Source: Thalassotalea sp. LPB0316
GTDB taxonomy: Bacteria > Pseudomonadota > Gammaproteobacteria > Enterobacterales > Alteromonadaceae
Direction of reading: 5' to 3'
DNA length: 64,000 nucleotides
Assembly (NCBI RefSeq): GCF_014898095.1
Contig: NZ_CP062946.1
Location: 3,485,388-3,549,387 of the forward strand
The notes beneath the pieces are model-generated. The model ran no database searches. It saw only the letters and a list, made by a program, of their open reading frames with translations, and was not told the origin of the DNA. Positions 1 to 64,000 of this stretch are shown here, one piece after another. Numbering within the stretch: the stretch's first letter is position 1; each line of letters opens with the position of its first letter. A program made the translations under genes and the position numbers.

Positions 1-1023
1 GACTTAGACATGATCATTTTCAAACGCGGCGATAACGTTGTCCTTGAAAACTCTCGTACTTACTTCCGCACAGTATGGGCAGAGACAACGCTTAAAATGC
101 AATCTTTACGCGACAACTCACAATGCGCGCAAGAAGAGTTCGATGTTAAATTCGATACCGAAGATCCGGGCTTAAACGCTGAATTAACCTTCGACATTAA
201 CGAAGATATCGTCGCTGATTTGATTGCCAAAGACGCTGAAAATGAAACTAACCCACGCGTTGCCATTTTACGTGAGCAAGGTGTTAACTCTCACGTAGAA
301 ATGGCAGCAGCTTTTGACCGCGCTGGCTTTATCGCGATTGATGTTCACATGTCAGACATTTTAGAAGGTCGTGCCGATTTAGCTAACTTCCAAGGCTTAG
401 TGGCTTGTGGTGGTTTCTCATACGGTGACGTATTAGGCGCGGGTGAAGGTTGGGCGAAATCAATCTTATTTAACCCGAAAGCCCGTGAAATGTTCAAGAC
501 GTTCTTTGAACGAGAAGAAACATTCTCATTGGGTGTGTGTAACGGTTGTCAGATGCTTTCTAACTTAAAAGAGATCATTCCTGGCTCTGAGCACTGGCCG
601 CGTTTTGTACAAAACGAATCAGAGCGTTTTGAAGCGCGTTTCTCTTTAGTGGAAATTACTGACAGTCCATCTATCTTCTTCAAAGATATGGCTGGGTCAC
701 GCATGCCAATCGCCGTTTCTCACGGTGAAGGTCGCACAGAATTTGCCAACGATGAAGCGATTGATGCCGCGAACAACTCAGGTACCGTTTCGATGCGTTA
801 CGTAAATAACTACGGTGACGTAACTGAGACTTACCCTGCTAACCCGAACGGCTCGCCAGATGGTATCACGGCATTAACAACAACTGACGGTCGTGTCACT
901 ATTATGATGCCACACCCCGAACGTGTATTCCGTACAGTTGCCAACTCATGGCACCCTGATTCATGGAGTGAGGATTCACCGTGGGTTCGCATGTTCCGCA
1001 ATGCACGTAAGTTTATTGGCTAA
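1..1023 (+). CDS. purL: Phosphoribosylformylglycinamidine synthase, C-terminal part
   Basis: This is the 3' end of a large-form PurL; the start lies before the window. The enzyme converts FGAR, glutamine and ATP to FGAM in de novo purine synthesis in the cytoplasm. The visible 340 residues contain the end of the synthetase region and the whole glutaminase domain. The domain opens with [16 protein letters not shown] and carries the nucleophile-elbow cysteine in GVCNGCQM and the catalytic His/Glu in MMPHPERVF. Residue-for-residue similarity to the known E. coli protein is very high. The frame is open from base 1, so the first ATG seen (base 10) is internal. The gene ends just before a hairpin that probably terminates it. 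Confidence 0.97.
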
Positions 1024-1050
1024 TAACCACAACTTATAAAAACAAAAATA

Positions 1051-1085
1051 GGGGGTCAGAGTCATTTTACTCTGACCCCCTTTTT
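1051..1085 (+). terminator. GGGGTCAGAGT inverted repeat acting as terminator of purL
   Basis: Two 12-base arms (GGGGGTCAGAGT and its complement) flank a 6-base loop and are followed by TTTTT, which fits an intrinsic terminator. The same core recurs behind four other genes in the window, so this is also a dispersed repeat. A degenerate half copy (GACTCTGACCTG) follows near 1119-1130. Confidence 0.75.
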
Positions 1086-1174
1086 ATTTTGGGTTTTGTG
1101 TGGGTGCAGTATCAATTGACTCTGACCTGATAGAGAAATAAGCTAAACAAAAACTAATCAGGAAGAATAATAAA

Positions 1175-1849
1175 ATGCAAGAGCACGACAGTTATCCATT
1201 AACCGACTTTATTGTCTATCCCGAAGATGAAATGTTAGCGCGATCAAAAGCGTTTTTAGCTGATATGAAGCGTCGCCATTCAATACGCAGTTTTAGCGAC
1301 AAGCCAGTAGCCAAAGAAATCATTGAAAACTGTATCCAAACGGCCGGCAGAGCGCCAAGTGGAGCGAATCATCAGCCTTGGCATTTTGTTGCTATCTCAG
1401 ATCCTGAAATTAAGAAACAAGTGCGAGAGCAAGCTGAATTGCACGAAAGAGGATTTTACGAAGGTCGCGCGGGCGAAGAGTGGTTAGACGCATTAAAACC
1501 ACTTGGTACCGATGCGCAAAAACCTTATTTGGAAAATGCCCCTTGGCTTATTGCTATTTTTAGTCAGAAAAAAGGCGGGATCCACGCCGATGACAAAAAC
1601 ACCAATTACTATGTGCATGAATCCGTTGGTATCGCTACCGGCTTTTTGATCTCAGCGCTTCACAACGCAGGCCTAGCGACACTTACTCATACACCCAAGC
1701 CAATGTCTTTTTTAAATAAAATTTGTCAGCGAGGAGATAACGAACGCGCTTATATGCTATTGATTGCCGGTTATCCAAACGACGACGCGACCATTCCCCA
1801 CCATTCAACAGTGAAAAAGTCGCTAGATCAAATCGCTACTTTCAAATAA
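1175..1849 (+). CDS. Nitroreductase-family flavoprotein, iodotyrosine deiodinase-like
   Basis: This 224-residue protein belongs to the FMN-dependent nitroreductase superfamily: RRHSIRSF near residues 33-40 and the PSGANHQPW segment near 61-69 are typical of FMN binding. It aligns best with iodotyrosine deiodinase (IYD), which reductively removes halogens from halotyrosines. The lid residues that bind substrate in human IYD (Glu157, Tyr161, Lys182) correspond by motif and spacing to Glu91, Tyr95 and Lys116 here, with the conserved segment ending KPYLENAP. There is no signal peptide or membrane anchor, so it should be cytosolic. A GGAAG ribosome site at 1161 supports this start. The gene stands alone, with no clue to substrate from its neighbours. 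An ordinary nitroreductase role cannot be excluded. Confidence 0.85.
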   Translation: MQEHDSYPLTDFIVYPEDEMLARSKAFLADMKRRHSIRSFSDKPVAKEIIENCIQTAGRAPSGANHQPWHFVAISDPEIKKQVREQAELHERGFYEGRAGEEWLDALKPLGTDAQKPYLENAPWLIAIFSQKKGGIHADDKNTNYYVHESVGIATGFLISALHNAGLATLTHTPKPMSFLNKICQRGDNERAYMLLIAGYPNDDATIPHHSTVKKSLDQIATFK

Positions 1850-1917
1850 TGCACAAGAATACATGGTTTATTGTGTATTTTAGTGATTTGACATCACTTG
1901 ATCTTTACCGTAATCAG

Positions 1918-2145
1918 CTAACTCATATCTAGCTCGATATCGGTACAACCTAAAGCGCAATGTACAGCGCCGACTTTATCTTTGTTTGGCGCCGAAAAAA
2001 CTATCGGTTTATTGCAAGTAGGACACAGCACTTTTTTACCGGCTAACACTTGCTTGATGAGGTTTCGTTGTTTGAAAAATGAATCTTTCGACGCTTTTTC
2101 AATAGCTTTAAGGCTTGCTGCATCAATCACGATATTACCTATCAC
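1918..2145 (-). CDS. Small cysteine-rich, probably zinc-binding protein
   Basis: I do not recognise this protein of about 75 residues. It has a charged helical N-terminal half (KAIEKASKDSFFKQRN) and a C-terminal CPTC pair followed by an HCALGC segment, a spacing that suggests a zinc ribbon or knuckle. The longest frame begins at 2178 and would overlap the upstream gene by 37 bases. A GTG at 2145 overlaps that gene's TGA stop as GTGA, the usual layout of translational coupling, so I prefer it. It is very likely co-transcribed with the RraB-family gene. Function unknown. Confidence 0.6.
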   Translation of the reverse strand: MIGNIVIDAASLKAIEKASKDSFFKQRNLIKQVLAGKKVLCPTCNKPIVFSAPNKDKVGAVHCALGCTDIELDMS

Positions 2146-2498
2146 TCGCTTAATAACTGTAACACTTGGGTATACCAACCATCAAAAACACCAGCGAATT
2201 CTGCACTGTTTTCTTGTAATAGCTGAGTATAGCCATCAATATTTTCAATCGATAATGGCATGCTTGGATATGCCGTAATTTCCCAAGGGTGACTATCACT
2301 GCCATTGTAAGGGGAAAAAGACAGTTTTTGATTGTTTTCCAGCAGTAAACGTCCAAAGTTAAGTGCCTGCTGTTCTTGCTCAAAAATAACAGAAAACTCC
2401 ACTTCGTACGGTTGGCCAAGGTCAACACCCGCCTCTACCAGTGACCACAATAAATCCCCTGTTTCATTGTCAGGGTAAACTGCTAAATCTCTTTCCAT
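2142..2498 (-). CDS. RraB-family protein (RNase E inhibitor-like)
   Basis: This acidic 118-residue protein resembles the RraB/DUF1260 family (Pfam RraB), whose E. coli member binds RNase E and modulates mRNA decay. The family-like features are the N-terminal NETGDLLWSLVEAGVDLG, a central stretch of alternating hydrophobic residues (YEVEFSVIFEQEQQALNFG), and a C-terminal FDGWYTQV that parallels the YDGW segment of RraB. It has no signal peptide or membrane segment. It lies upstream of, and overlaps by four bases, the small Cys-rich gene. Whether it really targets RNase E is inference; the family assignment is fairly sure. Confidence 0.72.
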   Translation of the reverse strand: MERDLAVYPDNETGDLLWSLVEAGVDLGQPYEVEFSVIFEQEQQALNFGRLLLENNQKLSFSPYNGSDSHPWEITAYPSMPLSIENIDGYTQLLQENSAEFAGVFDGWYTQVLQLLSE

Positions 2499-2572
2499 TA
2501 ATCTGCCAAATATTCAATAGGTAAATTTATTCGTTATGATAACAAGATAGGTTAAAATGCCCAACGAATTAT

Positions 2573-3451
2573 ATGAGTTATGCAGCTGAGTTGAACTTGG
2601 AAAAATTTGAATTACACCTTGCCATTGACCACGTTAACAGTCATGCGCTTGACCTGCTAAAAGCCCATAGCCAGTTGTCTGTTAGCCAAATAAAGTCAGC
2701 CGTTGCTAAAGGCGCACTATGGCTTGAAAAAGGTAAGTCGACAAAGCGCTTTAGGCGAGTAAAGAAACCGCTCGATATTGGCGATACCTTACATTTCTAT
2801 TACGACGAAAGCGTCCTTAACCAAACGGTTTTGCCTGCAACCTTACTTGCTGACTATCGCGATTACAGTATTTGGTATAAGCCTTGTGGCATGCTATCAC
2901 AGGGCTCAAAATGGAGTGAACATACCACTATCACGCGTTTCGCCGCCGAACATTTCAATCATCAACGACCCGTGTTTTTGGTCCATAGGTTAGATAGATC
3001 AGCTCAAGGTATTATCGTTATTGCTCATACAAAATCAGCTACTCGCGAGTTAGCTAAGCTGTTTGAGCACCATCAATTGACCAAGATTTATCACGCCATT
3101 TGCCATCACAAGACGTTAACCACTCAACGCCAAGTCATTGAACAACCGATAGACGGCAAAGCAGCTAAATCAACTGTTGAGATGTTAAAGCGTGATGAAC
3201 ACAAAGATTTGACTCAAGTAGTGGTACTTATAGAAACAGGTAGAAAGCACCAGATCAGAAAACACTTAGCCAGTATTGGCATGCCCATAGTCGGCGATCG
3301 ACTCCACGGTATCGCAACGAGCGATAGCCCTTTCGATTTACAATTATGTGCAGTCCATTTGAGCTTTATTTGCCCACTCACGCAACAGTCAATATCGATT
3401 GATTTACCCGAAAAGTTATCGCCAAATCTAGCAAATTTGTCATGCTTATAA
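2573..3451 (+). CDS. RluA-family RNA pseudouridine synthase
   Basis: This enzyme isomerises specific uridines of rRNA or tRNA to pseudouridine. The N-terminal 80 residues look like a small S4-like RNA-binding part (SQIKSAVAKGALWLEKGK). The catalytic core follows, with WYKPCGML near residue 101 and the signature VHRLDRSAQGIIVIA, where Asp141 is the expected catalytic aspartate. The RKHQIRKHL segment near 243 is the usual second family motif. At 292 residues it is near the lower end for the RluA/RluC/RluD group, and I cannot say which position it modifies. The start has no strong ribosome site. It converges on the dapA-like gene with a shared hairpin between them. Confidence 0.88.
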   Translation: MSYAAELNLEKFELHLAIDHVNSHALDLLKAHSQLSVSQIKSAVAKGALWLEKGKSTKRFRRVKKPLDIGDTLHFYYDESVLNQTVLPATLLADYRDYSIWYKPCGMLSQGSKWSEHTTITRFAAEHFNHQRPVFLVHRLDRSAQGIIVIAHTKSATRELAKLFEHHQLTKIYHAICHHKTLTTQRQVIEQPIDGKAAKSTVEMLKRDEHKDLTQVVVLIETGRKHQIRKHLASIGMPIVGDRLHGIATSDSPFDLQLCAVHLSFICPLTQQSISIDLPEKLSPNLANLSCL

Positions 3452-3457
3452 GAAATA

Positions 3458-3483
3458 GAAAACCCGCTTAAAGCGGGTTTTCT
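3458..3483. terminator. Bidirectional intrinsic terminator
   Basis: The hairpin AACCCGCTTAAAGCGGGTT is flanked by an A-run on the left and a T-run on the right. It lies between two convergent genes (pseudouridine synthase and dapA-like), so it can stop transcription from both sides. Confidence 0.85.
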
Positions 3484-3524
3484 CAATCGGTTCTAGTTGA
3501 GCGAGCTCAGTTAATCTGAGCGAC

Positions 3525-4436
3525 TTAAGCTAGGTAGGTAAAATCACTGTCTTCGAGTACGTTAAGCTCATCACCAACTAACTCGTTTTGATCAAATGCA
3601 GATAATAATTCAACACCTTGCTTGCGCTGCTCAGCAGACAAAGCTACGTATGGCAGTCTAAAGATCGGTGCAACAGCACCGGTCATCGCCAATGCGGTAT
3701 TAATTGAAATGGGGTTAGGCTCACAGAATAACCATGAAATAAGCGGCTGCATTTTTTTGTTTAGCTCACTCGCTTGGCTATCATCCATCAATTTACGCAT
3801 CAAGCTCGGTGCGATATTTGCCGTAACCGACATAACACCGTGAGAATTTGCCTTGTGGCGACCTTCAAACGCTTCATCATCGTTGCCCGACCAACAAGCA
3901 ATACCTTGAGCTTCGTAAGCGGCAATTCTCTCGTTACCTGCACACTCTTTCATGCCGATAAAGTTTGGATGATCAGCAATTTGTGCAATCATTTCAGGGG
4001 TGACGTCTTGCCCTGTTCGACCTGGTACGTTGTAAATAAATAACGGGCCCAATGGTAACACTTTCTTAAAGTGTTCAATCACACCTTGCTCTGATGTTCT
4101 GCCATAGTAAGGGTTGATTTGCAGTGCCGCATCCATACCACTTGCAAAACCATATTCAGTCGCTTTAATCGCTTCACGCGTATTATTACTACCTGTGTTA
4201 CCTATGATGATCAAACGATCACCAAATTTGTTAGCGCTATGGGCTATCAGCATTAAGTGCTCTTCCCAGTTCATCAACTGGCCTTCACCCGTAGTACCAC
4301 CAACAATAATACCTTCTACACCACCAGCAATAAGCTGTTCAACTAGTTGATCATAAGTTGCAAGATCGATCTCACCATCACGGTTATACGGTGTTTTAAT
4401 CGCCGTGATTAAACTTGCTGCTTTTAAGCGCTTCAT
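3525..4436 (-). CDS. dapA: 4-hydroxy-tetrahydrodipicolinate synthase, plant-type
   Basis: This 303-residue TIM-barrel lyase condenses pyruvate with aspartate semialdehyde, the first committed step to lysine and diaminopimelate. Lys163 (GMKECAGN) is the expected Schiff-base lysine, with Thr48/Thr49, Tyr111 and Tyr135, and Arg140 in IYNVPGRTG for substrate. The sequence follows plant chloroplast enzymes much more closely than E. coli DapA: VGGTTGEGQLM, GNTGSN, CWSGNDD and SWLFCEPNPI all have near-identical plant counterparts. Trp57, His60 and Glu88 match the plant lysine-feedback site, so allosteric inhibition by lysine is expected. No transit peptide is present. It stands apart from other lysine genes and ends at a shared terminator. 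A function as another DapA-family aldolase is possible but less likely. Confidence 0.88.
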   Translation of the reverse strand: MKRLKAASLITAIKTPYNRDGEIDLATYDQLVEQLIAGGVEGIIVGGTTGEGQLMNWEEHLMLIAHSANKFGDRLIIIGNTGSNNTREAIKATEYGFASGMDAALQINPYYGRTSEQGVIEHFKKVLPLGPLFIYNVPGRTGQDVTPEMIAQIADHPNFIGMKECAGNERIAAYEAQGIACWSGNDDEAFEGRHKANSHGVMSVTANIAPSLMRKLMDDSQASELNKKMQPLISWLFCEPNPISINTALAMTGAVAPIFRLPYVALSAEQRKQGVELLSAFDQNELVGDELNVLEDSDFTYLA

Positions 4437-4457
4437 TTTTTTCTCATTATATAGTTA

Positions 4458-4850
4458 TTAACACATACCGACGCTCGGACTTAACCGTCGTAATACATAT
4501 TCTTCTTGTGTCTCAACGTGCTGATAGACAAACACATGGCTATCGAGCCTTGTCACGTGGTAGGCATGATAATTGTTTTCGTCATTAAGATCAGCTGCAA
4601 AATGTTCATTTTCGATAAATTCACTTTTAGTTATTGTAAAGTGAACATTACCCACTAAGCCCCAATCACCATACTCAATAGCTTCCTCGATCAATTCGCC
4701 TGCCTTATTTTGTCTAACAAAGCGAAATTCAAAACTGCCATCGGCTGACAAATGAGCAAATTCGCTTAAACTATCACCTTGCTCATTCGTTGCGGTGGAA
4801 AACCAGTCGCCAACGAGTAGAGCTCGATTGTATGGCTTGTTTAATCCCAT
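4458..4850 (-). CDS. Hypothetical protein, beta-rich (lipocalin-like pattern)
   Basis: I do not recognise this 130-residue protein. It opens with VGDWFSTAT and continues with alternating strands (SFEFRFVRQ, YGDWGLVGNVHFTIT, VFVYQHVETQEEYVLRRL) that resemble a small lipocalin-like or calycin barrel with two GDW turns. It has no signal peptide. Its start overlaps the last 10 bases of the upstream periplasmic-binding-protein gene, so the two are probably translated as one operon. Role unknown. Confidence 0.6.
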   Translation of the reverse strand: MGLNKPYNRALLVGDWFSTATNEQGDSLSEFAHLSADGSFEFRFVRQNKAGELIEEAIEYGDWGLVGNVHFTITKSEFIENEHFAADLNDENNYHAYHVTRLDSHVFVYQHVETQEEYVLRRLSPSVGMC

Positions 4851-5608
4851 TCTTCTTTGATCTCATATTTCTTTTTAAGCCGCTCGATTAAACTGCGTTC
4901 ACGTTTAATAAAGGCGTTAAACTCGTTGATTATCTCAGGGTGATTAATCGTTGATAAGTGAAAAGTATATTGCTCGTGAAATATATTTTCTGCCAGTACA
5001 ATTTCACCTTGTTTGTTCATTTCTTTCAATTGGTGTCGAATCACATTGCTATCAATATTGGTGGCCTGGACATTACTCATTAACAAATGACGAATAATAC
5101 TAACGGGTGAAGCTTCTTCGTGCAGTGTTACTTGCCCTTGTGCAATAGGCTCAAGCCAAAGCGTCGGATAAAAGTCTCGTATCGTCATTAACGAATTAAT
5201 TTGCGACTTTTTTATATTGGCATTTTGTTTCAGGACATATGTCCCGGCCATCAGTGTGAGTACCGGCTCGCTGTAGGTTAAATTGAGTGTTTTACCACCA
5301 TCAGCGCGCCAACGTTGATTATCAGGAAATTTGAAATCGATATTGTGGTCAATAAACCACTTATCAAATCGCCTAATCGGCAGCGGGACAAATCGGTAGC
5401 GATATTGCTTGTCCTCAAAAAACGCCGTTAGAATATCTCGAGCAAAGCTCGGGTGTTTAACGCCACTTGCGCTAAAATGAAACAACGGGTAATAATTGAC
5501 GTCTTCAACGCCTATTACATATTCCGGTGTATCTTGCGCATTCACACTGAAATTTACCCACAAGGTAAAAAGACAACAGTATGTTAGAGATGTGCACAGT
5601 CTCAACAT
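4841..5608 (-). CDS. Periplasmic solute-binding-like protein (SBP family 3)
   Basis: This 255-residue protein starts with a cleavable signal peptide (hydrophobic segment ending SVNA, then QDTPEYVIGVEDVNYYP). The remainder looks like a type II periplasmic binding fold of the bacterial SBP_bac_3 group: a first lobe with ARDILTAFF, and a second with SEPVLTLMAGTYVLK. No ABC permease is adjacent, so it may be a free-standing sensor or ligand-binding protein, as is common in Alteromonadales. The ligand is unknown. It is transcribed away from cinA, with about 145 bases between them. Confidence 0.7.
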   Translation of the reverse strand: MLRLCTSLTYCCLFTLWVNFSVNAQDTPEYVIGVEDVNYYPLFHFSASGVKHPSFARDILTAFFEDKQYRYRFVPLPIRRFDKWFIDHNIDFKFPDNQRWRADGGKTLNLTYSEPVLTLMAGTYVLKQNANIKKSQINSLMTIRDFYPTLWLEPIAQGQVTLHEEASPVSIIRHLLMSNVQATNIDSNVIRHQLKEMNKQGEIVLAENIFHEQYTFHLSTINHPEIINEFNAFIKRERSLIERLKKKYEIKEEWD

Positions 5609-5753
5609 TCAAAAGCCTAGTGTATTAATTGACAATGAAAGTTAGTCTAACACCAGACTTTAGCTATCGGCAAAAACTATCTAATTAACTTGAATTTTTC
5701 TGGGTTTTTGTTTGTTGATCACCTAAAGTAGCCAAAAAAACATGAGGCAAATA

Positions 5754-7048
5754 ATGAGTAGATTAAACGTACAGTTATTAATGACCGGCAATGAATTAAT
5801 GTCTGGTGATATCGTAGATAGCAATTCAGCATTTATCGCCAGTGAACTAAAGCTACTTGGCGTATTTGTTAATCGTATGGTCACTGTTGCCGATGATTTA
5901 TCTTCCCTTGTTAACGAGATAACCAACATCAGCCAGCAAAGCGACATCCTCATTATTAATGGTGGATTAGGACCAACAACCGATGATCTTACCGCACAAG
6001 CATTAGCAGAGGCTGCCAACCTTCCTATTACTGAGCACCCTGTAGCGCTTGCTCACTTGTCCCAATGGTGTGAACAACGCAATGCAAAACTGTCTAAGGC
6101 TAACTTAAAGCAAGCGATGCTGCCGCAAAACTGTGACATCGTCGCCAACAGTATCGGCTCTGCTGTCGGCTTTTCATTAACGCTAAACGACTGTTTAATT
6201 ATTTGTACACCAGGCGTCCCCAAAGAGCTCAAGTTAATGACACGCCAAGAAATATTACCCACTATTAACAAATTAATTGGTCAAACTGAGCAGCTTTTTA
6301 CCCATCGCATGCAAGTTTTTGGCTATGGTGAGTCGGCGCTACAACAACTACTTAGCGATAAACTACCCGACTGGCCAAGTGAATTAGACATCGGCTTTCG
6401 CGCATCAATGCCATTATTAGAGCTAAAAGTTACCTATCAGCAAAATTACCCAGATCAGGAACGAAAATACTGGCTCACCAAGCTCGAAGATTTATTGGCC
6501 GAACATATTATCCATCACATTATCGACAAACCAACGTCTCTAGCTAATGAAGTAAATAAAGCTTTACAGAAACATCAGTTAACCCTAACCACTGCAGAGT
6601 CGTGCACTGGAGGGTTAATTGCAAGCCAACTAACCCAAATAGCCGGTGCGTCAGGGAGTTTTCACGCCGGGTTTGTCACTTATTCGAATGACATCAAAGA
6701 AAAAGTGTTGGGCGTGAGTCAATCGACTTTAGCGCAATGGGGGCTGTTAGTGAGCAAACGGTTATTGAAATGGCGCAAGGTGCGCTCAAGCTATCCGGCT
6801 CTAACCTTGCCATTGCCGTCTCAGGCATTGCTGGCCCTTCTGGCGGCACAGCAGACAAGCCTGTAGGCACCGTTTGGATCGCTTGGGGAAGTACTGAAAA
6901 TATAAATACAGTGCAATGCATAGTGCCAGGCAACCGCTGGTATTTTCAACATGCCGTTAGTGCCATTTGCCTTGATTTAATCAGAAGATTTATCTTAAAT
7001 ATTAACAGTACACCGCGATATTTAATCGATCGCGCTGTCACAAAATAG
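5754..7048 (+). pseudogene. cinA: CinA-family protein, broken by one frameshift
   Basis: The first part encodes the MoCF-biosynthesis-like domain of CinA (LLMTGNELMSGDIVDSNSAF, then NGGLGPTTDDLTAQA), and the C-terminal part the nicotinamide-nucleotide amidase domain (TTAESCTGGLIASQL). At the G-run 6739-6743 the frame is lost. The protein then continues in another frame as GAVSEQTVIEMAQGA and AVSGIAGPSGG, which are canonical CinA motifs. Adding one G (six instead of five) restores a full protein of about 431 residues. As read, the product would end at 6866 after an aberrant tail. GAGG at 5744 sits six bases before ATG 5754, so I prefer that start to ATG 5742. It is either a true inactivating mutation or a base-call error in a homopolymer. 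Confidence 0.85.
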
Positions 7049-7242
7049 CCACGCAGGCTATAGCGAAAGGCAACGAATGTGGCACTTTTTTTTACCAACG
7101 CAGACGAAATGTCATTGCTTAACACTTGAATTATTTATATATTCATAAAGTTATGTAAGCCCAATGTGTTAATGTGTTGTAACAAACCGAGCTTTATTCA
7201 AATGTTAACCACGGCTAAAAAGAACTATCTTGGAGCACTATT

Positions 7243-7569
7243 TTGTTAGATAAAAACTTTATCACGAGTGGTCGAAATACCATTATTCACAAAATCAGAA
7301 AAATTGATTTAATTATTGTAAACGGCGCTCACCAACCGGTTATTGTTACTTATAATGGTTTAGCGCCATATAACGGTGTGATCCCTAGAAAAAAATCAGA
7401 AGCCAAAAAAGCCTATCAAGAAGTTATTGATTTAACGTCTATTGATATTTTCGGGGAAGAAAAGAAACTTGTTTTCGTGCAAGCGCTCGACAATAAAGAG
7501 TACAAAATTGATTACACCAAGGAAGATACACCTGTTTTTATAAAGATCCATCAAGAAAACTATATCTAA
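7243..7569 (+). CDS. Hypothetical protein upstream of FapA
   Basis: This 108-residue protein begins at a TTG, with a good GGAG ribosome site seven bases ahead (7232-7235). I do not recognise it. It is basic near the N-terminus (TIIHKIRKIDLIIVNG) with beta-strand-like stretches (HQPVIVTYNG, KKLVFVQAL). No signal peptide or membrane helix is seen. It lies 27 bases before the FapA gene on the same strand, so the two are likely one operon and it may act with FapA. Confidence 0.6.
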   Translation: MLDKNFITSGRNTIIHKIRKIDLIIVNGAHQPVIVTYNGLAPYNGVIPRKKSEAKKAYQEVIDLTSIDIFGEEKKLVFVQALDNKEYKIDYTKEDTPVFIKIHQENYI

Positions 7570-7596
7570 AATGCTAGGTCGGTAGAGGCTAAGTAA

Positions 7597-9285
7597 ATGA
7601 CCACAGCGAGTTTAGTCAGTAATAATAAAAATAATATAGATTTAGTACTAACTCCGGAAAAATCGAGCACACCCGTATCTGAGCTTGATATTTATGATCT
7701 CATCGAAAGTTCTGAATACGGAGATTTACACGTAGTCAGCAATAACGTCAAGAACGCGATTGCTGAGATGAATGACGTCTTAAAGTCACTGCCTGACAAT
7801 CAAACTGGTCGAGAAATTCGCTATGAAGTACTCGTTAGAATTGACGCTTCTGCGACCGCCAAAATTGAAAGTGATGAAATGCAGGCAAGCGTTGAAATCA
7901 CCACAGCGCAAGGTGGCGCGCACCTTTCAGCTAAAGCTATCTTAAATGCAGCTCAAGAACAGGGGGTTGTCAAAGGTTTTATCAAAGAGCAACTAATCTC
8001 GTTAGCACAAACCGCGGCAAGAGCCGAACCTGGTACCCAAGTCAGTAAAATTGTCGCCAAAGGCAAATTGCCACAAAACGGCAGAGATACCCAAATAAAA
8101 ATGCTCGTTGAGAGTGCTCAATCGCGTATTTTAAGACCACAAGCGCGTGCCGACGGCTCTGTCGATATGCGTAATCTTGGCGATATTATTTGTGTAAAAG
8201 CTGGCGACCCTTTAGCCCAACGCATTCCTTTCACCTTAGGGGTAAAAGGCTACACCGTAACGGGTAAAGATCTTGAGCCAACACCTGGTGAAGATTGTCA
8301 ACTAGAGGTAGGTGAAGGCACCGTACTTAGCCCGAAAAATCAAAACGTTTTAATTTCTACACTGGTTGGCTTACCTAAAATTATTAACAACGGTATGACC
8401 GTGGAAAAGGTCTACACCGTCAACAACGTTGATATTGGCTCTGGTCATATCAAATTTGAAGGCAACGTCATTATCGAAGGCGATGTTAAAGAAAGTATGA
8501 AAGTTATCGCTTCAGGCGATATCACTGTTGGTGGCTTTGTTGAGTCAGCGATGTTGGAGTCAGGTGGCGATATCATTATCAAAAAAGGTATTATTGGTAA
8601 AAAACAGGAAGTTGAAACCAATAACGTCGACAATTTGAAAATGTCAGCCTTTGTTAATGCCAAAGGGTCTATTCACGCAACCTATTGCCAATACGGCGAA
8701 TTAATCGCTGGCACCGATATCACCATTGAAAACCAATTAATGCACAGTATTGTTAGCCTCAACGGCAAACTATGGGTAGGTCAAGAGGATAAGTTAAACG
8801 GCAAGTTAATCGCCGGCCATATAAGTGCAGGTACATCAATCCACGCCGGTAGTATAGGCGCATCAGCCGGTAGTAACACCTTCATCACTTTCGCTAATCA
8901 AATTGAAAAATACAAACATCGAATTGAGCAAATTGATGTAAAAATTAAAGACGAAAATGAGAAAACACAAGAGCTCAAAAACGCCACCGAAAAATTGCGT
9001 AAACTACCAAAAGAGCGAGCCGATAAAGAAGTGTTGGCTAAAGTAGTTAAAGCGTATCAGTTCCACTCCAGTACGCTAGGTGACTTATATTATGATCGAG
9101 AGCGCGCCGAGCAAGCTCTGCAACGATTTATTGAAAGCGTATACGTAGAAGGCAGAGAGCGAATTTATCACGGCGTTGAAGTGCGTATTGGCGATTTTGT
9201 TGAGCGTAGCCGAAGAGAGTATGGTCCGAGTAAAATGTTATACCGCGAGCGCAAGGTGATTATTGATCCAATCGTAAATAACTAG
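7597..9285 (+). CDS. FapA family (DUF342) polymer-forming protein
   Basis: This 562-residue protein belongs to the FapA/DUF342 family. Its middle region consists of short repeated strands typical of a right-handed beta helix (GSGHIKFEGNVIIEGDVKES, IASGDITVGGFV, GGDIIIKKGI; residues about 280-425). A coiled coil rich in Lys and Glu follows at about 429-485, then a short C-terminal domain ending in a basic VIIDPIV. The N-terminal 200 residues are the family-specific part (TAARAEPGTQVSK, DIICVKAGDPLAQR). It has no signal peptide and should be cytoplasmic. Family members are common in Vibrio and Alteromonadales and are thought to act in polar or cell-surface processes, but no biochemical role is established here. 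An AGAGG ribosome site supports the start. Confidence 0.88.
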   Translation: MTTASLVSNNKNNIDLVLTPEKSSTPVSELDIYDLIESSEYGDLHVVSNNVKNAIAEMNDVLKSLPDNQTGREIRYEVLVRIDASATAKIESDEMQASVEITTAQGGAHLSAKAILNAAQEQGVVKGFIKEQLISLAQTAARAEPGTQVSKIVAKGKLPQNGRDTQIKMLVESAQSRILRPQARADGSVDMRNLGDIICVKAGDPLAQRIPFTLGVKGYTVTGKDLEPTPGEDCQLEVGEGTVLSPKNQNVLISTLVGLPKIINNGMTVEKVYTVNNVDIGSGHIKFEGNVIIEGDVKESMKVIASGDITVGGFVESAMLESGGDIIIKKGIIGKKQEVETNNVDNLKMSAFVNAKGSIHATYCQYGELIAGTDITIENQLMHSIVSLNGKLWVGQEDKLNGKLIAGHISAGTSIHAGSIGASAGSNTFITFANQIEKYKHRIEQIDVKIKDENEKTQELKNATEKLRKLPKERADKEVLAKVVKAYQFHSSTLGDLYYDRERAEQALQRFIESVYVEGRERIYHGVEVRIGDFVERSRREYGPSKMLYRERKVIIDPIVNN

Positions 9286-9378
9286 CACTTTACCTCATTT
9301 TTCTATAAACCTCCTGTTGTCAATTCCGCTATTTTGCTATGGTGCAATAAAAATATCGGTAATATTTCGGTGATATTA

Positions 9379-10161
9379 ATGAATATAATTCGCAGCTGCG
9401 CTCTCGCCTTACCTCTAGTTGCTACCTCAGCAGTAGCTGGGCACTGCTCTGTTAATTTTAACTACGGGGTTATCATTGATCCACGTCATATTCGGACGAT
9501 AGATAAAGGCATTACCAATGTTCAAATCACCAACAATAGCCAACTGTTTATTCACGGCCGAGAAATTTCATTAACCGATCAACAAAAAGACGTCTTGGCT
9601 CATTACAGCCTAGGCATTCGAGAGCACGTGCCTGCGATAGTTTCTATCGCTATTGACGGTGTTGATATCGGCTTAAAAGCAGTCAACAAACTCGTCGGTG
9701 GTTTAACTGGAGAAAACAGTGAATCACATCAAAAGCTCCAAGAAAACTTTGATGAATTACACTGGCGTATGCGCCGTCGCTTCAATCATTCTGATGATAG
9801 CTATTTCGTTGCCCCGCAAGACTTTAATGATTTTGATGAGATCTTCGCCGGCGACTTTGAAAAAGAGATCAAAGAAATTGTAGCCTCTTCTGTCGGAACA
9901 ATTTTATTGGCTGTAGGCAAAGCCATGACAGCACAAGAAGAAGGCGAAATGGAAGATAGAATGGCCAATTTCGACCAACACCTGTCTGAACTTGGTCAAG
10001 AAATTGAGCTAGATATCAATGAAAAAACCAAAGTAATTGAAACTAAGGCTAGCGAATTTTGTAATAAGCTTATTGATCTGGATGAGAGTGAAACCAAACT
10101 TCAACAAGCGATTCCTGAGCTCTTACCTTATAACTTAATTTCTACTGACAACCGCCATTAA
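9379..10161 (+). CDS. YggN-like DUF2884 periplasmic protein
   Basis: From ATG 9379 the protein has 260 residues and a clear signal peptide (IIRSCALALPLVATSAVA then GHC). An upstream ATG at 9334 would bury the signal, so I reject it. The mature part has the DUF2884/YggN pattern: HCSVNFNYGVIIDPRHIR, then ITNNSQLFIHGREISLTDQQ, and a long acidic helical C-terminal half. Two cysteines (near 22 and 238) could pair in the periplasm. Family function is unknown. It is downstream of FapA but separated by about 93 bases. Confidence 0.82.
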   Translation: MNIIRSCALALPLVATSAVAGHCSVNFNYGVIIDPRHIRTIDKGITNVQITNNSQLFIHGREISLTDQQKDVLAHYSLGIREHVPAIVSIAIDGVDIGLKAVNKLVGGLTGENSESHQKLQENFDELHWRMRRRFNHSDDSYFVAPQDFNDFDEIFAGDFEKEIKEIVASSVGTILLAVGKAMTAQEEGEMEDRMANFDQHLSELGQEIELDINEKTKVIETKASEFCNKLIDLDESETKLQQAIPELLPYNLISTDNRH

Positions 10162-10217
10162 AAGAGTAAAGGTAAACGTTGTATTTACCTCTTGAGATGA
10201 GTTAACAAGATACCCGA

Positions 10218-10423
10218 CTGCTCGGGTATGACTCATGTTACTGCTCGGGTATGACTCATGTTACTGCTCGGGTATGACTCATGTTACCGCTCGGGTATGA
10301 CTCATGTTACTGCTCGGGTATGACTCATGTTACTGCTCGGGTATGACTCATGTTGCTACTCGGGTTTGACTCATGTTGCTACTCGGGTATGACTCATGTT
10401 ACTGCTCGGGTATGACTCATGTT
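10218..10423. repeat. Nine-unit 23-bp tandem repeat
   Basis: Nine head-to-tail copies of a 23-base unit (core CTCGGGTATGACTCATGTT) run without spacers; the last is one base short. Units 4, 6, 7 and 8 carry a few point changes, and the others are identical. On the opposite strand each unit contains GTCATACCCGAG, the left arm of the REP-like element found at 14074. The array therefore looks like an amplified half of that element. It lies in a 364-base gap downstream of the DUF2884 gene. No open frame is conserved through it. Confidence 0.95.
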
Positions 10424-10424
10424 C

Positions 10425-10457
10425 GTCATTCCGGCGGTGTTTTAGGCCGGAATCTCT
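10425..10457. repeat. REP-like hairpin element
   Basis: GTCATTCCGGC and GCCGGAATCTC form the two arms of a hairpin around a GTGTTTTA loop. It is directly attached to the end of the 23-bp array and belongs to the same family as the copies at 13901, 13988 and 14074. Confidence 0.75.
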
Positions 10458-10478
10458 AGGCTTGTAGCCCATAGGTAA

Positions 10479-10503
10479 AAAAGGAGCATCAAGCTCCTTT
10501 TTC
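10479..10503 (-). terminator. Intrinsic terminator of the M3 peptidase gene
   Basis: The stem AAGGAGC/GCTCCTT with a five-base loop is followed on the minus strand by a T-run. It sits 23 bases past the peptidase stop codon. Confidence 0.85.
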
Positions 10504-10525
10504 ATTGTTTCACCTAGTGACTAAA

Positions 10526-12727
10526 CTATTGTTTAGGTACCGGGAAACCGCGATCTCGCATTAATGCATCTACTTTAGCATCTCGCCCCCTAAAGGCGCG
10601 ATAAGCTTCTGCAGGGTCAACGGCGTTGCGAACACTAAATAAATGCTCAACAAGCTTGCCGGCTACTTCTTTATCATAAAACCCACCTGGTGCTTCAGCA
10701 AACGCTTCAGCAGCATCCGACGTTAACACCTCGGCCCACATATAACCATAATAAGCGGCTGAATAGCCCTCTCCTGAGAATACATGACCAAAATGTGGCG
10801 TTCTGTGACGCATCACAATAGAGTCTGGCATATTCATCGCTTTTAAGGTATCGCGTTCAAATGCATCTGGATCAATGTTAGTTGGATCTGTTGTATGGAG
10901 CTTCATATCGATCAGAGCAGATGCTAGGTATTCTGTCGTTTTGAAACCTTCATTAAACGTTGCCGCTTCTTTGATTTTAGCGACTAACGCATCAGGGATT
11001 GGCTCGCCTGTTTTGTAATGTACTAAATAGTTGTCAATCACTTCGTCAGTGGTTAACCAACGCTCGAGTAACTGTGATTGAAATTCCGTGTAGTCACGCA
11101 CACCACCGTTAAGTGTTGGGTAAGCAACATTTGACGCTAAGAAGTGCAAAGCGTGGCCAAATTCGTGGAAATAGGTTTCAGCATCATCCCATGAAATCAA
11201 TGTTGGTTCGCCATCAGCGCCTTTAACAAAGTTTGAGTTGTTTGATGACAACACGTTCGTTTTACCATCAAAGGTGGTGAAGCTGCGGTAAGTTGTCGCC
11301 CATGCACCTGAGCGCTTACCTGTACGCGAGAACGGATCTAAATACCACAAACCAATGTGCTCACCAGACGTTTTATCGGTCACTTCCCATACTTTCACAT
11401 CTTCGTGGAAAACAGGTACAGAACCTTCGGCAACCGGCTTAAAGCTAAAGTTAAACAGGCGTCCCGCAACATAGAACATGGCTTCACGCAGTTTGTCTAA
11501 TTGTAAGTACTGCTTCACTTCATCTGAATCTAAGTCGTATTTTTGTTTGCGCACTTTTTCGGCGTAGTAGCGGTAATCCCACGGCTCAATTTTTTCAATA
11601 CCGTGTAGCGCTTTGCCAAGCGCCAACATATCAGCAACTTCTTCATCAACACGCGCGATAGCTGCTGGCCACACTTGCTCCATCAGCTTCATCGCATTTT
11701 CAGGCGTTTTTGCCATGCGATCTTCTAAGCGCCAAGAAGCATAGTTTTTATATCCTAATAAACCAACGCGCTCGTGACGCAATTTCAAGATTTCTTTGAT
11801 GATCTCATTGTTATCAAACTCATCACCGTTATCACCGCGGTTGTAGTAGGTTTCCCATACTTTTTGGCGCAACTTGCGATCGTCAGAGTAGGTTAAGAAA
11901 GGATCCATTGATGAACGCGTATTAGTAATTGCATACTTACCTTTTTCACCACGTGTTTGAGCTGCACCTGCCGCGGCCTTGATCACAGATTCAGGTAATC
12001 CGGCTAATTGGCTATCATCTAAAAACAATACGTAGTTTTCTTCATCGGCTAATACGTTATTTGAAAACTGGGTGTGTAATTGCGCCAAACGCTGATTAAT
12101 GTCAGCGTAACGCTTTTTATCTTCGGCGTTTAATGTTGCACCATTTTGAGCAAAAGAATTGTACGTTAGCCAGGTTACGCGCTGTTGATCTTTGCGTAAA
12201 GTTTTGAATTCATCGCCTTTGTATACCGTTGAAATACGATCAAACAGTTTCTCATTTTGAGTGATTTTAGAGAAAAAAGCCGACAGCTTCGGGCTCATTT
12301 CTTTTTGAATTTCACGAAACTCAGGGCTAGAAACATTAGCGCTCCAAATACCCCAGTAGGTAAAAATGCGATCGAGTGCCTGACCTGAACGCTCCATTTC
12401 AACAATGGTATTTTCAAAGGTAGCTGGCGCTGAGTTATTGGCAATAGCATCAATTTCAGCTAATTGCATTGCCATCGCTTCTTCTAGCGCAGGCACTAAA
12501 CCTTTTAATTCGACTTTATCAAAAGCGGGTACGCCTTGATATGGCCCAGTCCACTTTGCCAGTAACAAGTCTTTTGCCGCTTGCACATCCGCCGGTAAGC
12601 TCGATGCACTGGTTTGTTTTGTTTGTTCAACTGATTGCTCAACAGTTTCCGTTTTAGTTGTGCTCTCACCACAGGCAACCAATGCGCCTGATAGGATCAT
12701 CGCACTAAAAAGCTTGTTAAATTTCAT
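10526..12727 (-). CDS. M3 family peptidyl-dipeptidase, predicted lipoprotein
   Basis: This zinc metallopeptidase of the M3/Dcp family has 733 residues from ATG 12727. A lipoprotein signal peptide ends in the lipobox LVAC (Cys19), so it is probably anchored in the periplasm, unlike cytoplasmic E. coli Dcp. The zinc motif HEFGH gives His521, Glu522 and His525, and the third ligand is expected at Glu548 in DYTEFQSQ. The C-terminal HFGHVFSGEGYSAAYYGYMW is the usual substrate-binding His/Tyr region. It should release dipeptides from the C-terminus of peptides. A GTG three codons upstream has no ribosome site. A Glu/Thr/Lys-rich linker follows the lipobox. Confidence 0.92.
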   Translation of the reverse strand: MKFNKLFSAMILSGALVACGESTTKTETVEQSVEQTKQTSASSLPADVQAAKDLLLAKWTGPYQGVPAFDKVELKGLVPALEEAMAMQLAEIDAIANNSAPATFENTIVEMERSGQALDRIFTYWGIWSANVSSPEFREIQKEMSPKLSAFFSKITQNEKLFDRISTVYKGDEFKTLRKDQQRVTWLTYNSFAQNGATLNAEDKKRYADINQRLAQLHTQFSNNVLADEENYVLFLDDSQLAGLPESVIKAAAGAAQTRGEKGKYAITNTRSSMDPFLTYSDDRKLRQKVWETYYNRGDNGDEFDNNEIIKEILKLRHERVGLLGYKNYASWRLEDRMAKTPENAMKLMEQVWPAAIARVDEEVADMLALGKALHGIEKIEPWDYRYYAEKVRKQKYDLDSDEVKQYLQLDKLREAMFYVAGRLFNFSFKPVAEGSVPVFHEDVKVWEVTDKTSGEHIGLWYLDPFSRTGKRSGAWATTYRSFTTFDGKTNVLSSNNSNFVKGADGEPTLISWDDAETYFHEFGHALHFLASNVAYPTLNGGVRDYTEFQSQLLERWLTTDEVIDNYLVHYKTGEPIPDALVAKIKEAATFNEGFKTTEYLASALIDMKLHTTDPTNIDPDAFERDTLKAMNMPDSIVMRHRTPHFGHVFSGEGYSAAYYGYMWAEVLTSDAAEAFAEAPGGFYDKEVAGKLVEHLFSVRNAVDPAEAYRAFRGRDAKVDALMRDRGFPVPKQ

Positions 12728-12902
12728 AAAATTCACTTTTAATTGTTATTGTTAAACGATGTGTTTTGTTATCCATACCACCTTACACAAGCAGTCAGAT
12801 TTTGGTCAATCGAAAAGTTGTAAAAAGCTATGACTGGCAGACTTTACAAGTTTAATGAACCGAGCGACACTTACAGCATCATTTATTCGCCCGTGAAGTT
12901 TA

Positions 12903-13856
12903 ATGCGCGCCGTATTTTTAGATAGCCAAACTTTTCATCCAACCATCACGTTCGAGGCAATTGAACAGGTTGTTGATACGCTCACTTATTACCCGTTAAC
13001 CCAACCAGATGAAATTATTGAACGCGCTAAAGATGCGCAGATAATCATCACCAACAAAGTGATATTAACCGAGTCAATACTGAGTAAGTTGCCTGAGCTA
13101 AAACTGATTTGTATTAGTGCAACAGGTACGAATAATGTTGATCTAGTCGCCGCACGCCGATTAGGTATTACCGTGACAAATGTTAGCGGCTATGCCAAAC
13201 AAGCCGTTAGCCAGTACGTTATGGCACAACTATTAAATTATTACTGCCGCTTAGCGTCACACAACCAAGTGACAACCAATCAAACATGGCAACAAAGCCC
13301 GACCTTTTGTGTTCACGGTCAAGGTATGACAGAGCTTAGTGGTAAAACCTTCGGTATTTTAGGTTACGGTAGCTTAGGTCAAGCCGTTGCAAGGCTTGCT
13401 CACGCTTTTGGTATGCAAGTGTTAGTTGCCGAGCGGCCAAACGCATCGGTGCTCAGAGCCGATAGAGTGAGTTTTGAGGATATGTTATCGAGATCAGATA
13501 TTGTTAGCTTACACTGTCCACAAACATCAGAGACAACAGGACTTTTTAATCAAACGGTATTTGAACAAATGAAACCTAACGCCGTCCTGATTAATACAGC
13601 GCGAGGCGGAATCGTCAATAGTCTTGATTTAGCACAAGCACTAAAATCAAATACCATTGCTCATGCGATTGTCGATGTCTTGGAGCAAGAGCCGCCGCCA
13701 TCTGATCATCCGCTACTTGATAATCGCCTTAAAAATATAACCATTACCGCCCATATGGCGTGGGCAAGTTTCGAGGCTCAACAACGATTATTAACCTTAT
13801 TGGCAAAGAACATTGCAGACTACCAGCAAGGTATTGCAACTAACGTAGTCAATTAA
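12903..13856 (+). CDS. D-2-hydroxyacid dehydrogenase (glycerate dehydrogenase-like)
   Basis: This 317-residue NAD-dependent reductase belongs to the D-isomer 2-hydroxyacid dehydrogenase family. The Rossmann motif is FGILGYGSLGQAVARLA. The catalytic Arg is in NTARGGIV, the Glu in DVLEQEPP, and the His in ITAHMAWAS. A tryptophan directly after the His region favours the HprA-like (glycerate/hydroxypyruvate) branch. There is no signal peptide. It is divergent from the M3 peptidase and followed by the 87-bp repeat array. The exact substrate is inferred only. Confidence 0.88.
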   Translation: MRAVFLDSQTFHPTITFEAIEQVVDTLTYYPLTQPDEIIERAKDAQIIITNKVILTESILSKLPELKLICISATGTNNVDLVAARRLGITVTNVSGYAKQAVSQYVMAQLLNYYCRLASHNQVTTNQTWQQSPTFCVHGQGMTELSGKTFGILGYGSLGQAVARLAHAFGMQVLVAERPNASVLRADRVSFEDMLSRSDIVSLHCPQTSETTGLFNQTVFEQMKPNAVLINTARGGIVNSLDLAQALKSNTIAHAIVDVLEQEPPPSDHPLLDNRLKNITITAHMAWASFEAQQRLLTLLAKNIADYQQGIATNVVN

Positions 13857-13862
13857 AACGGT

Positions 13863-14165
13863 AAAGCTTGAAGGTTGAAACTCGAGAAGGCAATAGAAAG
13901 CGTCATTCCCGTATTGTTTTAGTCGGGAATCTCAGAGATAGCAGGCGATAAAGCTTGAAAGCTAAAAGGCGAGAAAGCAAAAGAATGCGTCATTCCCGTA
14001 GTGTTTTAGTCGGGAATCTCAGAGGTATCAGGCTATAAAGCTTGAAGGCTGGAATGCGATAACGCGAGAGAAGTCGTCATACCCGTAGTGTTTTAGTCGG
14101 GAATCTCAGAGATAGAAAAAAGTAAAGCTCTAAGGCTATAAAGTATTAAAACGTTAAAGCCTTAT
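13863..14165. repeat. 87-bp tandem repeat carrying REP-like hairpins
   Basis: Units begin with AAAGCTTG at 13863, 13950 and 14037, and with AAAGCTCT at 14124, exactly 87 bases apart: three full copies and a partial fourth. Each full copy contains one REP-like hairpin (CGTCATTCCCG, then GTTTTAGTCGGGAATCTC) at about 13901, 13988 and 14074. The flanking unique-looking sequence is more diverged between copies than the hairpin. The array fills the 327-base gap between two convergent genes, and no gene is seen in it. Confidence 0.9.
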
Positions 14166-14183
14166 CGCGTTACAGCCTTTTCT

Positions 14184-15521
14184 CTACAAATACGTATCTT
14201 TAAATTGGCCGTAATGAAAATAACCCCACTGCCCTACGCGACGAAATGGCGCAAACGGGAATTTCGGCAAATGCTTTTGATACAGTGGCAGATCAGGCAC
14301 CACTTGCTCGGCAACTTTCTGCGCTAAACGCTTACCTGCTTGCACCGAAAACGAGACCCCTGCGCCACAATAACCCATCGAATAAAAGACGTTTTGCTGT
14401 GGGTTCTGGTAAATGTGAGGTAAGTCGTCAAGCGCCACTGAAATCCAGCCCGCCCATGCATATTGATAGTTGATATTTTGCAACGCAGGAAAGCTAGTTT
14501 TTAACACCGACAACAAACGATTAGCATAAAATGGATCTTCGGCATCTTTACCACTAATTGCGCCACGGCCACCAAATAGCAAACGATTATCTGGTAATTT
14601 GCGGTAGTAATATTTCAGCGCTCGCGTATCCATTACCACATTTGAGCTAATTAAATTACAGGCAGCTATTTGCTCGTCACTAAGTGGCTCTGTCACGATA
14701 ATTTGTGATAACACCGGTAATGTTCTTCCAGCAACAAACGAGTGAAAGCCTTTTGGTGTGTAGCCATTAGTCGCAATCACCACTTTTTTAGCGCGAATGG
14801 TCGCTTTCGGTGTTTGTAATACTTGTTGAGTGTTTTCTTCTCGCCAACCTTCAACCGTTGTGCCGGAATAAATTTTAACGCCGGCTTCACGAGCAAGACG
14901 CTGATAACCCCAAGCGAGTTTTAATGGATTTAAACCAAAACCGTCTTGGTAACGAATCGCGCCATAAGCGTTTTGATCGGCCATGTAGTTGTTATGTAAT
15001 TCGTCTTTCGACAAAATTTGCACATCATAACCAAACATCTCTTGCTGAAGCTTGGCTAGGTCAACCAACTCTTTCATTTTATTGGCTTTATGCGCAACTT
15101 TAATATAGCCATTAGGCTGGCGATCGCAGTCAATACCTTGGCCAATTAACGCGTTGACCGTTTCAACCCCTTGCTGCATTTCGCAGTAAATCCCACGCAT
15201 CACTTCTTCGCCCCACTGCGCTTTCATTTGTGAGAACGACTTTCGGCCAGAAGTTTTTAAAATAAAACCAGCATTGCGACCACTACAACCCCATGCCGTT
15301 TGATTCGCCTCAACAACAGTAGCTTTGATCCCGTGCTCTTTTGCTAAATGTAGTGCCGTTGACAGGCCAGTATAACCCGCGCCAATAATACAAACATCAA
15401 CATCAATATCTGTGGTTAATTGGCCATCATCTTGAGGTGCTTGCCCTGAAACACTAGCCCAATAACTATCTGGATAAGGTTCGTTAACACCTGGCGTGGT
15501 ATGGTGGAGAGGATCGTACAT
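14184..15521 (-). CDS. FAD-dependent amine oxidase, DadA/PuuB type
   Basis: This 445-residue FAD oxidoreductase of the DAO superfamily has its dinucleotide motif CIIGAGYTGLSTALHLAKEHG near residue 44 and a GRNAGFI signature near 82. The C-terminal SMGYCGAGVSFSVQAGKRLA binds FAD. The N-terminal YPDSYWASV and the overall layout match gamma-glutamylputrescine oxidase (PuuB)-like enzymes, which oxidise gamma-glutamylated or free amines and release peroxide. No other puu genes are adjacent, so the substrate is uncertain. It is divergent from a GNAT acetyltransferase. Confidence 0.82.
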   Translation of the reverse strand: MYDPLHHTTPGVNEPYPDSYWASVSGQAPQDDGQLTTDIDVDVCIIGAGYTGLSTALHLAKEHGIKATVVEANQTAWGCSGRNAGFILKTSGRKSFSQMKAQWGEEVMRGIYCEMQQGVETVNALIGQGIDCDRQPNGYIKVAHKANKMKELVDLAKLQQEMFGYDVQILSKDELHNNYMADQNAYGAIRYQDGFGLNPLKLAWGYQRLAREAGVKIYSGTTVEGWREENTQQVLQTPKATIRAKKVVIATNGYTPKGFHSFVAGRTLPVLSQIIVTEPLSDEQIAACNLISSNVVMDTRALKYYYRKLPDNRLLFGGRGAISGKDAEDPFYANRLLSVLKTSFPALQNINYQYAWAGWISVALDDLPHIYQNPQQNVFYSMGYCGAGVSFSVQAGKRLAQKVAEQVVPDLPLYQKHLPKFPFAPFRRVGQWGYFHYGQFKDTYL

Positions 15522-15608
15522 AAGGTTTTGCTACTAATTACTGAAAAAACTGAGAAATAATGGCAAACTATGCCACGTTTTTCATAGATCCGCATTAAGG
15601 TTGTGAAC

Positions 15609-16181
15609 GTGACGACTAAAAAAACAATTATTTATCGTGAGATGACAAGCGAGGACTTTGAGCAAATCATCGCGCTTGGCAATCATGTTCACGGCGATGG
15701 TTACTTAAATCAAACCAATATTAAAGAATGGTTTGAAAAGGGGATTAAAAACGGTATTAATGCCAATTTTGTCGCGTTAGACAATGACAAGCTCGTCGGC
15801 TTTCGCATTACCTACAGCGCAGGACAATGGCATATCGATCAATGGTCGACGCCGAGTCAATGGCAAGTCGAACCTAGTGACGTTAGCTACTTTAAATGCA
15901 AGACCGTCGATGAAAATTACCGCGGCTACGGTATCGGCTCAAGATTATTAAAAGACTCTATTCAGGCGCTAAAAGCCCAAGGTGCAAAAGCGGGTGTCAG
16001 TCATTTATGGATGCAAAGCCCGGGCAATAGCGCAGTAAAATACTTCACCAAATGCGGTGGTGAGCTAGTTCAAGAGCATCCTGACAAATGGCATGAAGAT
16101 AGCAAAAACGGTTATGACTGTATTTTGTGTGGTTTTGACTGCCACTGCAGCGCCGCCGAGATGATCATTTATTTTAAATAA
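15609..16181 (+). CDS. GNAT family N-acetyltransferase
   Basis: The acetyl-CoA motif A is visible as VDENYRGYGIGSRLLKDSI, followed by the usual WMQSPGNSAVKYFTKCGG motif B region. I favour GTG 15609, eight bases after AAGG at 15597-15600; a GTG two codons earlier is too close to that site. This gives about 190 residues. The C-terminal CGFDCHC is unusual for the family and could bind metal. The substrate is unknown. The gene is divergent from the amine oxidase, which hints at amine or polyamine chemistry, but that is inference. Confidence 0.8.
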   Translation: MTTKKTIIYREMTSEDFEQIIALGNHVHGDGYLNQTNIKEWFEKGIKNGINANFVALDNDKLVGFRITYSAGQWHIDQWSTPSQWQVEPSDVSYFKCKTVDENYRGYGIGSRLLKDSIQALKAQGAKAGVSHLWMQSPGNSAVKYFTKCGGELVQEHPDKWHEDSKNGYDCILCGFDCHCSAAEMIIYFK

Positions 16182-16193
16182 TATCTAATATAC

Positions 16194-16225
16194 TTGGGGT
16201 CAGAGTTAGCGAACTCTGACCCCAA
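16194..16225. repeat. GGGGTCAGAGT inverted repeat
   Basis: Arms TTGGGGTCAGAGTT and the exact complement enclose the loop AGCG. It lies 13 bases after the GNAT stop codon. The copy at 29105 is identical through arms and loop. Confidence 0.9.
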
Positions 16226-16273
16226 AAATCTATCCATCGCAACTTGGTGCTGGCAAAAACAATCAGCAATAAA

Positions 16274-16300
16274 AAAGCAGAGCCAATTAAGCTCTGCTTT
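16274..16300 (-). terminator. Intrinsic terminator of the thr operon
   Basis: The stem AAAGCAGAGC/GCTCTGCTTT with a seven-base loop is followed on the minus strand by TTTTTTATT. It lies just past the thrC stop codon. Confidence 0.85.
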
Positions 16301-16322
16301 CCGAAACCTGTACTTTAGCTTA

Positions 16323-17600
16323 CTAAGCAAGTAAAAACGCTCTTAATTGATCAAAATCAGGCGCCATATCAATTGATAAAATCTGCTCACCTGCACAATC
16401 GGCAAGTTCTTTAGGTAAGGCTAACGGGCGACCTAAAATACTCTCCACAACCTCTTTAAATTTCGCTGGATGAGCCGTGCCTAAAAACAAACCGATTTCG
16501 TCATCGGCTAATTCATTAACCATAGCTTTATAGGCAACAGCGCCATGTGGCTCACTTAAATAGCCCATTTGATTTAACGCGATCACTGCTGATTGCGTTT
16601 GCTCTTCATCAATAGTTTTTGAGCTCAGTGTCGCTCGGTCAATGATTTGTTGCTCAAGCATAAACTCAATACGAGGCCAGTTATTGGGATTAGAAACATC
16701 CATCGCGTTGGAAATGGTTGCTACTGTTTTATTTGGCGACCACTGCCCTGTTTTCAAATAGCGCGGTACAGTATCATTGGCATTAGTCGCAGCAACAAAG
16801 CGCGAAATGGGTAAACCTAAAGCTTTTGCAAGCATGGCTGCCGTTAGGTTGCCAAAGTTACCACTGGGCACTGACAGTACCACATTGCGCGTTTCACCTT
16901 GCGCTTTTAGTTGCGCTAAGGCCTCAAAGTAATAACAGATTTGCGCCAGTAATCGGCTGATATTAATTGAGTTTGCCGAATTTAAGCCAATCGCCTTAGC
17001 CAATTCTTTATCATCAAATGCTTGTTTAACCATGGCTTGGCAATCATCAAATGAGCCTTCGATGGCAATGGTACGAATATTCCCGCCCAAGGTCGTGAAC
17101 ATCTTTTCTTGAAGTAAGCTAATTTTGCCCTTCGGGTAAAGAATAACAACTTCGATGTTGTCTAAGCCATGAAAGGCATGAGCCACTGCCGCGCCAGTAT
17201 CACCTGAGGTAGCGGTTAAAATCGTGATTTTTTCGCCATCAGTAAAACGCGACAAACACTGTGCCATAAAACGTGCACCAAAATCTTTAAAGGCAAGTGT
17301 TGGCCCATGATACAACTCTAGCGAAGACACTTTATCTGACACCTGGTTGACTTTAGCGGGAAAATTAAAGGCACTTTCAACCACTTGATAAAGCGCTTCT
17401 TTGGTTAAATCACCTTCAACAAATGGCGCTAACACTTCAACACTGCGCTCAACCAATCCCATTTCAAGTAGAGCATCGATATTATCGAGCGTTGGAATAT
17501 ACTCAGGAAAAAATAACCCTTGGTTTCGACCTAATCCTTGTTTCACCGCCTGCGAAAAACTGACCTGTTCAGTATTGTCTTTTAAATTATAGTATTTCAA
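16323..17600 (-). CDS. thrC: Threonine synthase
   Basis: This PLP enzyme turns O-phosphohomoserine into threonine, the last step of the pathway. The 425 residues closely follow E. coli ThrC from the first residues (KYYNLKDNTEQVSF). The PLP lysine is in LAFKDFGARF, and the phosphate-binding loop in SVPSGNFGNLTAAM. The start codon is TTG, with a GGGA ribosome site six bases upstream; homology at the N-terminus confirms that this weak codon is the true start. It is the last gene of the operon, 10 bases after thrB. Confidence 0.97.
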   Translation of the reverse strand: MKYYNLKDNTEQVSFSQAVKQGLGRNQGLFFPEYIPTLDNIDALLEMGLVERSVEVLAPFVEGDLTKEALYQVVESAFNFPAKVNQVSDKVSSLELYHGPTLAFKDFGARFMAQCLSRFTDGEKITILTATSGDTGAAVAHAFHGLDNIEVVILYPKGKISLLQEKMFTTLGGNIRTIAIEGSFDDCQAMVKQAFDDKELAKAIGLNSANSINISRLLAQICYYFEALAQLKAQGETRNVVLSVPSGNFGNLTAAMLAKALGLPISRFVAATNANDTVPRYLKTGQWSPNKTVATISNAMDVSNPNNWPRIEFMLEQQIIDRATLSSKTIDEEQTQSAVIALNQMGYLSEPHGAVAYKAMVNELADDEIGLFLGTAHPAKFKEVVESILGRPLALPKELADCAGEQILSIDMAPDFDQLRAFLLA

Positions 17601-17610
17601 AATCTTTCCC

Positions 17611-18555
17611 TTAATTGATTACGCGTGCGCCATCGAGATCTGCCTTGCAGACATGGACAAAGCCCAACGACGTTTTCAAATAGTTTTCTTTTAACCAACA
17701 AGCCAACTCATTAGCGGTTTGCTGATCGTTACAAATACAGAATAAGGTTGGCCCCGAGCCAGAAATGCCAACAGCTAATCCACCTTGTGCTAGTAAATAA
17801 TCTCGCGCTTGCTCAAAGCCAGGCAATAAATGCTTGCGATAAGGTTCGGCGATAACATCTTCAAAATGGCTGAACACCTGAGCTTCGTCTTGACGATAGC
17901 AAGCATCCACAAACGACGCTAAAATTTGACCATATTCAATAACTTGAGCGCGAGAATATTGCTCAGGTAATACTTCTCGGGCGGCCTTAGTTGAAACCTC
18001 AATGCCCGGATACGCCATAATGTAGTAATGATTATCAAAGCTAGGTAGGGTCGTCGTTACTTTATCTGTGGTTGGTAGCATTAATTGCAAGCCACCTAAA
18101 AAACAAGGCGCAACGTTATCATAATGCAGGCTACCGCTAATTTGCGCCTCCATCTCACCCATCATTTTGAGTAGTTCATCGTCATTAAACGGTGCTTTGT
18201 AAAATTTGTTTAACGCCACAAGAGCTGCAACTACTGAACAAGCACTTGAGCCTAAGCCACTGCCTACAGGCATTTTTTTATCTAAGGTAAGATGCACAGC
18301 TTGTACCTTCCCCCCACCGCTAAGCAGTCTGTGGTTAAACAATTGCAAACAGTGCCAAACGATATTTTGCTCAGCATCACTTGGCAACTTACTGGCAAAT
18401 TCACCAATGACACTTAACTGATTTTCTTGCGCCGACTCAATTGCCACGACATCACCGAGTAAAGTGCCATCAGCCGGCTTTACTGCTAACCCTAAAACAT
18501 CAAAACCAATACTGACATTGCCGATTGATGCTGGGGCAAAAACTTCTATTTTCAT
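17611..18555 (-). CDS. thrB: Homoserine kinase
   Basis: This GHMP-family kinase phosphorylates homoserine. The ATP loop is PVGSGLGSSACSVVAALVAL, and the C-terminal GISGSGPTLF motif is intact. The start is the ATG overlapping the thrA stop codon by one base (TAATG), with GGAG upstream; a longer frame from 18573 lies wholly inside thrA and is rejected. The length, 314 residues, is close to the E. coli enzyme. Confidence 0.97.
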   Translation of the reverse strand: MKIEVFAPASIGNVSIGFDVLGLAVKPADGTLLGDVVAIESAQENQLSVIGEFASKLPSDAEQNIVWHCLQLFNHRLLSGGGKVQAVHLTLDKKMPVGSGLGSSACSVVAALVALNKFYKAPFNDDELLKMMGEMEAQISGSLHYDNVAPCFLGGLQLMLPTTDKVTTTLPSFDNHYYIMAYPGIEVSTKAAREVLPEQYSRAQVIEYGQILASFVDACYRQDEAQVFSHFEDVIAEPYRKHLLPGFEQARDYLLAQGGLAVGISGSGPTLFCICNDQQTANELACWLKENYLKTSLGFVHVCKADLDGARVIN

Positions 18556-21017
18556 TAGCTGACCTGCTCCCATGCTAATGTTCTTAATAAATCACCAAAT
18601 ACACCTGCCGCCGTTACAGCTGCGCCTGCGCCGTAGCCACGTAAAACAAATGGGATTGGCTGATAATAACGACTGTGAATTGCCAACGCGTTCTCACCGT
18701 CTTTAATTGCGCTTAACGGATGAGTACCATCAACCGCTTCAATTGACACCTTGCATTTACCATCAATAATATTGCCGATGTAACGCAACACCTTACCCTC
18801 AGATTTTGCTTGTGAGACTTTATTGGCGTAATACTCATCAATTTGAACTAGGTTATTCATAAATTCCGTGACACTGCCCTGCGCGTTAAAATCGCTCGGT
18901 AGTACCGGCTCAATTTCAATATCACTGAGCTCCAGCGCCATGCCGGCTTCACGTGCCAAAATAAGCAGTTTGCGCGCGACGTCCATGCCACTTAAATCAT
19001 CGCGAGGATCTGGCTCTGTAAAACCGTTTTCTTTCGCGATTGCCGTAGCTTGTGAAATCGACATCCCCTCGTCTAGCTTACCAAAAATATACGATAGCGA
19101 ACCTGATAAAACACCTTGAAACTGATGCAATTTGTCACCGGCGCGAAACAGGCTTTGCAATGTATCAATTACCGGCAAGCCTGCACCAACGGTTGTTTCA
19201 TATAAAAAGCGACGCTTGGTGTGCTGGGCTGCTGTGCGCAATGCTTGGTAATACTGCCACGAATCAGTGTTTGCCTTTTTATTTGGCGTGACCACGTGAA
19301 AGCCTTGTTCTAAGTATTCAACATAACTCATCGCCAATGCTTCATTAGACGTACAGTCAACCAATACAGGGTTGATCAGGTGGTTTTCACGGACGAAATT
19401 TTTGATTTCTTCAACGGTTAAAGCCACGCGCTGGCTTGGTGCTTCGATAAATGCCTGCCAGTTATTCAAATCAATACCGCCGCTTTGCAGTGCCATGCCT
19501 TTTGAGTTAGCGATACCATAGACACTCAGATCGATATTTTGCTCTGCTAGTGCACCTTGCTGACGCGCAATTTGATCGATAAGTTCACTACCGACCACAC
19601 CGCAGCCGACTAAAAAGACGTCGATTGATTGATGATGAGAGAAAAAGTTTTGGTGACAAACTTTAATCGCATCGGTTGCTTTGCGCTCTTCAATGACCAC
19701 AGAAATACTGCGCTCTGATGAATCTTGGGCAATGGCGATAACATTGACCCGCGCTTGCGCTAATGAACTAAATAACTTGGCGGCAACGCCTTGTTGCTGC
19801 TGCATACCATCGCCAATCAGTGAGATGATTGACAGTTTTTGTTGTAATTGAATTGGCTCGAGTAAGCCATTGAACAGCTCAAGTTCAAAGGCTTGTTGTA
19901 GGCTTTTCTTAGCGCGTTTGGCATCGGCGCTATGAACACAAAAACTAATACAGTACTCGCTCGATGATTGAGAGATCATTACCGTTGAAATATTGGCTTG
20001 GCTCATCGCGGCAAAGACTCGACTCGCCATACCAACCATGCCTTTCATACCGGGGCCAGAAACATTGATCATGGTTAAATCGTCGAGGTTTGAAATCGCT
20101 TTTACCGAGTCACCTTTTGAGCGTTCATTGCCAATTAACGTACCTTTGGCGTCTGGTTTTGCCGTGTTTTTGATGTAACACTTTATATGGTGTTGAGCCA
20201 GTGGCCCGATCGTTTTTGGATGCAGTACTTTAGCGCCAAAATAAGAGAGCTCCATTGCCTCTTGATACGATAAATAATCTAACACTGTAGCCGAAGGGAT
20301 AGCTCTAGGATCAGCGTTGTAAACACCGCTGACATCTGTCCAAATCTCACAAGCATCAGCTTTGGCACAAACAGCTAAAACCGCTGCCGAATAATCAGAA
20401 CCATTGCGGCCAAGCGTCGTTAACTGGCCATCAGCGCTCGTGCCAATAAACCCAGGCATTAAGCCGATGCCCGACAACTCACTGTAGTGCTCAGCATACT
20501 GAGCTTTACTTTTCGCCAGATCGGCAACTGCGTTGAGCGAAGCGTTGTTAGTAAAGAGGAATTTTTCAGGCGCGATAGTACTTACTTGATATTGTTGCGC
20601 TGTTAACACCCCTTCAAGCAGTGATACGCTAACCCGCTCACCAAGACTAATAATTCTCGCATTAATATGTTCAGGGCAGTATGCCAGCAAGTGAGCCCCT
20701 TCTAAATAGCGGTCGAGCTGGCCGACTAGATCACTAACATGCGCTTTGACTTTATCGCCATCAAAACCACTTAACTGGTTTGACAATGCGTTAATGATAT
20801 CGGTTGATGCTTGCTGAAACTGGCCTAATCCTTGATCGATCGCGGTTTTACTAGCAATGTTGTCGGCTAAGTAAACCAAGTGGTTGGTGATCCCTTGTGG
20901 CGCAGAAACCACCACGGCGATGGCTCCTTGCTGCGCTTTATCTGTGATAATTTTGGCGACTTCTAAAAATCGATTGGCATTTGCCAACGATGAACCACCA
21001 AATTTCAGCACTCGCAT
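18555..21017 (-). CDS. thrA: Bifunctional aspartokinase I / homoserine dehydrogenase I
   Basis: This 820-residue protein, the same length as E. coli ThrA, catalyses the first and third steps from aspartate to threonine. The aspartokinase domain begins VLKFGGSSLANANRFLEVA and includes GRNGSDYSAAVLAV. Two ACT-type regulatory segments follow (about 315-460), where threonine feedback is expected. The homoserine dehydrogenase part has the NAD(P) motif FLVGCGVVGSELIDQIA and the catalytic region YETTVGAGLPVI. It is first in thrABC and lies behind a leader peptide and attenuator. Confidence 0.97.
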   Translation of the reverse strand: MRVLKFGGSSLANANRFLEVAKIITDKAQQGAIAVVVSAPQGITNHLVYLADNIASKTAIDQGLGQFQQASTDIINALSNQLSGFDGDKVKAHVSDLVGQLDRYLEGAHLLAYCPEHINARIISLGERVSVSLLEGVLTAQQYQVSTIAPEKFLFTNNASLNAVADLAKSKAQYAEHYSELSGIGLMPGFIGTSADGQLTTLGRNGSDYSAAVLAVCAKADACEIWTDVSGVYNADPRAIPSATVLDYLSYQEAMELSYFGAKVLHPKTIGPLAQHHIKCYIKNTAKPDAKGTLIGNERSKGDSVKAISNLDDLTMINVSGPGMKGMVGMASRVFAAMSQANISTVMISQSSSEYCISFCVHSADAKRAKKSLQQAFELELFNGLLEPIQLQQKLSIISLIGDGMQQQQGVAAKLFSSLAQARVNVIAIAQDSSERSISVVIEERKATDAIKVCHQNFFSHHQSIDVFLVGCGVVGSELIDQIARQQGALAEQNIDLSVYGIANSKGMALQSGGIDLNNWQAFIEAPSQRVALTVEEIKNFVRENHLINPVLVDCTSNEALAMSYVEYLEQGFHVVTPNKKANTDSWQYYQALRTAAQHTKRRFLYETTVGAGLPVIDTLQSLFRAGDKLHQFQGVLSGSLSYIFGKLDEGMSISQATAIAKENGFTEPDPRDDLSGMDVARKLLILAREAGMALELSDIEIEPVLPSDFNAQGSVTEFMNNLVQIDEYYANKVSQAKSEGKVLRYIGNIIDGKCKVSIEAVDGTHPLSAIKDGENALAIHSRYYQPIPFVLRGYGAGAAVTAAGVFGDLLRTLAWEQVS

Positions 21018-21038
21018 GTTATTCCCCTTCTAAAACGA

Positions 21039-21070
21039 AAAAGCCCGTAACTTTTGGTCACGGGCTTTAT
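21039..21070 (-). promoter_or_regulatory. Threonine attenuator terminator
   Basis: On the minus strand AAAGCCCGTGAC and GTTACGGGCTTT pair around a short loop and are followed by TTTTTCG. The hairpin lies between the leader peptide stop and the thrA start, about 22 bases before the latter. It should stop transcription when the leader ribosome moves through its threonine codons without delay. Confidence 0.88.
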
Positions 21071-21091
21071 AAAAATTATTTTTTTTACGCG

Positions 21092-21166
21092 TCAGCCTAT
21101 GACCATCTTCTCAATTGAGAGAATGGTGATCGTGGTTGTGGTAATTCGGCTATTAAATATACGCAT
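21092..21166 (-). CDS. thrL: thr operon leader peptide
   Basis: A 24-residue frame, too short for routine calling, begins MRIFNSR and contains ITTTTITI, with five Thr and four Ile codons in the first 15 residues. E. coli thrL has the same Thr/Ile-rich design. It ends TGA 22 bases before the attenuator hairpin. Ribosome stalling on the Thr/Ile run under starvation would allow an antiterminator to form and thrABC to be read. The Thr/Ile run is seen directly; the mechanism follows from the known E. coli system. Confidence 0.88.
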   Translation of the reverse strand: MRIFNSRITTTTITILSIEKMVIG

Positions 21167-21266
21167 AACTTTAAACTGCCTGAGAAAATCTCTAGAGTCA
21201 ATACTTTAATTCAAATAAAAAGTTATAAGTTATGTGGTGTGTAAAAATGAAATAACGAGTGAAAAT

Positions 21267-22214
21267 TTACACGCAAGCTATCATATTTTGATAAACGGAA
21301 ACTTGGTTGCGGCCATTGTCCTTGGCTTGGTAAAGCGCTTGATCGGCTTTTGAAATCAAATCTTCATAACGATAATCTTCATCGCATAATGTTGCAATGC
21401 CGATACTAGCGGTGATATTGATCGGCGTATCTTTGTATAGGATGGATATGTCTTCTATGCGTTGACGAATTTTCTCTGCAACGTCAAGCGCACCAACAAC
21501 CCCAGTTTCCGGCAAAATAACGGCGAATTCTTCACCGCCATAACGGCCAAACGTATCAGAAATACGAATTAGCTCATCAATTGATTTCGAAGTTTCAATT
21601 AAAACGGTGTCACCACATTGGTGGCCATAAGTATCATTGAGTCGTTTGAAGTGGTCTAAATCAAACATGATCAAGGCTAAATCAGCGTCATAGCGGCGTG
21701 CCCGAGAAAATTCCTGACCTAAACACTCTTCCCAATGTTTGCGGTTAAAGATTTGGGTTAAACCATCAATGCGGTTTGCCATTGCTAGCTCGTCAAGCGT
21801 CTTTCTCAGCATTGTTTGGTAATGACAAACATCTGTAACGTCTTCAATCAAAATACAAATATGATTTAATTCGCCGTTATCGGTTACTGGCGTAAATGTA
21901 ATGTTCTGGGCCATGTAATGGCTGTCTGTGGTTATTGGCCGAGTATGCGGTAATTCGAATAAATGGTGGCGTTGCTCCCAAGAGCAAAACGATGGAGAGT
22001 TGAGCTGTTTAACACCTTCAAGCTTGCGTTCAAACCAACGCCTCGGTAGCTCTGGAAAAACATCATAAACAGACATTTCAAAAACATCGGCTAGCTTTTT
22101 ATTGGCGTGGATCGCCATAAAATTATTCCAAAACACGATGCGATTCTCTAAATCAAGTACTAAAATACCTGAGTTGAGTTGATCTGTTACTTTTTCACAG
22201 AAACTAAAGGTCAT
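21267..22214 (-). CDS. PAS domain diguanylate cyclase
   Basis: This 315-residue protein has an N-terminal PAS-like sensor (NSGILVLDLENRIVFWNNFMA, residues about 14-35) and a C-terminal GGDEF domain. The active-site motif is GGEEF, preceded by an RISD I-site exactly five residues upstream, so it should make cyclic di-GMP and be product-inhibited. There is no membrane segment. Its ATG overlaps the stop of the CheC-like gene, so the three genes from 23184 down form one translationally coupled operon. Confidence 0.92.
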   Translation of the reverse strand: MTFSFCEKVTDQLNSGILVLDLENRIVFWNNFMAIHANKKLADVFEMSVYDVFPELPRRWFERKLEGVKQLNSPSFCSWEQRHHLFELPHTRPITTDSHYMAQNITFTPVTDNGELNHICILIEDVTDVCHYQTMLRKTLDELAMANRIDGLTQIFNRKHWEECLGQEFSRARRYDADLALIMFDLDHFKRLNDTYGHQCGDTVLIETSKSIDELIRISDTFGRYGGEEFAVILPETGVVGALDVAEKIRQRIEDISILYKDTPINITASIGIATLCDEDYRYEDLISKADQALYQAKDNGRNQVSVYQNMIACV

Positions 22215-22822
22215 TAGAACTCCGACAATATGCGGTCTAATACTGATTTAATATTGATAATCGCTGATTCAGGGATCAGTAATATCATGTCGCAATTAAA
22301 TGAAAAGTCGGTCACGCGATAAGTAATTTTAACTTTTAATGCTAGGTCCCAACTAAACGACAAGTTCTCAACGTGTTCAACCAAAGGATTGCGCGATGCT
22401 GATAGTAAACGTGGCGCACTATAAGACATTTGATTGTCGATTTGCGAAGCAAAAACATTCAAAAACGTCGTTGTTAAGATGGAGCTAATATCGATGAGTT
22501 GCTCTTCATCACTCAGCTCGCCAGGTTCATAACCAAGTAAATCAGCTATTTGCAAAGAATCTTGCGACTGGTAGACCAATAACGCTTCGCCGCGAATACC
22601 TTCATAACCAAAAAAGCCTTGGCTAACAATCGCTGAAGCAAGTGTTTTATCATTTAACGTGATCGACAAAGAGCTGGCATCAACCTGCTCAATACTTGGC
22701 ACTCTTAAATCAACAAAAGTGTCCAAATAGCGGGCAAGCTGATCACTGGCCTGCCCCATCGCAACATTGATTAACTCCTGTAGGCAATCTTGCTGGTCGT
22801 CATTTAAATTAAATGCACTCAT
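22214..22822 (-). CDS. CheC-like receiver phosphatase
   Basis: This 202-residue protein belongs to the CheC/CheX/FliY phosphatase family. The first active-site signature fits the family pattern exactly: Asp12, Glu16, Asn19, then 22 residues to Pro42. The second half site near TTTFLNVFASQ lacks the glutamate and is probably inactive. CheC proteins remove phosphate from CheY-type receivers. The upstream gene, overlapping by four bases, encodes just such a receiver, so it is the likely substrate. No che operon is nearby, so this is a stand-alone circuit. Confidence 0.85.
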   Translation of the reverse strand: MSAFNLNDDQQDCLQELINVAMGQASDQLARYLDTFVDLRVPSIEQVDASSLSITLNDKTLASAIVSQGFFGYEGIRGEALLVYQSQDSLQIADLLGYEPGELSDEEQLIDISSILTTTFLNVFASQIDNQMSYSAPRLLSASRNPLVEHVENLSFSWDLALKVKITYRVTDFSFNCDMILLIPESAIINIKSVLDRILSEF

Positions 22823-23184
22823 ATATATCCATGTTCTTGTAAATTCGAGGCGAGTACCTCAGCGTTTACTGGCTTCCTCAAAAACGCTTTTGCTCCTAAT
22901 TGCAATACTTTACTTTGCATTTCTGGCTGGATATCAGCCGAGATAACAAATACAGCAGTATCAAGGTTTAACTTTTGAATTCCCTGCAGTACACCTACCC
23001 CATCAATATCAGGCATGGTTAAATCAAGAAACAGCACATCAACATCGTTATTTCGTAACAAAGTTAATGCTTCTCGGCCATTAGTAGCGGTTTGGATATT
23101 AACTTGCCATTGCTCAGGAAGTGAGCGAAGTACTTGTTTACGGGCAAGGTTTGAGTCATCACAAATAAGAACTGACGAGCTCAT
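22819..23184 (-). CDS. Single-domain response regulator (CheY-like)
   Basis: This 121-residue receiver has no output domain. The acidic pair Asp9/Asp10 (ICDDS), the phospho-acceptor Asp54 in LFLDLTMPDIDG, and the Lys in FLRKPVNAE are all intact. It is the first gene of the receiver/CheC/diguanylate-cyclase operon. No histidine kinase is adjacent, so the phosphodonor is unknown. Confidence 0.92.
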   Translation of the reverse strand: MSSSVLICDDSNLARKQVLRSLPEQWQVNIQTATNGREALTLLRNNDVDVLFLDLTMPDIDGVGVLQGIQKLNLDTAVFVISADIQPEMQSKVLQLGAKAFLRKPVNAEVLASNLQEHGYI

Positions 23185-23321
23185 CGTGGGAAATCCTTTA
23201 TGTTATTCTTGTTCTTTGTTGATAATTTAACTTATCTCACCTTATTTTTAAACAAAAAATTTACAAAGGAGAAAGCGCTATTATTTATCAATAACATAGC
23301 GCTAGCTTGAAGAAACTAAAT

Positions 23322-23408
23322 TTAGATTATTTTCAAAACATAAAGCGAAATAATCGCTGAAGAAAGGTAAATAGCAATCATGATCACAGTATCTGTTGAG
23401 AATTTCAT
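23322..23408 (-). CDS. Small single-helix membrane protein (28 aa)
   Basis: This short frame begins MKFSTDTVIMIAIYLSSAII and ends VLKII. A GGAG ribosome site lies seven bases before its ATG (23417-23420), the right spacing. Almost the whole length after residue 7 is hydrophobic and would span the membrane once, with Lys residues near both ends. I do not recognise it. It lies alone in a 316-base gap between the YgjP-type peptidase gene and the receiver operon, on the same strand as both. Nothing else is evident in that gap. Confidence 0.6.
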   Translation of the reverse strand: MKFSTDTVIMIAIYLSSAIISLYVLKII

Positions 23409-23500
23409 TACGGCACTCCAAAACGTTGAATTAAAATTATATTAACCTTCTCGTCACGAGTGATCTGTTGCTTTACTTTAACTTACGTTACAAGTTGTAA

Positions 23501-24193
23501 TCAGGAAAAAACACTGAGTTGCTTTTGATGGGCTTTGAGCCATTGGCGGTGAGTATTGTAGTCAGGTACAAACTGACTAACTAGCTGCCAAAATGCTGTT
23601 GAATGGTTCATGTATTTAAGGTGACAAAGTTCGTGAACAATCACGTAGTCGACTAGCTTATCAGGTGTCATCGCTAATAAGGAATTAAAGGTTAGTTGGC
23701 CTTTTGAATTACAACTCCCCCACCGAGATTTATACTGGCGCACCTTGTAACCACTTGGCACTAGTTGAGTTTTGTTAACCCAATAAGGCAGACGTTCGGC
23801 TATTTTACTTTCTATTTGTTGCTGAAAGAATACTGCTAGCCGCTGTTTTACCAGCGCTGAAGCTTGCTGCTCATCTATTATTTCAGCCACTTCGACAAAC
23901 AGCGTGTTTTGATGGGCAATAACCTCAGCTTTTGCTGATTTAATGTAAGCGATGGTATGCGGTTGGCCTTGATATAAAATATCAAAGCCATGTTGAAATG
24001 CTGCTTGTTTATTCACTTGTTCTAGCAAGCTTTGTTTGAGCTTTTGGCCAATCCATTGTGACTTTTCCAACAGCATGGCATCAATAGCACTTTGACTAAC
24101 AAATTGCGGCGCACGCACATAAACTTGGCCAGCCTTGACAGTGATCGCCAATGTTTTGCGCCGAGCACTGCGCGCAAGTTGATAACTAAACAC
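23501..24193 (-). CDS. YgjP-like metallopeptidase domain protein
   Basis: This 230-residue protein of the YgjP/DUF45 group has the zinc motif HELCH in VIVHELCHLKYMNHSTAFW near residue 177. The preceding KSRWGSCNSKGQLTFNSLL is the family hallmark. It is predicted to be cytosolic. The start codon is GTG, 9 bases after the yebG stop, so it is likely co-transcribed with yebG and may then be SOS-responsive. The substrate is not known for the family. Confidence 0.85.
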   Translation of the reverse strand: MFSYQLARSARRKTLAITVKAGQVYVRAPQFVSQSAIDAMLLEKSQWIGQKLKQSLLEQVNKQAAFQHGFDILYQGQPHTIAYIKSAKAEVIAHQNTLFVEVAEIIDEQQASALVKQRLAVFFQQQIESKIAERLPYWVNKTQLVPSGYKVRQYKSRWGSCNSKGQLTFNSLLAMTPDKLVDYVIVHELCHLKYMNHSTAFWQLVSQFVPDYNTHRQWLKAHQKQLSVFS

Positions 24194-24202
24194 TAGCGCG
24201 GT

Positions 24203-24517
24203 TTACGCAACGTCTTTCTTATCTTCGTCGGTTACCGCTTCTTTTTTAGCAGCCTTTTTTGCCGGAACAGCTTTTGCCACCGGTTTTGGTTTTTTCGCCT
24301 GTAGCGCAATTAAGACATCTTCGCGATTAGACGCTAAAAATACACTTAATTCTTCAGCAAGACTTTCAGACAATTCAACAGGTGCTTTGGCAAACATTTC
24401 CGTTAAGTTATCGGCCATATCGAGCATTTTATCGTATTCATCTGCCGCCTTCTTATCCATAAATGTTTTTACCTCCGCATTTTGGCGAATCACTACGTAA
24501 CGAGCTTCAACTGCCAT
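24203..24517 (-). CDS. yebG: YebG family DNA damage-inducible protein
   Basis: The N-terminal 50 residues match E. coli YebG closely (MAVEARYVVIRQNAEVK, then DEYDKMLDMADNL). YebG is an SOS-induced protein of unclear biochemical role. The C-terminal tail is Lys/Ala/Pro-rich (KPKPVAKAVPAKKAAKK), which E. coli YebG lacks, and looks like a nucleic-acid-binding tail. An exact LexA-type box lies about 75 bases upstream, which supports SOS control. Confidence 0.93.
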   Translation of the reverse strand: MAVEARYVVIRQNAEVKTFMDKKAADEYDKMLDMADNLTEMFAKAPVELSESLAEELSVFLASNREDVLIALQAKKPKPVAKAVPAKKAAKKEAVTDEDKKDVA

Positions 24518-24591
24518 TAGAAATCCTCTTGTTCAAACCGAATATTGGTTGTTGGTGGCTATCGGGCCCTCGTCCCACAAACACCAACAAA

Positions 24592-24607
24592 CTGTATAAA
24601 TCAACAG
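24592..24607 (-). promoter_or_regulatory. LexA (SOS) box upstream of yebG
   Basis: The sequence CTGTATAAATCAACAG fits the enterobacterial and Alteromonadales LexA consensus CTGT-N8-ACAG exactly. It lies 75-90 bases before the yebG start codon, a reasonable place to cover the promoter. Confidence 0.85.
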
Positions 24608-24670
24608 TAACACAATTAAAAACTGAATAAAAGATAACGCATCAGGAATATTTTTATTCACTCCACCGCA

Positions 24671-26470
24671 TTAGTAACCCTGTGCTTGGCCGTCTTTGCG
24701 CATCTCACTCGCTCCGTGATAAACGCCCGTTACCGGATGTTTTAATATCGCCTGATAGCCACCAAATGAGCCACTGGTAATGTGAACTTTATGACCTCGC
24801 TTTTGCAATTCACGAACAACCTGAGCGCGAATACCACTTTCTAGTTCAAGTACACCGCCATCTTGCATTCTGCCTTCCCATGTTGGCGAAGTAGAGCCTT
24901 TGTGATGAAATCTTGCGGCGTCGCCGGCTTGTTGCACGTTCATGCCAAAATCGACAATATTGGTAACCATCTGCGCATGCCCTTGCGGTTGCATCGCGCC
25001 GCCCATTAAGCCAAAGCTCATATACGGTTGGTTATCTTTGGTGATAAAGGCCGGAATAATGGTATGAAACGGGCGTTTTTCTGGTGCATAAACATTCGGG
25101 TGGCCCGGTGTTAATGAATACTGAGCGCCGCGATTTTGAAAGATAAAGCCCAAGCCATCGGCGACTAATCCTGTGCCCATGCCGCGATAGTTACTTTGAA
25201 TAAGACTGACCATCATGCCATTTTTATCGGCCACGGTAAGATAAATGGTATCGCCTTCTATGAGTTTCGGATCGCCGTGCTCCACTTGCGTTGCCGCTTT
25301 TTTCATATCGATAAGTTGCGCGCGCTTGGCGCCGTATTCGTCTGACAGTAAATAGTCGAGATCAATATTGCTGTAATCGGGATCTGCGTAAAACCTCGCT
25401 CTATCTTCAAATGCGAGTTTTTTCGCCTCTGCCATTACGTGCAAATAGTCGGCGCTGTTGTGCTCCATCGCGGTTAAATCAAAATTTTTCAGCACAGAAA
25501 GCATCTGCAAAGCTGCAATGCCTTGGCCATTAGGTGGTAATTCCCATACGTCATAACCGCGGTAATTCATTGACACTGGCTTGATCCACGTACTAGTGTG
25601 GCTAGCAAAATCTTCATAGCGCAATGGCCCACCAATGCGTTTAAAATATCGGTCGATCGTTTTAGCGATCTCACCTTGATAGAACGCCTCACGCCCGCCT
25701 TGCGCGATTTTTTCCAGCGTATTGGCAAGATCGGGATTTTTAAAGATCTCGCCCGCTTTTGGCGCATTGCCATTAATTAAAAAGGTCGCTTGATAATTGC
25801 TAATTTCTTCTATTTCACCGGCTTTAAATAAACGCTCGTAGCGTTTTTGGTAAATATCCATATAGTACGCAATCACTTCAGTAACCGGAAAGCCTTGCTT
25901 GGCATAGCTTATTGCAGGTGCAAGGTTTTGCTTCATCGGCAAGTGACCAAATTTATTATGTAGTTCATACCACGCGTCTACTGTGCCAGGAACAGTTACC
26001 GGTGGTGTGCCCCAATTAGGAATTTGTGAAACATCGCCAATTTTTGCTTTGAGCTGAGCTAACGTTTGGCCTTTTGCTGAGCGACCTGATCCGTTAAGGC
26101 CATAGAGTTGCTCGGTTTTAGGATCCCAAACGATGGCAAATAAATCACCGCCTATGCCATTGCCGGTTGGTTCCATCAAGCCGATCGCCGCATTCGCCGC
26201 GATAGCTGCATCAACCGCGTTGCCGCCTGCTTGTAAAATATCAATCGCCACCTGCGATGCCAAAGGATGAGATGTTGCCGCCATGCCATTAACCGCCAAA
26301 ACTGGAGAGCGGGTCGCCCAAGGTGCGCCAACAACCCGATCACCTCGACCATCTTCGCGCATTTGTACCGGCTTTTTGGTCACATCGTCAATTATCGTAT
26401 TGTTTGTTTTGCTTATCGCCAATGGTGATAACAGTATTGAACAGCTTAATAGCAAGGCAATCTTTTTCAT
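24671..26470 (-). CDS. ggt: Gamma-glutamyltransferase
   Basis: This 599-residue N-terminal-nucleophile hydrolase cleaves gamma-glutamyl bonds, for example in glutathione, and transfers the glutamyl group. A signal peptide (IALLLSCSILLSPLAISK) sends it to the periplasm. The early AGGNAVDAAIAANAAIGLMEP segment is typical of the family. Self-cleavage is expected before Thr408 in EGDTIYLTVADKNG, giving large and small subunits. The glycine pair of the oxyanion region is in LMGGAMQPQGH. It is divergent from the DPP-IV-type peptidase, with about 275 bases between. The pairing suggests a shared peptide-scavenging role. Confidence 0.93.
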   Translation of the reverse strand: MKKIALLLSCSILLSPLAISKTNNTIIDDVTKKPVQMREDGRGDRVVGAPWATRSPVLAVNGMAATSHPLASQVAIDILQAGGNAVDAAIAANAAIGLMEPTGNGIGGDLFAIVWDPKTEQLYGLNGSGRSAKGQTLAQLKAKIGDVSQIPNWGTPPVTVPGTVDAWYELHNKFGHLPMKQNLAPAISYAKQGFPVTEVIAYYMDIYQKRYERLFKAGEIEEISNYQATFLINGNAPKAGEIFKNPDLANTLEKIAQGGREAFYQGEIAKTIDRYFKRIGGPLRYEDFASHTSTWIKPVSMNYRGYDVWELPPNGQGIAALQMLSVLKNFDLTAMEHNSADYLHVMAEAKKLAFEDRARFYADPDYSNIDLDYLLSDEYGAKRAQLIDMKKAATQVEHGDPKLIEGDTIYLTVADKNGMMVSLIQSNYRGMGTGLVADGLGFIFQNRGAQYSLTPGHPNVYAPEKRPFHTIIPAFITKDNQPYMSFGLMGGAMQPQGHAQMVTNIVDFGMNVQQAGDAARFHHKGSTSPTWEGRMQDGGVLELESGIRAQVVRELQKRGHKVHITSGSFGGYQAILKHPVTGVYHGASEMRKDGQAQGY

Positions 26471-26745
26471 TTTCTTCAGCTCTTGTGGTTTGTTGTGGTG
26501 ACGATTAAAAATTTCGTTTTAACACTCATCAATGGTAGCAATGTTCTTATTATTTTCGTAAGACCACTCAACGGCTTATTTTGTTGCTTCAACTAAAAAT
26601 CGATTATTTAACGCAATATCGTGGTAGCATCTGCAACCAAATCTTAATAGGGTCGCCTTGATAAACGAAAGTGTTACCCGAATGTCGATAGATGTCGATA
26701 GATGTCAATCAAAGCATAATAACAAGAGTAAATAGGTTGTTATCG

Positions 26746-29025
26746 ATGAACAAACTTCTCCCTTTAGTGGCAGCATCTGTAGTAGCTAGCCCAGTGGTAC
26801 AAGCACAACAATTAAGCGTTGAAGATTATCAACGAGCAGAAAAACAGCTAGCGAGCACCACCAGTAAATTAGTGTTTGGCACTGTTGATTACCCAGTTTG
26901 GCAAGGCGAGACCCTGTTCTATCGCAGCCAAACCGAACAAGGTTTGCGCTTTTACCAAGCAGATGCAAAAAATCAGACGAAAGCACTAGCATTTGATCAC
27001 CAAAAGCTAGCAACCGCATTAGCAAGTGCCAGCGAGCAAGAGGTAGATGCCAACAAGCTACCGATGAAAGCACTTAACTTTGACACTGATGAGCAACTGC
27101 AAATTACCCTTGAAAAAGCTACCTTCAGCTGTGATTTAGTCAAATACCTGTGCCAACAAGTTGAGCCAAGTGTTAAGAAACACGAGTTTGTATCACCTGA
27201 TGGCGAAAAAACCGTATTTATTAAAGCGCACAACTTGTGGTTGCGAGAGTTAGCCAGCAATAACGAAACACAGTTGACCTTTGACGGCGAACAAGATTTT
27301 GGCTACGCCACCAACAATGCTGGTTGGATCCGCAGTGACAAGCCAGTGGTAAAGTGGTCACCTGATTCAACTAAACTCACCACGTTTAAGCACGATAGCC
27401 GAAAAGTCGGTGAAATGGCGGTTGTCTCGACCAATGTGGGGACACCTGATATCGATGTATGGAAGTACCCACTACCCGGTGATGAGCATATTTTTACGAT
27501 AGAGCGCGTTGTCATTGACATTGAAAACAACAAGCTTATTCGCCTTGATATGCCGATTGACCAACACCGTTCAACGATTACCGATCACGTTGCTGGCCGC
27601 GATGGTTCATTACTTGATATCGACTGGTCTGAAGACAGCCAGCACTTTGCCTTTGTCTCATCTAGCCGAGATCACAAACAAGCAACGGTAAAAATTGCCG
27701 ATGCAAAATCAGGGCAAGTGAAAACGGTATTTACCGAAACAGAAGAAACCTTTTTTGAGTCGGGCGTTGACGGCATAAGTTGGCGTTACCTAGATAAAAC
27801 CAATGAGATTTTATGGTTCTCGCAACGCGATAACTGGGGGCATTTCTATCTCATTGATGCGACAACCGGCAAGGTAAAAAAACAACTAACCCAGGGTGAT
27901 TGGACAGTTATCGAGCTGCTTCACTTAGATCAAGAAGCGGGCAAAATCCTCTTTACCGGTGCTGGCCGTGAAGGCGCAGATCCTTATTTCCATTCGCTTT
28001 ATAGCCTAAATTTAGATGGCTCAGACTTAACTTTACTGACACCTGAAAAACAGCATCACCGCATTAGTCTTAGTAAGTCAGGCCAGTACTTTTTAGATCG
28101 CGCATCAACCTATAATCAAGCGCAAACAAGCTTTATTCGCTCAACCAATACTGGCCAAGGCTTTACGCTTGAAACTATGGATATCGATGCGCTTGAAGCG
28201 ACGGGTTGGCAAGCACCTGAGCCATTTATAGTAAAAGACAGAGATGGCAATTTCGATCTTCACGGCTTACTTTACAAGCCCTCTAATTTTGATGCCAACA
28301 AAACCTATCCGGTGATCAATTACTTATACCCAGGGCCACAAGTTGGTTCAATTCGCGGTCGTCACTTTAGAGCGGCGCGCGGCGATAACCAAGCAATCGC
28401 AGAGCTTGGCTTCATCGTGGTTGAATTAGACGCCTTAGGTACGCCGGGTCGCTCTAAAGCATTCCACGAATTCTATTACGGTAAAATGGGTGATAGCGGC
28501 ATTCCAGATCAAGTGGCGGCGATTAAACAGCTAGGTAAAAAATATCCTTGGATGGACACAACCAAAGTAGGTATTTGGGGACATTCAGGTGGTGGCTTTG
28601 CCTCAACGCGCGCACTACTTACCTACCCTGATTTTTACCGTGTTGCGGTTTCACAAGCGGGTAATCACGACAACCGCAATTACGCCGATGAATGGGGTGA
28701 AAAATGGCACGGTTTATTAGAAAAACGTGATGATAAAACCACCAACTACGACAGCCAAGCAAACCAGCTTATCGTTGAAAACCTCAAAGGTAAGTTATTA
28801 CTTGCTCACGGTACAACCGACACCAACGTGCCGCCGTATAGCACATTATTAGTGGTTGAAGCACTGATTGAAGCCAACAAAGACTTTGATATGTTAATGT
28901 TGCCAAACCGTGGCCACGGCTTTGCAAGAGAGCCATACATGATGCGCAAACGCTGGGACTACTTTGTAACCCATTTACTTGGCGCAACACCACCTAAAGA
29001 GTTTAGCTTTAAAACAGAAAAGTAG
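26746..29025 (+). CDS. Dipeptidyl peptidase IV-type serine peptidase (S9)
   Basis: This 759-residue exported peptidase has a signal peptide (LLPLVAASVVASPVVQAQ). An N-terminal beta-propeller region (about 30-520) has repeats such as VVKWSPDSTKL and DIDWSEDSQHFAF, and is followed by an alpha/beta hydrolase domain. The catalytic triad is Ser614 (GHSGGGF), Asp692 (GTTDTNVP) and His724 (NRGHGF). It should remove N-terminal dipeptides, usually X-Pro, in the periplasm. ATG 26746, with AGG upstream, places the signal peptide at the N-terminus; an earlier ATG at 26692 does not. Confidence 0.93.
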   Translation: MNKLLPLVAASVVASPVVQAQQLSVEDYQRAEKQLASTTSKLVFGTVDYPVWQGETLFYRSQTEQGLRFYQADAKNQTKALAFDHQKLATALASASEQEVDANKLPMKALNFDTDEQLQITLEKATFSCDLVKYLCQQVEPSVKKHEFVSPDGEKTVFIKAHNLWLRELASNNETQLTFDGEQDFGYATNNAGWIRSDKPVVKWSPDSTKLTTFKHDSRKVGEMAVVSTNVGTPDIDVWKYPLPGDEHIFTIERVVIDIENNKLIRLDMPIDQHRSTITDHVAGRDGSLLDIDWSEDSQHFAFVSSSRDHKQATVKIADAKSGQVKTVFTETEETFFESGVDGISWRYLDKTNEILWFSQRDNWGHFYLIDATTGKVKKQLTQGDWTVIELLHLDQEAGKILFTGAGREGADPYFHSLYSLNLDGSDLTLLTPEKQHHRISLSKSGQYFLDRASTYNQAQTSFIRSTNTGQGFTLETMDIDALEATGWQAPEPFIVKDRDGNFDLHGLLYKPSNFDANKTYPVINYLYPGPQVGSIRGRHFRAARGDNQAIAELGFIVVELDALGTPGRSKAFHEFYYGKMGDSGIPDQVAAIKQLGKKYPWMDTTKVGIWGHSGGGFASTRALLTYPDFYRVAVSQAGNHDNRNYADEWGEKWHGLLEKRDDKTTNYDSQANQLIVENLKGKLLLAHGTTDTNVPPYSTLLVVEALIEANKDFDMLMLPNRGHGFAREPYMMRKRWDYFVTHLLGATPPKEFSFKTEK

Positions 29026-29082
29026 TACGGTAGATAGGTTTAACTTGAACTGACAGATTTGAATAATTGAACTCAAAATAAT

Positions 29083-29132
29083 CGGGGTCAGAGTTAAAAT
29101 AATCGGGGTCAGAGTTAGCGAACTCTGACCCC
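29083..29132. repeat. GGGGTCAGAGT repeat, half copy plus full inverted repeat
   Basis: A direct half copy (CGGGGTCAGAGTT) at 29084 is followed by a full inverted repeat at 29105-29132, identical to the core of the copy at 16194. The group lies about 58 bases after the DPP-IV-type gene. Confidence 0.88.
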
Positions 29133-29148
29133 AAACCTCGAATAAACC

Positions 29149-29176
29149 CGTCATTACCGTGCAGACGGTAATCTCC
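29149..29176. repeat. REP-like hairpin, diverged
   Basis: CGTCATTACCG and CGGTAATCTC flank a short loop. The layout matches the REP-like elements at 10425 and 13901, with changed bases in both arms that keep the pairing. It sits between two convergent genes and may also serve as a terminator. Confidence 0.65.
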
Positions 29177-29184
29177 ATAACAAT

Positions 29185-29673
29185 CTATTTTACTTTGTGA
29201 GTGACCTTTTTTAGTTTGAAGTAATCTGCCAATAGCTTATATTCACCTTCATCTTTGAAATAGAATTTGCCTCCAACATCAGACCTTCTAATATAAATAG
29301 GTGCTTGATACGAAAGAATCGGTTCATTGTTGTCAATAAAGTTAACTTCTAAAAAAAACTTGTCCTCATTACAGCTACTACAACTCAATATTTTAGCCAC
29401 ACAAAATCCAGTACCACTTTCAATTTCAAAAGATTCAACGGTATAGCGATTCCTCCAGCCTCCGGTTTCTTTAAAAGTATAAAAGTCGACCTGTTCAACT
29501 TCGCCATCAGCATCAAAACCATACAGCCAATATATTTGTGACGTTGTATAACAGTTACCAATAATTCCCGAATAGCTATTATCCTTACTAACATCAACGG
29601 AGGTTGCTCTGCATCCCAAAAGGCTCGTGGTAATCATTAACACCATCAAGCTAATGATATTACAACGAAGCAC
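29185..29673 (-). CDS. Putative lipoprotein of unknown function
   Basis: This 162-residue protein has a lipoprotein signal (IISLMVLMITTSLLGC, lipobox LLGC), so it should be anchored to a membrane facing the periplasm. The mature part includes CYTTSQIYWLYGFDADGEVEQ and a CSSCNEDKFFLEV segment; the four cysteines may form disulfides. The start codon is GTG with GAAGAGA upstream. I do not recognise a family. It lies alone between the DPP-IV-type gene and the M48 gene. Confidence 0.7.
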   Translation of the reverse strand: MLRCNIISLMVLMITTSLLGCRATSVDVSKDNSYSGIIGNCYTTSQIYWLYGFDADGEVEQVDFYTFKETGGWRNRYTVESFEIESGTGFCVAKILSCSSCNEDKFFLEVNFIDNNEPILSYQAPIYIRRSDVGGKFYFKDEGEYKLLADYFKLKKVTHKVK

Positions 29674-29858
29674 TTACATCTCTTCCTTTCTCTTTGGTCA
29701 AACACGCTGTAGATGCCGAATACACGTAAGAGCTCATTAGGCTCAAAAGCAATAACAGCATATGAGTTATATTTAGGCCTTTGTTTGACATTAACTACCT
29801 TTAAATAGTGACTTTTCTATAAGCGATTAAGAGATTTTCCAAAACAGGCACATGCTAA

Positions 29859-30875
29859 TTAAAATTGGGAATTCCTCGCATTTTCAATGCGCTCTAACGT
29901 TAACGGGTGACTGCTGAATAATGCATCAAGTTTATTGCCATCAGCGGCTAAGGTAGCGAACTTTTCCATTGCTACGGCAAAATCTTCGTTTGTTAGGCCA
30001 ACTAATTTGGCATGCTCCAACGCGTAATTGTCGGCTTCCCACTCTAACTTTTGCGAGTACTGATTTTGTACAATGGTATTCGATATACCAGCGAATACTT
30101 CGATCATCCCACCTAAGTCACCAATAAAATAATCTATGGCCATAGAAGCAATAATGGTTTCAGCAATTAAACGCATTGAATGATTGCGCTCTACATGACC
30201 AATTTCATGCAAAACAATAGCAGCTAACAACTCAAAATTATTGTCTAACAAGGCCACTAGATCATCGGTAATGACAATAGTGCCATCGGGCAGTGCAAAG
30301 GCATTGGCGCCAAAAAACTCAGATTTGCGAAACTGAAATTTAAATAACTTGTCGGCAATATTGAGCTTACCGGTGAGTTGAGCTAATTGAACAACGTAGT
30401 TTTCAATGGTTTCTTCATCTAGTTCTGAGGGAGCCAATACGGTTTTATCTAGGGCATTTAGGGTGTTAGTAGAGGATATTTGGGTGACGTAACTAGGTAC
30501 TAAATCGGCAAATTGCACGGCAAAAGCAGGTAATAAGTATTTAAAAATACTAAACAAAAACAGGGGCACTAGGAGTAATGAAAGCAGTACTATTTTGCTA
30601 TTGGATTCGAGCTTGCCGATATTATTATCAGCAAATAACCACTGATCGATAGACGCATTGGCATCGATGTACAAGCTGCCATTATCAGGTAATAACACTT
30701 CTCTGGGCATCTCTCCCAATTTAGAGCTAACTTTTAATTCTGACCTCGACAGCCGACGTAAAACTGTTTTTGAATCGTTTTCAATCACTTGTAAAAGGTC
30801 TGGGCTTAAAATATTAACGGTAACAGGCAGTGATGACGAGCTGCCTGTTACATAGTAAGTTGCAGTGTTAACCAT
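29859..30875 (-). CDS. M48 family metallopeptidase, membrane-anchored
   Basis: This 338-residue protein has one transmembrane helix (KIVLLSLLLVPLFLFSIFKYLLP, about 93-115) after a small N-terminal domain. A C-terminal M48 zinc peptidase carries HEIGH in IVLHEIGHVERNHSMR, with the third ligand in LEWEADNYALEHA. Family members resemble HtpX/Oma1 and act in membrane protein quality control. Its ATG overlaps the stop of the YjgN gene by one base, a pairing also seen in other proteobacteria, so the two proteins probably work together. Confidence 0.88.
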   Translation of the reverse strand: MVNTATYYVTGSSSSLPVTVNILSPDLLQVIENDSKTVLRRLSRSELKVSSKLGEMPREVLLPDNGSLYIDANASIDQWLFADNNIGKLESNSKIVLLSLLLVPLFLFSIFKYLLPAFAVQFADLVPSYVTQISSTNTLNALDKTVLAPSELDEETIENYVVQLAQLTGKLNIADKLFKFQFRKSEFFGANAFALPDGTIVITDDLVALLDNNFELLAAIVLHEIGHVERNHSMRLIAETIIASMAIDYFIGDLGGMIEVFAGISNTIVQNQYSQKLEWEADNYALEHAKLVGLTNEDFAVAMEKFATLAADGNKLDALFSSHPLTLERIENARNSQF

Positions 30876-32062
30876 TAGCCAATCGCAACATCAAGATCAA
30901 ATGCCTCAGCGATTTCATCACCAATCGCGTTACCGCTAGTCTCTTGACTCGCGAGGACACTATCTGCGCCTGCCATTACCCGAACTGTGGTGTTACGACA
31001 AAAATAATGTTGTTTTCTCACCTGTGTGAGTGGTAACGCCAAGCCAAACGTTAAAACTAACAACACTAGGTTACTAAAATTTAACCAGGCTAATTCAGTA
31101 AATTTAAAGTCTGAATCAAATTTTGCAACATCGTTTAACTCACTGTTGTCATAGATGTGATTTCTTATTCTTGCTTGGTAATAACTACCACACACTGTGT
31201 AAATAACTAAATAAGCTAACATGGTTAAAATAGATAACATGACAGACTGGTTTTGAGCCACCTCGGGATCAGTGCTAACCAAGCCTAGTTGGAACAAGAC
31301 AAAAATTGCCGGAATTGTCATTAACGCACTAATAAAACTAGCCTCCCAGTACGTCCCGCCCTGTAATTTTGTTTCAAAGCTTTTGTCACCATACTGAATA
31401 TTGTCAATGATAAACTCGTCCATCTTCGCTAATGCAAATGGCATGGCCAAATAAAACGTAAATAGTGATAAAAATGGATAAAGTACAAAAACTACAAAAG
31501 CGCGGCCGTACTTTCCATGGAATGAGAAACGAATGTTGCGATACCCAGTGACCTTCATCTTAAACTTAAGGCTTTGCACCACCAAAAATGGCATAAAAAC
31601 GACCAGGCCAATTGCCAACATAGCTCCCGAAAAAGGTGAAATGGTAGCAAGCATGTAATAACCGACCAATAAAACTGCGGCAATGACTCGGCCTTTTAGT
31701 ATTTGTATCGGGCTTGCTAAGTAGGTAAATCGATGGCCGTCAGCTTCGGTATTACCGTATATATAGCGAGTGTTTCGAACTTTAGCCCAAGGCGAGTATA
31801 CGCCTAACGTCACTATGGTCAGCAGTAAATTAACGATCCATATCGAAAAATACTCCTTGGCATTACCGTGAAACTGAGGGGTAATTTCACGTACAATTTT
31901 GTGTTCTTCTTGAAGGTGTTGTTGCTCAAACTTTTGATTGTGCTCGGCAATGAGTTTATCTAATTGCACCGCTCTGTCTGGGTATTGTTCAACATCAAGG
32001 TGTTGTCGAGCTTCTAATAACTCTTTATAGGTATAGGTTGAATAGTCAATATTGGGTTCCAT
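30875..32062 (-). CDS. yjgN: YjgN family (DUF898) inner-membrane protein
   Basis: This 395-residue polytopic membrane protein has repeated family motifs: FHGNAKEYFSIWIVNLLLTIVTLGVYSPWAKVR near 63 and ELAWLNFSNLVLLVLTFGLALP near 325. Seven or eight hydrophobic helices lie between. A charged helical N-terminal extension (LDVEQYPDRAVQLDKLIAEHNQKFEQQH) is probably cytoplasmic. Function is unknown. AGGAG precedes the start. It is the first gene of a two-gene unit with the M48 peptidase, and a 74-base block shared with another operon lies upstream. Confidence 0.88.
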   Translation of the reverse strand: MEPNIDYSTYTYKELLEARQHLDVEQYPDRAVQLDKLIAEHNQKFEQQHLQEEHKIVREITPQFHGNAKEYFSIWIVNLLLTIVTLGVYSPWAKVRNTRYIYGNTEADGHRFTYLASPIQILKGRVIAAVLLVGYYMLATISPFSGAMLAIGLVVFMPFLVVQSLKFKMKVTGYRNIRFSFHGKYGRAFVVFVLYPFLSLFTFYLAMPFALAKMDEFIIDNIQYGDKSFETKLQGGTYWEASFISALMTIPAIFVLFQLGLVSTDPEVAQNQSVMLSILTMLAYLVIYTVCGSYYQARIRNHIYDNSELNDVAKFDSDFKFTELAWLNFSNLVLLVLTFGLALPLTQVRKQHYFCRNTTVRVMAGADSVLASQETSGNAIGDEIAEAFDLDVAIG

Positions 32063-32196
32063 GTCTTACTCCTAGACAAAATGTTCCTGATGCACTTCCA
32101 TTTTTTATGTGTCATTATTTTTCCACAAGTGCATGTATGTCGCAGTATGCGCTAGCTTCCGTAGATTTCAGCGCTGTGCTTTCGCATGCCATCAAT

Positions 32197-32270
32197 GAAT
32201 AAAAAACATACGATTATCATAGTATTAACACATACCAATAAATAATTATGTAAAGACATGTTAAGAAATA
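32197..32270 (-). promoter_or_regulatory. Duplicated upstream block, copy A
   Basis: This 74-base block is nearly the same as 33297-33369 (shared runs include GAATAAAAAACATAC, AGTATTAACACAT and TAAAGACATGTTAAGAAAT). It lies about 135 bases upstream of yjgN, in the same orientation to its gene as the second copy. On the minus strand it contains TATGATAAT, a good minus-10 candidate. I read it as a shared promoter or regulatory region. Confidence 0.6.
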
Positions 32271-32316
32271 AGCATGAGTTGATAACGACTATTTGCATAA
32301 AGGGTGGAGGTTATCC

Positions 32317-32925
32317 CTATTTTGATTGGGTTAGCACAACCACCTTTTGGCCAGTGTCGTGGTTCACCACTAACACTTCTTTGAGTGTCCATTGCTCGCC
32401 AAATTTCGTGGCATAAACGTAAACTTGCGCTTGGGCTTCAGCGCCTTTAATGGTGTAATTTAAATTAGCCGAACCACTCGCGCCAGAGGTTGAGATTTCG
32501 CCTAAAACAAAATAGCCCGGTTCAGGGTTGTTACCCACCAATGCGATTACTTGAGGGTTTGATGTCACTGCATCTAATGACATTTGATACGCCTTGCCTT
32601 TCATCATATCCATCAATGGGATGAATATGATGAACACAGTAATAAATACTATAATGAGCCCTGCGTTTCGCCACTTTTTCTGAGTAGATTTAAAGTGTTC
32701 AACATCGCGCCACGTGCGATTGCGCCATGCCCACTCGTTACCTTTAGCACCTAAAACAAAGAGCATGATGAAGTTAACAAAAGGCACAAACATCAGCAGC
32801 GCGATATATGTGCTATTGCCAATACCCCATAGCCAATTGAGTAAAAAAGCTCCCCAATTCCAACCTTTGATTTCTTCGGGCACAACTGACGCTTTACCCA
32901 TTCCCGAAAGATATTCCTTTTCCAT
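32317..32925 (-). CDS. Coa1/DUF-type membrane protein
   Basis: The N-terminal half (GWNWGAFLLNWLWGIGNSTY, then FVNFIMLFVLGAKGNEWAW) has the pattern of small bacterial membrane proteins with a WNWGAF segment. A second helix (AGLIIVFITVFIIFIPLMDMM) follows near 90. The C-terminal 90 residues (NPQVIALVGNNPEPGYFVLGEI, then GSANLNYTIKGAEAQ) fit the Coa1 family of cytochrome oxidase assembly factor-like domains. Any role in oxidase assembly is inference from the family name. It is downstream of, and probably co-transcribed with, the 77-residue membrane protein gene. Confidence 0.72.
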   Translation of the reverse strand: MEKEYLSGMGKASVVPEEIKGWNWGAFLLNWLWGIGNSTYIALLMFVPFVNFIMLFVLGAKGNEWAWRNRTWRDVEHFKSTQKKWRNAGLIIVFITVFIIFIPLMDMMKGKAYQMSLDAVTSNPQVIALVGNNPEPGYFVLGEISTSGASGSANLNYTIKGAEAQAQVYVYATKFGEQWTLKEVLVVNHDTGQKVVVLTQSK

Positions 32926-32966
32926 AATTTTTTACTCAAATCACTGGTTAAATTAGCTGCCTTTGC

Positions 32967-33200
32967 CTATTCATGTTTGTTTTTAATTTTATAAACAATC
33001 ACGCTTGCAAGCCCCCACAGCGACCACAAGATACCAATCGCTAGTAACACATTACCAACAAGTGGAATATCTAAAACTGGGTGCAGTGCTTTGCCTGTAT
33101 TAGGAAAAACAGCATTCATTCCCAGGCCAAAAAAGAATAGTCCGGGCATTGCTTTTAGCATTAGTCTCAGAAGTTCTTTATCTATTTCTTTATTGTTCAT
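32967..33200 (-). CDS. Small two-helix membrane protein
   Basis: This 77-residue protein has two hydrophobic helices (AMPGLFFFGLGMNAVF and VLLAIGILWSLWGLASVIVY) and a basic C-terminal KIKNKHE. An AGGGAG ribosome site precedes the ATG. I do not recognise the family. It starts the unit that includes the Coa1-like gene and lies about 97 bases downstream of the second copy of the duplicated upstream block. Confidence 0.7.
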   Translation of the reverse strand: MNNKEIDKELLRLMLKAMPGLFFFGLGMNAVFPNTGKALHPVLDIPLVGNVLLAIGILWSLWGLASVIVYKIKNKHE

Positions 33201-33296
33201 ACAACACTCCCTAATTACCGTTGATTAAACCTTGCAATCAACAAATTCTCGCTTATCCATAACAACCTAAGCAGTATATTTCTCACTTACGTTAAA

Positions 33297-33369
33297 GAAT
33301 AAAAAACATACAGTTATCACAGTATTAACACATGCTAGCCGATAATAATGTAAAGACATGTTAAGAAAT
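33297..33369 (-). promoter_or_regulatory. Duplicated upstream block, copy B
   Basis: This 73-base block is the second copy of the one upstream of yjgN and stands in the same position relative to the 77-residue membrane protein gene. The middle of the block is more diverged than the ends. The rest of the 318-base gap from 33201 to 33518 holds nothing else I can identify. Confidence 0.6.
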
Positions 33370-33518
33370 TAACTGGATTGATTGCGAGTAGACGCAGATA
33401 GATATTAACAGCGCAAGAAATTACGCCGTAAATTACCACGAAAAACCAACTTATTAAGCCTCTCCCCAACAGGTAAAAGGCTTGCTAAGTCAGTTCATTG
33501 CAAGGTTATTAAACACCA

Positions 33519-34682
33519 CTAAAAATAGGCATTAGTGATCAAGGTGTTAGCCCGCATTAAAAACGCGCCATTAGCTATCACACTATCAATAGCTAAACTT
33601 TGCTCATCAAGTAAGTTGATGTCGGCGTCATTACCAAGGATTAATCGGCCTTTTTGTTTGAGCGCGAGGATATCGGCAGGTGAGCTAGTGACACTGCGCA
33701 GTGCCAACTCAATATCGACCTGATAACAATTTATTGCTTCAACAAACGACTGATGTAAGGTTTTAACTTCACCAAGTTGTAAGTCGATGAGTTTTGCTTT
33801 GTCATCAAATACCGGCAAACTCGCGTTACCGTCGGAGCTCATGGTAAGTTGCCCAATATCAACACCTTCTTGTAAGGCGATGGCAAGCGCTTGTGCAGCA
33901 GCAACTTCACCTTGTGCTAAAATTTGCGCAGTCGTGCTGGTAGTAAAATCAATATAGCCACCTTGCTTTGCAAACTCTATACCGTCTGCTAGCAGCGCTT
34001 TTGTGCGGTTAATATGGGTTGGATAAAACTGTCCTACCGGGATAGCGCTATACTCGGCGACTTCTCGCAATAAATTGAGCCCTTGCTTATCGTCGCCAAC
34101 ATGAATACTCACAATACCTGATTTACTCGCTAGCATGCCGCCGGTTCTCGCTTGTGAGGCTACTTGCGCTAGGGTTAGGTGATCAACAGGCGTTGCGCGA
34201 TGATCGGCAATGGCGACCTCCCCCACGCCAATAAACTCGTCAATGAGCATAATATCTTTGGTAATTGATTCTGTTATCGTCACCGCCGGCAAATGGTAAG
34301 AGCCGGTATAACAATAAACCGACAAGCCAAGGGCTTTAAGCTCTTTTGCCTTGGCGAGCAAGTTTTCCAAACTACGGGTGATAGCATCTGTACCTAATAC
34401 ACCAACTAATGTCGTCACACCACCAACGACCGCATCGTTAATGTGCATTTCTGGCGTGCGCGTGGTAAATCCCCCTTCACCACCACCGCCGGTAATATGA
34501 ACGAGTGAATCGACAAAACCCGGTACAACAAGCTTGCCTCTAGCATCGATAACTTCAACAAAACCACTATTGGGCATGGTTATTTCATCTTCGATGGCGA
34601 TTATTTTACCGCCGGCAATTAAAACATCCTTCCGCCCTAAATCCTGTGGCGCATACACTCGACCTTGTTTTAATAATTTCAT
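33519..34682 (-). CDS. iadA: Isoaspartyl (beta-aspartyl) dipeptidase family protein
   Basis: This 387-residue amidohydrolase follows E. coli IadA along its whole length (GGGGEGGFTTRTPEMHINDA, VGVLGTDAITRS, GKIIAI). IadA cleaves dipeptides with a beta-aspartyl bond, including beta-Asp-Arg from cyanophycin. Metal ligands His62, His194, His223 and Asp284 are kept. The first His of the usual HVH pair is Leu60, and the bridging carboxylated lysine region reads GVGEVAIADHR, with Glu155 in place of Lys. The activity or metal count may therefore differ. No signal peptide is present, so it acts in the cytoplasm. It is the third gene of the TonB receptor/permease/iadA cluster. Confidence 0.88.
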   Translation of the reverse strand: MKLLKQGRVYAPQDLGRKDVLIAGGKIIAIEDEITMPNSGFVEVIDARGKLVVPGFVDSLVHITGGGGEGGFTTRTPEMHINDAVVGGVTTLVGVLGTDAITRSLENLLAKAKELKALGLSVYCYTGSYHLPAVTITESITKDIMLIDEFIGVGEVAIADHRATPVDHLTLAQVASQARTGGMLASKSGIVSIHVGDDKQGLNLLREVAEYSAIPVGQFYPTHINRTKALLADGIEFAKQGGYIDFTTSTTAQILAQGEVAAAQALAIALQEGVDIGQLTMSSDGNASLPVFDDKAKLIDLQLGEVKTLHQSFVEAINCYQVDIELALRSVTSSPADILALKQKGRLILGNDADINLLDEQSLAIDSVIANGAFLMRANTLITNAYF

Positions 34683-34719
34683 TTAATTCTCATTTTAATT
34701 TTCGTCTGCGTTGAACCAA

Positions 34720-36174
34720 CTAGCTAAAGTTGATCATCACGGCAAAAACCACAAAACTTGCCGCTAAGGCAATTAACACCAACATAAATTTGGCGATAAA
34801 CTTAGCCCAAATAACCCAATCGACTTTGGCTACCCCCAAACAGCCGATCAGTGATGCCGATGTTGGAATAATAATATTGGTTAAGCCGTCACCTAATTGA
34901 AAGGCCAATACCGCAACTTGTCTGGTTACACCAACGAGGTCAGCGAGTGGCGCCATCAAGGGCATAGTTAAAGCAGCTTGGCCTGAGCCAGAAGCAATAA
35001 AAAAGTTAAACACTGACTGAAACACCAACATCAATAACGCCGACACGTAGCTTGGAAAATCACCAATCGTTTGACCCGCGTAATGCAACAAGGTGTTGAG
35101 TACCGACGGCTGACTCGGATCGTCGCCGCCGAGTAAAATCACGATCCCCTTTGCCATGCCAACAATCATCGCCGCCGGCAATAACTCTTGTGCCCCGTGT
35201 TTGAAGGCGTCTGCGGCATCGTTCAGCACAATGCGTTTTCCAATGACAGCGACAGCAGCGATGACACAGCCCATAGCAAAAAACTGGCTAGCAATTTCAG
35301 GTAGGTAGTAGCCTTTTTCTACCACGCCCCAAATCACCCAAGCGATCGACAAAGCAAAGATCGATAAAATCACCGCATCTACTTTACTAAATTCACCGGC
35401 ACTAAGTGTTATCTCTGCTTGTCTTTGGTCTGTGCCACTGGTTTGTGCTTTGATCTGGTTAGCGTGTTTGACGGTAAAAATAACACCGACAAGGGTAAAT
35501 ACACTCCACATGGTCATGCGAAATGGTGTCCCCGACAATAACGGCACATCAGCAATACCTTGCGCAATAGCAACGCTAAATGGATTCATCCATGACGCGG
35601 CAAAGCCAATCTGAGTGGCAACATAAGTGACCAATACTGTGGTTAGGGCATCGTAGCCAAGTGCCCGCATGAGCGGCAACAAGACAATGCAAAAAGCTAT
35701 CGCTTCTTCTCCCATACCGAATATCGCACCACCGAGTGAAAACATGACGAATAGCAAAGGGATAAACAGATAATCAAGTTTCTGCGTTTTGTTGATCAAG
35801 GCCAAAATGCCGTTATTTACCGCACCGGTTTTCATGACAATACCAAAAGCACCGCCGGTAATAATGATAAACATCATCACGCCAATCGCCGATCCCCACT
35901 TGGTTCCTGAAACCATACCTTCAAAGGCAAAGTTAAAAAAACCAACGCCCCCACTATCGGCAAAAATTGGCACGCCTTGTGTGCTTTGTAAGCGAAAGCT
36001 ATCTGCGATGATCATCGCTTTTTCACCCTCACTAGGCACCGACATTTGAAAACTGCCCGCAGGAATAACATGGGTTAAAATGGCTGCAACCAGTACCACA
36101 AAAAACAAAATAATCAGCGCGTCAGGCATGGTAGAAGAAGGCGCTACCGCCTTTTCTGAAGTTGTATCTTTCAC
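34720..36174 (-). CDS. YfcC family permease
   Basis: This is a polytopic inner-membrane transporter of the YfcC/DcuC superfamily, about 484 residues from GTG 36174. The start region MPDALIILFFVVLVAAILTHVIPAG and internal GMGEEAIAFCIVLLPLMRALGYD are family hallmarks. About a dozen hydrophobic helices run to the C-terminus. Family members are thought to move amino acids, peptides or dicarboxylates. A longer frame to 36231 would translate through the hairpin after the receptor gene, so I prefer the later start. Lying between iadA and the TonB receptor, it probably imports the dipeptide that IadA cleaves. Confidence 0.82.
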   Translation of the reverse strand: MKDTTSEKAVAPSSTMPDALIILFFVVLVAAILTHVIPAGSFQMSVPSEGEKAMIIADSFRLQSTQGVPIFADSGGVGFFNFAFEGMVSGTKWGSAIGVMMFIIITGGAFGIVMKTGAVNNGILALINKTQKLDYLFIPLLFVMFSLGGAIFGMGEEAIAFCIVLLPLMRALGYDALTTVLVTYVATQIGFAASWMNPFSVAIAQGIADVPLLSGTPFRMTMWSVFTLVGVIFTVKHANQIKAQTSGTDQRQAEITLSAGEFSKVDAVILSIFALSIAWVIWGVVEKGYYLPEIASQFFAMGCVIAAVAVIGKRIVLNDAADAFKHGAQELLPAAMIVGMAKGIVILLGGDDPSQPSVLNTLLHYAGQTIGDFPSYVSALLMLVFQSVFNFFIASGSGQAALTMPLMAPLADLVGVTRQVAVLAFQLGDGLTNIIIPTSASLIGCLGVAKVDWVIWAKFIAKFMLVLIALAASFVVFAVMINFS

Positions 36175-36211
36175 GTTATAGCTCTGGTTATTTGAATAAA
36201 AGAATAAGGCT

Positions 36212-36232
36212 ACCACAGTGTGGTAGCCCAAC
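36212..36232 (-). terminator. Hairpin between TonB receptor and permease genes
   Basis: GGCTACCACA and TGTGGTAGCC are 10-base perfect arms around one base, five bases after the receptor stop codon. On the minus strand the hairpin is followed by TTATTCTTTTATT. It may end most receptor transcripts, letting a fraction through to the permease and iadA. Confidence 0.65.
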
Positions 36233-36237
36233 GATAC

Positions 36238-39195
36238 TTACTTAAAGAAGTAGCTAAATGATAACTGGTAGTTGACACCTAGCGCATTGTGGTTGATAGA
36301 ATCAAAACCACGACGTGAACCATAAGCTACCGGCGGCTCTTCATCAAACAAGTTGTGCACCGTAAAGTTGAGGTTCATATTGTCGAAATCATAGCCCATG
36401 TTAAAACGCACGGTTGTCCATGAATCAACATCGCGTTCGCCGTTAGCATCTAACTCACCTAACGCTTCAAGTTCATCAATATTACGACCGCGTAATCGTT
36501 TTATATCGTCTTGATATGAGCTTGTGTAATCAGCCGTGATACTGGTGTAAAACTGCTCGCCTACCCAGCCAAGTCTAAAGCTTGCGATATTTTCAGGATA
36601 ACGCCAAGTTCCAATGAGCTCTTCAACATCGCTTGAACCGGCAAGATTGCGCTCAAAACTTGCGTAATGCGTGCCATCAATAGAGAAAGTTAAACGACCT
36701 TCGGCAAAATTGACACTGTGATCAAAGGCTAAATCAAAGCCACTTACCTCCTGTGTACCTGTGTTATCTAACTGGATAACATGATCGCGGTATAAAGGTA
36801 AGGCATCCTCTCGACCAAAGCCAGCGGCAACCCATTGATCTAAAATTTGTGTTAAATTCGCCCCGTCTTGCTCAATGTTCAAACCGTTGCTATCTAAGAA
36901 TTCGTAGAGCACACCATCATCGACAATACCGCTACAAAGCACTTCTTCATATGAAATACCCATGCTGCCTTCGGGCACTAAACCACAATGGCGAAGTGAG
37001 GCATCGTTAATGGCATCATTTAGCACTGCTGTCATATCGGTATCAATCAGCTGTTCGTGCTTAAACGACCAGTAATCAAGTGATAAATGGGTATCTGAAG
37101 ACGGGCTCCATGCAAAACCGAGGCTAACCGACTCTGATTCTTCGGGTTTCAAATTAGCGTTACCCAACTCCAAAACATTTGGGCTTGAGGTAAAACCATC
37201 GCCTTCACAGTATAAGTCAGCTACTGCTTGGTTTGCCGAGCAATCGTAAGTTGCTGTCGTTGTTCTTAGTTTTACACCTGCCTGGGTGAGTGAAGGCGCT
37301 CTAAATGATGTTGACCACGCTGCGCGCAAGATAACCGATTCATGCGGGCGATAAGTGACACCAACCTTAGGGTTAAAGGTATCGCCAAAGTCGTTGTAAT
37401 CGTCGTAACGACCGGCAAGTTGCAACTCTATCTGATCGGTAATTGGCCAGTAAAATTCAGCAAAGGCTCCCCATTGATTGCGATCCGCTTGTGATAAACT
37501 TGAACCAAAACCAAAAACATCAACTAAGTAGTCGTTTTCAAACCGTGCTCGAGCATTCATCGACGGAATATCGTTGATTTCTTCGCGTCTAAATTCAACG
37601 CCAAAGGCTGCGCTTATCATATGATCGTTGACTTCGGCGATATCACCAGAAATTTTTGCATCAATGCCGTAAACGGTGCTTTCACCGTCGCGAGTTGGCA
37701 TTTCTTGAGCCATTGCGAGTAACGCATCGTTGGTTGCATCTCCCGATAAAAATGGGTTGTACGTGCCAAGCAATTCACCCGCACCACAGCTAAGTGTATC
37801 GCTGTCGTAGTCGTAATCAGCAATTGAGCCGTTACTGCATAATTCGCCTGTGCTTACTGCGTGATACTTGTAGCGGTTGTAAATACCCGCACTAGCTACT
37901 TGTTCAGATTCAGATTTTGATAACGTGATACCCGTTTCCCAAAACCACTCACCCCATTCGCCTGATAAACTCGACACTAAACGCATTGCATCGGTTTCGA
38001 TATCAACAGTACGTGGACTTGCGAAACGCGCATCGTACCTAAAGCCCCAAAGCTGTTGTCCAGCTTGCGTATCAAACGGATCTATCCACATGTCGTAGAT
38101 TAATGCATCGGCTACCTCTGGTGAAAAAGCACCATAAATAGCCTCTTCGCCAACCCAAGGGCCTTCAGTGTCGTCAACTTGATCAATTGGCGCTGGCGAT
38201 GAAACGGCTCGCGACTTAGTGTTACTAATAAAGAAATCAGTATTCCACGTTACATCGTTAAAGTCGTAACTATAGATAAAACCTGCTGAGCTCGTTTCTA
38301 GCGCCGAGCGCAATTGGTCATCTTCGTTGCTGTAGTAGGCACAAATCTCTTCACCGTACTCAGTGGTAACAAAATCTGTTTTACAATCTGGATTGCCAAT
38401 TTCGTTGCCGTCATAAGCCGAGTAGTAATAAATATTTGGCGTGTGCTTTGGCAAATATGAGTAGTTGCTCACCAGTACAGGATCACGGGTATAGCTTCTA
38501 TCTTGAGCGTGAAATGCGTTGCGATCAAAATGATCGGCAAAAACAGTTAAGTTACCACCGGCAACTTCACCACCCCAAATGAAGTTGAGGTTGTATCGAC
38601 CTTCATCTGAACTGGCAAAGCTATTACCGTATGAGCCATTAATTTCAGCGCCTTGATAATCCGTTTTGAGGATGTAGTTGATCACCCCAGCAACGGCATC
38701 AGCACCGTAAATTGCCGATGCACCAGTCGCCAACACTTCAACTCGCTCAATCGCCGAAAGTGGGATTGAGTTGATATCGACAAAGTTTTGCGTCCCCGCG
38801 GCAAATGAGCTAGCAGCCACTCGGCGGCCATTGATCAAGGTCAGCGTTGATGAAGGTCCTAAGCCTCGCAATGATGCTGCTGCTTGTCCCGCAGGTGTTG
38901 ACGTTGAAGTTGCACCACTTTCAGAGGTGTTAAATGAGCCAACACCACCGCGAGTTTGGCTAATTTGCGCCATTAATTCTGAAATTGAACTGGCGCCTGA
39001 GCTGCGGATAGCCTGGGCATCAATAACCACTAACGGTTGCGTGCCTTCAAGATCAACCCCTTTGATTTGACTACCGGTAACTGTGATTTTTTCAATCGCA
39101 GCTGTTTCGTTTGATTGGTTACTTCCCTCTTGCGCATTAGCGTTAAATATTGCTAACACAGACAGTGCTACTGCCGATAACGTAAATTTTTTCAT
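36238..39195 (-). CDS. TonB-dependent outer-membrane receptor
   Basis: This 985-residue receptor has a signal peptide (KKFTLSAVALSVLAIFNANAQ), a TonB box-like EKITVTGSQI near residue 36, and a plug domain with SSGASSISELMAQ and LRGLGPSSTLTLINGRRVA. A large beta-barrel follows, ending in a terminal aromatic strand (LSFSYFFK). The size and plug sequence match the polymer or peptide import class common in Alteromonadales. ATG 39195 puts the signal at the N-terminus, whereas a longer frame from 39327 does not. It heads the receptor/permease/iadA set and faces the cyanophycinase gene across a 392-base shared control region, so its ligand may be cyanophycin fragments. Confidence 0.92.
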   Translation of the reverse strand: MKKFTLSAVALSVLAIFNANAQEGSNQSNETAAIEKITVTGSQIKGVDLEGTQPLVVIDAQAIRSSGASSISELMAQISQTRGGVGSFNTSESGATSTSTPAGQAAASLRGLGPSSTLTLINGRRVAASSFAAGTQNFVDINSIPLSAIERVEVLATGASAIYGADAVAGVINYILKTDYQGAEINGSYGNSFASSDEGRYNLNFIWGGEVAGGNLTVFADHFDRNAFHAQDRSYTRDPVLVSNYSYLPKHTPNIYYYSAYDGNEIGNPDCKTDFVTTEYGEEICAYYSNEDDQLRSALETSSAGFIYSYDFNDVTWNTDFFISNTKSRAVSSPAPIDQVDDTEGPWVGEEAIYGAFSPEVADALIYDMWIDPFDTQAGQQLWGFRYDARFASPRTVDIETDAMRLVSSLSGEWGEWFWETGITLSKSESEQVASAGIYNRYKYHAVSTGELCSNGSIADYDYDSDTLSCGAGELLGTYNPFLSGDATNDALLAMAQEMPTRDGESTVYGIDAKISGDIAEVNDHMISAAFGVEFRREEINDIPSMNARARFENDYLVDVFGFGSSLSQADRNQWGAFAEFYWPITDQIELQLAGRYDDYNDFGDTFNPKVGVTYRPHESVILRAAWSTSFRAPSLTQAGVKLRTTTATYDCSANQAVADLYCEGDGFTSSPNVLELGNANLKPEESESVSLGFAWSPSSDTHLSLDYWSFKHEQLIDTDMTAVLNDAINDASLRHCGLVPEGSMGISYEEVLCSGIVDDGVLYEFLDSNGLNIEQDGANLTQILDQWVAAGFGREDALPLYRDHVIQLDNTGTQEVSGFDLAFDHSVNFAEGRLTFSIDGTHYASFERNLAGSSDVEELIGTWRYPENIASFRLGWVGEQFYTSITADYTSSYQDDIKRLRGRNIDELEALGELDANGERDVDSWTTVRFNMGYDFDNMNLNFTVHNLFDEEPPVAYGSRRGFDSINHNALGVNYQLSFSYFFK

Positions 39196-39329
39196 GTTCT
39201 GACCGTTTATAATTTTAATGGTAAATTGTGACCAGCGTTCCAAAGGTACAAGCAACTGCAGATACACCAAGGACTGGGCTTTAACGGAGTTTTTGTAAAG
39301 AGGGGGAGATGAAGTCGCAGACGCCAATC

Positions 39330-39356
39330 CCCCAGAAAACTCAAGGTTTTCTGGGG
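39330..39356. promoter_or_regulatory. Strong hairpin in the shared receptor/cyanophycinase control region
   Basis: CCCCAGAAAAC and GTTTTCTGGGG pair perfectly around a five-base loop. There is no T-run on either side, so it is not a plain terminator. It lies about 135 bases upstream of the receptor start and 230 bases upstream of the cyanophycinase start. The rest of the 392-base gap holds no gene I can see. It could be an operator or an mRNA leader structure. Confidence 0.45.
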
Positions 39357-39587
39357 TTATTCGTCAAACCACTCCGAAAGATAAAAATTCGAGTAGTAAT
39401 ATGTTGTCAGCGTGAAAGCTTTCTTGTACATATTAAAAAGGTCTTCGATTAATTTAGAGCTTGACCCTAATCAAGCTCATTCAAAATTCACTTAATTTAT
39501 AGATACCGTTGTCATAAAAAATTGTCAACAACAATGTTAAAAAAACGTTTAGATTCGTCAATCAATCGTTAAAATAGGAATTTTGAA

Positions 39588-41390
39588 ATGCGACTATTTT
39601 CTGCAATTTTGCTGCTATTTTCTGCCATAACGCTGGCAAAAACCGAAAACACACCTTACAAACCAAGCCAGCTTTTTTTAGTTGGTGGCGGTTTAAAATC
39701 TTGTTCATCAATGTCAAAAAACCAATGTTTGACACCCGAAAAGCATCAAGAAATAGAAGTTAACAACAGCAAAACCCATGCGCTTTTTCAGCTAAACCAC
39801 AAAACGCGAGCACAAGTTTTCGCCTTAATGGATCAAGAATATTCTGCTGAGCATGCTAAACAATTAAAAAAATTACTTAATAAAGCGATAAAAAACGCGA
39901 GTAAAACCCCGGTTAGCAAAGGGGAAATGGTTAAGTTTTTAAAAACATTTGATAACAACCAACTCATTAATCGACTATCCGACCCTGAATATTTTTTACT
40001 CTTAGATGCCTTAGAAATTGCTCAGATTGATAAAGTAACCGGCGAAAGGCTGCAGGAAACCGTCGATTTAGACCGCTCAAAAAATAGTTTTACCCCGCAG
40101 ATCTATCGCGACTTTGTTAAACGAGCACAACGGCTAACTCACCAACAACGACCCCATATTTTGGTGGTAACAGCATCGGCAAGAGATAGTTTTGAAGCGG
40201 TTGATTTTTATATTCAAGCGTTTGTTCAAGCTGGCGCAAATACGCAGTGGCTACCAATTGACGCAAGCTTGCAGCCGCTTATTAGTGCTACAGCAAACGA
40301 TAGAGCAAACCTGTGTGATCAACTGCCAACCAAACGACTAGCAATCCAAAAGTCAGCCTACCGCGAAGCTATTTATCCTGACTTAGTTCATCAGCAACGC
40401 CTTGCATGTCTAGAACCACAGCGCTTGCTCGAACAAGTAAAACAGGCCGATGGGATTTTTATTAACGGCGGCGATCAATCGCTAACTAAGCAAGCATTTA
40501 TTAAGGCCAATGGCCAAGACACCGAGGTAATGGCATTAATTCGAGAAAAGTTTGACCGTGGTAATTTTATTATTGGCGGCACTAGTGCTGGTACTGCAGT
40601 TATGGCAGGCGGTCAATTTAATCAGCACGCTATGGTGATGATCACCAGTGGCCAAAGTGATAGAGCCATGTTTTATGGTGCCCACGCCGATGTTGTGCCT
40701 ACCGAGGGCTGTCAAAAATCAAATACTTGTAACGATGCGCCAAACGATCAACTCACTTATGCAACGAGCGGCGGCTTGGGACTGTTCAATCTTGGTATTT
40801 TAGATACCCATTTCTCAGAGCGCGGTCGTCAGGGACGTTTAGCCGTACTAGCACATACGACTCAACATCAACTCGCTTTTGGCGTAGATGAGCGGACAGC
40901 TTTAGTGGTAACTAGACTAAACCAAGATAAACACGAATTATCTGTCGTTGGTCAATCGGGTGTGTTTATTGTTGAAAATCCACTGATTGCTAACAATACA
41001 AACGCTAATAATACTGACACCAACAACACACCTAGTCGCTTGACGGTTAAAACTCACTATATTCACCAAGGCGATAGTCTCGTCGTAAATGACACCGGCA
41101 CACTTAAGTTTTCATTGTCAAAAGATAAAGTTGTAACCGAGCAAACGACGGGGCTATTACCTGAAATCAACAATATTTTTGCTGGTGAAAATTATCTGAA
41201 GGCAGCTAAATTATTGTGCTTATCGGATCAAACTGAGTTAATCGGTAATGTCTCTTACGATAACCAACGTGGTAAGGTAATAGTGACAAAAACTGAGCAC
41301 AGTGTTTCTGTACAAGGGTTATATCAGTTGGCGAAGGTCGAAAAGCACGACTGCTCATATACTCACTATCAGCTGACGTTAAGCCACTAA
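39588..41390 (+). CDS. Exported cyanophycinase (peptidase S51 family)
   Basis: This 600-residue protein has a signal peptide (RLFSAILLLFSAITLAK), so it acts outside the cytoplasm. Cyanophycinases cut the Asp-Arg polymer cyanophycin to beta-Asp-Arg dipeptides. The serine protease-like core is complete: Ser333 in GGTSAGTAVMAGG, His408 in DTHFSERGRQGRL and Glu435 in GVDERTALVV, with the upstream FINGGDQSL loop that binds substrate. An N-terminal insert (about 50-180) and a C-terminal part (about 445-600) make it longer than the roughly 270-residue cyanobacterial enzyme, as in secreted CphE-type members. It is divergent from the TonB receptor/permease/iadA genes. Confidence 0.9.
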   Translation: MRLFSAILLLFSAITLAKTENTPYKPSQLFLVGGGLKSCSSMSKNQCLTPEKHQEIEVNNSKTHALFQLNHKTRAQVFALMDQEYSAEHAKQLKKLLNKAIKNASKTPVSKGEMVKFLKTFDNNQLINRLSDPEYFLLLDALEIAQIDKVTGERLQETVDLDRSKNSFTPQIYRDFVKRAQRLTHQQRPHILVVTASARDSFEAVDFYIQAFVQAGANTQWLPIDASLQPLISATANDRANLCDQLPTKRLAIQKSAYREAIYPDLVHQQRLACLEPQRLLEQVKQADGIFINGGDQSLTKQAFIKANGQDTEVMALIREKFDRGNFIIGGTSAGTAVMAGGQFNQHAMVMITSGQSDRAMFYGAHADVVPTEGCQKSNTCNDAPNDQLTYATSGGLGLFNLGILDTHFSERGRQGRLAVLAHTTQHQLAFGVDERTALVVTRLNQDKHELSVVGQSGVFIVENPLIANNTNANNTDTNNTPSRLTVKTHYIHQGDSLVVNDTGTLKFSLSKDKVVTEQTTGLLPEINNIFAGENYLKAAKLLCLSDQTELIGNVSYDNQRGKVIVTKTEHSVSVQGLYQLAKVEKHDCSYTHYQLTLSH

Positions 41391-41467
41391 CACAAACAGC
41401 TTTCTGGGCACTTGATAGCGTTGCAAGTGCCTAGAGGCCGAAACTGATCAGCATAAAAGAAAAGGTT

Positions 41468-43348
41468 TTAGCGATAATTTCGTTCTAAATAGAGTGTTAG
41501 ATCGTCTAGCGAAAGCGGCTCACACAACTCAAAACCTTGACCAAACTGGCACTGTTTATTTTTTAGCCGAGTTAAAAAGCTCTCCGACTCAATACCTTTA
41601 GCAATCACATCAATACCTATATATTGAGCAAAAGATAACAAGCCATCGAGTAGTTTTTGTTGGTCGCGATTGTGCTCCATTTCATTAACTAACCTGCGAT
41701 CAAGCTTAATCGAGTCGACAGCCATGTGATAAAGCTCAATAAGATTTGAATGACCATAACCGTAATCATCAATACAAATCGACACACCTAATTTTTTAAG
41801 TGCATTAACTTGCTTAGCGACCTGATTGTGCTTACTTTTTAACGCTGATTCTTTGATTTCTAACGTCAGTGCTTGTGGTGGTAACGCCGTAATATTAAGT
41901 ATTTCCAAGACGTTAGTTGCTAATTGGTTATCTCTTAACTGATGGGCACTTAAGTTGACGGAAACCGTTAAATTCGGATAGCCGTTTTTTCGCCATGTAG
42001 CACATTGAATACACGATTCTTTTAAAACGCGATGGCCAATCTCGTGGATCATGCCATTTTCTTCAGCCAAGGGAATAAATACCGCTGGCTCTATCCACAA
42101 GTTAACGCCATTATTCCACCGCACTAACGCTTCGACACTGATCAATTTTTGCCTGGTTAAATCGATCACCGGCTGAAAGTATAAATCGAGTGTTTTATTA
42201 ACAATAGCCGTCCTAAGTTGCTCAACTAATTGCCCCTTGAGCGCTAGCTCTTGGTTTAATTCCTCATCAAAAAAGCTACACGCATCTCTGCCCAGTGCCT
42301 TTGATTTATACATGGCTAAATCGGCTTTTTTACTAAGCTCTTCAAATTCAACGCCGTCATTAGGCGCTAAAGCGACGCCAATGGACGCTGAAATTTCGAT
42401 GCGATGAGAACTTACATAAAAAGGCTCTCGTAAGGTTTCAAGAATTTTAGTGGCAACATCGCCAACCGAACTTTGGCTGTTATTCGCTTCAATAATAACA
42501 ACAAACTCATCACCACCAATCCGACAAACAGAATCGCGCTTGCGCACAACGGCAGTTATGCGCTTCGCCACTTCGATTAATACCATATCGCCAATATCAT
42601 GACCTAAGTTGTCATTAACCGGCTTAAAGTGATCTAAATCGATAAACAACAAGCCAACGAGTTCACCACTTCGAGAGACATGAGCAAGTGATTGCTGGAA
42701 TCTATCTTGAGCTAAATAGCGATTGGGCAGCCCGGTCAGTGCGTCGTGATGAGCAATGCGTTGGATTTCTTCTTTGCTTTGGGTCGCCTGCTGATGTTCA
42801 TAGGTCAGTCGATTAGTCATCCTTTTCAGCTCATTAACGAGTTGCTTAACCGTCAGGCCGATAACCAACAAAATAACCACGATATCAGCAACAACACTCC
42901 AATTAATCGGCGCCATTTCTCGCATATGACCAAGCTCTAAATCGTAATAACCTAGCCCAATGACAAAACAAATTACGTAGGCAAAAACAAAGTAGAACAA
43001 GCGCGAAGAACCGACGATCGCGGCGAACACTAAAATACCCGGTAGGCCGACAATAGCGCTATCACGCAGACCATTATTAATAAACATTAAGCTAGTTATG
43101 ACAAAGGCGCCGTTGAGCAGCAAAATAGCAGAAGATAAGGTGAACTGCTTGCTATATAAACAAGCCAAACTGACAAAGTTAATGATAAACGCGGTAATCA
43201 ATATTGGAGTTTCAGCTACATCCACACCAGCAAAATAGTTGCTTGTGATCACCATCGCGATAACAAATTGCGCCAACCAAATAAATTGTTGGAGTCGTTT
43301 ATAGCGTCCTGCTAATACTGATGATGAAAATTCAGCGTCATCTTTCAT
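41468..43348 (-). CDS. Membrane GGDEF-EAL protein with altered EAL site
   Basis: This 626-residue protein starts with five or six transmembrane helices (about 15-180). A GGDEF domain follows, with intact GGDEF and an RKRD I-site five residues before it, then an EAL domain. The EAL motif (EALVRW), DDYGYG, KLDRR and QGFELCEPL are present, but the usual AEGVE loop reads VIAKGIES, with Lys584 in place of the first Glu. That glutamate is thought to act in metal binding or catalysis, so phosphodiesterase activity is doubtful. It probably works as a cyclase or a c-di-GMP sensor. Confidence 0.9.
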   Translation of the reverse strand: MKDDAEFSSSVLAGRYKRLQQFIWLAQFVIAMVITSNYFAGVDVAETPILITAFIINFVSLACLYSKQFTLSSAILLLNGAFVITSLMFINNGLRDSAIVGLPGILVFAAIVGSSRLFYFVFAYVICFVIGLGYYDLELGHMREMAPINWSVVADIVVILLVIGLTVKQLVNELKRMTNRLTYEHQQATQSKEEIQRIAHHDALTGLPNRYLAQDRFQQSLAHVSRSGELVGLLFIDLDHFKPVNDNLGHDIGDMVLIEVAKRITAVVRKRDSVCRIGGDEFVVIIEANNSQSSVGDVATKILETLREPFYVSSHRIEISASIGVALAPNDGVEFEELSKKADLAMYKSKALGRDACSFFDEELNQELALKGQLVEQLRTAIVNKTLDLYFQPVIDLTRQKLISVEALVRWNNGVNLWIEPAVFIPLAEENGMIHEIGHRVLKESCIQCATWRKNGYPNLTVSVNLSAHQLRDNQLATNVLEILNITALPPQALTLEIKESALKSKHNQVAKQVNALKKLGVSICIDDYGYGHSNLIELYHMAVDSIKLDRRLVNEMEHNRDQQKLLDGLLSFAQYIGIDVIAKGIESESFLTRLKNKQCQFGQGFELCEPLSLDDLTLYLERNYR

Positions 43349-43382
43349 GTAAATTCCAATTTTGGATTAATAATAACTACCC

Positions 43383-44627
43383 TTACGAGCCGCCAAGCAG
43401 AGCATCAAATGGCTCAATGACCACGCTTTCACCTGCCGAAACACTCCCCTGATCTTTAGCTAGCACGATAAAACAATTGGCCCTGCCAATACTCGATAAC
43501 ACACCAGAGCCTTGCACACCGGTTGAAACTACTGAGATTTCGCCAGCTTGATTGACATTATAATAGCCACGCTGAAAATCCGTGCGACCCGGTGCTTTTT
43601 TCAGATCAGTTTGCGTTTTGGCGATAAAACGTGTTCGTTCTATTGGTGTTGCGCCGGCTATTTTGGCTAAACCATGCATGGCTATTTGATAGAACGTCAC
43701 CGCAGCTGAGACAGGGTTACCTGGCAATCCAAAGAACACACTGTTGGGCAATAGACCGAAAGCCAAGGGTTTACCCGGTTTCATTGATATTTTCCAAAAG
43801 CCAATTTTACCAATGCTATCGAGCACCATTTTAGTGTAATCGGCATCACCCACTGAAACACCGCCACTTGAGATAACAACATCAGCGTGTTGATCGGCGT
43901 GATGAAAGGCTTGTTTTATCTGCTCAAAATCGTCGGCAATAATACCATAATCTAGGACATCAGCATTAATTTTCGCCAACATGTGTTTTAAAAAATGGCC
44001 ATTTGATTCGTAAATATCACCGGCAGTAAGCGACTGACCAGGTGATTTTAATTCATCGCCAGTTGCAATTAGCGCAACCTTTATTTTTCGATAAACACTC
44101 AGCGATTCAATACCAACCGATGCTAACAGTGCGATGTCAATCGCGCTTAATCGTTTACCTTTAGATAAAATGATTTGGTTTTGTGAAATATCCTCGCCCG
44201 CTCGGCGAATATTTTGCCCTTGGCGAATCTCTTGTAAGAAGGAAATAGTGTCGCCTTCGACCTGACAATGCTCTTGCATAACTACGGTGTCACAGCCTTC
44301 AGGAACCACAGCGCCTGTCATAATCCGAACACACTGGCCTAGCAAGCACTCGCCCACAAAGGGTGCTCCAGCCATTGATTTACCGACAAGGCTAACCGTT
44401 TTGTTATTGGTTAAACTGGCAAAGTTAACCGCGTAGCCATCCATTGCCGAGTTATCGTGCGGCGGCACTTGAATAGGGCTTATCACCTCGGTCGCAAGTA
44501 TTCGATCAAGTGCTGAATCTAGCGGTACTAATTCAGTATCTTCAACTGTTTGAATGTTTTCTAAAATATGAAAAATCGCTTGCTCTACACTGAGAAACTG
44601 CTGATCAGAAAAACAATCGCAACTCAT
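43383..44627 (-). CDS. moeA: Molybdopterin molybdenumtransferase
   Basis: This enzyme inserts molybdenum into adenylated molybdopterin. The 414 residues show the MoeA motifs VPPHDNSAMDGYAV near 56, GDELKSPGQSL near 193, SSGGVSVGDADYTK near 245 and GLPGNPVSA near 297. AAGGG lies six bases before ATG 44627, so I prefer it to the TTG two codons upstream. It is divergent from the moaA-moeB operon across a 564-base gap that holds a MITE-like element and a Moco riboswitch. Confidence 0.95.
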   Translation of the reverse strand: MSCDCFSDQQFLSVEQAIFHILENIQTVEDTELVPLDSALDRILATEVISPIQVPPHDNSAMDGYAVNFASLTNNKTVSLVGKSMAGAPFVGECLLGQCVRIMTGAVVPEGCDTVVMQEHCQVEGDTISFLQEIRQGQNIRRAGEDISQNQIILSKGKRLSAIDIALLASVGIESLSVYRKIKVALIATGDELKSPGQSLTAGDIYESNGHFLKHMLAKINADVLDYGIIADDFEQIKQAFHHADQHADVVISSGGVSVGDADYTKMVLDSIGKIGFWKISMKPGKPLAFGLLPNSVFFGLPGNPVSAAVTFYQIAMHGLAKIAGATPIERTRFIAKTQTDLKKAPGRTDFQRGYYNVNQAGEISVVSTGVQGSGVLSSIGRANCFIVLAKDQGSVSAGESVVIEPFDALLGGS

Positions 44628-44692
44628 AGCCAACCCTTGATTAAAAATAATGAACTATCTTACGGAAAACTTGTTGGCGATCAAAGTAGTTA

Positions 44693-45007
44693 ATACCAAT
44701 CCGAATAAATAAATGTTCACTCAGCTTGAGATAAAAGTTGCTAATACAAGACACATGCTGTTAAGACATAGTTATTCTATTTCAAATAGTATGTAACGAA
44801 GTAGTAGTGACTTTTAGCCAAGCCCTTTGGGAGCTCGTCAGCAGCCCGACTACTGCCCATAATTTGCAAAATATACAACCACATGGATGGGGGAGGTAGA
44901 GCGACTCAGGAGACAAAGCCGAGAATGACTATATTGTACAAATTCTGATTGTACTCGAACTGCTGACGTAGCTCTGAGTAGAGCATATTATTATGCGGCT
45001 TGGTATA
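44693..45007. mobile_element. MITE-like element
   Basis: The ends ATACCAATCCG and CGGCTTGGTAT form imperfect terminal inverted repeats about 315 bases apart, and each is flanked by TA, which fits a target-site duplication of a Tc1/IS630-type element. No open frame of useful size lies inside, so any movement would need a transposase elsewhere. It occupies most of the moeA-moaA gap. Confidence 0.5.
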
Positions 45008-45068
45008 AGTTGAGTTATCTAAATAAATATTCTAGTATCAACTAACAATTGAAATAAGTGTTCAATTC

Positions 45069-45186
45069 GCCGAGCTTTCAGCGCTACCTTACCTGTGAGT
45101 AACAAGTGCTTTGAGCCGTAGTTGCGCAAGTGCTGTAACTACCAGGGTTAGACTGGAAACGATCTAGCCTCCCGACATTTGGAAAG
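45069..45186 (+). ncRNA. Moco riboswitch
   Basis: The leader of moaA contains conserved pieces of the Moco RNA motif: GCCGAGCTTTCAGCGC at the 5' end, TTTGAGCCGTAG in the middle, and CTCCCGACATTTGGAAAGG next to the start codon. A stem GGTTAGA/TCTAGCC lies between. These match the E. coli moaA leader in order. The last segment includes the moaA ribosome site, so cofactor binding would reduce translation when Moco is plentiful. Confidence 0.88.
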
Positions 45187-45191
45187 GTGAT

Positions 45192-46163
45192 ATGTTAACA
45201 GACGACTTTGGCAGAAGGTTTTACTACCTTAGACTGTCGATCACAGATGTTTGTAACTTTCGTTGCGAATACTGCTTACCTGACGGTTATCAATGTGATA
45301 CCGACAGGCAATTCTTATCGCTTGAAGAAATCAAACGCACAGTTAACGCCTTTGCTTTAATGGGCACCGAAAAAGTACGCATAACGGGTGGCGAACCTTC
45401 GTTGCGCAAAGATTTACCCGACATTATCAACGCGGTTGCGAACACAAATAAAATTCAAACCGTGGCACTGACCACCAACGGCTACAAACTCACTTCTCAA
45501 TACCAAGACTGGCTCGACGCTGGTTTAAACGCCTTAAATATTAGTATTGATTCATTAATACCTGAACAATTTAATTTGATCACCGGCTCAAACAAGTTAG
45601 GTGAGATTTTAACGGGCATTGATGGCGTGCTAGCCGACGGTCGCGCCAAGCTAAAAGTTAACGCCGTACTGCTCAAACAATATCACAAGCAGCAATTAGA
45701 CTACTTTTTTGACTGGGTGAAAGAAACCCCAGTATCTGTGCGTTTTATCGAATTAATGGAAACGGGTGACAACAAAGCCTATTTCGAAAAACAGCACATT
45801 AGCGGCACAACAATTCAAAATCAACTATTTGAGCGTGGCTGGGTACCGGTCATTAAAGAAAAAAGCGCAGGGCCGGCAATTGAATACTGCCATAGTGATT
45901 ATCAAGGCAAGATTGGCTTGATAATGCCTTATAGCAAAGATTTTTGTGCATCGTGTAATCGTCTGAGAATGAGTGCGTTAGGTAAGCTACATTTATGCTT
46001 ATTCGCCGAACAAGGCTTGTCATTGCGCGAATATTTACAGGAAGACGATCCAACGCCATTAATCAATGCCGTATCACAGCTGATCCACGATAAAAAGGCA
46101 ACTCACTTTTTACACGAGCGCTTGACCGGTGCGACATCTCATTTATCCATGCTTGGTGGTTAA
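45192..46163 (+). CDS. moaA: GTP 3',8-cyclase (molybdopterin precursor synthesis)
   Basis: This radical SAM enzyme performs the first step of Moco synthesis on GTP. The N-terminal cluster motif is CNFRCEYCLP, the C-terminal second cluster is FCASCNRLRMSALGKLHLC, and the essential Gly-Gly tail is present (SMLGG). The length, 323 residues, matches the family. It is first in the moaA-moeB operon, directly behind the Moco riboswitch. Confidence 0.96.
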   Translation: MLTDDFGRRFYYLRLSITDVCNFRCEYCLPDGYQCDTDRQFLSLEEIKRTVNAFALMGTEKVRITGGEPSLRKDLPDIINAVANTNKIQTVALTTNGYKLTSQYQDWLDAGLNALNISIDSLIPEQFNLITGSNKLGEILTGIDGVLADGRAKLKVNAVLLKQYHKQQLDYFFDWVKETPVSVRFIELMETGDNKAYFEKQHISGTTIQNQLFERGWVPVIKEKSAGPAIEYCHSDYQGKIGLIMPYSKDFCASCNRLRMSALGKLHLCLFAEQGLSLREYLQEDDPTPLINAVSQLIHDKKATHFLHERLTGATSHLSMLGG

Positions 46164-46166
46164 ACG

Positions 46167-46805
46167 ATGAGAGGTAATAACACATGTTTAGGTGTCGTTT
46201 TAGCCGGTGGTTTATCCTCGCGTATGGGGCAAAATAAAGCACAGTTATTACACCCTAAACAACAAAATATGCTCAGTTTTAGCTCCGCCTTATTAACCGA
46301 TGTTGGCGTTGATGGCGTTGTTCAAAGTATCGGCTATAACACACAACCTACAGGTGCCAACCAAATTGCCGATAAATACCCAAACCTCGGCCCTCTTGGT
46401 GGTATAGCAACAGTGTTTGAAACCACACCACATGTGCACAGCTATTTAATTTTGCCGGTTGATTTACCCTTGTTAAGCGCACAATGTCTTAGCCAGTTAA
46501 AACAAGTGGGGCAATTGAGCCAAATGGCTTGTCATTTTTCCGATCATTATTTGCCACTATATTTACCGAGAACGGCCATGACCGAGTTGTTTTTTCAAAA
46601 CCTAAAAACGAGCCAAGCGAATGCCAGCAAGCTGACAACTAAGAAAGATAAATCACTATCGATAAGACAGTTATTAAAACAAATTCAACATCGCGCCATT
46701 GGGCTTGATCGAGCTCACCAACAGCAACTATTTAATTGCAATACCGCAGAGCAATGGCAACAAGCGACCAATCAATTAACATTACGAGTAAACGACTATG
46801 AGTAA
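46167..46805 (+). CDS. mobA: Molybdenum cofactor guanylyltransferase
   Basis: This enzyme attaches GMP to Mo-molybdopterin to make the bis-MGD cofactor. The nucleotide motif VLAGGLSSRMGQNKAQ is at residues 12-27, and PVDLPLLSAQ near 98 is the usual second motif. It has 212 residues. It starts 3 bases after moaA and overlaps moaB by eight bases. Its presence suggests that the cell makes DMSO-reductase-type molybdoenzymes. Confidence 0.9.
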   Translation: MRGNNTCLGVVLAGGLSSRMGQNKAQLLHPKQQNMLSFSSALLTDVGVDGVVQSIGYNTQPTGANQIADKYPNLGPLGGIATVFETTPHVHSYLILPVDLPLLSAQCLSQLKQVGQLSQMACHFSDHYLPLYLPRTAMTELFFQNLKTSQANASKLTTKKDKSLSIRQLLKQIQHRAIGLDRAHQQQLFNCNTAEQWQQATNQLTLRVNDYE

Positions 46806-47334
46806 AACCCCTGTGCCTTTTCAACCGCTAAACATTGCCGTGTTAACGGTTTCAGATACCCGTGACGAAGCAACTGATACTTCAGGTAAAGCCTTGGTTG
46901 ATCGGGTACTTGATGCAGGCCATCAATTAGTCGAAAAAGCCATCGTCAAAGATGATATTTATCAATTGCGCGCCATCGTTTCTCGCTGGATTGCTGACGA
47001 GAAAGTTGACGTAGTCATTTCTACCGGCGGCACTGGCTTTACCGCTCGAGACAACACCCCCGAAGCGCTAAGCGTATTATTTGATAAGCAAGTAGAAGGC
47101 TTTGGTGAAACGTTTAGGCACATTTCACTTGGTGAGATTGGCACGTCAACCATTCAGTCTCGCGCCTTTGCAGGCATGGCAAATCACACCGTAATTTTTT
47201 GTGTACCTGGCTCAACTAACGCGTGTAAAACAGCGTGGGATAAGATCATCAAAGAACAAATTGATGCCTCACATCGCCCCTGTAACTTTGTCCCGCATTT
47301 AAATTTAGCGGCAAAATGCCAATCAAGAGGCTGA
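46798..47334 (+). CDS. moaB: Molybdopterin adenylyltransferase, MoaB/MogA type
   Basis: This 178-residue protein activates molybdopterin by adenylation, the step before MoeA. The MoCF motifs [19 protein letters not shown] and [18 protein letters not shown] are intact. Downstream RPCNFVPHL is typical of MoaB. No separate mogA is in the window, so it may carry the adenylation role alone. It overlaps the end of mobA. Confidence 0.92.
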
Positions 47335-47336
47335 TA

Positions 47337-47813
47337 ATGACAACACAACTTACGCATTTAAACGAGCAAGGCCAAGCCAATATGGTCGATGTTACCGATA
47401 AACACGTTACTACTCGAGAAGCCCGTGCAGTCGGTTATATTGAAATGTCTGAGCTCGCCTTAACCCTCATTCAACAGGGCGAACATAAAAAAGGCGATGT
47501 ATTTGCCATTGCCCGTATAGCCGGTATTCAAGCAGCGAAGAAATGTAGTGACTTGATCCCCTTATGTCACCCGTTAATGCTGACAAAAATCAATGTCGAC
47601 TTTGAAATAGATGAAAACAAACGCCGAGTCTACGTGCACACTTTGTGCAAATTAGCTGGCCAAACAGGGGTGGAAATGGAAGCGCTAACGGCGTGCTCTG
47701 TTGCTTGTTTAACCTTATACGATATGTGCAAAGCGGTCGATAAACACATGCGCATTGGCGGCATTGAAGTTATTGCTAAATCGGGTGGTAAATCAGGCGA
47801 TTGGCAGAAATAG
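47337..47813 (+). CDS. moaC: Cyclic pyranopterin monophosphate synthase
   Basis: MoaC completes the conversion of the MoaA product to cPMP. From ATG 47337, with AGAGG upstream, the protein has 158 residues, close to E. coli. [13 protein letters not shown] and the active-site [12 protein letters not shown] (Asp and Lys) are present. A longer frame from 47316 overlaps moaB and adds residues absent from the family. Confidence 0.96.
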
Positions 47814-47847
47814 GCTCACACAGGAAAAGCCGAAATAAGGAATAAAA

Positions 47848-48108
47848 ATGGCAGAAACGATAACCATAAAATTTTTTGCGTCACTGCGCGAACAACTTGA
47901 TTGTCAAGATCTAACACTCGAACTCACCCAAGAGATGAAAAGTGTTCAAGATGTCAAATTAGCCATCGTCAAACGTCATCCCAATTGGGCTGATGCACTT
48001 GAGCAAAGTAAATTATTAAGTGCGGTGAATCACAATATGGTGAGCAGTGATCATGCCATTGCGCCAAATGATGAAATCGCGTTCTTTCCGCCGGTGACGG
48101 GAGGCTAA
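47848..48108 (+). CDS. moaD: Molybdopterin synthase sulfur carrier subunit
   Basis: This 86-residue ubiquitin-like protein ends in the required PPVTGG tail, which carries the thiocarboxylate that supplies dithiolene sulfur. AATAAGGAATAAAA precedes the start. It is activated by MoeB, which is encoded at the end of the same operon, and partners with MoaE next door. Confidence 0.95.
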   Translation: MAETITIKFFASLREQLDCQDLTLELTQEMKSVQDVKLAIVKRHPNWADALEQSKLLSAVNHNMVSSDHAIAPNDEIAFFPPVTGG

Positions 48109-48110
48109 TA

Positions 48111-48554
48111 ATGATCAAGGTACAACACCAAGATTTTGATCAAGCCGCTGAATATCGACTATTGTCTGAAAATACTGACGCAGATGGCGCGATAGTCACC
48201 TTTGTCGGTAAAGTGCGCAACAATAACTTAGGTGAAGATGTTAAGGGCTTATCACTTGAGCACTACCCACAAATGACAGAAAAAGCGTTAAAAGCTATTG
48301 TGAACCAAGCTAAAACCCAGTGGGAGCTTGGCAATGTTACGGTTATTCATCGAGTGGGGAAATTGGCTATTGGCGAGCAAATCGTGTTTGTTGGCGTAAC
48401 CTCAAAACATCGTGCGAGTGCCTTTCAAGCCTGCGAATTTATTATCGATTACCTAAAAGTATCTGCACCGTTTTGGAAAAAAGAGCTCACCGATAATGGT
48501 GAGAAATGGTTAGATGCACGCGATAGTGATGAGCAAAAAGCAAAGTTGTGGTAA
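48111..48554 (+). CDS. moaE: Molybdopterin synthase catalytic subunit
   Basis: MoaE converts cPMP to molybdopterin using MoaD thiocarboxylate. The 147 residues include HRVGKLAIGEQIVFVGVTS and the catalytic-lysine region YLKVSAPFWKKE. It begins 2 bases after moaD. Confidence 0.96.
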   Translation: MIKVQHQDFDQAAEYRLLSENTDADGAIVTFVGKVRNNNLGEDVKGLSLEHYPQMTEKALKAIVNQAKTQWELGNVTVIHRVGKLAIGEQIVFVGVTSKHRASAFQACEFIIDYLKVSAPFWKKELTDNGEKWLDARDSDEQKAKLW

Positions 48555-48557
48555 ACC

Positions 48558-49370
48558 ATGGCGACAAACCAAGTAATCAAGTTTATCACTCATATGCTTG
48601 CCATCATCCTGTGCGCAATTGGGCTAGTGCTTAGCGCTAATTTAACCGCACAAGCTCAAACACACGAGCAAGATAAACGAGTCGAGCACATAACACTGCG
48701 GATTGCCGTGGCCTCAAGTTTCACCCCCATATTAGCTCGCCTCGCCAATGATTTTAGCCAACAACACAAGGTAACTATCGAAACCATTTCAGCTTCGTCC
48801 GGCACCTTGTATCAGCAAATTGTCTATGGCGCGCCGTTTGACCTGTTTCTTAGTGCCGACGACCTTCGACCTGAAAAGCTCGCCGAGCAACAATTGATTT
48901 CACCGGAATCATTAGCGACATACGCGCAAGGGCAATTGGTATTATTTGGCTTATCACAAAAGCCACTTGATTACGCGTTTTTAGCCAATTATCGCGGTCG
49001 CATCGCCATCGCCAACCCTAAAACTGCGCCATATGGCAAAGCCGCTATGCAGGTCATTGAATCACTGGCTATTGGCGAGCAACTCACCCTGATCACCGGC
49101 CAAAACGTCGCGCAAACATACCAACAAGTGATCACCCAAGGTGTGCCGATCGGGTTAGTTTCACTGGGGCAACTTATGATAAACAAGCAGTCAGGCTACG
49201 TGATACCTCAACGGCTCTATCAGCCAATTTTGCAAAAAATGGTGATCCCAAAACAAAGTAAACAACCACAATTAGCCAGAGAGTTTCAACAGTTTTTGCT
49301 CAGTGAACAAACCCAGCGCCAGCTTACCCAACTTGGCTTCACTGCTGTTAGCGCGCAAGGAGATGATTAA
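48558..49370 (+). CDS. modA: Molybdate-binding periplasmic protein
   Basis: This substrate-binding protein of the molybdate ABC importer has 270 residues with a signal peptide (MLAIILCAIGLVLSANLTAQAQ). The mature part has the ModA pattern: LRIAVASSFTPILARLANDF, SSGTLYQQIVYGAPFDLFLSAD and NPKTAPYGKAAMQVI. It follows moaE by 3 bases, which ties uptake of the metal to cofactor synthesis. It shares one base with modB. Confidence 0.92.
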   Translation: MATNQVIKFITHMLAIILCAIGLVLSANLTAQAQTHEQDKRVEHITLRIAVASSFTPILARLANDFSQQHKVTIETISASSGTLYQQIVYGAPFDLFLSADDLRPEKLAEQQLISPESLATYAQGQLVLFGLSQKPLDYAFLANYRGRIAIANPKTAPYGKAAMQVIESLAIGEQLTLITGQNVAQTYQQVITQGVPIGLVSLGQLMINKQSGYVIPQRLYQPILQKMVIPKQSKQPQLAREFQQFLLSEQTQRQLTQLGFTAVSAQGDD

Positions 49371-50059
49371 TGTTTGATCATCCTGATATCACTGCCCTAT
49401 TGCTCACCTTAGAGCTTGCGGCAATCACCACGTTAATATTATTAGTTGTCTGCACGCCAATAGCTTGGTGGTTAGCGCATTGGCAATCACGCGCCAAGTT
49501 TTTAGTTGAAGCCTTCATCACCCTACCATTGATTTTACCGCCAACGGTTATTGGTTTTTATTTACTTATCGCCTTTGGGCCAAACTCCGCTTTTGGTCAG
49601 CTTTGGCAAGCGTTAACGGGCTCGCAACTCGCGTTTAGTTTTTCAGCCATTGTTATTGGTTCACTGTTTTATTCACTGCCGTTCGTTGTACAGCCATTAC
49701 AAAGAGCCTTTGAACAATTAGGCACGGATTTACTCGAAGCTGGCGCTATGCTCAATGCCAACAAATGGGATCAATTTTTCACCATCGTTATGCCATTGAC
49801 CAAGCCAAGTTTTATCACAGCTGCGACCTTGGGCTTTGCTCATACGATTGGCGAATTTGGTATTGTCCTGATGATTGGCGGTAATATTCCGGGTGAGACC
49901 CGTGTTTTATCACTCGCGCTGTTTGATCATGTTGAGGCATTTGAATACCAACAAGCCCATGCACTCGCTATGAGCTTATTAATTGGCTGTTTTGCACTGT
50001 TGGCTGCTGTCGGTTTTATCAACCGCAAAAAGCCAACGCACAAAGCAGGGTTAGGTTAA
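49370..50059 (+). CDS. modB: Molybdate ABC transporter permease
   Basis: This 229-residue inner-membrane permease has about five helices. The EAA-like loop that contacts ModC reads LLEAGAMLNANKWDQFFTIV near 123, and PLILPPTVIGFYLL near 55 is typical of ModB. GEFGIVLMIGGNIPGETRVLS is the conserved C-terminal loop. Confidence 0.94.
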   Translation: MFDHPDITALLLTLELAAITTLILLVVCTPIAWWLAHWQSRAKFLVEAFITLPLILPPTVIGFYLLIAFGPNSAFGQLWQALTGSQLAFSFSAIVIGSLFYSLPFVVQPLQRAFEQLGTDLLEAGAMLNANKWDQFFTIVMPLTKPSFITAATLGFAHTIGEFGIVLMIGGNIPGETRVLSLALFDHVEAFEYQQAHALAMSLLIGCFALLAAVGFINRKKPTHKAGLG

Positions 50060-50063
50060 GCAC

Positions 50064-51128
50064 ATGCTGAAAATTGATATTACCTGCCCACTAACCGACT
50101 TTGCTATAAACCTTAGTACGGCAATAAAAACCGATGCTATCACCGGCATTTACGGTCGTTCAGGTGCAGGAAAAACGACATTATTAAGAATTATTGCGGG
50201 GCTCAACAAGCAAGCTTGTGGCTGTATTTCTCTCGATAACGAGCCCTGGTTAGATTCTTCAAATAAGCGATTCATTGCACCTGAGAAGCGCCAAGTTTCT
50301 ATGGTTTTTCAAGACGCTCGGCTATTCCCTCACTTATCGATAGGACAAAATCTAAAATACGCTCAACGACGCTGTAAAAATGCCAAGATACACTATAGTG
50401 AGTTGGTCGACACCATGGGAATTAAGCCACTATTAAATAAGGATATCCGTACCTTATCAGGTGGTGAAAAGCAGCGTATTGCACTTGCTCGTGCGTTATT
50501 GTCTGAGCCTAAACTCCTGCTACTCGATGAGCCCCTTAGCGCGTTAGACAGCGGTAGTCGCAAACAATTTATTGCCCTACTGAGAAAGATCCACAAAAAG
50601 TATCAAATCCCGATGCTATTTGTTTCACATCAAATTGCTGAAATTCAACAATTAACCGACCAATTACTAGTACTTGATCACGGCAAAATTCACCACTTTG
50701 GCCCAACAACCGAGGTGATTCATACATTAAGTGATCTTGGTGATATTAACGAGCAAACTAGCTTAAGTTTAACTGTCGCTAAGCAGATGCCAGAATACGG
50801 TATTACCGAGTTAGTATTACTCGGCGAACAGACACTTTATTTACCGAGTCACTATTTAGCTGGCGATGAACATAAAGTGCGATGCACGGTCATGTCAACA
50901 GATATCAGTATCTGTATTGATCACTCGCCGACAACGTCGATCATGAATGTGTTACCTGTGGTAATCAACAAAATCAATCGGCTACATAATAAAGCTAAAA
51001 TACAGGTAAGTTATAAAACACAGGTCTTTTTTGTCACGATTTCGCTGTACTCACTCACCACATTAAATTTAACACTTCAGCAAACAGTGTATATTCAATT
51101 TAAAGCCAGTGCCTTAAAAACAATTTAA
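50064..51128 (+). CDS. modC: Molybdate ABC transporter ATP-binding protein
   Basis: This 354-residue ATPase has Walker A GRSGAGKTTLLRI near 30, signature LSGGEKQRIALARALL near 133, and Walker B LLLLDEPLSALDSGSR. The C-terminal region beyond about 230 is a Mop/TOBE-type molybdate-binding domain (EHKVRCTVMSTDISICI). It works with ModB on the cytoplasmic face. Confidence 0.95.
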   Translation: MLKIDITCPLTDFAINLSTAIKTDAITGIYGRSGAGKTTLLRIIAGLNKQACGCISLDNEPWLDSSNKRFIAPEKRQVSMVFQDARLFPHLSIGQNLKYAQRRCKNAKIHYSELVDTMGIKPLLNKDIRTLSGGEKQRIALARALLSEPKLLLLDEPLSALDSGSRKQFIALLRKIHKKYQIPMLFVSHQIAEIQQLTDQLLVLDHGKIHHFGPTTEVIHTLSDLGDINEQTSLSLTVAKQMPEYGITELVLLGEQTLYLPSHYLAGDEHKVRCTVMSTDISICIDHSPTTSIMNVLPVVINKINRLHNKAKIQVSYKTQVFFVTISLYSLTTLNLTLQQTVYIQFKASALKTI

Positions 51129-51138
51129 AGGATTCAAG

Positions 51139-51897
51139 GTGTTAACAACTAACGAGCAATTAAAATATCAACGCCAAATCATGCTCAAGCAAATTGGTGA
51201 ACAAGGTCAACTCGCACTGAGAAAAGCCAAAGTCATGATCGTTGGCCTCGGCGGTTTAGGTCACCCCGTCGCTATGTATTTGGCTGCTGCCGGTATTGGT
51301 GAGTTATTTCTTGCCGACGGCGATGTGGTCGATATCAGTAATTTACAGCGCCAAGTGCTCTTTAGCGCTGACGATATTGGTGAAAACAAAGCACAACGGG
51401 TTGCCGACAAACTGCAAGTACAGAATCAAGATATTGATATTGAAGTGATTGACGAGATGCTTGATGAAGAATCAGCTGATTACTACTGCTCACTGGTAGA
51501 TATTGTGATTGACTGTACCGACAACATTAGCACTCGGCTGTTGTTGAATAAACAGGCATTCACCCACGGCAAAACCCTTATTTCTGGCGCAGCGACAGGT
51601 TTTGATGGCCAGTGTTTTGTCTTAAATAGACACCTGCATACAGATAACAAACAAACATCGGGCTGTTATCAATGCTTGATCCCAACTGCACAAGACGCAC
51701 CAGCGTTAAATTGCTCGACTGTCGGTATTCTAGGCCCAGTGTTAGGTATTATTGGTGCAATGCAAGCACTGCTGTGTATAAAAGTGATTTGTGGCTTAAG
51801 CGTACCATCACAAAAATTGATGGTTTTTGATGGCATGTACCAGCAATGGCAGGAATTTAACATAACGGCAAATGAACAGTGTCCAATTTGCCGTTAG
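51139..51897 (+). CDS. moeB: Molybdopterin-synthase adenylyltransferase
   Basis: MoeB adenylates the MoaD tail. The 252 residues show the nucleotide loop MIVGLGGLGHPVAMYLAAAG, SNLQRQVLF, and the zinc cysteines in CYQCLIP and CPICR. NCSTVGILGPV contains the conserved cysteine. The start codon is GTG with AAAGGA upstream. It is the last gene of the operon; the convergent cyclophilin gene ends only 22 bases further on. Confidence 0.93.
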   Translation: MLTTNEQLKYQRQIMLKQIGEQGQLALRKAKVMIVGLGGLGHPVAMYLAAAGIGELFLADGDVVDISNLQRQVLFSADDIGENKAQRVADKLQVQNQDIDIEVIDEMLDEESADYYCSLVDIVIDCTDNISTRLLLNKQAFTHGKTLISGAATGFDGQCFVLNRHLHTDNKQTSGCYQCLIPTAQDAPALNCSTVGILGPVLGIIGAMQALLCIKVICGLSVPSQKLMVFDGMYQQWQEFNITANEQCPICR

Positions 51898-51919
51898 CTA
51901 TTGTTAAATACTGAGCTGC

Positions 51920-52663
51920 TTATTTTCGAAATAAACGCGCTAAACCTAATAAACCAAGTAAGGCAAATGACATTGAGCCGCCTGAACTTGAGCCACCATC
52001 TGGTGTTGGCGTCACAACAGGCGCTCTAGTTGTTGGCGTTTTCTCAACATTTTCTTCAGTATTCGTGGCGTCATCAACAATGGTAATTGAAACAATTGAA
52101 ACAAGATTCTCTTGTCCTGGGACAACAGTACAATCACTGGTATCGTAGTTCACCATAGGCATATCATTACACGTTGATAAGCCGTTAATTTCTTCGACAA
52201 CATCCATACCACTGACCACTTGACCAAAAGCAGTAAAACCACCGTTTTGGTTGTCTAAATTAGCGCTGTTATTCGATACATTGAAAAACCATTGGCTAGT
52301 TGCACTATCTGGATTACCTGCCACTTTTGCCATCGCGATGGTACCGGCGGTATTTGACCAAACAGGCTCATTATCAACAGTCCCTTTGGTCGTGATAGCT
52401 TCTAAGGCTTCACCGTTAAAAGTAAAACCACCACCTTGAACAACAAAGTCGCTAACACTGCGATGAATAACGGTATTAATGTATGAATCATCTGCAACAT
52501 AAGCCAAGAAGTTCTCAACCGTTTTCGGCGTTGATTGATCAAACAAGTTAACTTGAATTGTGCCGACGGAAGTTTCAATATCAACAATTGTTGCATAGCT
52601 TGTTGGTATAAAAAATAAACTTACTGCAACCCCTACTGCTTTTAAAAGAGTTTTGTTTTTCAT
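51920..52663 (-). CDS. Cyclophilin-type peptidyl-prolyl isomerase with GlyGly-CTERM tail
   Basis: This 247-residue exported cyclophilin has a signal peptide (LLKAVGVAVSLFFIPTSYA). The core carries IHRSVSDFVVQGGGFTF with the catalytic Arg, and SQWFFNVSN. Two cysteines in an insert (CNDMPMVNYDTSDC) could form a disulfide. After a Thr/Pro-rich linker the protein ends GGSSSGGSMSFALLGLLGLA and RLFRK, which is the GlyGly-CTERM pattern: glycine/serine, one helix, basic end. Such tails are processed by rhombosortase and often go with type II secretion. It would help folding at the cell surface. Confidence 0.9.
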   Translation of the reverse strand: MKNKTLLKAVGVAVSLFFIPTSYATIVDIETSVGTIQVNLFDQSTPKTVENFLAYVADDSYINTVIHRSVSDFVVQGGGFTFNGEALEAITTKGTVDNEPVWSNTAGTIAMAKVAGNPDSATSQWFFNVSNNSANLDNQNGGFTAFGQVVSGMDVVEEINGLSTCNDMPMVNYDTSDCTVVPGQENLVSIVSITIVDDATNTEENVEKTPTTRAPVVTPTPDGGSSSGGSMSFALLGLLGLARLFRK

Positions 52664-52721
52664 AATATTAATTCTAATGCTGAAAGAAAAATAATAGACA
52701 ACGCTGAAGTAATAACACTCA

Positions 52722-53303
52722 TCACGCCAACGCTTGGGCGACTAACTTGCCAAGGTGTTCGGGTAAAGTCAATGATAGCGCGATATCTTTTGCCTGCTGT
52801 GACATTTTCTTCCATGTTTTTTGGACGATCTTAATAATTTTTTCATCATCGTGCTTACTGGCAAAGGCGTCAAAGTAATAACTCAAGAATACTAAGCAAG
52901 CGACATCTTCTAAGGTTTGCGTATCGCTATTCGTTTTAAGCTGCTCTTTTCTTAACATTACCCCTGTTTGCTCAGCTTCGCTCTCGCTGTAACCGTGCTC
53001 ACGCATCACCTCCATTGCGGTTTCTGCGTGAAAAACACCGAGCGCTTTACGCCAAGCGTAATAACCCGCTTTGCCCAATGGATATTCGCTTCTTGCAATA
53101 TGCCAACGTTTGACATGTTGTGCCCTCACAGCAATTTGCAACAGATCGCTTGCTTGTGGCCAATATTGATTCAAACACTTGGTCATACGTCGACCGTAAA
53201 TCAACTCTTTAGCTACTGACTGACCATCGACCACTTCGCTATTCGGATCTTGAGCATTAATCTCATCAATTTTGGCCAATACGGCCTGTAATTTAGTAGA
53301 CAT
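52722..53303 (-). CDS. DUF4202 family protein
   Basis: This 193-residue soluble protein matches DUF4202: IDEINAQDPNS near 12, VAKELIYGRRMTKCL near 30, and RAQHVKRWHIARSEYP near 58, with conserved His and Arg residues that may form an active or metal site. DVACLVFLSYYFDAFASKHDD follows. No function is established for the family. It is divergent from pyrG. Confidence 0.85.
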   Translation of the reverse strand: MSTKLQAVLAKIDEINAQDPNSEVVDGQSVAKELIYGRRMTKCLNQYWPQASDLLQIAVRAQHVKRWHIARSEYPLGKAGYYAWRKALGVFHAETAMEVMREHGYSESEAEQTGVMLRKEQLKTNSDTQTLEDVACLVFLSYYFDAFASKHDDEKIIKIVQKTWKKMSQQAKDIALSLTLPEHLGKLVAQALA

Positions 53304-53411
53304 AATTGTTGAATATTCACTGTTTGTAGATTTTTATTTAGTGTACCTGTAAACACACTAAATACTACTGAAATGAAGACAAAAATTTAACGATTATTGT
53401 CATTCGTTTGC

Positions 53412-53440
53412 TTGTTGTTCAGGCGATGTTTACGTATAAT
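53412..53440 (+). promoter_or_regulatory. Promoter upstream of pyrG
   Basis: TTGTTG at 53412 and a perfect TATAAT at 53435 are 17 bases apart, about 85 bases before the pyrG start codon. The minus-10 is strong; the minus-35 is weak. A small hairpin (TTTAGTGT/ACACTAAA) lies upstream at 53337-53362 and may be an operator. Confidence 0.6.
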
Positions 53441-53480
53441 GTCGCCCCGTCTTGCTATACTTGATTTTTCATTCTAATGA

Positions 53481-55163
<1,683 letters not shown>

Positions 55164-55169
55164 GCAAAG

Positions 55170-55196
55170 AACCGTAGCCCAGCTACGGTTTTTTAT
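55170..55196 (+). terminator. Intrinsic terminator after pyrG
   Basis: AACCGTAG and CTACGGTT pair around a five-base loop and are followed by TTTTTATT, 7 bases after the pyrG stop codon. Confidence 0.9.
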
Positions 55197-55240
55197 TAAT
55201 AAAAATTAAGTTAATGCCCAAGCAAGGGCGACGTGTATGA

Positions 55241-56548
<1,308 letters not shown>

Positions 56549-56555
56549 TTATGAA

Positions 56556-56604
56556 GGGGTCAGAGTCAAATGACTCTGACCCCAAATTGTTTTACTCTGA
56601 CCCC
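56556..56604. repeat. GGGGTCAGAGT inverted repeat plus extra half copy
   Basis: A full inverted repeat (56556-56583, arms GGGGTCAGAGTCA) is followed by a third, single arm ACTCTGACCCC at 56594-56604. It lies 7 bases after the eno stop codon. Confidence 0.9.
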
Positions 56605-56611
56605 GAAACAA

Positions 56612-56643
56612 AAAGCCCGTAATCGATGATTACGGGCTTTTTT
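56612..56643. terminator. Bidirectional intrinsic terminator
   Basis: AAAGCCCGTAATC and GATTACGGGCTTT form a strong hairpin with A- and T-runs outside. It lies between the convergent eno and ETF-ubiquinone oxidoreductase genes. Confidence 0.9.
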
Positions 56644-56672
56644 AATGATTTAACACCTGAGGCAGGTTAGTG

Positions 56673-58322
56673 CTACATATTTGGGTAGTTTGGACCACCA
56701 GCGCCTTCTGGCGTAACCCAAGTAATGTTTTGGCTTGGATCTTTAATGTCACACGTTTTACAGTGAATACAGTTTTGCGAGTTAATCACAAACTTATCAC
56801 CTTCTTCCGACGGTTGGATTTCATAAACACCAGCTGGGCAATAGCGTTGCGCAGGCTCTGCGTATTTCTCTAAGTTAACCGTCATCGGAATCGTTGCATC
56901 AGCAAGCTTTAAGTGGCAACGCTGATCTTCTTCGTGGTTGGTGTTGGATAAAAATACCGAAGATAAACGATCGAAACTCAACACGCCGTCAGGCTTAGCA
57001 TACTGAATAACAGGTGCTTCACTTGCTAACATCAATTGCTCATGATCAAGTGATTCATCTTTGAAATTAAATGGTAATTTACCACCAAAGAAGTTCTGAT
57101 CAATCGTGTTATACGCACCACCTAAGAAAGTACCAAACTTATGCATTGCTGGGCCAAAGTTACGCGTGTTGTATAACTCGTCATATAACCAAGATGCTTT
57201 GAAGTTTTCTTCGTAAGTGGTTAAATCTTTACCGCCTTCATCACCAGCAACGAGCGCATCGACAATGGTTTCAGCCGCTAACATACCGGTTTTGATCGCG
57301 GTGTGATTACCTTTGATCTTGGCAAAGTTAATCGTACCAGCATCACAACCGACCATAATAGCGCCCGGCATCGATTGTTTAGGCAATGAGTTAAAGCCGC
57401 CTTTAGCCAAGGCACGCGCGCCGTATGAAACACGCTTACCACCTTTTAGATACTGACTGATGGTTGGGTGATGTTTGTAACGTTGGAATTCTTCAAACGG
57501 GCTCAAATGTGGATTTGAGTAATTTAAATCGATGATCATACCAACAAACACTTGGTTATTCTCTGCGTGGTAAAGATAACCGCCACCACCAGTTTTGCTA
57601 TCTAGCGGCCAACCAGCAGTATGAACAACTAAACCTTCTTGGTGCAGCTCAGGATCAATGTCCCAAATTTCTTTAAAACCAATACCGTAGTGCTGTGGTG
57701 ATTTACCTTCATCTAGGTTGAACTTTGCAATAAGCTCTTTACCTAAGTGACCGCGACAACCTTCGGCAAAGACAGTATATTTAGCACGTAATTCCATACC
57801 TGGCATGAACGAGTCTTTTTCATTACCGTTTTCGTCAACGCCCATATCGCCGGTTAAAATACCGGCAACAGAGCCATCTTCGTTGTAAATCACTTCTTGA
57901 GCAGCAAAACCAGGGAAAATTTCAACACCCATCTCTTCTGCTTGCTCGGCCAACCAACGACAAACGTTACCCATACTGACGATATAATTACCTTCGTTGT
58001 GCATGGTTTTCGGAACAGCGAAACCCGGTAACTTGGTCGCTTTGTCTTCGCCACTAAAGAAATAAATATCATCACCTTTCACCGGTGTATTTAACGGCGC
58101 GCCTTTTTCTTTCCAATCAGGGAATAGCTCATTTAATGAGCGAGGTTCAAAGACCGCACCCGATAAAATGTGTGCACCAACTTCCGAGCCCTTTTCGACT
58201 ACACACACCATTAATTCTTGCTCTTTTTCTTGTGCTAATTGCATTAAGCGACAAGCCGTAGCCAAGCCTGATGGACCTGCGCCAACGATGACGACATCAA
58301 ACTCCATCGATTCGCGTTCCAT
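56673..58322 (-). CDS. Electron transfer flavoprotein-ubiquinone oxidoreductase
   Basis: This 549-residue enzyme passes electrons from ETF to ubiquinone, linking fatty-acid and amino-acid oxidation to respiration. The FAD motif is VVIVGAGPSGLATACRL at residues 10-26. The C-terminal 4Fe-4S cluster uses an upstream Cys (YCPAGVYE) and CIHCKTCDIKDPSQNITW. GAGGTG ahead of ATG 58322 supports this start. It is divergent from etfBA, and a palindromic operator lies 29 bases upstream. Confidence 0.96.
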   Translation of the reverse strand: MERESMEFDVVIVGAGPSGLATACRLMQLAQEKEQELMVCVVEKGSEVGAHILSGAVFEPRSLNELFPDWKEKGAPLNTPVKGDDIYFFSGEDKATKLPGFAVPKTMHNEGNYIVSMGNVCRWLAEQAEEMGVEIFPGFAAQEVIYNEDGSVAGILTGDMGVDENGNEKDSFMPGMELRAKYTVFAEGCRGHLGKELIAKFNLDEGKSPQHYGIGFKEIWDIDPELHQEGLVVHTAGWPLDSKTGGGGYLYHAENNQVFVGMIIDLNYSNPHLSPFEEFQRYKHHPTISQYLKGGKRVSYGARALAKGGFNSLPKQSMPGAIMVGCDAGTINFAKIKGNHTAIKTGMLAAETIVDALVAGDEGGKDLTTYEENFKASWLYDELYNTRNFGPAMHKFGTFLGGAYNTIDQNFFGGKLPFNFKDESLDHEQLMLASEAPVIQYAKPDGVLSFDRLSSVFLSNTNHEEDQRCHLKLADATIPMTVNLEKYAEPAQRYCPAGVYEIQPSEEGDKFVINSQNCIHCKTCDIKDPSQNITWVTPEGAGGPNYPNM

Positions 58323-58350
58323 AGTTCACCTCTTTTTTATAATAATAGAT

Positions 58351-58374
58351 AAATTCAAACGGTCGTTTGAATTT
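58351..58374. promoter_or_regulatory. PsrA-like operator palindrome
   Basis: Two perfect 11-base arms, AAATTCAAACG and CGTTTGAATTT, flank GT. The core CAAACG-CGTTTG resembles the PsrA fatty-acid-degradation operator known in Shewanella and Pseudomonas. A second, weaker site (TTAAAACACTTGTTTGAT) follows at 58373-58390. The palindrome overlaps the minus-10 of the oxidoreductase promoter, so binding would repress it. Confidence 0.75.
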
Positions 58375-58398
58375 AAAACACTTGTTTGATAGTATCAA
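58370..58398 (-). promoter_or_regulatory. Candidate promoter of the ETF-ubiquinone oxidoreductase gene
   Basis: On the minus strand TTGATA (58393-58398) and TAAATT (58370-58375) are 17 bases apart. The minus-10 is imperfect. Its position over the palindrome is consistent with fatty-acid control. Confidence 0.5.
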
Positions 58399-58616
58399 GT
58401 TATTATAAATAATTTGCTGATAAATTCTATCCTGTAAATAACTATTTACTTGATATCAGTCAATTGATACTAAATGTCATTAGGTTTGGCTGAGTTAACA
58501 TTGACGTAAAGGCAAAGTACAGATAGGCTCTCATGCCATATAAAAATAACCACTAACCAGAAAACACACTGGAAAGTTTTCAAACACAGTTTTATACGAA
58601 ACAAGCAGAGGCGATG

Positions 58617-59369
58617 ATGAAAGTATTAGTCCCGATTAAACGTGTGATTGACTATAACGTCAAAGTACGCGTGAAACCTGACAACTCTGACGTTGATCTT
58701 ACTAACGTTAAAATGGCAATTAACCCATTTTGTGAAATTGCAGTTGAAGAAGCCGTTCGCTTGAAAGAAGCTGGCACCGCAACAGAGATCGTTGCCGTAT
58801 CAATTGGCGACAAAAAATGCCAAGAACAACTTCGTACAGCATTAGCACTAGGTGCTGATCGCGCCATTCAAATAGACACAGAAGAGAGCTTAGACTCACT
58901 AAACATTGCTAAACTTCTACAAAAAGTTGTTGAAGAAGAAGCACCTGGCTTAGTGATTTTAGGTAAGCAATCTATCGATAGTGACAACAACCAAACGGGT
59001 CAAATGCTCGCGGCTCTAACCGGTATGCCACAAGGTACGTTTGCTTCAGAAGTAAAAGTAGAAGGTGACAAAGTTAACGTTACTCGCGAAGTAGATGGTG
59101 GTTTACAAACGGTTGCTTTAAACCTTCCTGCAATCGTTACTACGGATTTACGTCTTAACGAGCCACGCTACGCAAAACTGCCAGATATCATGAAAGCTAA
59201 ACGCAAGCCTTTAGATGTTAAAGCGGCAGCTGATTTCGGCATCGATTTATCACCTCGTGCTACGTTATTAAAAGTAACACCTCCTGCAGAGCGTCAAGCG
59301 GGTATTGTAGTAGAGAGCGTTGATGAGTTAGTTGAAAAGTTAAAAAATGAAGCGAAGGTGATCTCATAA
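58617..59369 (+). CDS. etfB: Electron transfer flavoprotein beta subunit
   Basis: This subunit forms the AMP-binding half of ETF, which collects electrons from acyl-CoA dehydrogenases. The 250 residues start [19 protein letters not shown] and include the hallmark [21 protein letters not shown]. The second of two adjacent ATGs has the better spacing (five bases) from GAGG, so I use 58617. It overlaps etfA by one base. A weak half operator (TTTCAAACACAG) lies about 40 bases upstream. Confidence 0.96.
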
Positions 59370-60295
59370 TGGCTATTTTAGTATACGTAGAACACGACAA
59401 CAGCGAATTAAAAGCTGATACCTTAAAAACTGTTGCTGCAGCTCAAGCCATTGGTGGTGACATTGATTTATTAGTTGCCGGTGAAAACTGTCAAGCTGTT
59501 GCTGATGCTGCGGCTAAAGTAAACGGCGTTCGCAAAGTATTAGTTGCTGACAATGCAGCTTACAGCCATCAGCTAGCTGAAAACGTTAGTGCTTTAGTTG
59601 TTGAGCTTGCTGGTGATTACGATCACATTTTAGCGACTGCGCTAAGCGTTGGTAAAAACTTTATGCCACGCGTTGCCGCTTTATTAGATGTTGCCCAAGT
59701 ATCTGACATCATTGGTGTTGAATCGGCTGACACATTTGTTCGCCCAATATACGCTGGTAACGCAATTGCAACAGTGCAAAGTTTAGATGCGAAGAAGGTG
59801 ATTACCGTTCGCGCTACAGCATTCGATGCGGTTGCAACAGATGGTAGCGCTGAAGTTGTTGCACTTTCAAACGCAACAGACGCAGGTATTTCGAGCCACG
59901 TTAGTGATGAGTTAACTGAATCAGAGCGTCCTGACTTAGGTGCGGCATCTGTGGTTATCTCTGGTGGTCGCGGTATGCAAAACGGCGAAAACTTCAAGTT
60001 ACTTGAAGGTATTGCTGACAAACTAGGTGCAGCGATTGGTGCATCTCGTGCAGCAGTAGATGCTGGTTTTGTGCCTAACGACATGCAAGTTGGTCAAACA
60101 GGTAAAATTGTTGCCCCTGACCTATACATCGCCGTTGGTATTTCTGGTGCCATCCAGCATTTAGCGGGTATGAAAGACTCGAAAGTTATTGTTGCGATCA
60201 ACAAAGATCCTGAAGCACCAATCTTCCAAGTTGCTGATTACGGTTTAGTTGCCGACTTATTCGACACATTACCGGAATTAGAAAGCAAACTTTAA
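59369..60295 (+). CDS. etfA: Electron transfer flavoprotein alpha subunit
   Basis: This is the FAD-binding subunit of ETF, with 308 residues. The C-terminal FAD region is conserved: [40 protein letters not shown], and [16 protein letters not shown]. It completes the etfBA pair, which feeds the ubiquinone oxidoreductase encoded divergently. Confidence 0.97.
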
Positions 60296-60313
60296 GATTT
60301 TTATCTTAAATTT

Positions 60314-60340
60314 AAAAGCCACCATTACGGTGGCTTTTTT
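60314..60340 (+). terminator. Intrinsic terminator after etfA
   Basis: AAAGCCACC and GGTGGCTTT pair around a five-base loop and are followed by TTT, 20 bases after the etfA stop codon. Confidence 0.88.
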
Positions 60341-60448
60341 ATATCCTATACTTACAACTTATCAAGGTAAAACAATCGATTAACCTAGATTATTGACAAT
60401 GTCATGAAAACCCTTCAAAGTGCGTCAAATTTTTACAGGTAGCTGCTT

Positions 60449-60769
60449 ATGCATGAAGAAAATAATTTAGTATATTCCACTGATCTTGGTCGAATAAAAG
60501 AAGAAAAAAAGCCAACGGTGACTCCTAGTGATGGCATAGCAAAAGTACGCAGAGAAACAAAAGGCCGTAAAGGCAAAGGTGTAATGACTATCTCAGGTTT
60601 AGGCCTTGAGTCCAAGGCACTTAAAGATCTAGCCAGTAAACTCAAGAAAACATGTGGTTGTGGCGGAAGTGTTGTCGGCGAAACAATTGAAATTCAAGGC
60701 GACAAACGTGAACAGATCAAGGCTGTACTTGAAAAGAGCGGCTTTAAAGTAAAGTTTATTGGCGGTTAA
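60449..60769 (+). CDS. yciH: YciH/SUI1 family translation factor-like protein
   Basis: This 106-residue protein of the eIF1/SUI1 fold is thought to check start-site choice on the small ribosomal subunit. The core KKTCGCGGSVVGETIEIQGD is the family signature, and the N-terminal LVYSTDLGRI matches E. coli YciH. The receiver gene begins one base after its stop, so the two are translationally linked. Confidence 0.93.
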   Translation: MHEENNLVYSTDLGRIKEEKKPTVTPSDGIAKVRRETKGRKGKGVMTISGLGLESKALKDLASKLKKTCGCGGSVVGETIEIQGDKREQIKAVLEKSGFKVKFIGG

Positions 60770-60770
60770 T

Positions 60771-61583
60771 ATGGTGTCATCAGTAGAAGGCGTATCATTG
60801 TCAGACTTATCAATTTTATTGATTGAGCCCTCTGATACTCAGCGAAAAATTATCGTTAAGCAGTTAAAAGAACAAGGGATTATTGATTTGGCTGAGGCGA
60901 AAAGTAAGACGCAAGCACTAGAAATCATGAATACCCATCCACGTGACTTAATTGCTAGCTCAATGTACTTTGAAGACGGTAGCGCCATTGATTTACTCAA
61001 TGAAATTCGCAATCACGATGCCTTATCCGACACGCCATTTATGTTGGTGAGTAGTGAAATCAAGCGTGAGAGTTTAGAGGCATATAAGCAAGCCGGTGTT
61101 GTTGCGATTTTGCCTAAACCGTTTGAATCTTCTCATCTTAAAGCGGCATTAAAAAATACCGTTGATATCTTAAACGTCGAAGAAATGGATTTAGAACTAT
61201 TCGATGTTAATGATATTCGCGTACTACTGGTTGATGACAGTAATCTAGCGCGCAAACACATTAAAAAAGTGCTCAACAATTTAGGCTTAATTAAAGTCAC
61301 TGAAGCGGCAGATGGCCAAGAAGCGATTAATATATTAAATGATCAGATGTTCGATCTTGTGGTGACTGATTATAACATGCCAGAAGTTGATGGCAGAGAA
61401 TTAGCTCAGTTCATTCGCACTAGCTCCGGACAATCTCATTTGCCAATTTTAATGGTGACAAGTGAAAGCAATGACACCCATCTAGCCAATATTAAACAAG
61501 ACGGTGTAGATGCGTTGTGTGACAAACCATTTGAAACGCAATACGTTAAAAAGCTGCTGTTTCAATTACTCGATCACGATTAG
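60771..61583 (+). CDS. Response regulator with two receiver domains, the first degenerate
   Basis: This 270-residue protein is made only of two receiver domains. The second (about 140-265) is intact: VDDSN acidic pair, phospho-Asp in VVTDYNMPEVDG and Lys in CDKPF. In the first (about 10-125) the acidic pair reads LIEPSD and the phospho-acceptor position reads IASSMYFEDG, with Ser in place of Asp, so it cannot be phosphorylated in the usual way. It may dimerise or bind a partner. ATG 60771 has GGCGG upstream and is preferred to a TTG inside yciH. No kinase is adjacent. Confidence 0.88.
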   Translation: MVSSVEGVSLSDLSILLIEPSDTQRKIIVKQLKEQGIIDLAEAKSKTQALEIMNTHPRDLIASSMYFEDGSAIDLLNEIRNHDALSDTPFMLVSSEIKRESLEAYKQAGVVAILPKPFESSHLKAALKNTVDILNVEEMDLELFDVNDIRVLLVDDSNLARKHIKKVLNNLGLIKVTEAADGQEAINILNDQMFDLVVTDYNMPEVDGRELAQFIRTSSGQSHLPILMVTSESNDTHLANIKQDGVDALCDKPFETQYVKKLLFQLLDHD

Positions 61584-61599
61584 CTAAAATAAATTAATT

Positions 61600-61629
61600 G
61601 GGGGCCAGACCTGACCAACTCTGCCCCCC
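61600..61629. repeat. Degenerate GGGGTCAGAGT-type inverted repeat
   Basis: GGGGGCCAGAC and CTCTGCCCCCC are recognisable but altered arms of the dispersed repeat, flanked by TTG and CAA. It lies 17 bases after the receiver gene and may act as its terminator. Confidence 0.65.
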
Positions 61630-61654
61630 AACATCTACTATTGATCAATATGAC

Positions 61655-63219
61655 TTAGTTAGCTGTCTCACCATCAATTTTTACTTGCGATAAAATTTTA
61701 TCGGTAAGCTTCTCAACAGACCAAGAATCTGAGCGCTGGCTGGGCGGGTATGGGATAAAGGTTTGCAGGAATTTAGCCGTCTCTGCAAGACCTAAATAAA
61801 TATATGGCGCGCGATCAATCACCCACTCCCAGTACATGTTTGAATTATCATCGGCACGTTCGTATGGATCTCTGCGTAAATTAAACACTTTAGGCAAACG
61901 CAACATGACGAACGGCTCGGACCAAACCCCCATTTGCTTACCGCGGTTTTCAGCAAAGACAATTTTCCAATCACCAACACGAACACCGACAGGTAGTGCC
62001 TCGTCGTTTAAGTAGTGAAATACTTTACGTGGACCTTGGGGTTCTTTACCGGTTAAATAAGGTAAAAAGTTATAACCATCTAAATGTAGCTTTGCAATTT
62101 TGCCTTTGTAACGACGTTTACCTTCAAGCAGGTCTTGTTTCAAGCTTGTATCACCCGTTGCCGCGACAAGTGTAGGCATCCAATCTAGATGTGACATTAT
62201 TTCATTAGAAACAACACCTGCAGGGATTTTACCTGGCCATCTAACCATTGCAGGGACACGGTAAGCACCTTCCCAGTTTGAGTTTTTCTCACTTCGAAAA
62301 GGAGTTACACCAGCATCAGGCCATGTATTAAAATGAACCCCATTGTCGGTTGAATACATGACAATAGTATTGTCAGCGATTTTTAACTCATCTAGCTTGT
62401 CTAGCATACGCCCTACTAACTCGTCATGAGCAACCATCACATCGTTGTAAAAACCTTGCCCTGACTTACCTAAATGTTTTTGCGCGGGATGAGTTCTAAA
62501 ATGCATTCCGGTTGTATTTAACCAAACAAAAAACGGCTTGTTGGCTTTGTTTGCTTTTTCAATAAACTTAACGGCATGGCCTTCAAATTCTTCATCTGCA
62601 GTTTCCATACGTTTTTTCGTAAGCGGACCTGTATCCTCAATTCGCCCGTCCGCAAAAGAATGAATTACGCCACGAGGCCCAAAGCGTTCACGAAAAGCTG
62701 GATCTTTCGGGTAGTCTTCATGCTCAGGCTCTTCTTCAGCATTTAAGTGATATAAGTTGCCAAAGAATTCATCAAAGCCATGATTAGTGGGTAAATGTTT
62801 ATCTTGATCGCCAAAATGGTTTTTACCAAACTGACCAGTGACATAACCTTTGTCTTTGAAGATAGTCGCCATGGTGATATCGCGTTCATGAATACCCATG
62901 TCGGCACCAGGCAAGCCTACTTTAGTCAAACCAGTACGAAGACCTGATTGACCTAATAAAAATGTTGAACGACCCGCTGTACAGCTTTGATCACCATAAT
63001 AATCAGTAAAGCGCATACCTTCACGTGCTATGCGATCAATATTTGGTGTTGATATCCCATAATACCATCACTGTAGGCACTAATATTACCGATACCAATA
63101 TCATCGCCCCAAATAATTAAAATATTTGGGCGCGTGGTGTCACTTGTCGCTAACGCGTTAAATGCTAGCAATGACATAGCTAAGCATAGGGTGCTTTTCA
63201 CCCACGAGTTGTTTGCCAT
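61655..63219 (-). pseudogene. Exported arylsulfatase-type sulfatase, broken by one frameshift
   Basis: The N-terminal part has a signal peptide (STLCLAMSLLAFNALA) and the metal-binding NILIIWGDDIGIGN. The frame then breaks near 63049. The rest reads on as RFTDYYGDQSCTAGRSTFLLGQ, with the formylglycine motif CTAGR, and as STDNGVHFNTWPDAG with further metal ligands. A single missing A (CAAACACC read as CAACACC on the coding strand) explains the break and restores TPNIDRIAREGM between the halves. The reconstructed protein is about 520 residues. The start at 63219 has AGGAG upstream. It would remove sulfate from algal or other sulfated compounds in the periplasm. No formylglycine-generating enzyme is nearby. 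Confidence 0.85.
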
Positions 63220-63226
63220 TATATAT

Positions 63227-63274
63227 ATCTCCTGTTGCAATAGTTTTTTTAATCAAAATATTACAACAGGAGAT
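63227..63274. repeat. Inverted repeat in the sulfatase leader
   Basis: Two 16-base arms (ATCTCCTGTTGCAATA and TATTACAACAGGAGAT) with one mismatch surround a 16-base loop. On the sulfatase strand the arm nearest the gene contains its AGGAG ribosome site, so an RNA hairpin would hide it. Confidence 0.7.
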
Positions 63275-63342
63275 AGGAGTAGAACATGACAATAACGTTG
63301 TTTAATGACCATTAATGCCAATTAATAATCATTACAAAATAG

Positions 63343-63386
63343 CGTCTAAAAACACACCTCATAGTTAGGGCTAGTGTTTTTAGACG
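63343..63386. repeat. Perfect 13-base inverted repeat
   Basis: CGTCTAAAAACAC and GTGTTTTTAGACG pair perfectly around an 18-base loop, about 90 bases past the HIT gene. It could be the terminator of that gene or an operator of the sulfatase, since no T-run is obvious. Confidence 0.6.
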
Positions 63387-63473
63387 AATAAATTACTTAC
63401 GATTGCATCGAGTGCATTTAATAATTTCGCTTGATATCTTGGGTTTGCTGAGTTGAATAATGGACAATTTCAC

Positions 63474-63815
63474 TACGCCCCCAAACGGGTGAGCCAATCA
63501 ATATCCTGCTCGAATCGAACAATTGTGAACATGTAACTGAGGCAAATATTGCCAAGTGCAGCGACCATTCATTTTCTTTCCGCCAAATAACTGCATCATC
63601 ACTTCAGACAACATACTTGATTCATTTAGAAACTGTTGTTGGTCTTGCCAATCCATCTGGTAAATATCGACAACGTCTTCCACGCGAGGTATCAAAATGC
63701 ACCATGGGTGATTAGCATTGTTCATCAAAACTAGACGGCAAAGTGGTAAATCTTTAATAAACACCGTATCGGCTTCAAGCATTTCATGTAACTTGAATGA
63801 TTCAGTAGTACTCAT
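63474..63815 (-). pseudogene. HIT domain protein gene with several frame breaks
   Basis: The first 83 codons read as a normal HIT-domain hydrolase (CRLVLMNNANHPWCILIPR and GGKKMN). After MN the conserved sequence jumps between frames: VAALGNI in a second frame, LPQLHVH (the HIT triad) back in the first, and VRFEQDIDWLTRLGA in the second, ending at a TAG at 63474. At least three small indels within about 60 bases are needed to explain this. As read, the first frame stops at 63498 after an aberrant tail. HIT proteins hydrolyse nucleotide phosphoramidates. The gene starts 2 bases after the upstream GTPase gene. Confidence 0.75.
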
Positions 63816-63817
63816 GA

Positions 63818-64000
63818 CTATTTCCTTTTATTCTTTCGACCACGACCACGCGCTTTTTTACGCGCTTCACGTTCAGCTATTTTTTGAGCTTCCAATTCAT
63901 CAAAATAAACGATTTCTTGCTCTACCATATCAGGGGTTTCAAAAGAGATAGCACCTAAGGTTTTATCACGAATTTCATTGATTAAGATTTCAGAAGCTTT
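63818..64000 (-). CDS. YlqF/RbgA-type ribosome biogenesis GTPase, C-terminal end
   Basis: Only the last 60 codons lie in the window; the start is beyond base 64000. The tail reads KASEILINEIRDKTLGAISF, then ETPDMVEQEI, and ends in a strongly basic run (EARKKARGRGRKNKRK). The KASEILI and LGAISFETP segments match the C-terminus of gammaproteobacterial YlqF-type GTPases, which act in large-subunit assembly. The identification rests on this short tail only. It is upstream of, and probably co-transcribed with, the HIT gene. Confidence 0.6.
   Translation of the reverse strand, partial: KASEILINEIRDKTLGAISFETPDMVEQEIVYFDELEAQKIAEREARKKARGRGRKNKRK

Follow-up and report, generated by a model that had tools for sequence, protein, structure and literature searches.

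A probable cyanophycin scavenging locus of Thalassotalea sp. LPB0316 preceded by a conserved candidate leader peptide

Cyanophycin is a nitrogen-storage polymer of cyanobacteria and other bacteria. A cluster of genes for a cyanophycinase, an isoaspartyl dipeptidase (iadA) and a transporter has been named a 'cyanophycin utilization locus', a term that the available part of PMC10206079 credits to Ben Hania et al. for strain L21-Spi-D4, where the cluster is read as scavenging. For Citromicrobium sp. JLT1363, a TonB receptor neighbouring a cyanophycinase was described in 2012, with cyanophycin as the predicted substrate (PMC3400609). In the available part of that article the case is a single gene neighbourhood of another class, and no YfcC, IadA or leader is mentioned.

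The IadA dipeptidases are divided into Type I, with a Glu, and Type II, with a carbamylated Lys (PMC5517026). The ZN1 ligands listed for the Glu-type CpsIadA are His73, Glu166 and Asp293, and the first His is not listed (PMC5517026); LmIadA is described with both His as ligands (PMC10206079). The IadA tested in PMC10206079 is of the HxH type. Among bacterial leader peptides, TnaC and SpeFL undergo arrest at the stop codon with a small ligand; SpeFL blocks RF1 and TnaC shields a rut site (available part of PMC8429421).

Here we describe a locus from a window of 64,000 nt, the whole stretch of DNA analysed, of Thalassotalea sp. LPB0316 (NZ_CP062946.1, GCF_014898095.1, positions 3,485,388-3,549,387, forward strand). 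Four ORFs are found at 33519-34682(-), 34720-36231(-), 36238-39327(-) and 39588-41390(+). Family profiles agree with the first-pass annotation, which had placed an isoaspartyl dipeptidase, a YfcC-type permease, a TonB-dependent receptor and a cyanophycinase there. Its reading of a cyanophycin utilisation locus is supported. The accompanying view that the receptor/permease pairing is undescribed has to be narrowed, as such loci are already known in broad terms from the parts of PMC3400609 and PMC10206079 available. Compared with the L21-Spi-D4 locus as presented in the same part of PMC10206079, the window adds the TonB receptor, YfcC, an IadA of an LxH clade and a leader, and belongs to Alteromonadales-type gammaproteobacteria. 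We regard it as probable that the locus scavenges cyanophycin and is controlled by the leader peptide.

The cyanophycinase gene (39588..41390, + strand) is divergent from the other genes and encodes a predicted exported protein of peptidase family S51. The Peptidase_S51 model (PF03575) scores 34.8 bits, above its cut-off of 23.9. The TIGR02069 cyanophycinase model scores 115 bits (E 3.7e-33), below the curated cut-off of 126.6, and the protein has large extra parts; it is therefore filed as CphE-like by residues and fold, not by TIGR02069. The catalytic residues proposed earlier, Ser333, His408 and Glu435, are borne out by an alignment of 26 sequences including the window enzyme, which has His408 and Glu435 in every sequence and Ser333 in at least 90%. 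They correspond to the Ser-His-Glu triad of CphE. All CphB/CphE substrate residues listed in PMC3235067 are kept (Gln297, Asp406, the CphE-type Thr407, Arg412, Arg414 and Arg417). The Pseudomonas CphE shares with the window enzyme a signal peptide, the GXSXG Ser-His-Glu triad, the substrate residues and the Thr in place of CphB Gln173 (PMC3235067). It is the product of a 1260-bp gene (PMC3235067), whereas the window enzyme, of 600 aa, carries additional parts at both termini. The AF2 model has a mean pLDDT of 89, and its best solved-structure matches are the cyanophycinases 7uqw and 3en0 (TM-score ~0.74 by target length). These features point to a CphE-type cyanophycinase that would release beta-Asp-Arg. 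The signal peptide was read by eye in the sequence, and no lipobox Cys was seen on reading the N-terminus; the enzyme is predicted to be secreted.

Of 176 cyanophycinase relatives, the best 80 were taken for examination of the locus with its flanks. Receptor, YfcC, isoaspartyl dipeptidase and cyanophycinase occur together in 61 of these 80, as the first-pass annotation had anticipated for relatives, and the window's gene order is found in 53/80. The receptor is missing from 7/80. Linkage of the four genes goes well beyond chance; the loci and leaders are related, non-independent sequences for which p-values overstate. Searches for CphA, YfcC and IaaA covered 80 chosen genomes out of 394. YfcC adjoins the cyanophycinase in 32 of 41 cyanophycinase genomes, and in 9/41 the S51 gene has no adjacent YfcC or IadA. 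Cyanophycin synthetase, CphA, occurs in 2/41; none was found in the window's own genome, which makes scavenging likely. As in a cyanophycin utilization locus, the window clusters cyanophycinase, isoaspartyl dipeptidase and transporter genes without cphA1.

Some loci depart from this pattern. A linked IaaA replacing a missing IadA was considered and rejected, since by coordinates no PF01112 match adjoins an S51 gene in the 80 chosen genomes. Likewise, no IaaA is present among the five ORFs scanned in the complete loci without IadA (L055, L058 and L076). An unrelated amidohydrolase is among the ORFs scanned in L055. A gene of 762-767 aa found behind three S51 genes that are lone or lack the receptor, considered as a second receptor, is a hybrid histidine kinase. 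In Pseudoalteromonas shioyasakiensis A316 (H2) the cyanophycinase has no partners and an arginase lies nearby.

The receptor gene (36238..39195, - strand; ORF to TTG 39327) encodes Plug and TonB barrel domains by profile search. No specific TonB receptor subfamily model scores above its cut-off for this protein. Its start is likely the ATG at 39195, which is followed by a predicted signal peptide, rather than the TTG at 39327. The best paralogue in its own genome is weak (147 bits). Among 394 genomes of the order, all 20 of the strongest receptor matches lie within ~5 kb of a cyanophycinase gene, so that the tie of this receptor clade to cyanophycinase, put forward as a check in the first-pass annotation, holds; 1 of the 7 weaker matches in the same genomes adjoins a cyanophycinase. 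The receptors of Shewanella loci are ~30% identical to that of the window. The permease (34720..36231, - strand; DcuC/PF03606 family) scores 661 bits with NF008611 against an equivalog cut-off of 500, and its true start is probably at ~36129. The family name of NF008611 is 'putative basic amino acid antiporter'. Gene order suggests products of cyanophycin as the substrates of both transporters.

The dipeptidase (33519..34682, - strand) is an IadA by family profile and fold (TIGR01975, 452 bits against a cut-off of 331). In the window enzyme Leu60 replaces the first zinc-ligand His of the HxH motif, and His62, Glu69, Thr98, Tyr129, Glu155, Arg162, His194, His223, Arg226 and Asp284 are retained. 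The same replacement is found in 68/68 locus IadAs, none of which, like the window enzyme, has the HxH motif with both His, and the ten other checked active-site positions are invariant in all 68. These enzymes form a single clade in a tree built by a quick method from 100 of 133 aligned sequences, with the trait column (1 of 388) retained; the 133 are de-duplicated translations, each 330 residues or longer. The fold alignment (A2) holds 44 sequences. Ser249 and Glu259 are invariant in the LxH clade and are placed in the loop over the side-chain pocket by sequence alignment with LmIadA and the loop named in PMC10206079. The fold and the remaining active-site residues are like those of Types I and II, whereas the Leu and the invariant Ser249 and Glu259 differ (PMC5517026). 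With LxH instead of HxH, the enzyme is filed as a distinct clade, neither Type I nor Type II; judged by sequence, it is a third IadA type outside the two-type scheme of PMC5517026. The LxH form also occurs without cyanophycinase, in 26 of 40 IadA genes away from a cyanophycinase gene. Two genomes (G003 and G029) each have CphA and an unlinked LxH IadA, and no CphA was found beside LxH IadA genes within the fetched flanks, which are short for many.

The gap between the receptor and cyanophycinase genes, on which the first-pass annotation was silent, contains a conserved, unannotated ORF of 24 codons (39357..39431, - strand; MYKKAFTLTTYYYSNFYLSEWFDE-stop). Neither this leader nor the odd LxH dipeptidase appears in that annotation. 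The leader ends YLSEW(F/W)(D/N)E-stop, ~160 nt before the receptor start. An operator was considered for the conserved block and rejected because the codon pattern indicates coding: the motif Leu and Ser use 6 codons each. A synonymous count over the last 8 codons was made on sequences chosen by their amino acids, and its ratio is biased toward conservation. YLSEWF is found in 62 distinct 24-mers, under a search rule that required LSEWF, and YLSEWW in 10 more loci; the invariance of positions 18-21 is partly made by the rule requiring LSEW. The N-terminal part is conserved too, with Lys3 in 62/62, Ala5 and Tyr11 in 59/62 and Leu8 in 54/62 of the distinct 24-mers. The length is 24 residues in 72 of 73 distinct leaders. 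Codon pattern and position argue that the leader ORF is coding and is placed before the first gene of the operon, as a short upstream ORF conserved as a peptide, of the kind expected of an arrest leader.

In all 73 loci with partner genes the leader lies directly 5' of the receptor or YfcC gene, in the same orientation and at most 900 nt away. It was found at 0/4 lone cyanophycinase loci with enough flank and at 0/6 additional loci with a lone S51 gene (L162-L167, of which two match S51 weakly). Searches also found none at L132 and L145, which have a divergent S51 with YfcC and an LxH IadA, at L088-L092, L097-L103 and L123, or at 6 of the 13 f25 loci. A strict DNA pattern of the motif gives one match each in 7/96 genomes, six of them at the cyanophycin locus and the seventh ahead of genes for a Lys/Arg/Orn binding protein and an LxH IadA. 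Operons of such a binding protein and a dipeptidase are preceded by the leader as well. The same pattern has 3 matches in 72,556 plasmid records, all at a cyanophycin-type locus. It excludes the YLSEWW and final-Asn forms, which were sought at fetched loci only and are present there in G005, G014, G059, G071 and G089. With these 5, the leader is present in at least 12/96 genomes.

Stop codon usage in the leaders is biased. The 73 distinct leaders end in UAG (52) or UAA (21) and never in UGA, although any stop was allowed by the search rule; genes of the same loci end in UAA (173), UAG (46) and UGA (45). Conserved residues abutting the stop codon, together with biased stop usage, are features of arrest leaders, and the peptide looks like a termination-arrest leader. 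In 67/73 distinct leaders the RNA on the 3' side is rich in C and poor in G, and the 45 nt after the stop have a mean folding z of -2.17 (73 distinct leaders). RNA folding of the window predicts a stem-loop of 11-12 pairs directly 3' of the leader stop codon (39330..39356, - strand). The folded window leader RNA is modestly stabler than shuffles (z -1.88, 5/100 shuffles as good). A hairpin with compensatory changes, suspected from two sequences, was rejected, as the pairing is not strictly conserved; a hairpin follows the stop in many leaders. No Rfam family was found at E up to 1 in 39100-39700. A sigma-70 scan gave 6 promoter-like sites against a shuffle mean of 15, and no promoter is claimed.

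The leader invites comparison with known arrest peptides. The fungal arginine attenuator peptide is a short upstream peptide of 24 residues that senses arginine and has a Tyr-Leu-Ser-acidic stretch and a Trp. It acts on the eukaryotic ribosome, and any likeness to the window leader would be convergent. It is named as a ligand-sensing arrest peptide in the available part of PMC8429421, where TnaC is given the same length as the window leader, 24 residues. The window leader differs from TnaC and SpeFL, as described there, in its UAG/UAA stops and its operons, and by eye alone has no sequence likeness to them.

The genes could be read differently. If the S51 enzyme were not a cyanophycinase, the locus might be for the use of other isoaspartyl peptides or for scavenging basic amino acids in general. 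IadA enzymes are promiscuous, one from a cyanophycin cluster included (PMC10206079), the S51 family includes non-cyanophycinases (available part of PMC9239234), and there are LxH IadA genes that accompany Lys/Arg/Orn transporters in the absence of S51. Such a role is nevertheless quite unlikely, because the catalytic and substrate residues of CphE are all present, the CphE-type Thr among them, the closest solved structures are cyanophycinases, one of which holds a cyanophycin dimer, and the leader stands beside or before two cyanophycinase types, that of the window and the PPC-S51 gene of L011. It is also unlikely, if slightly less so, that the LxH IadA is dead or repurposed and that the dipeptide is split by IaaA, a family gene of which is present, unlinked, in the same genome (G000 C1:2594761). 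Loss of the first zinc-ligand His from every locus IadA would fit a dead enzyme. However, the other active-site positions checked are invariant, IadA is kept in 68/73 loci having a partner gene, and the first His is not among the ZN1 ligands listed for CpsIadA, LmIadA being described with both.

The cyanophycin reading also leaves room for a different role of the peptide. A functional small protein, such as a secreted signal or a microprotein associated with the membrane or the receptor, would be coding and conserved into its N-terminal part, as observed. It has no need of a stop bias with UGA absent and UAG enriched, of invariant residues abutting the stop, of a fixed length or of a position before the first gene whichever gene that is, and we find it doubtful. 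Classical attenuation, in which the codons report Tyr or Trp tRNA charging and the peptide itself does not sense, would draw on the recurrent Tyr11, Tyr13, Tyr17 and Trp21 and on the hairpin 3' of the stop. It is very improbable: Leu18, Ser19 and Glu20 are equally constant with Leu and Ser codons free (in 73/73 loci, all meeting the LSEW rule), in the window the operon strand has no U-tract after the hairpin, and a Tyr or Trp sensor would fit poorly with an arginine polymer.

Under the preferred reading, a scavenging locus controlled by an arrest leader, foreign cyanophycin would be degraded to beta-Asp-Arg by the exported cyanophycinase, either extracellularly or in the periplasm. Passage of the outer membrane, as the dipeptide or as short fragments, would be by way of the TonB receptor, and YfcC would move the dipeptide (or Arg) through the inner membrane. 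In the cytoplasm, the IadA of the LxH clade would release Asp and Arg from beta-Asp-Arg. Translation would begin with the 24-residue leader. A cationic cyanophycin-derived ligand (beta-Asp-Arg, Arg or Orn), together with the YLSEWFDE C-terminus, would block RF1 and stall the ribosome at UAG/UAA. The stalled ribosome may then mask the C-rich, G-poor RNA from Rho, and transcription of the receptor, permease and dipeptidase genes would continue, as with TnaC and SpeFL. In this scheme, the leader peptide is probably what detects the food and turns on the importers.

On balance we lean slightly towards a wider reading. YLSEW(F/W)(D/N)E-stop may represent a new arrest-peptide family, responding to Arg, Orn or beta-Asp-Arg with RF1 held off at UAG/UAA, that controls a cyanophycin/beta-aspartyl-arginine regulon in several gammaproteobacterial families together with a third IadA type (LxH, Glu259) specialised for beta-Asp-Arg. 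The 62 strict natural 24-mers make the mechanism directly testable, and the leader serves as a sequence tag that marks such loci in raw DNA. PMC10206079 asks whether dipeptidases linked to cyanophycin become specific, a question on which the LxH clade bears. Should the leader prove to be an arrest peptide, a nitrogen-related ligand would join the small molecules sensed by bacterial nascent chains. The locus would provide marine and aquatic gammaproteobacteria with a conserved, testable import route for cyanophycin nitrogen from the outer to the inner membrane.

The locus comprises four genes, three of them on the minus strand. These encode a TonB-dependent receptor (39195-36238, likely starting at the ATG at 39195; placed by the ORF map, with Plug and TonB barrel domains in the family scan), a YfcC permease (36231-34720; NF008611, 661 bits) and the isoaspartyl dipeptidase IadA (34682-33519; TIGR01975, 452 bits). 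The cyanophycinase gene (39588-41390) is on the plus strand, divergent from the other three. Its product exceeds the Peptidase_S51 cut-off and, in the family scan, reaches 115 bits with the narrower cyanophycinase model TIGR02069, slightly below the cut-off of 126.6. The window is the final 64 kb of a 3.55 Mb single-contig genome. Adjoining the locus at 43383-47813 is a molybdenum cofactor cluster (MoeA, MoaA, MobA, MoaB, MoaC-like), judged by eye from ORF translations.

CphB and CphE share a Ser, His, Glu triad and the substrate residues Gln101, Asp172, Arg178, Arg180 and Arg183, and in the extracellular CphE Gln173 is replaced by Thr (PMC3235067, excerpt). In alignment A1 (26 sequences) the catalytic residues of the window enzyme are Ser333, His408 and Glu435, the triad named in the first-pass annotation, and they match the CphE positions. 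Compared with the published list, its substrate side consists of Gln297, Asp406, Thr407, Arg412, Arg414 and Arg417. By residue pattern, then, the protein is a putative cyanophycinase of the CphE kind. The AF2 model (mean pLDDT 89.2) is most similar to the cyanophycinases 7uqw and 3en0 (TM-score normalised to target length about 0.74), with the pseudo-CphB 7uqv near behind (0.70-0.72). In one of the 26 rows, the Flocculibacter homologue P0075, Asn replaces the residue aligned with Ser333, and this protein may be inactive.

A search with A1 obtained 176 relatives of the cyanophycinase. The best 80 were kept with flanks of up to 10 kb, all from gammaproteobacteria judging by record titles. The nearest named relative among these best 80 is Thalassotalea loyana (cyanophycinase 61% identical, receptor 84%). 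Partner genes were located by tblastn with the four window proteins together with gene order, the receptor being counted down to about 30% identity. All four genes, whose joint occurrence in relatives the first-pass annotation had proposed as a check, are present in 61 of the 80 loci, 53 of them in the order of the window. The receptor is missing in 7 loci, IadA in 5 (2 at contig ends), and the cyanophycinase stands alone in 7 (3 at contig ends). Three Pseudoalteromonas megaplasmids are annotated, in order, with cyanophycinase, TonB-dependent receptor, yfcC and iadA, and one has an arginase gene beside iadA. Arginase family genes (L194:12877-13986, minus; L193:4563-5672, plus; the Pseudoalteromonas megaplasmids) occur beside IadA or near a partner-less cyanophycinase. 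In some S51 loci that lack either the receptor or all partners, a hybrid PAS histidine kinase gene follows the cyanophycinase (L025:11872-14160, plus; L028:11837-14140, plus; L162:5992-8283, minus) and is perhaps another regulator.

Among 394 genomes of the order, cyanophycinase (E <=1e-20) is found in 41, IadA in 69 and receptor matches (E <=1e-60) in 27. The receptor clade accompanies cyanophycinase in all 20 receptor matches of at least 285 bits, each of which shares a contig with cyanophycinase at a distance of about 5 kb or less. Of the seven weaker matches, that of G059 is adjacent and six (G005, G159, G203, G146, G374 and G040) are not. YfcC adjoins cyanophycinase in 32 of the 41 cyanophycinase genomes. 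No YfcC match of at least 450 bits was found in 17 searched genomes of the same family without S51 and IadA; several other genomes have unlinked matches.

The receptor-cyanophycinase gap was aligned from eight relatives picked irrespective of motif. It contains one strongly conserved block, which on the operon strand is a 24-codon ORF, in the window at 39357-39431 (minus strand; MYKKAFTLTTYYYSNFYLSEWFDE). In 62 distinct 24-mers selected by the rule (Y/H)LSEWF(D/N)(E/N)-stop, Lys3 and Tyr17 are invariant and Ala5 and Tyr11 almost so; position 23 is Asp in 40 and Asn in 22, and position 24 Glu in 59 and Asn in 3. Ten seemingly leaderless Shewanella and Aliidiomarina/Idiomarina loci carry YLSEWWDE or YLSEWWNE. 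Counting both forms, all 73 loci in which the cyanophycinase is partnered by a receptor, YfcC or IadA gene contain the leader, which is always upstream of the receptor or YfcC gene on the same strand and within 400 nt, except in L016 (543 nt). Of the seven partner-less loci, L070, where the contig is cut, and L011, where another gene follows, have a leader; L028, L075, L080 and L081 have none, and L009 is cut at that place.

Among 96 genomes of the order, the strict pattern matches in 7, once in each: six times at this locus and once at a binding-protein operon. It misses the YLSEWW and final-Asn forms present at fetched loci of five more of the 96. The reversed control pattern has no match in the same genomes. 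A slightly looser pattern, run on 75 genomes of the class, matches only the window's own leader. A tblastn search of 72,556 plasmid records with the leader peptide gave three matches, each at this locus and unannotated.

The leader keeps its place when the first gene of the operon, the receptor gene in most loci, is a different one. Where the receptor is missing it precedes YfcC (L020, L025, L027, L033, L034, L040, L051). Seven of the 13 f25-family loci have it ahead of a gene of 273-283 aa, and so does L182 of family f34, where the peptide exceeds 24 residues; by family scan of L120 and L182 the product is a Lys/Arg/Orn-type binding protein. LxH IadA (Leu60 for the first zinc-ligand His of HxH) comes next in all four loci followed (L117, L120, L126, L182). 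A second leader, ending YLSEWFNN (L032:11970-12044 and L067:11907-11981, both plus), precedes a different TonB receptor of about 880 aa beside the same cyanophycinase (that of L032 was scanned). In the Colwellia MAG locus L011, a 26-residue variant ending HLSEWFDE (6236-6316, plus) precedes a cyanophycinase-like S51 gene of a second type with a PPC domain (6344-7792, plus). In a looser comparison, the leader was not found in the other 6 f25 loci or at LxH IadA loci L088-L092, L097-L103, L123, L132 and L145. Loci L097-L103, from one genus, have LxH IadA a short distance downstream of the gene for the binding protein of a Lys/Arg/Orn-type ABC transporter, with neither leader nor cyanophycinase; the entire ABC operon was scanned in L097 only.

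Several patterns argue that the leader is coding and acts in translation. In 51 distinct 27-mers, Leu uses six codons and Ser six (AGY included) with the amino acids unchanged. Pairwise differences in the last 8 codons are 3246 synonymous versus 693 not, a ratio that leans on the amino-acid rule used for picking sequences; in the first 16 codons they are 9919 versus 20514. An ATG stands exactly 24 codons ahead of the stop in 72 of 73 distinct leaders. Their stops are UAG in 52, UAA in 21 and UGA in none, any stop being permitted by the rule; large genes of the same loci use UAA 173, UAG 46 and UGA 45 times (Fisher p ~1e-17 for the UAG excess, inflated by kinship). Of the release factors, only RF1 recognises UAG, and UGA is decoded by RF2, so this bias suggests a role at RF1-mediated termination. 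Immediately past the stop, 45 nt fold more stably than shuffled sequences do (mean z -2.17; below -1.5 in 66%). In the next 80 nt C exceeds G in 67 of 73 cases (against 32 of 73 for the stretch preceding the leader), as expected of a Rho-loading site.

This layout is the same as that of TnaC and SpeFL in excerpts of PMC8429421. There, the 24-residue TnaC arrests at its own stop codon in the presence of Trp and so protects a rut site against Rho, and SpeFL is an ornithine sensor that inhibits RF1. Since the leader's target operons share arginine or cyanophycin handling, its ligand would be beta-Asp-Arg, Arg or Orn.

In all 68 IadAs of the 80 loci, Leu takes the place of the leading His of the zinc motif HxH, and His62, Glu69, Thr98, Tyr129, Glu155, Arg162, His194, His223, Arg226 and Asp284 are invariant. 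Of 74 IadA genes fetched from the order sample, all 34 beside cyanophycinase are LxH (one, in G127, on a split contig), and the 40 elsewhere divide into 26 LxH and 14 HxH. Three groups result: HxH with Lys (the E. coli type, with His68 and His70; PMC10206079, excerpt), HxH with Glu, and LxH with Glu. Only two types, Glu and Lys, are distinguished in the extracts of PMC5517026. LxH forms one side of a branch with SH-aLRT 100 in a quick tree of 100 rows, and the PDB chains with alignment inspected (5xgw, 5xgx, 8dqn, 7cf6, 7cdh) are all HxH. The ZN1 ligands listed for a Glu-type enzyme are His73, Glu166 and Asp293 (PMC5517026, excerpt), a set that may account for the first His having become dispensable. 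Ser249 and Glu259 are common to all 115 distinct LxH sequences and to none of 10 HxH-Glu sequences. By alignment they fall within or beside LmIadA loop 251-262, at the opening for the non-Asp residue (PMC10206079, excerpt), and Glu259 may contact the guanidinium of beta-Asp-Arg. The window's own genome also has an unlinked IaaA-type gene (PF01112; G000 C1:2594761-2595696), possibly a second isoaspartyl dipeptidase.

In outline the locus is known. Excerpts of earlier reports describe a receptor, predicted to have cyanophycin as its substrate, that is encoded near a cyanophycinase (PMC3400609), a putative secreted cyanophycinase in Pseudoalteromonas tunicata (PMC2536512), predicted use of extracellular cyanophycin by one Thalassotalea (PMC7564069) and a locus combining cyanophycinase, iadA and a transporter (PMC10206079). 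The receptor-YfcC-IadA set, the LxH clade and the leader were not found described in the extracts, mostly titles and abstract openings, from a cyanophycin literature search, and the leader core letters had no match in the running text of 5.39 million papers. The first-pass annotation knew of no description of the receptor/permease pairing. Within that literature search this stands for the receptor-YfcC-IadA combination and not for receptor-cyanophycinase adjacency. The leader may represent a new family within a known type of regulator.

Cyanophycin synthetase, CphA, was sought beside IadA in the fetched flanks, many of them short. In the order sample it adjoins 6 of the 8 HxH-Glu genes (L105-L109, L118; in L105 the family scan detected CphB and CphA) but none of the 6 HxH-Lys or 60 LxH genes, and it adjoins none of the 68 LxH genes in the 80 loci. 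One genome, G292, has HxH IadA, CphB and CphA on one contig and LxH IadA, YfcC, receptor and cyanophycinase on another. G003 and G029, holding CphA and an unlinked LxH IadA, are exceptions to a strict rule of LxH without CphA. CphA occurs in 2 of the 41 cyanophycinase genomes (G292, G152) and in 9 of 80 chosen genomes overall, with no match in the window's own genome. Excerpts of PMC10206079 report cyanophycinase and dipeptidase genes clustered in 45 of the 52 genomes having both but no cphA1, interpreted as probable scavenging clusters. Judged by gene content, the window locus is predicted to serve scavenging and not storage.
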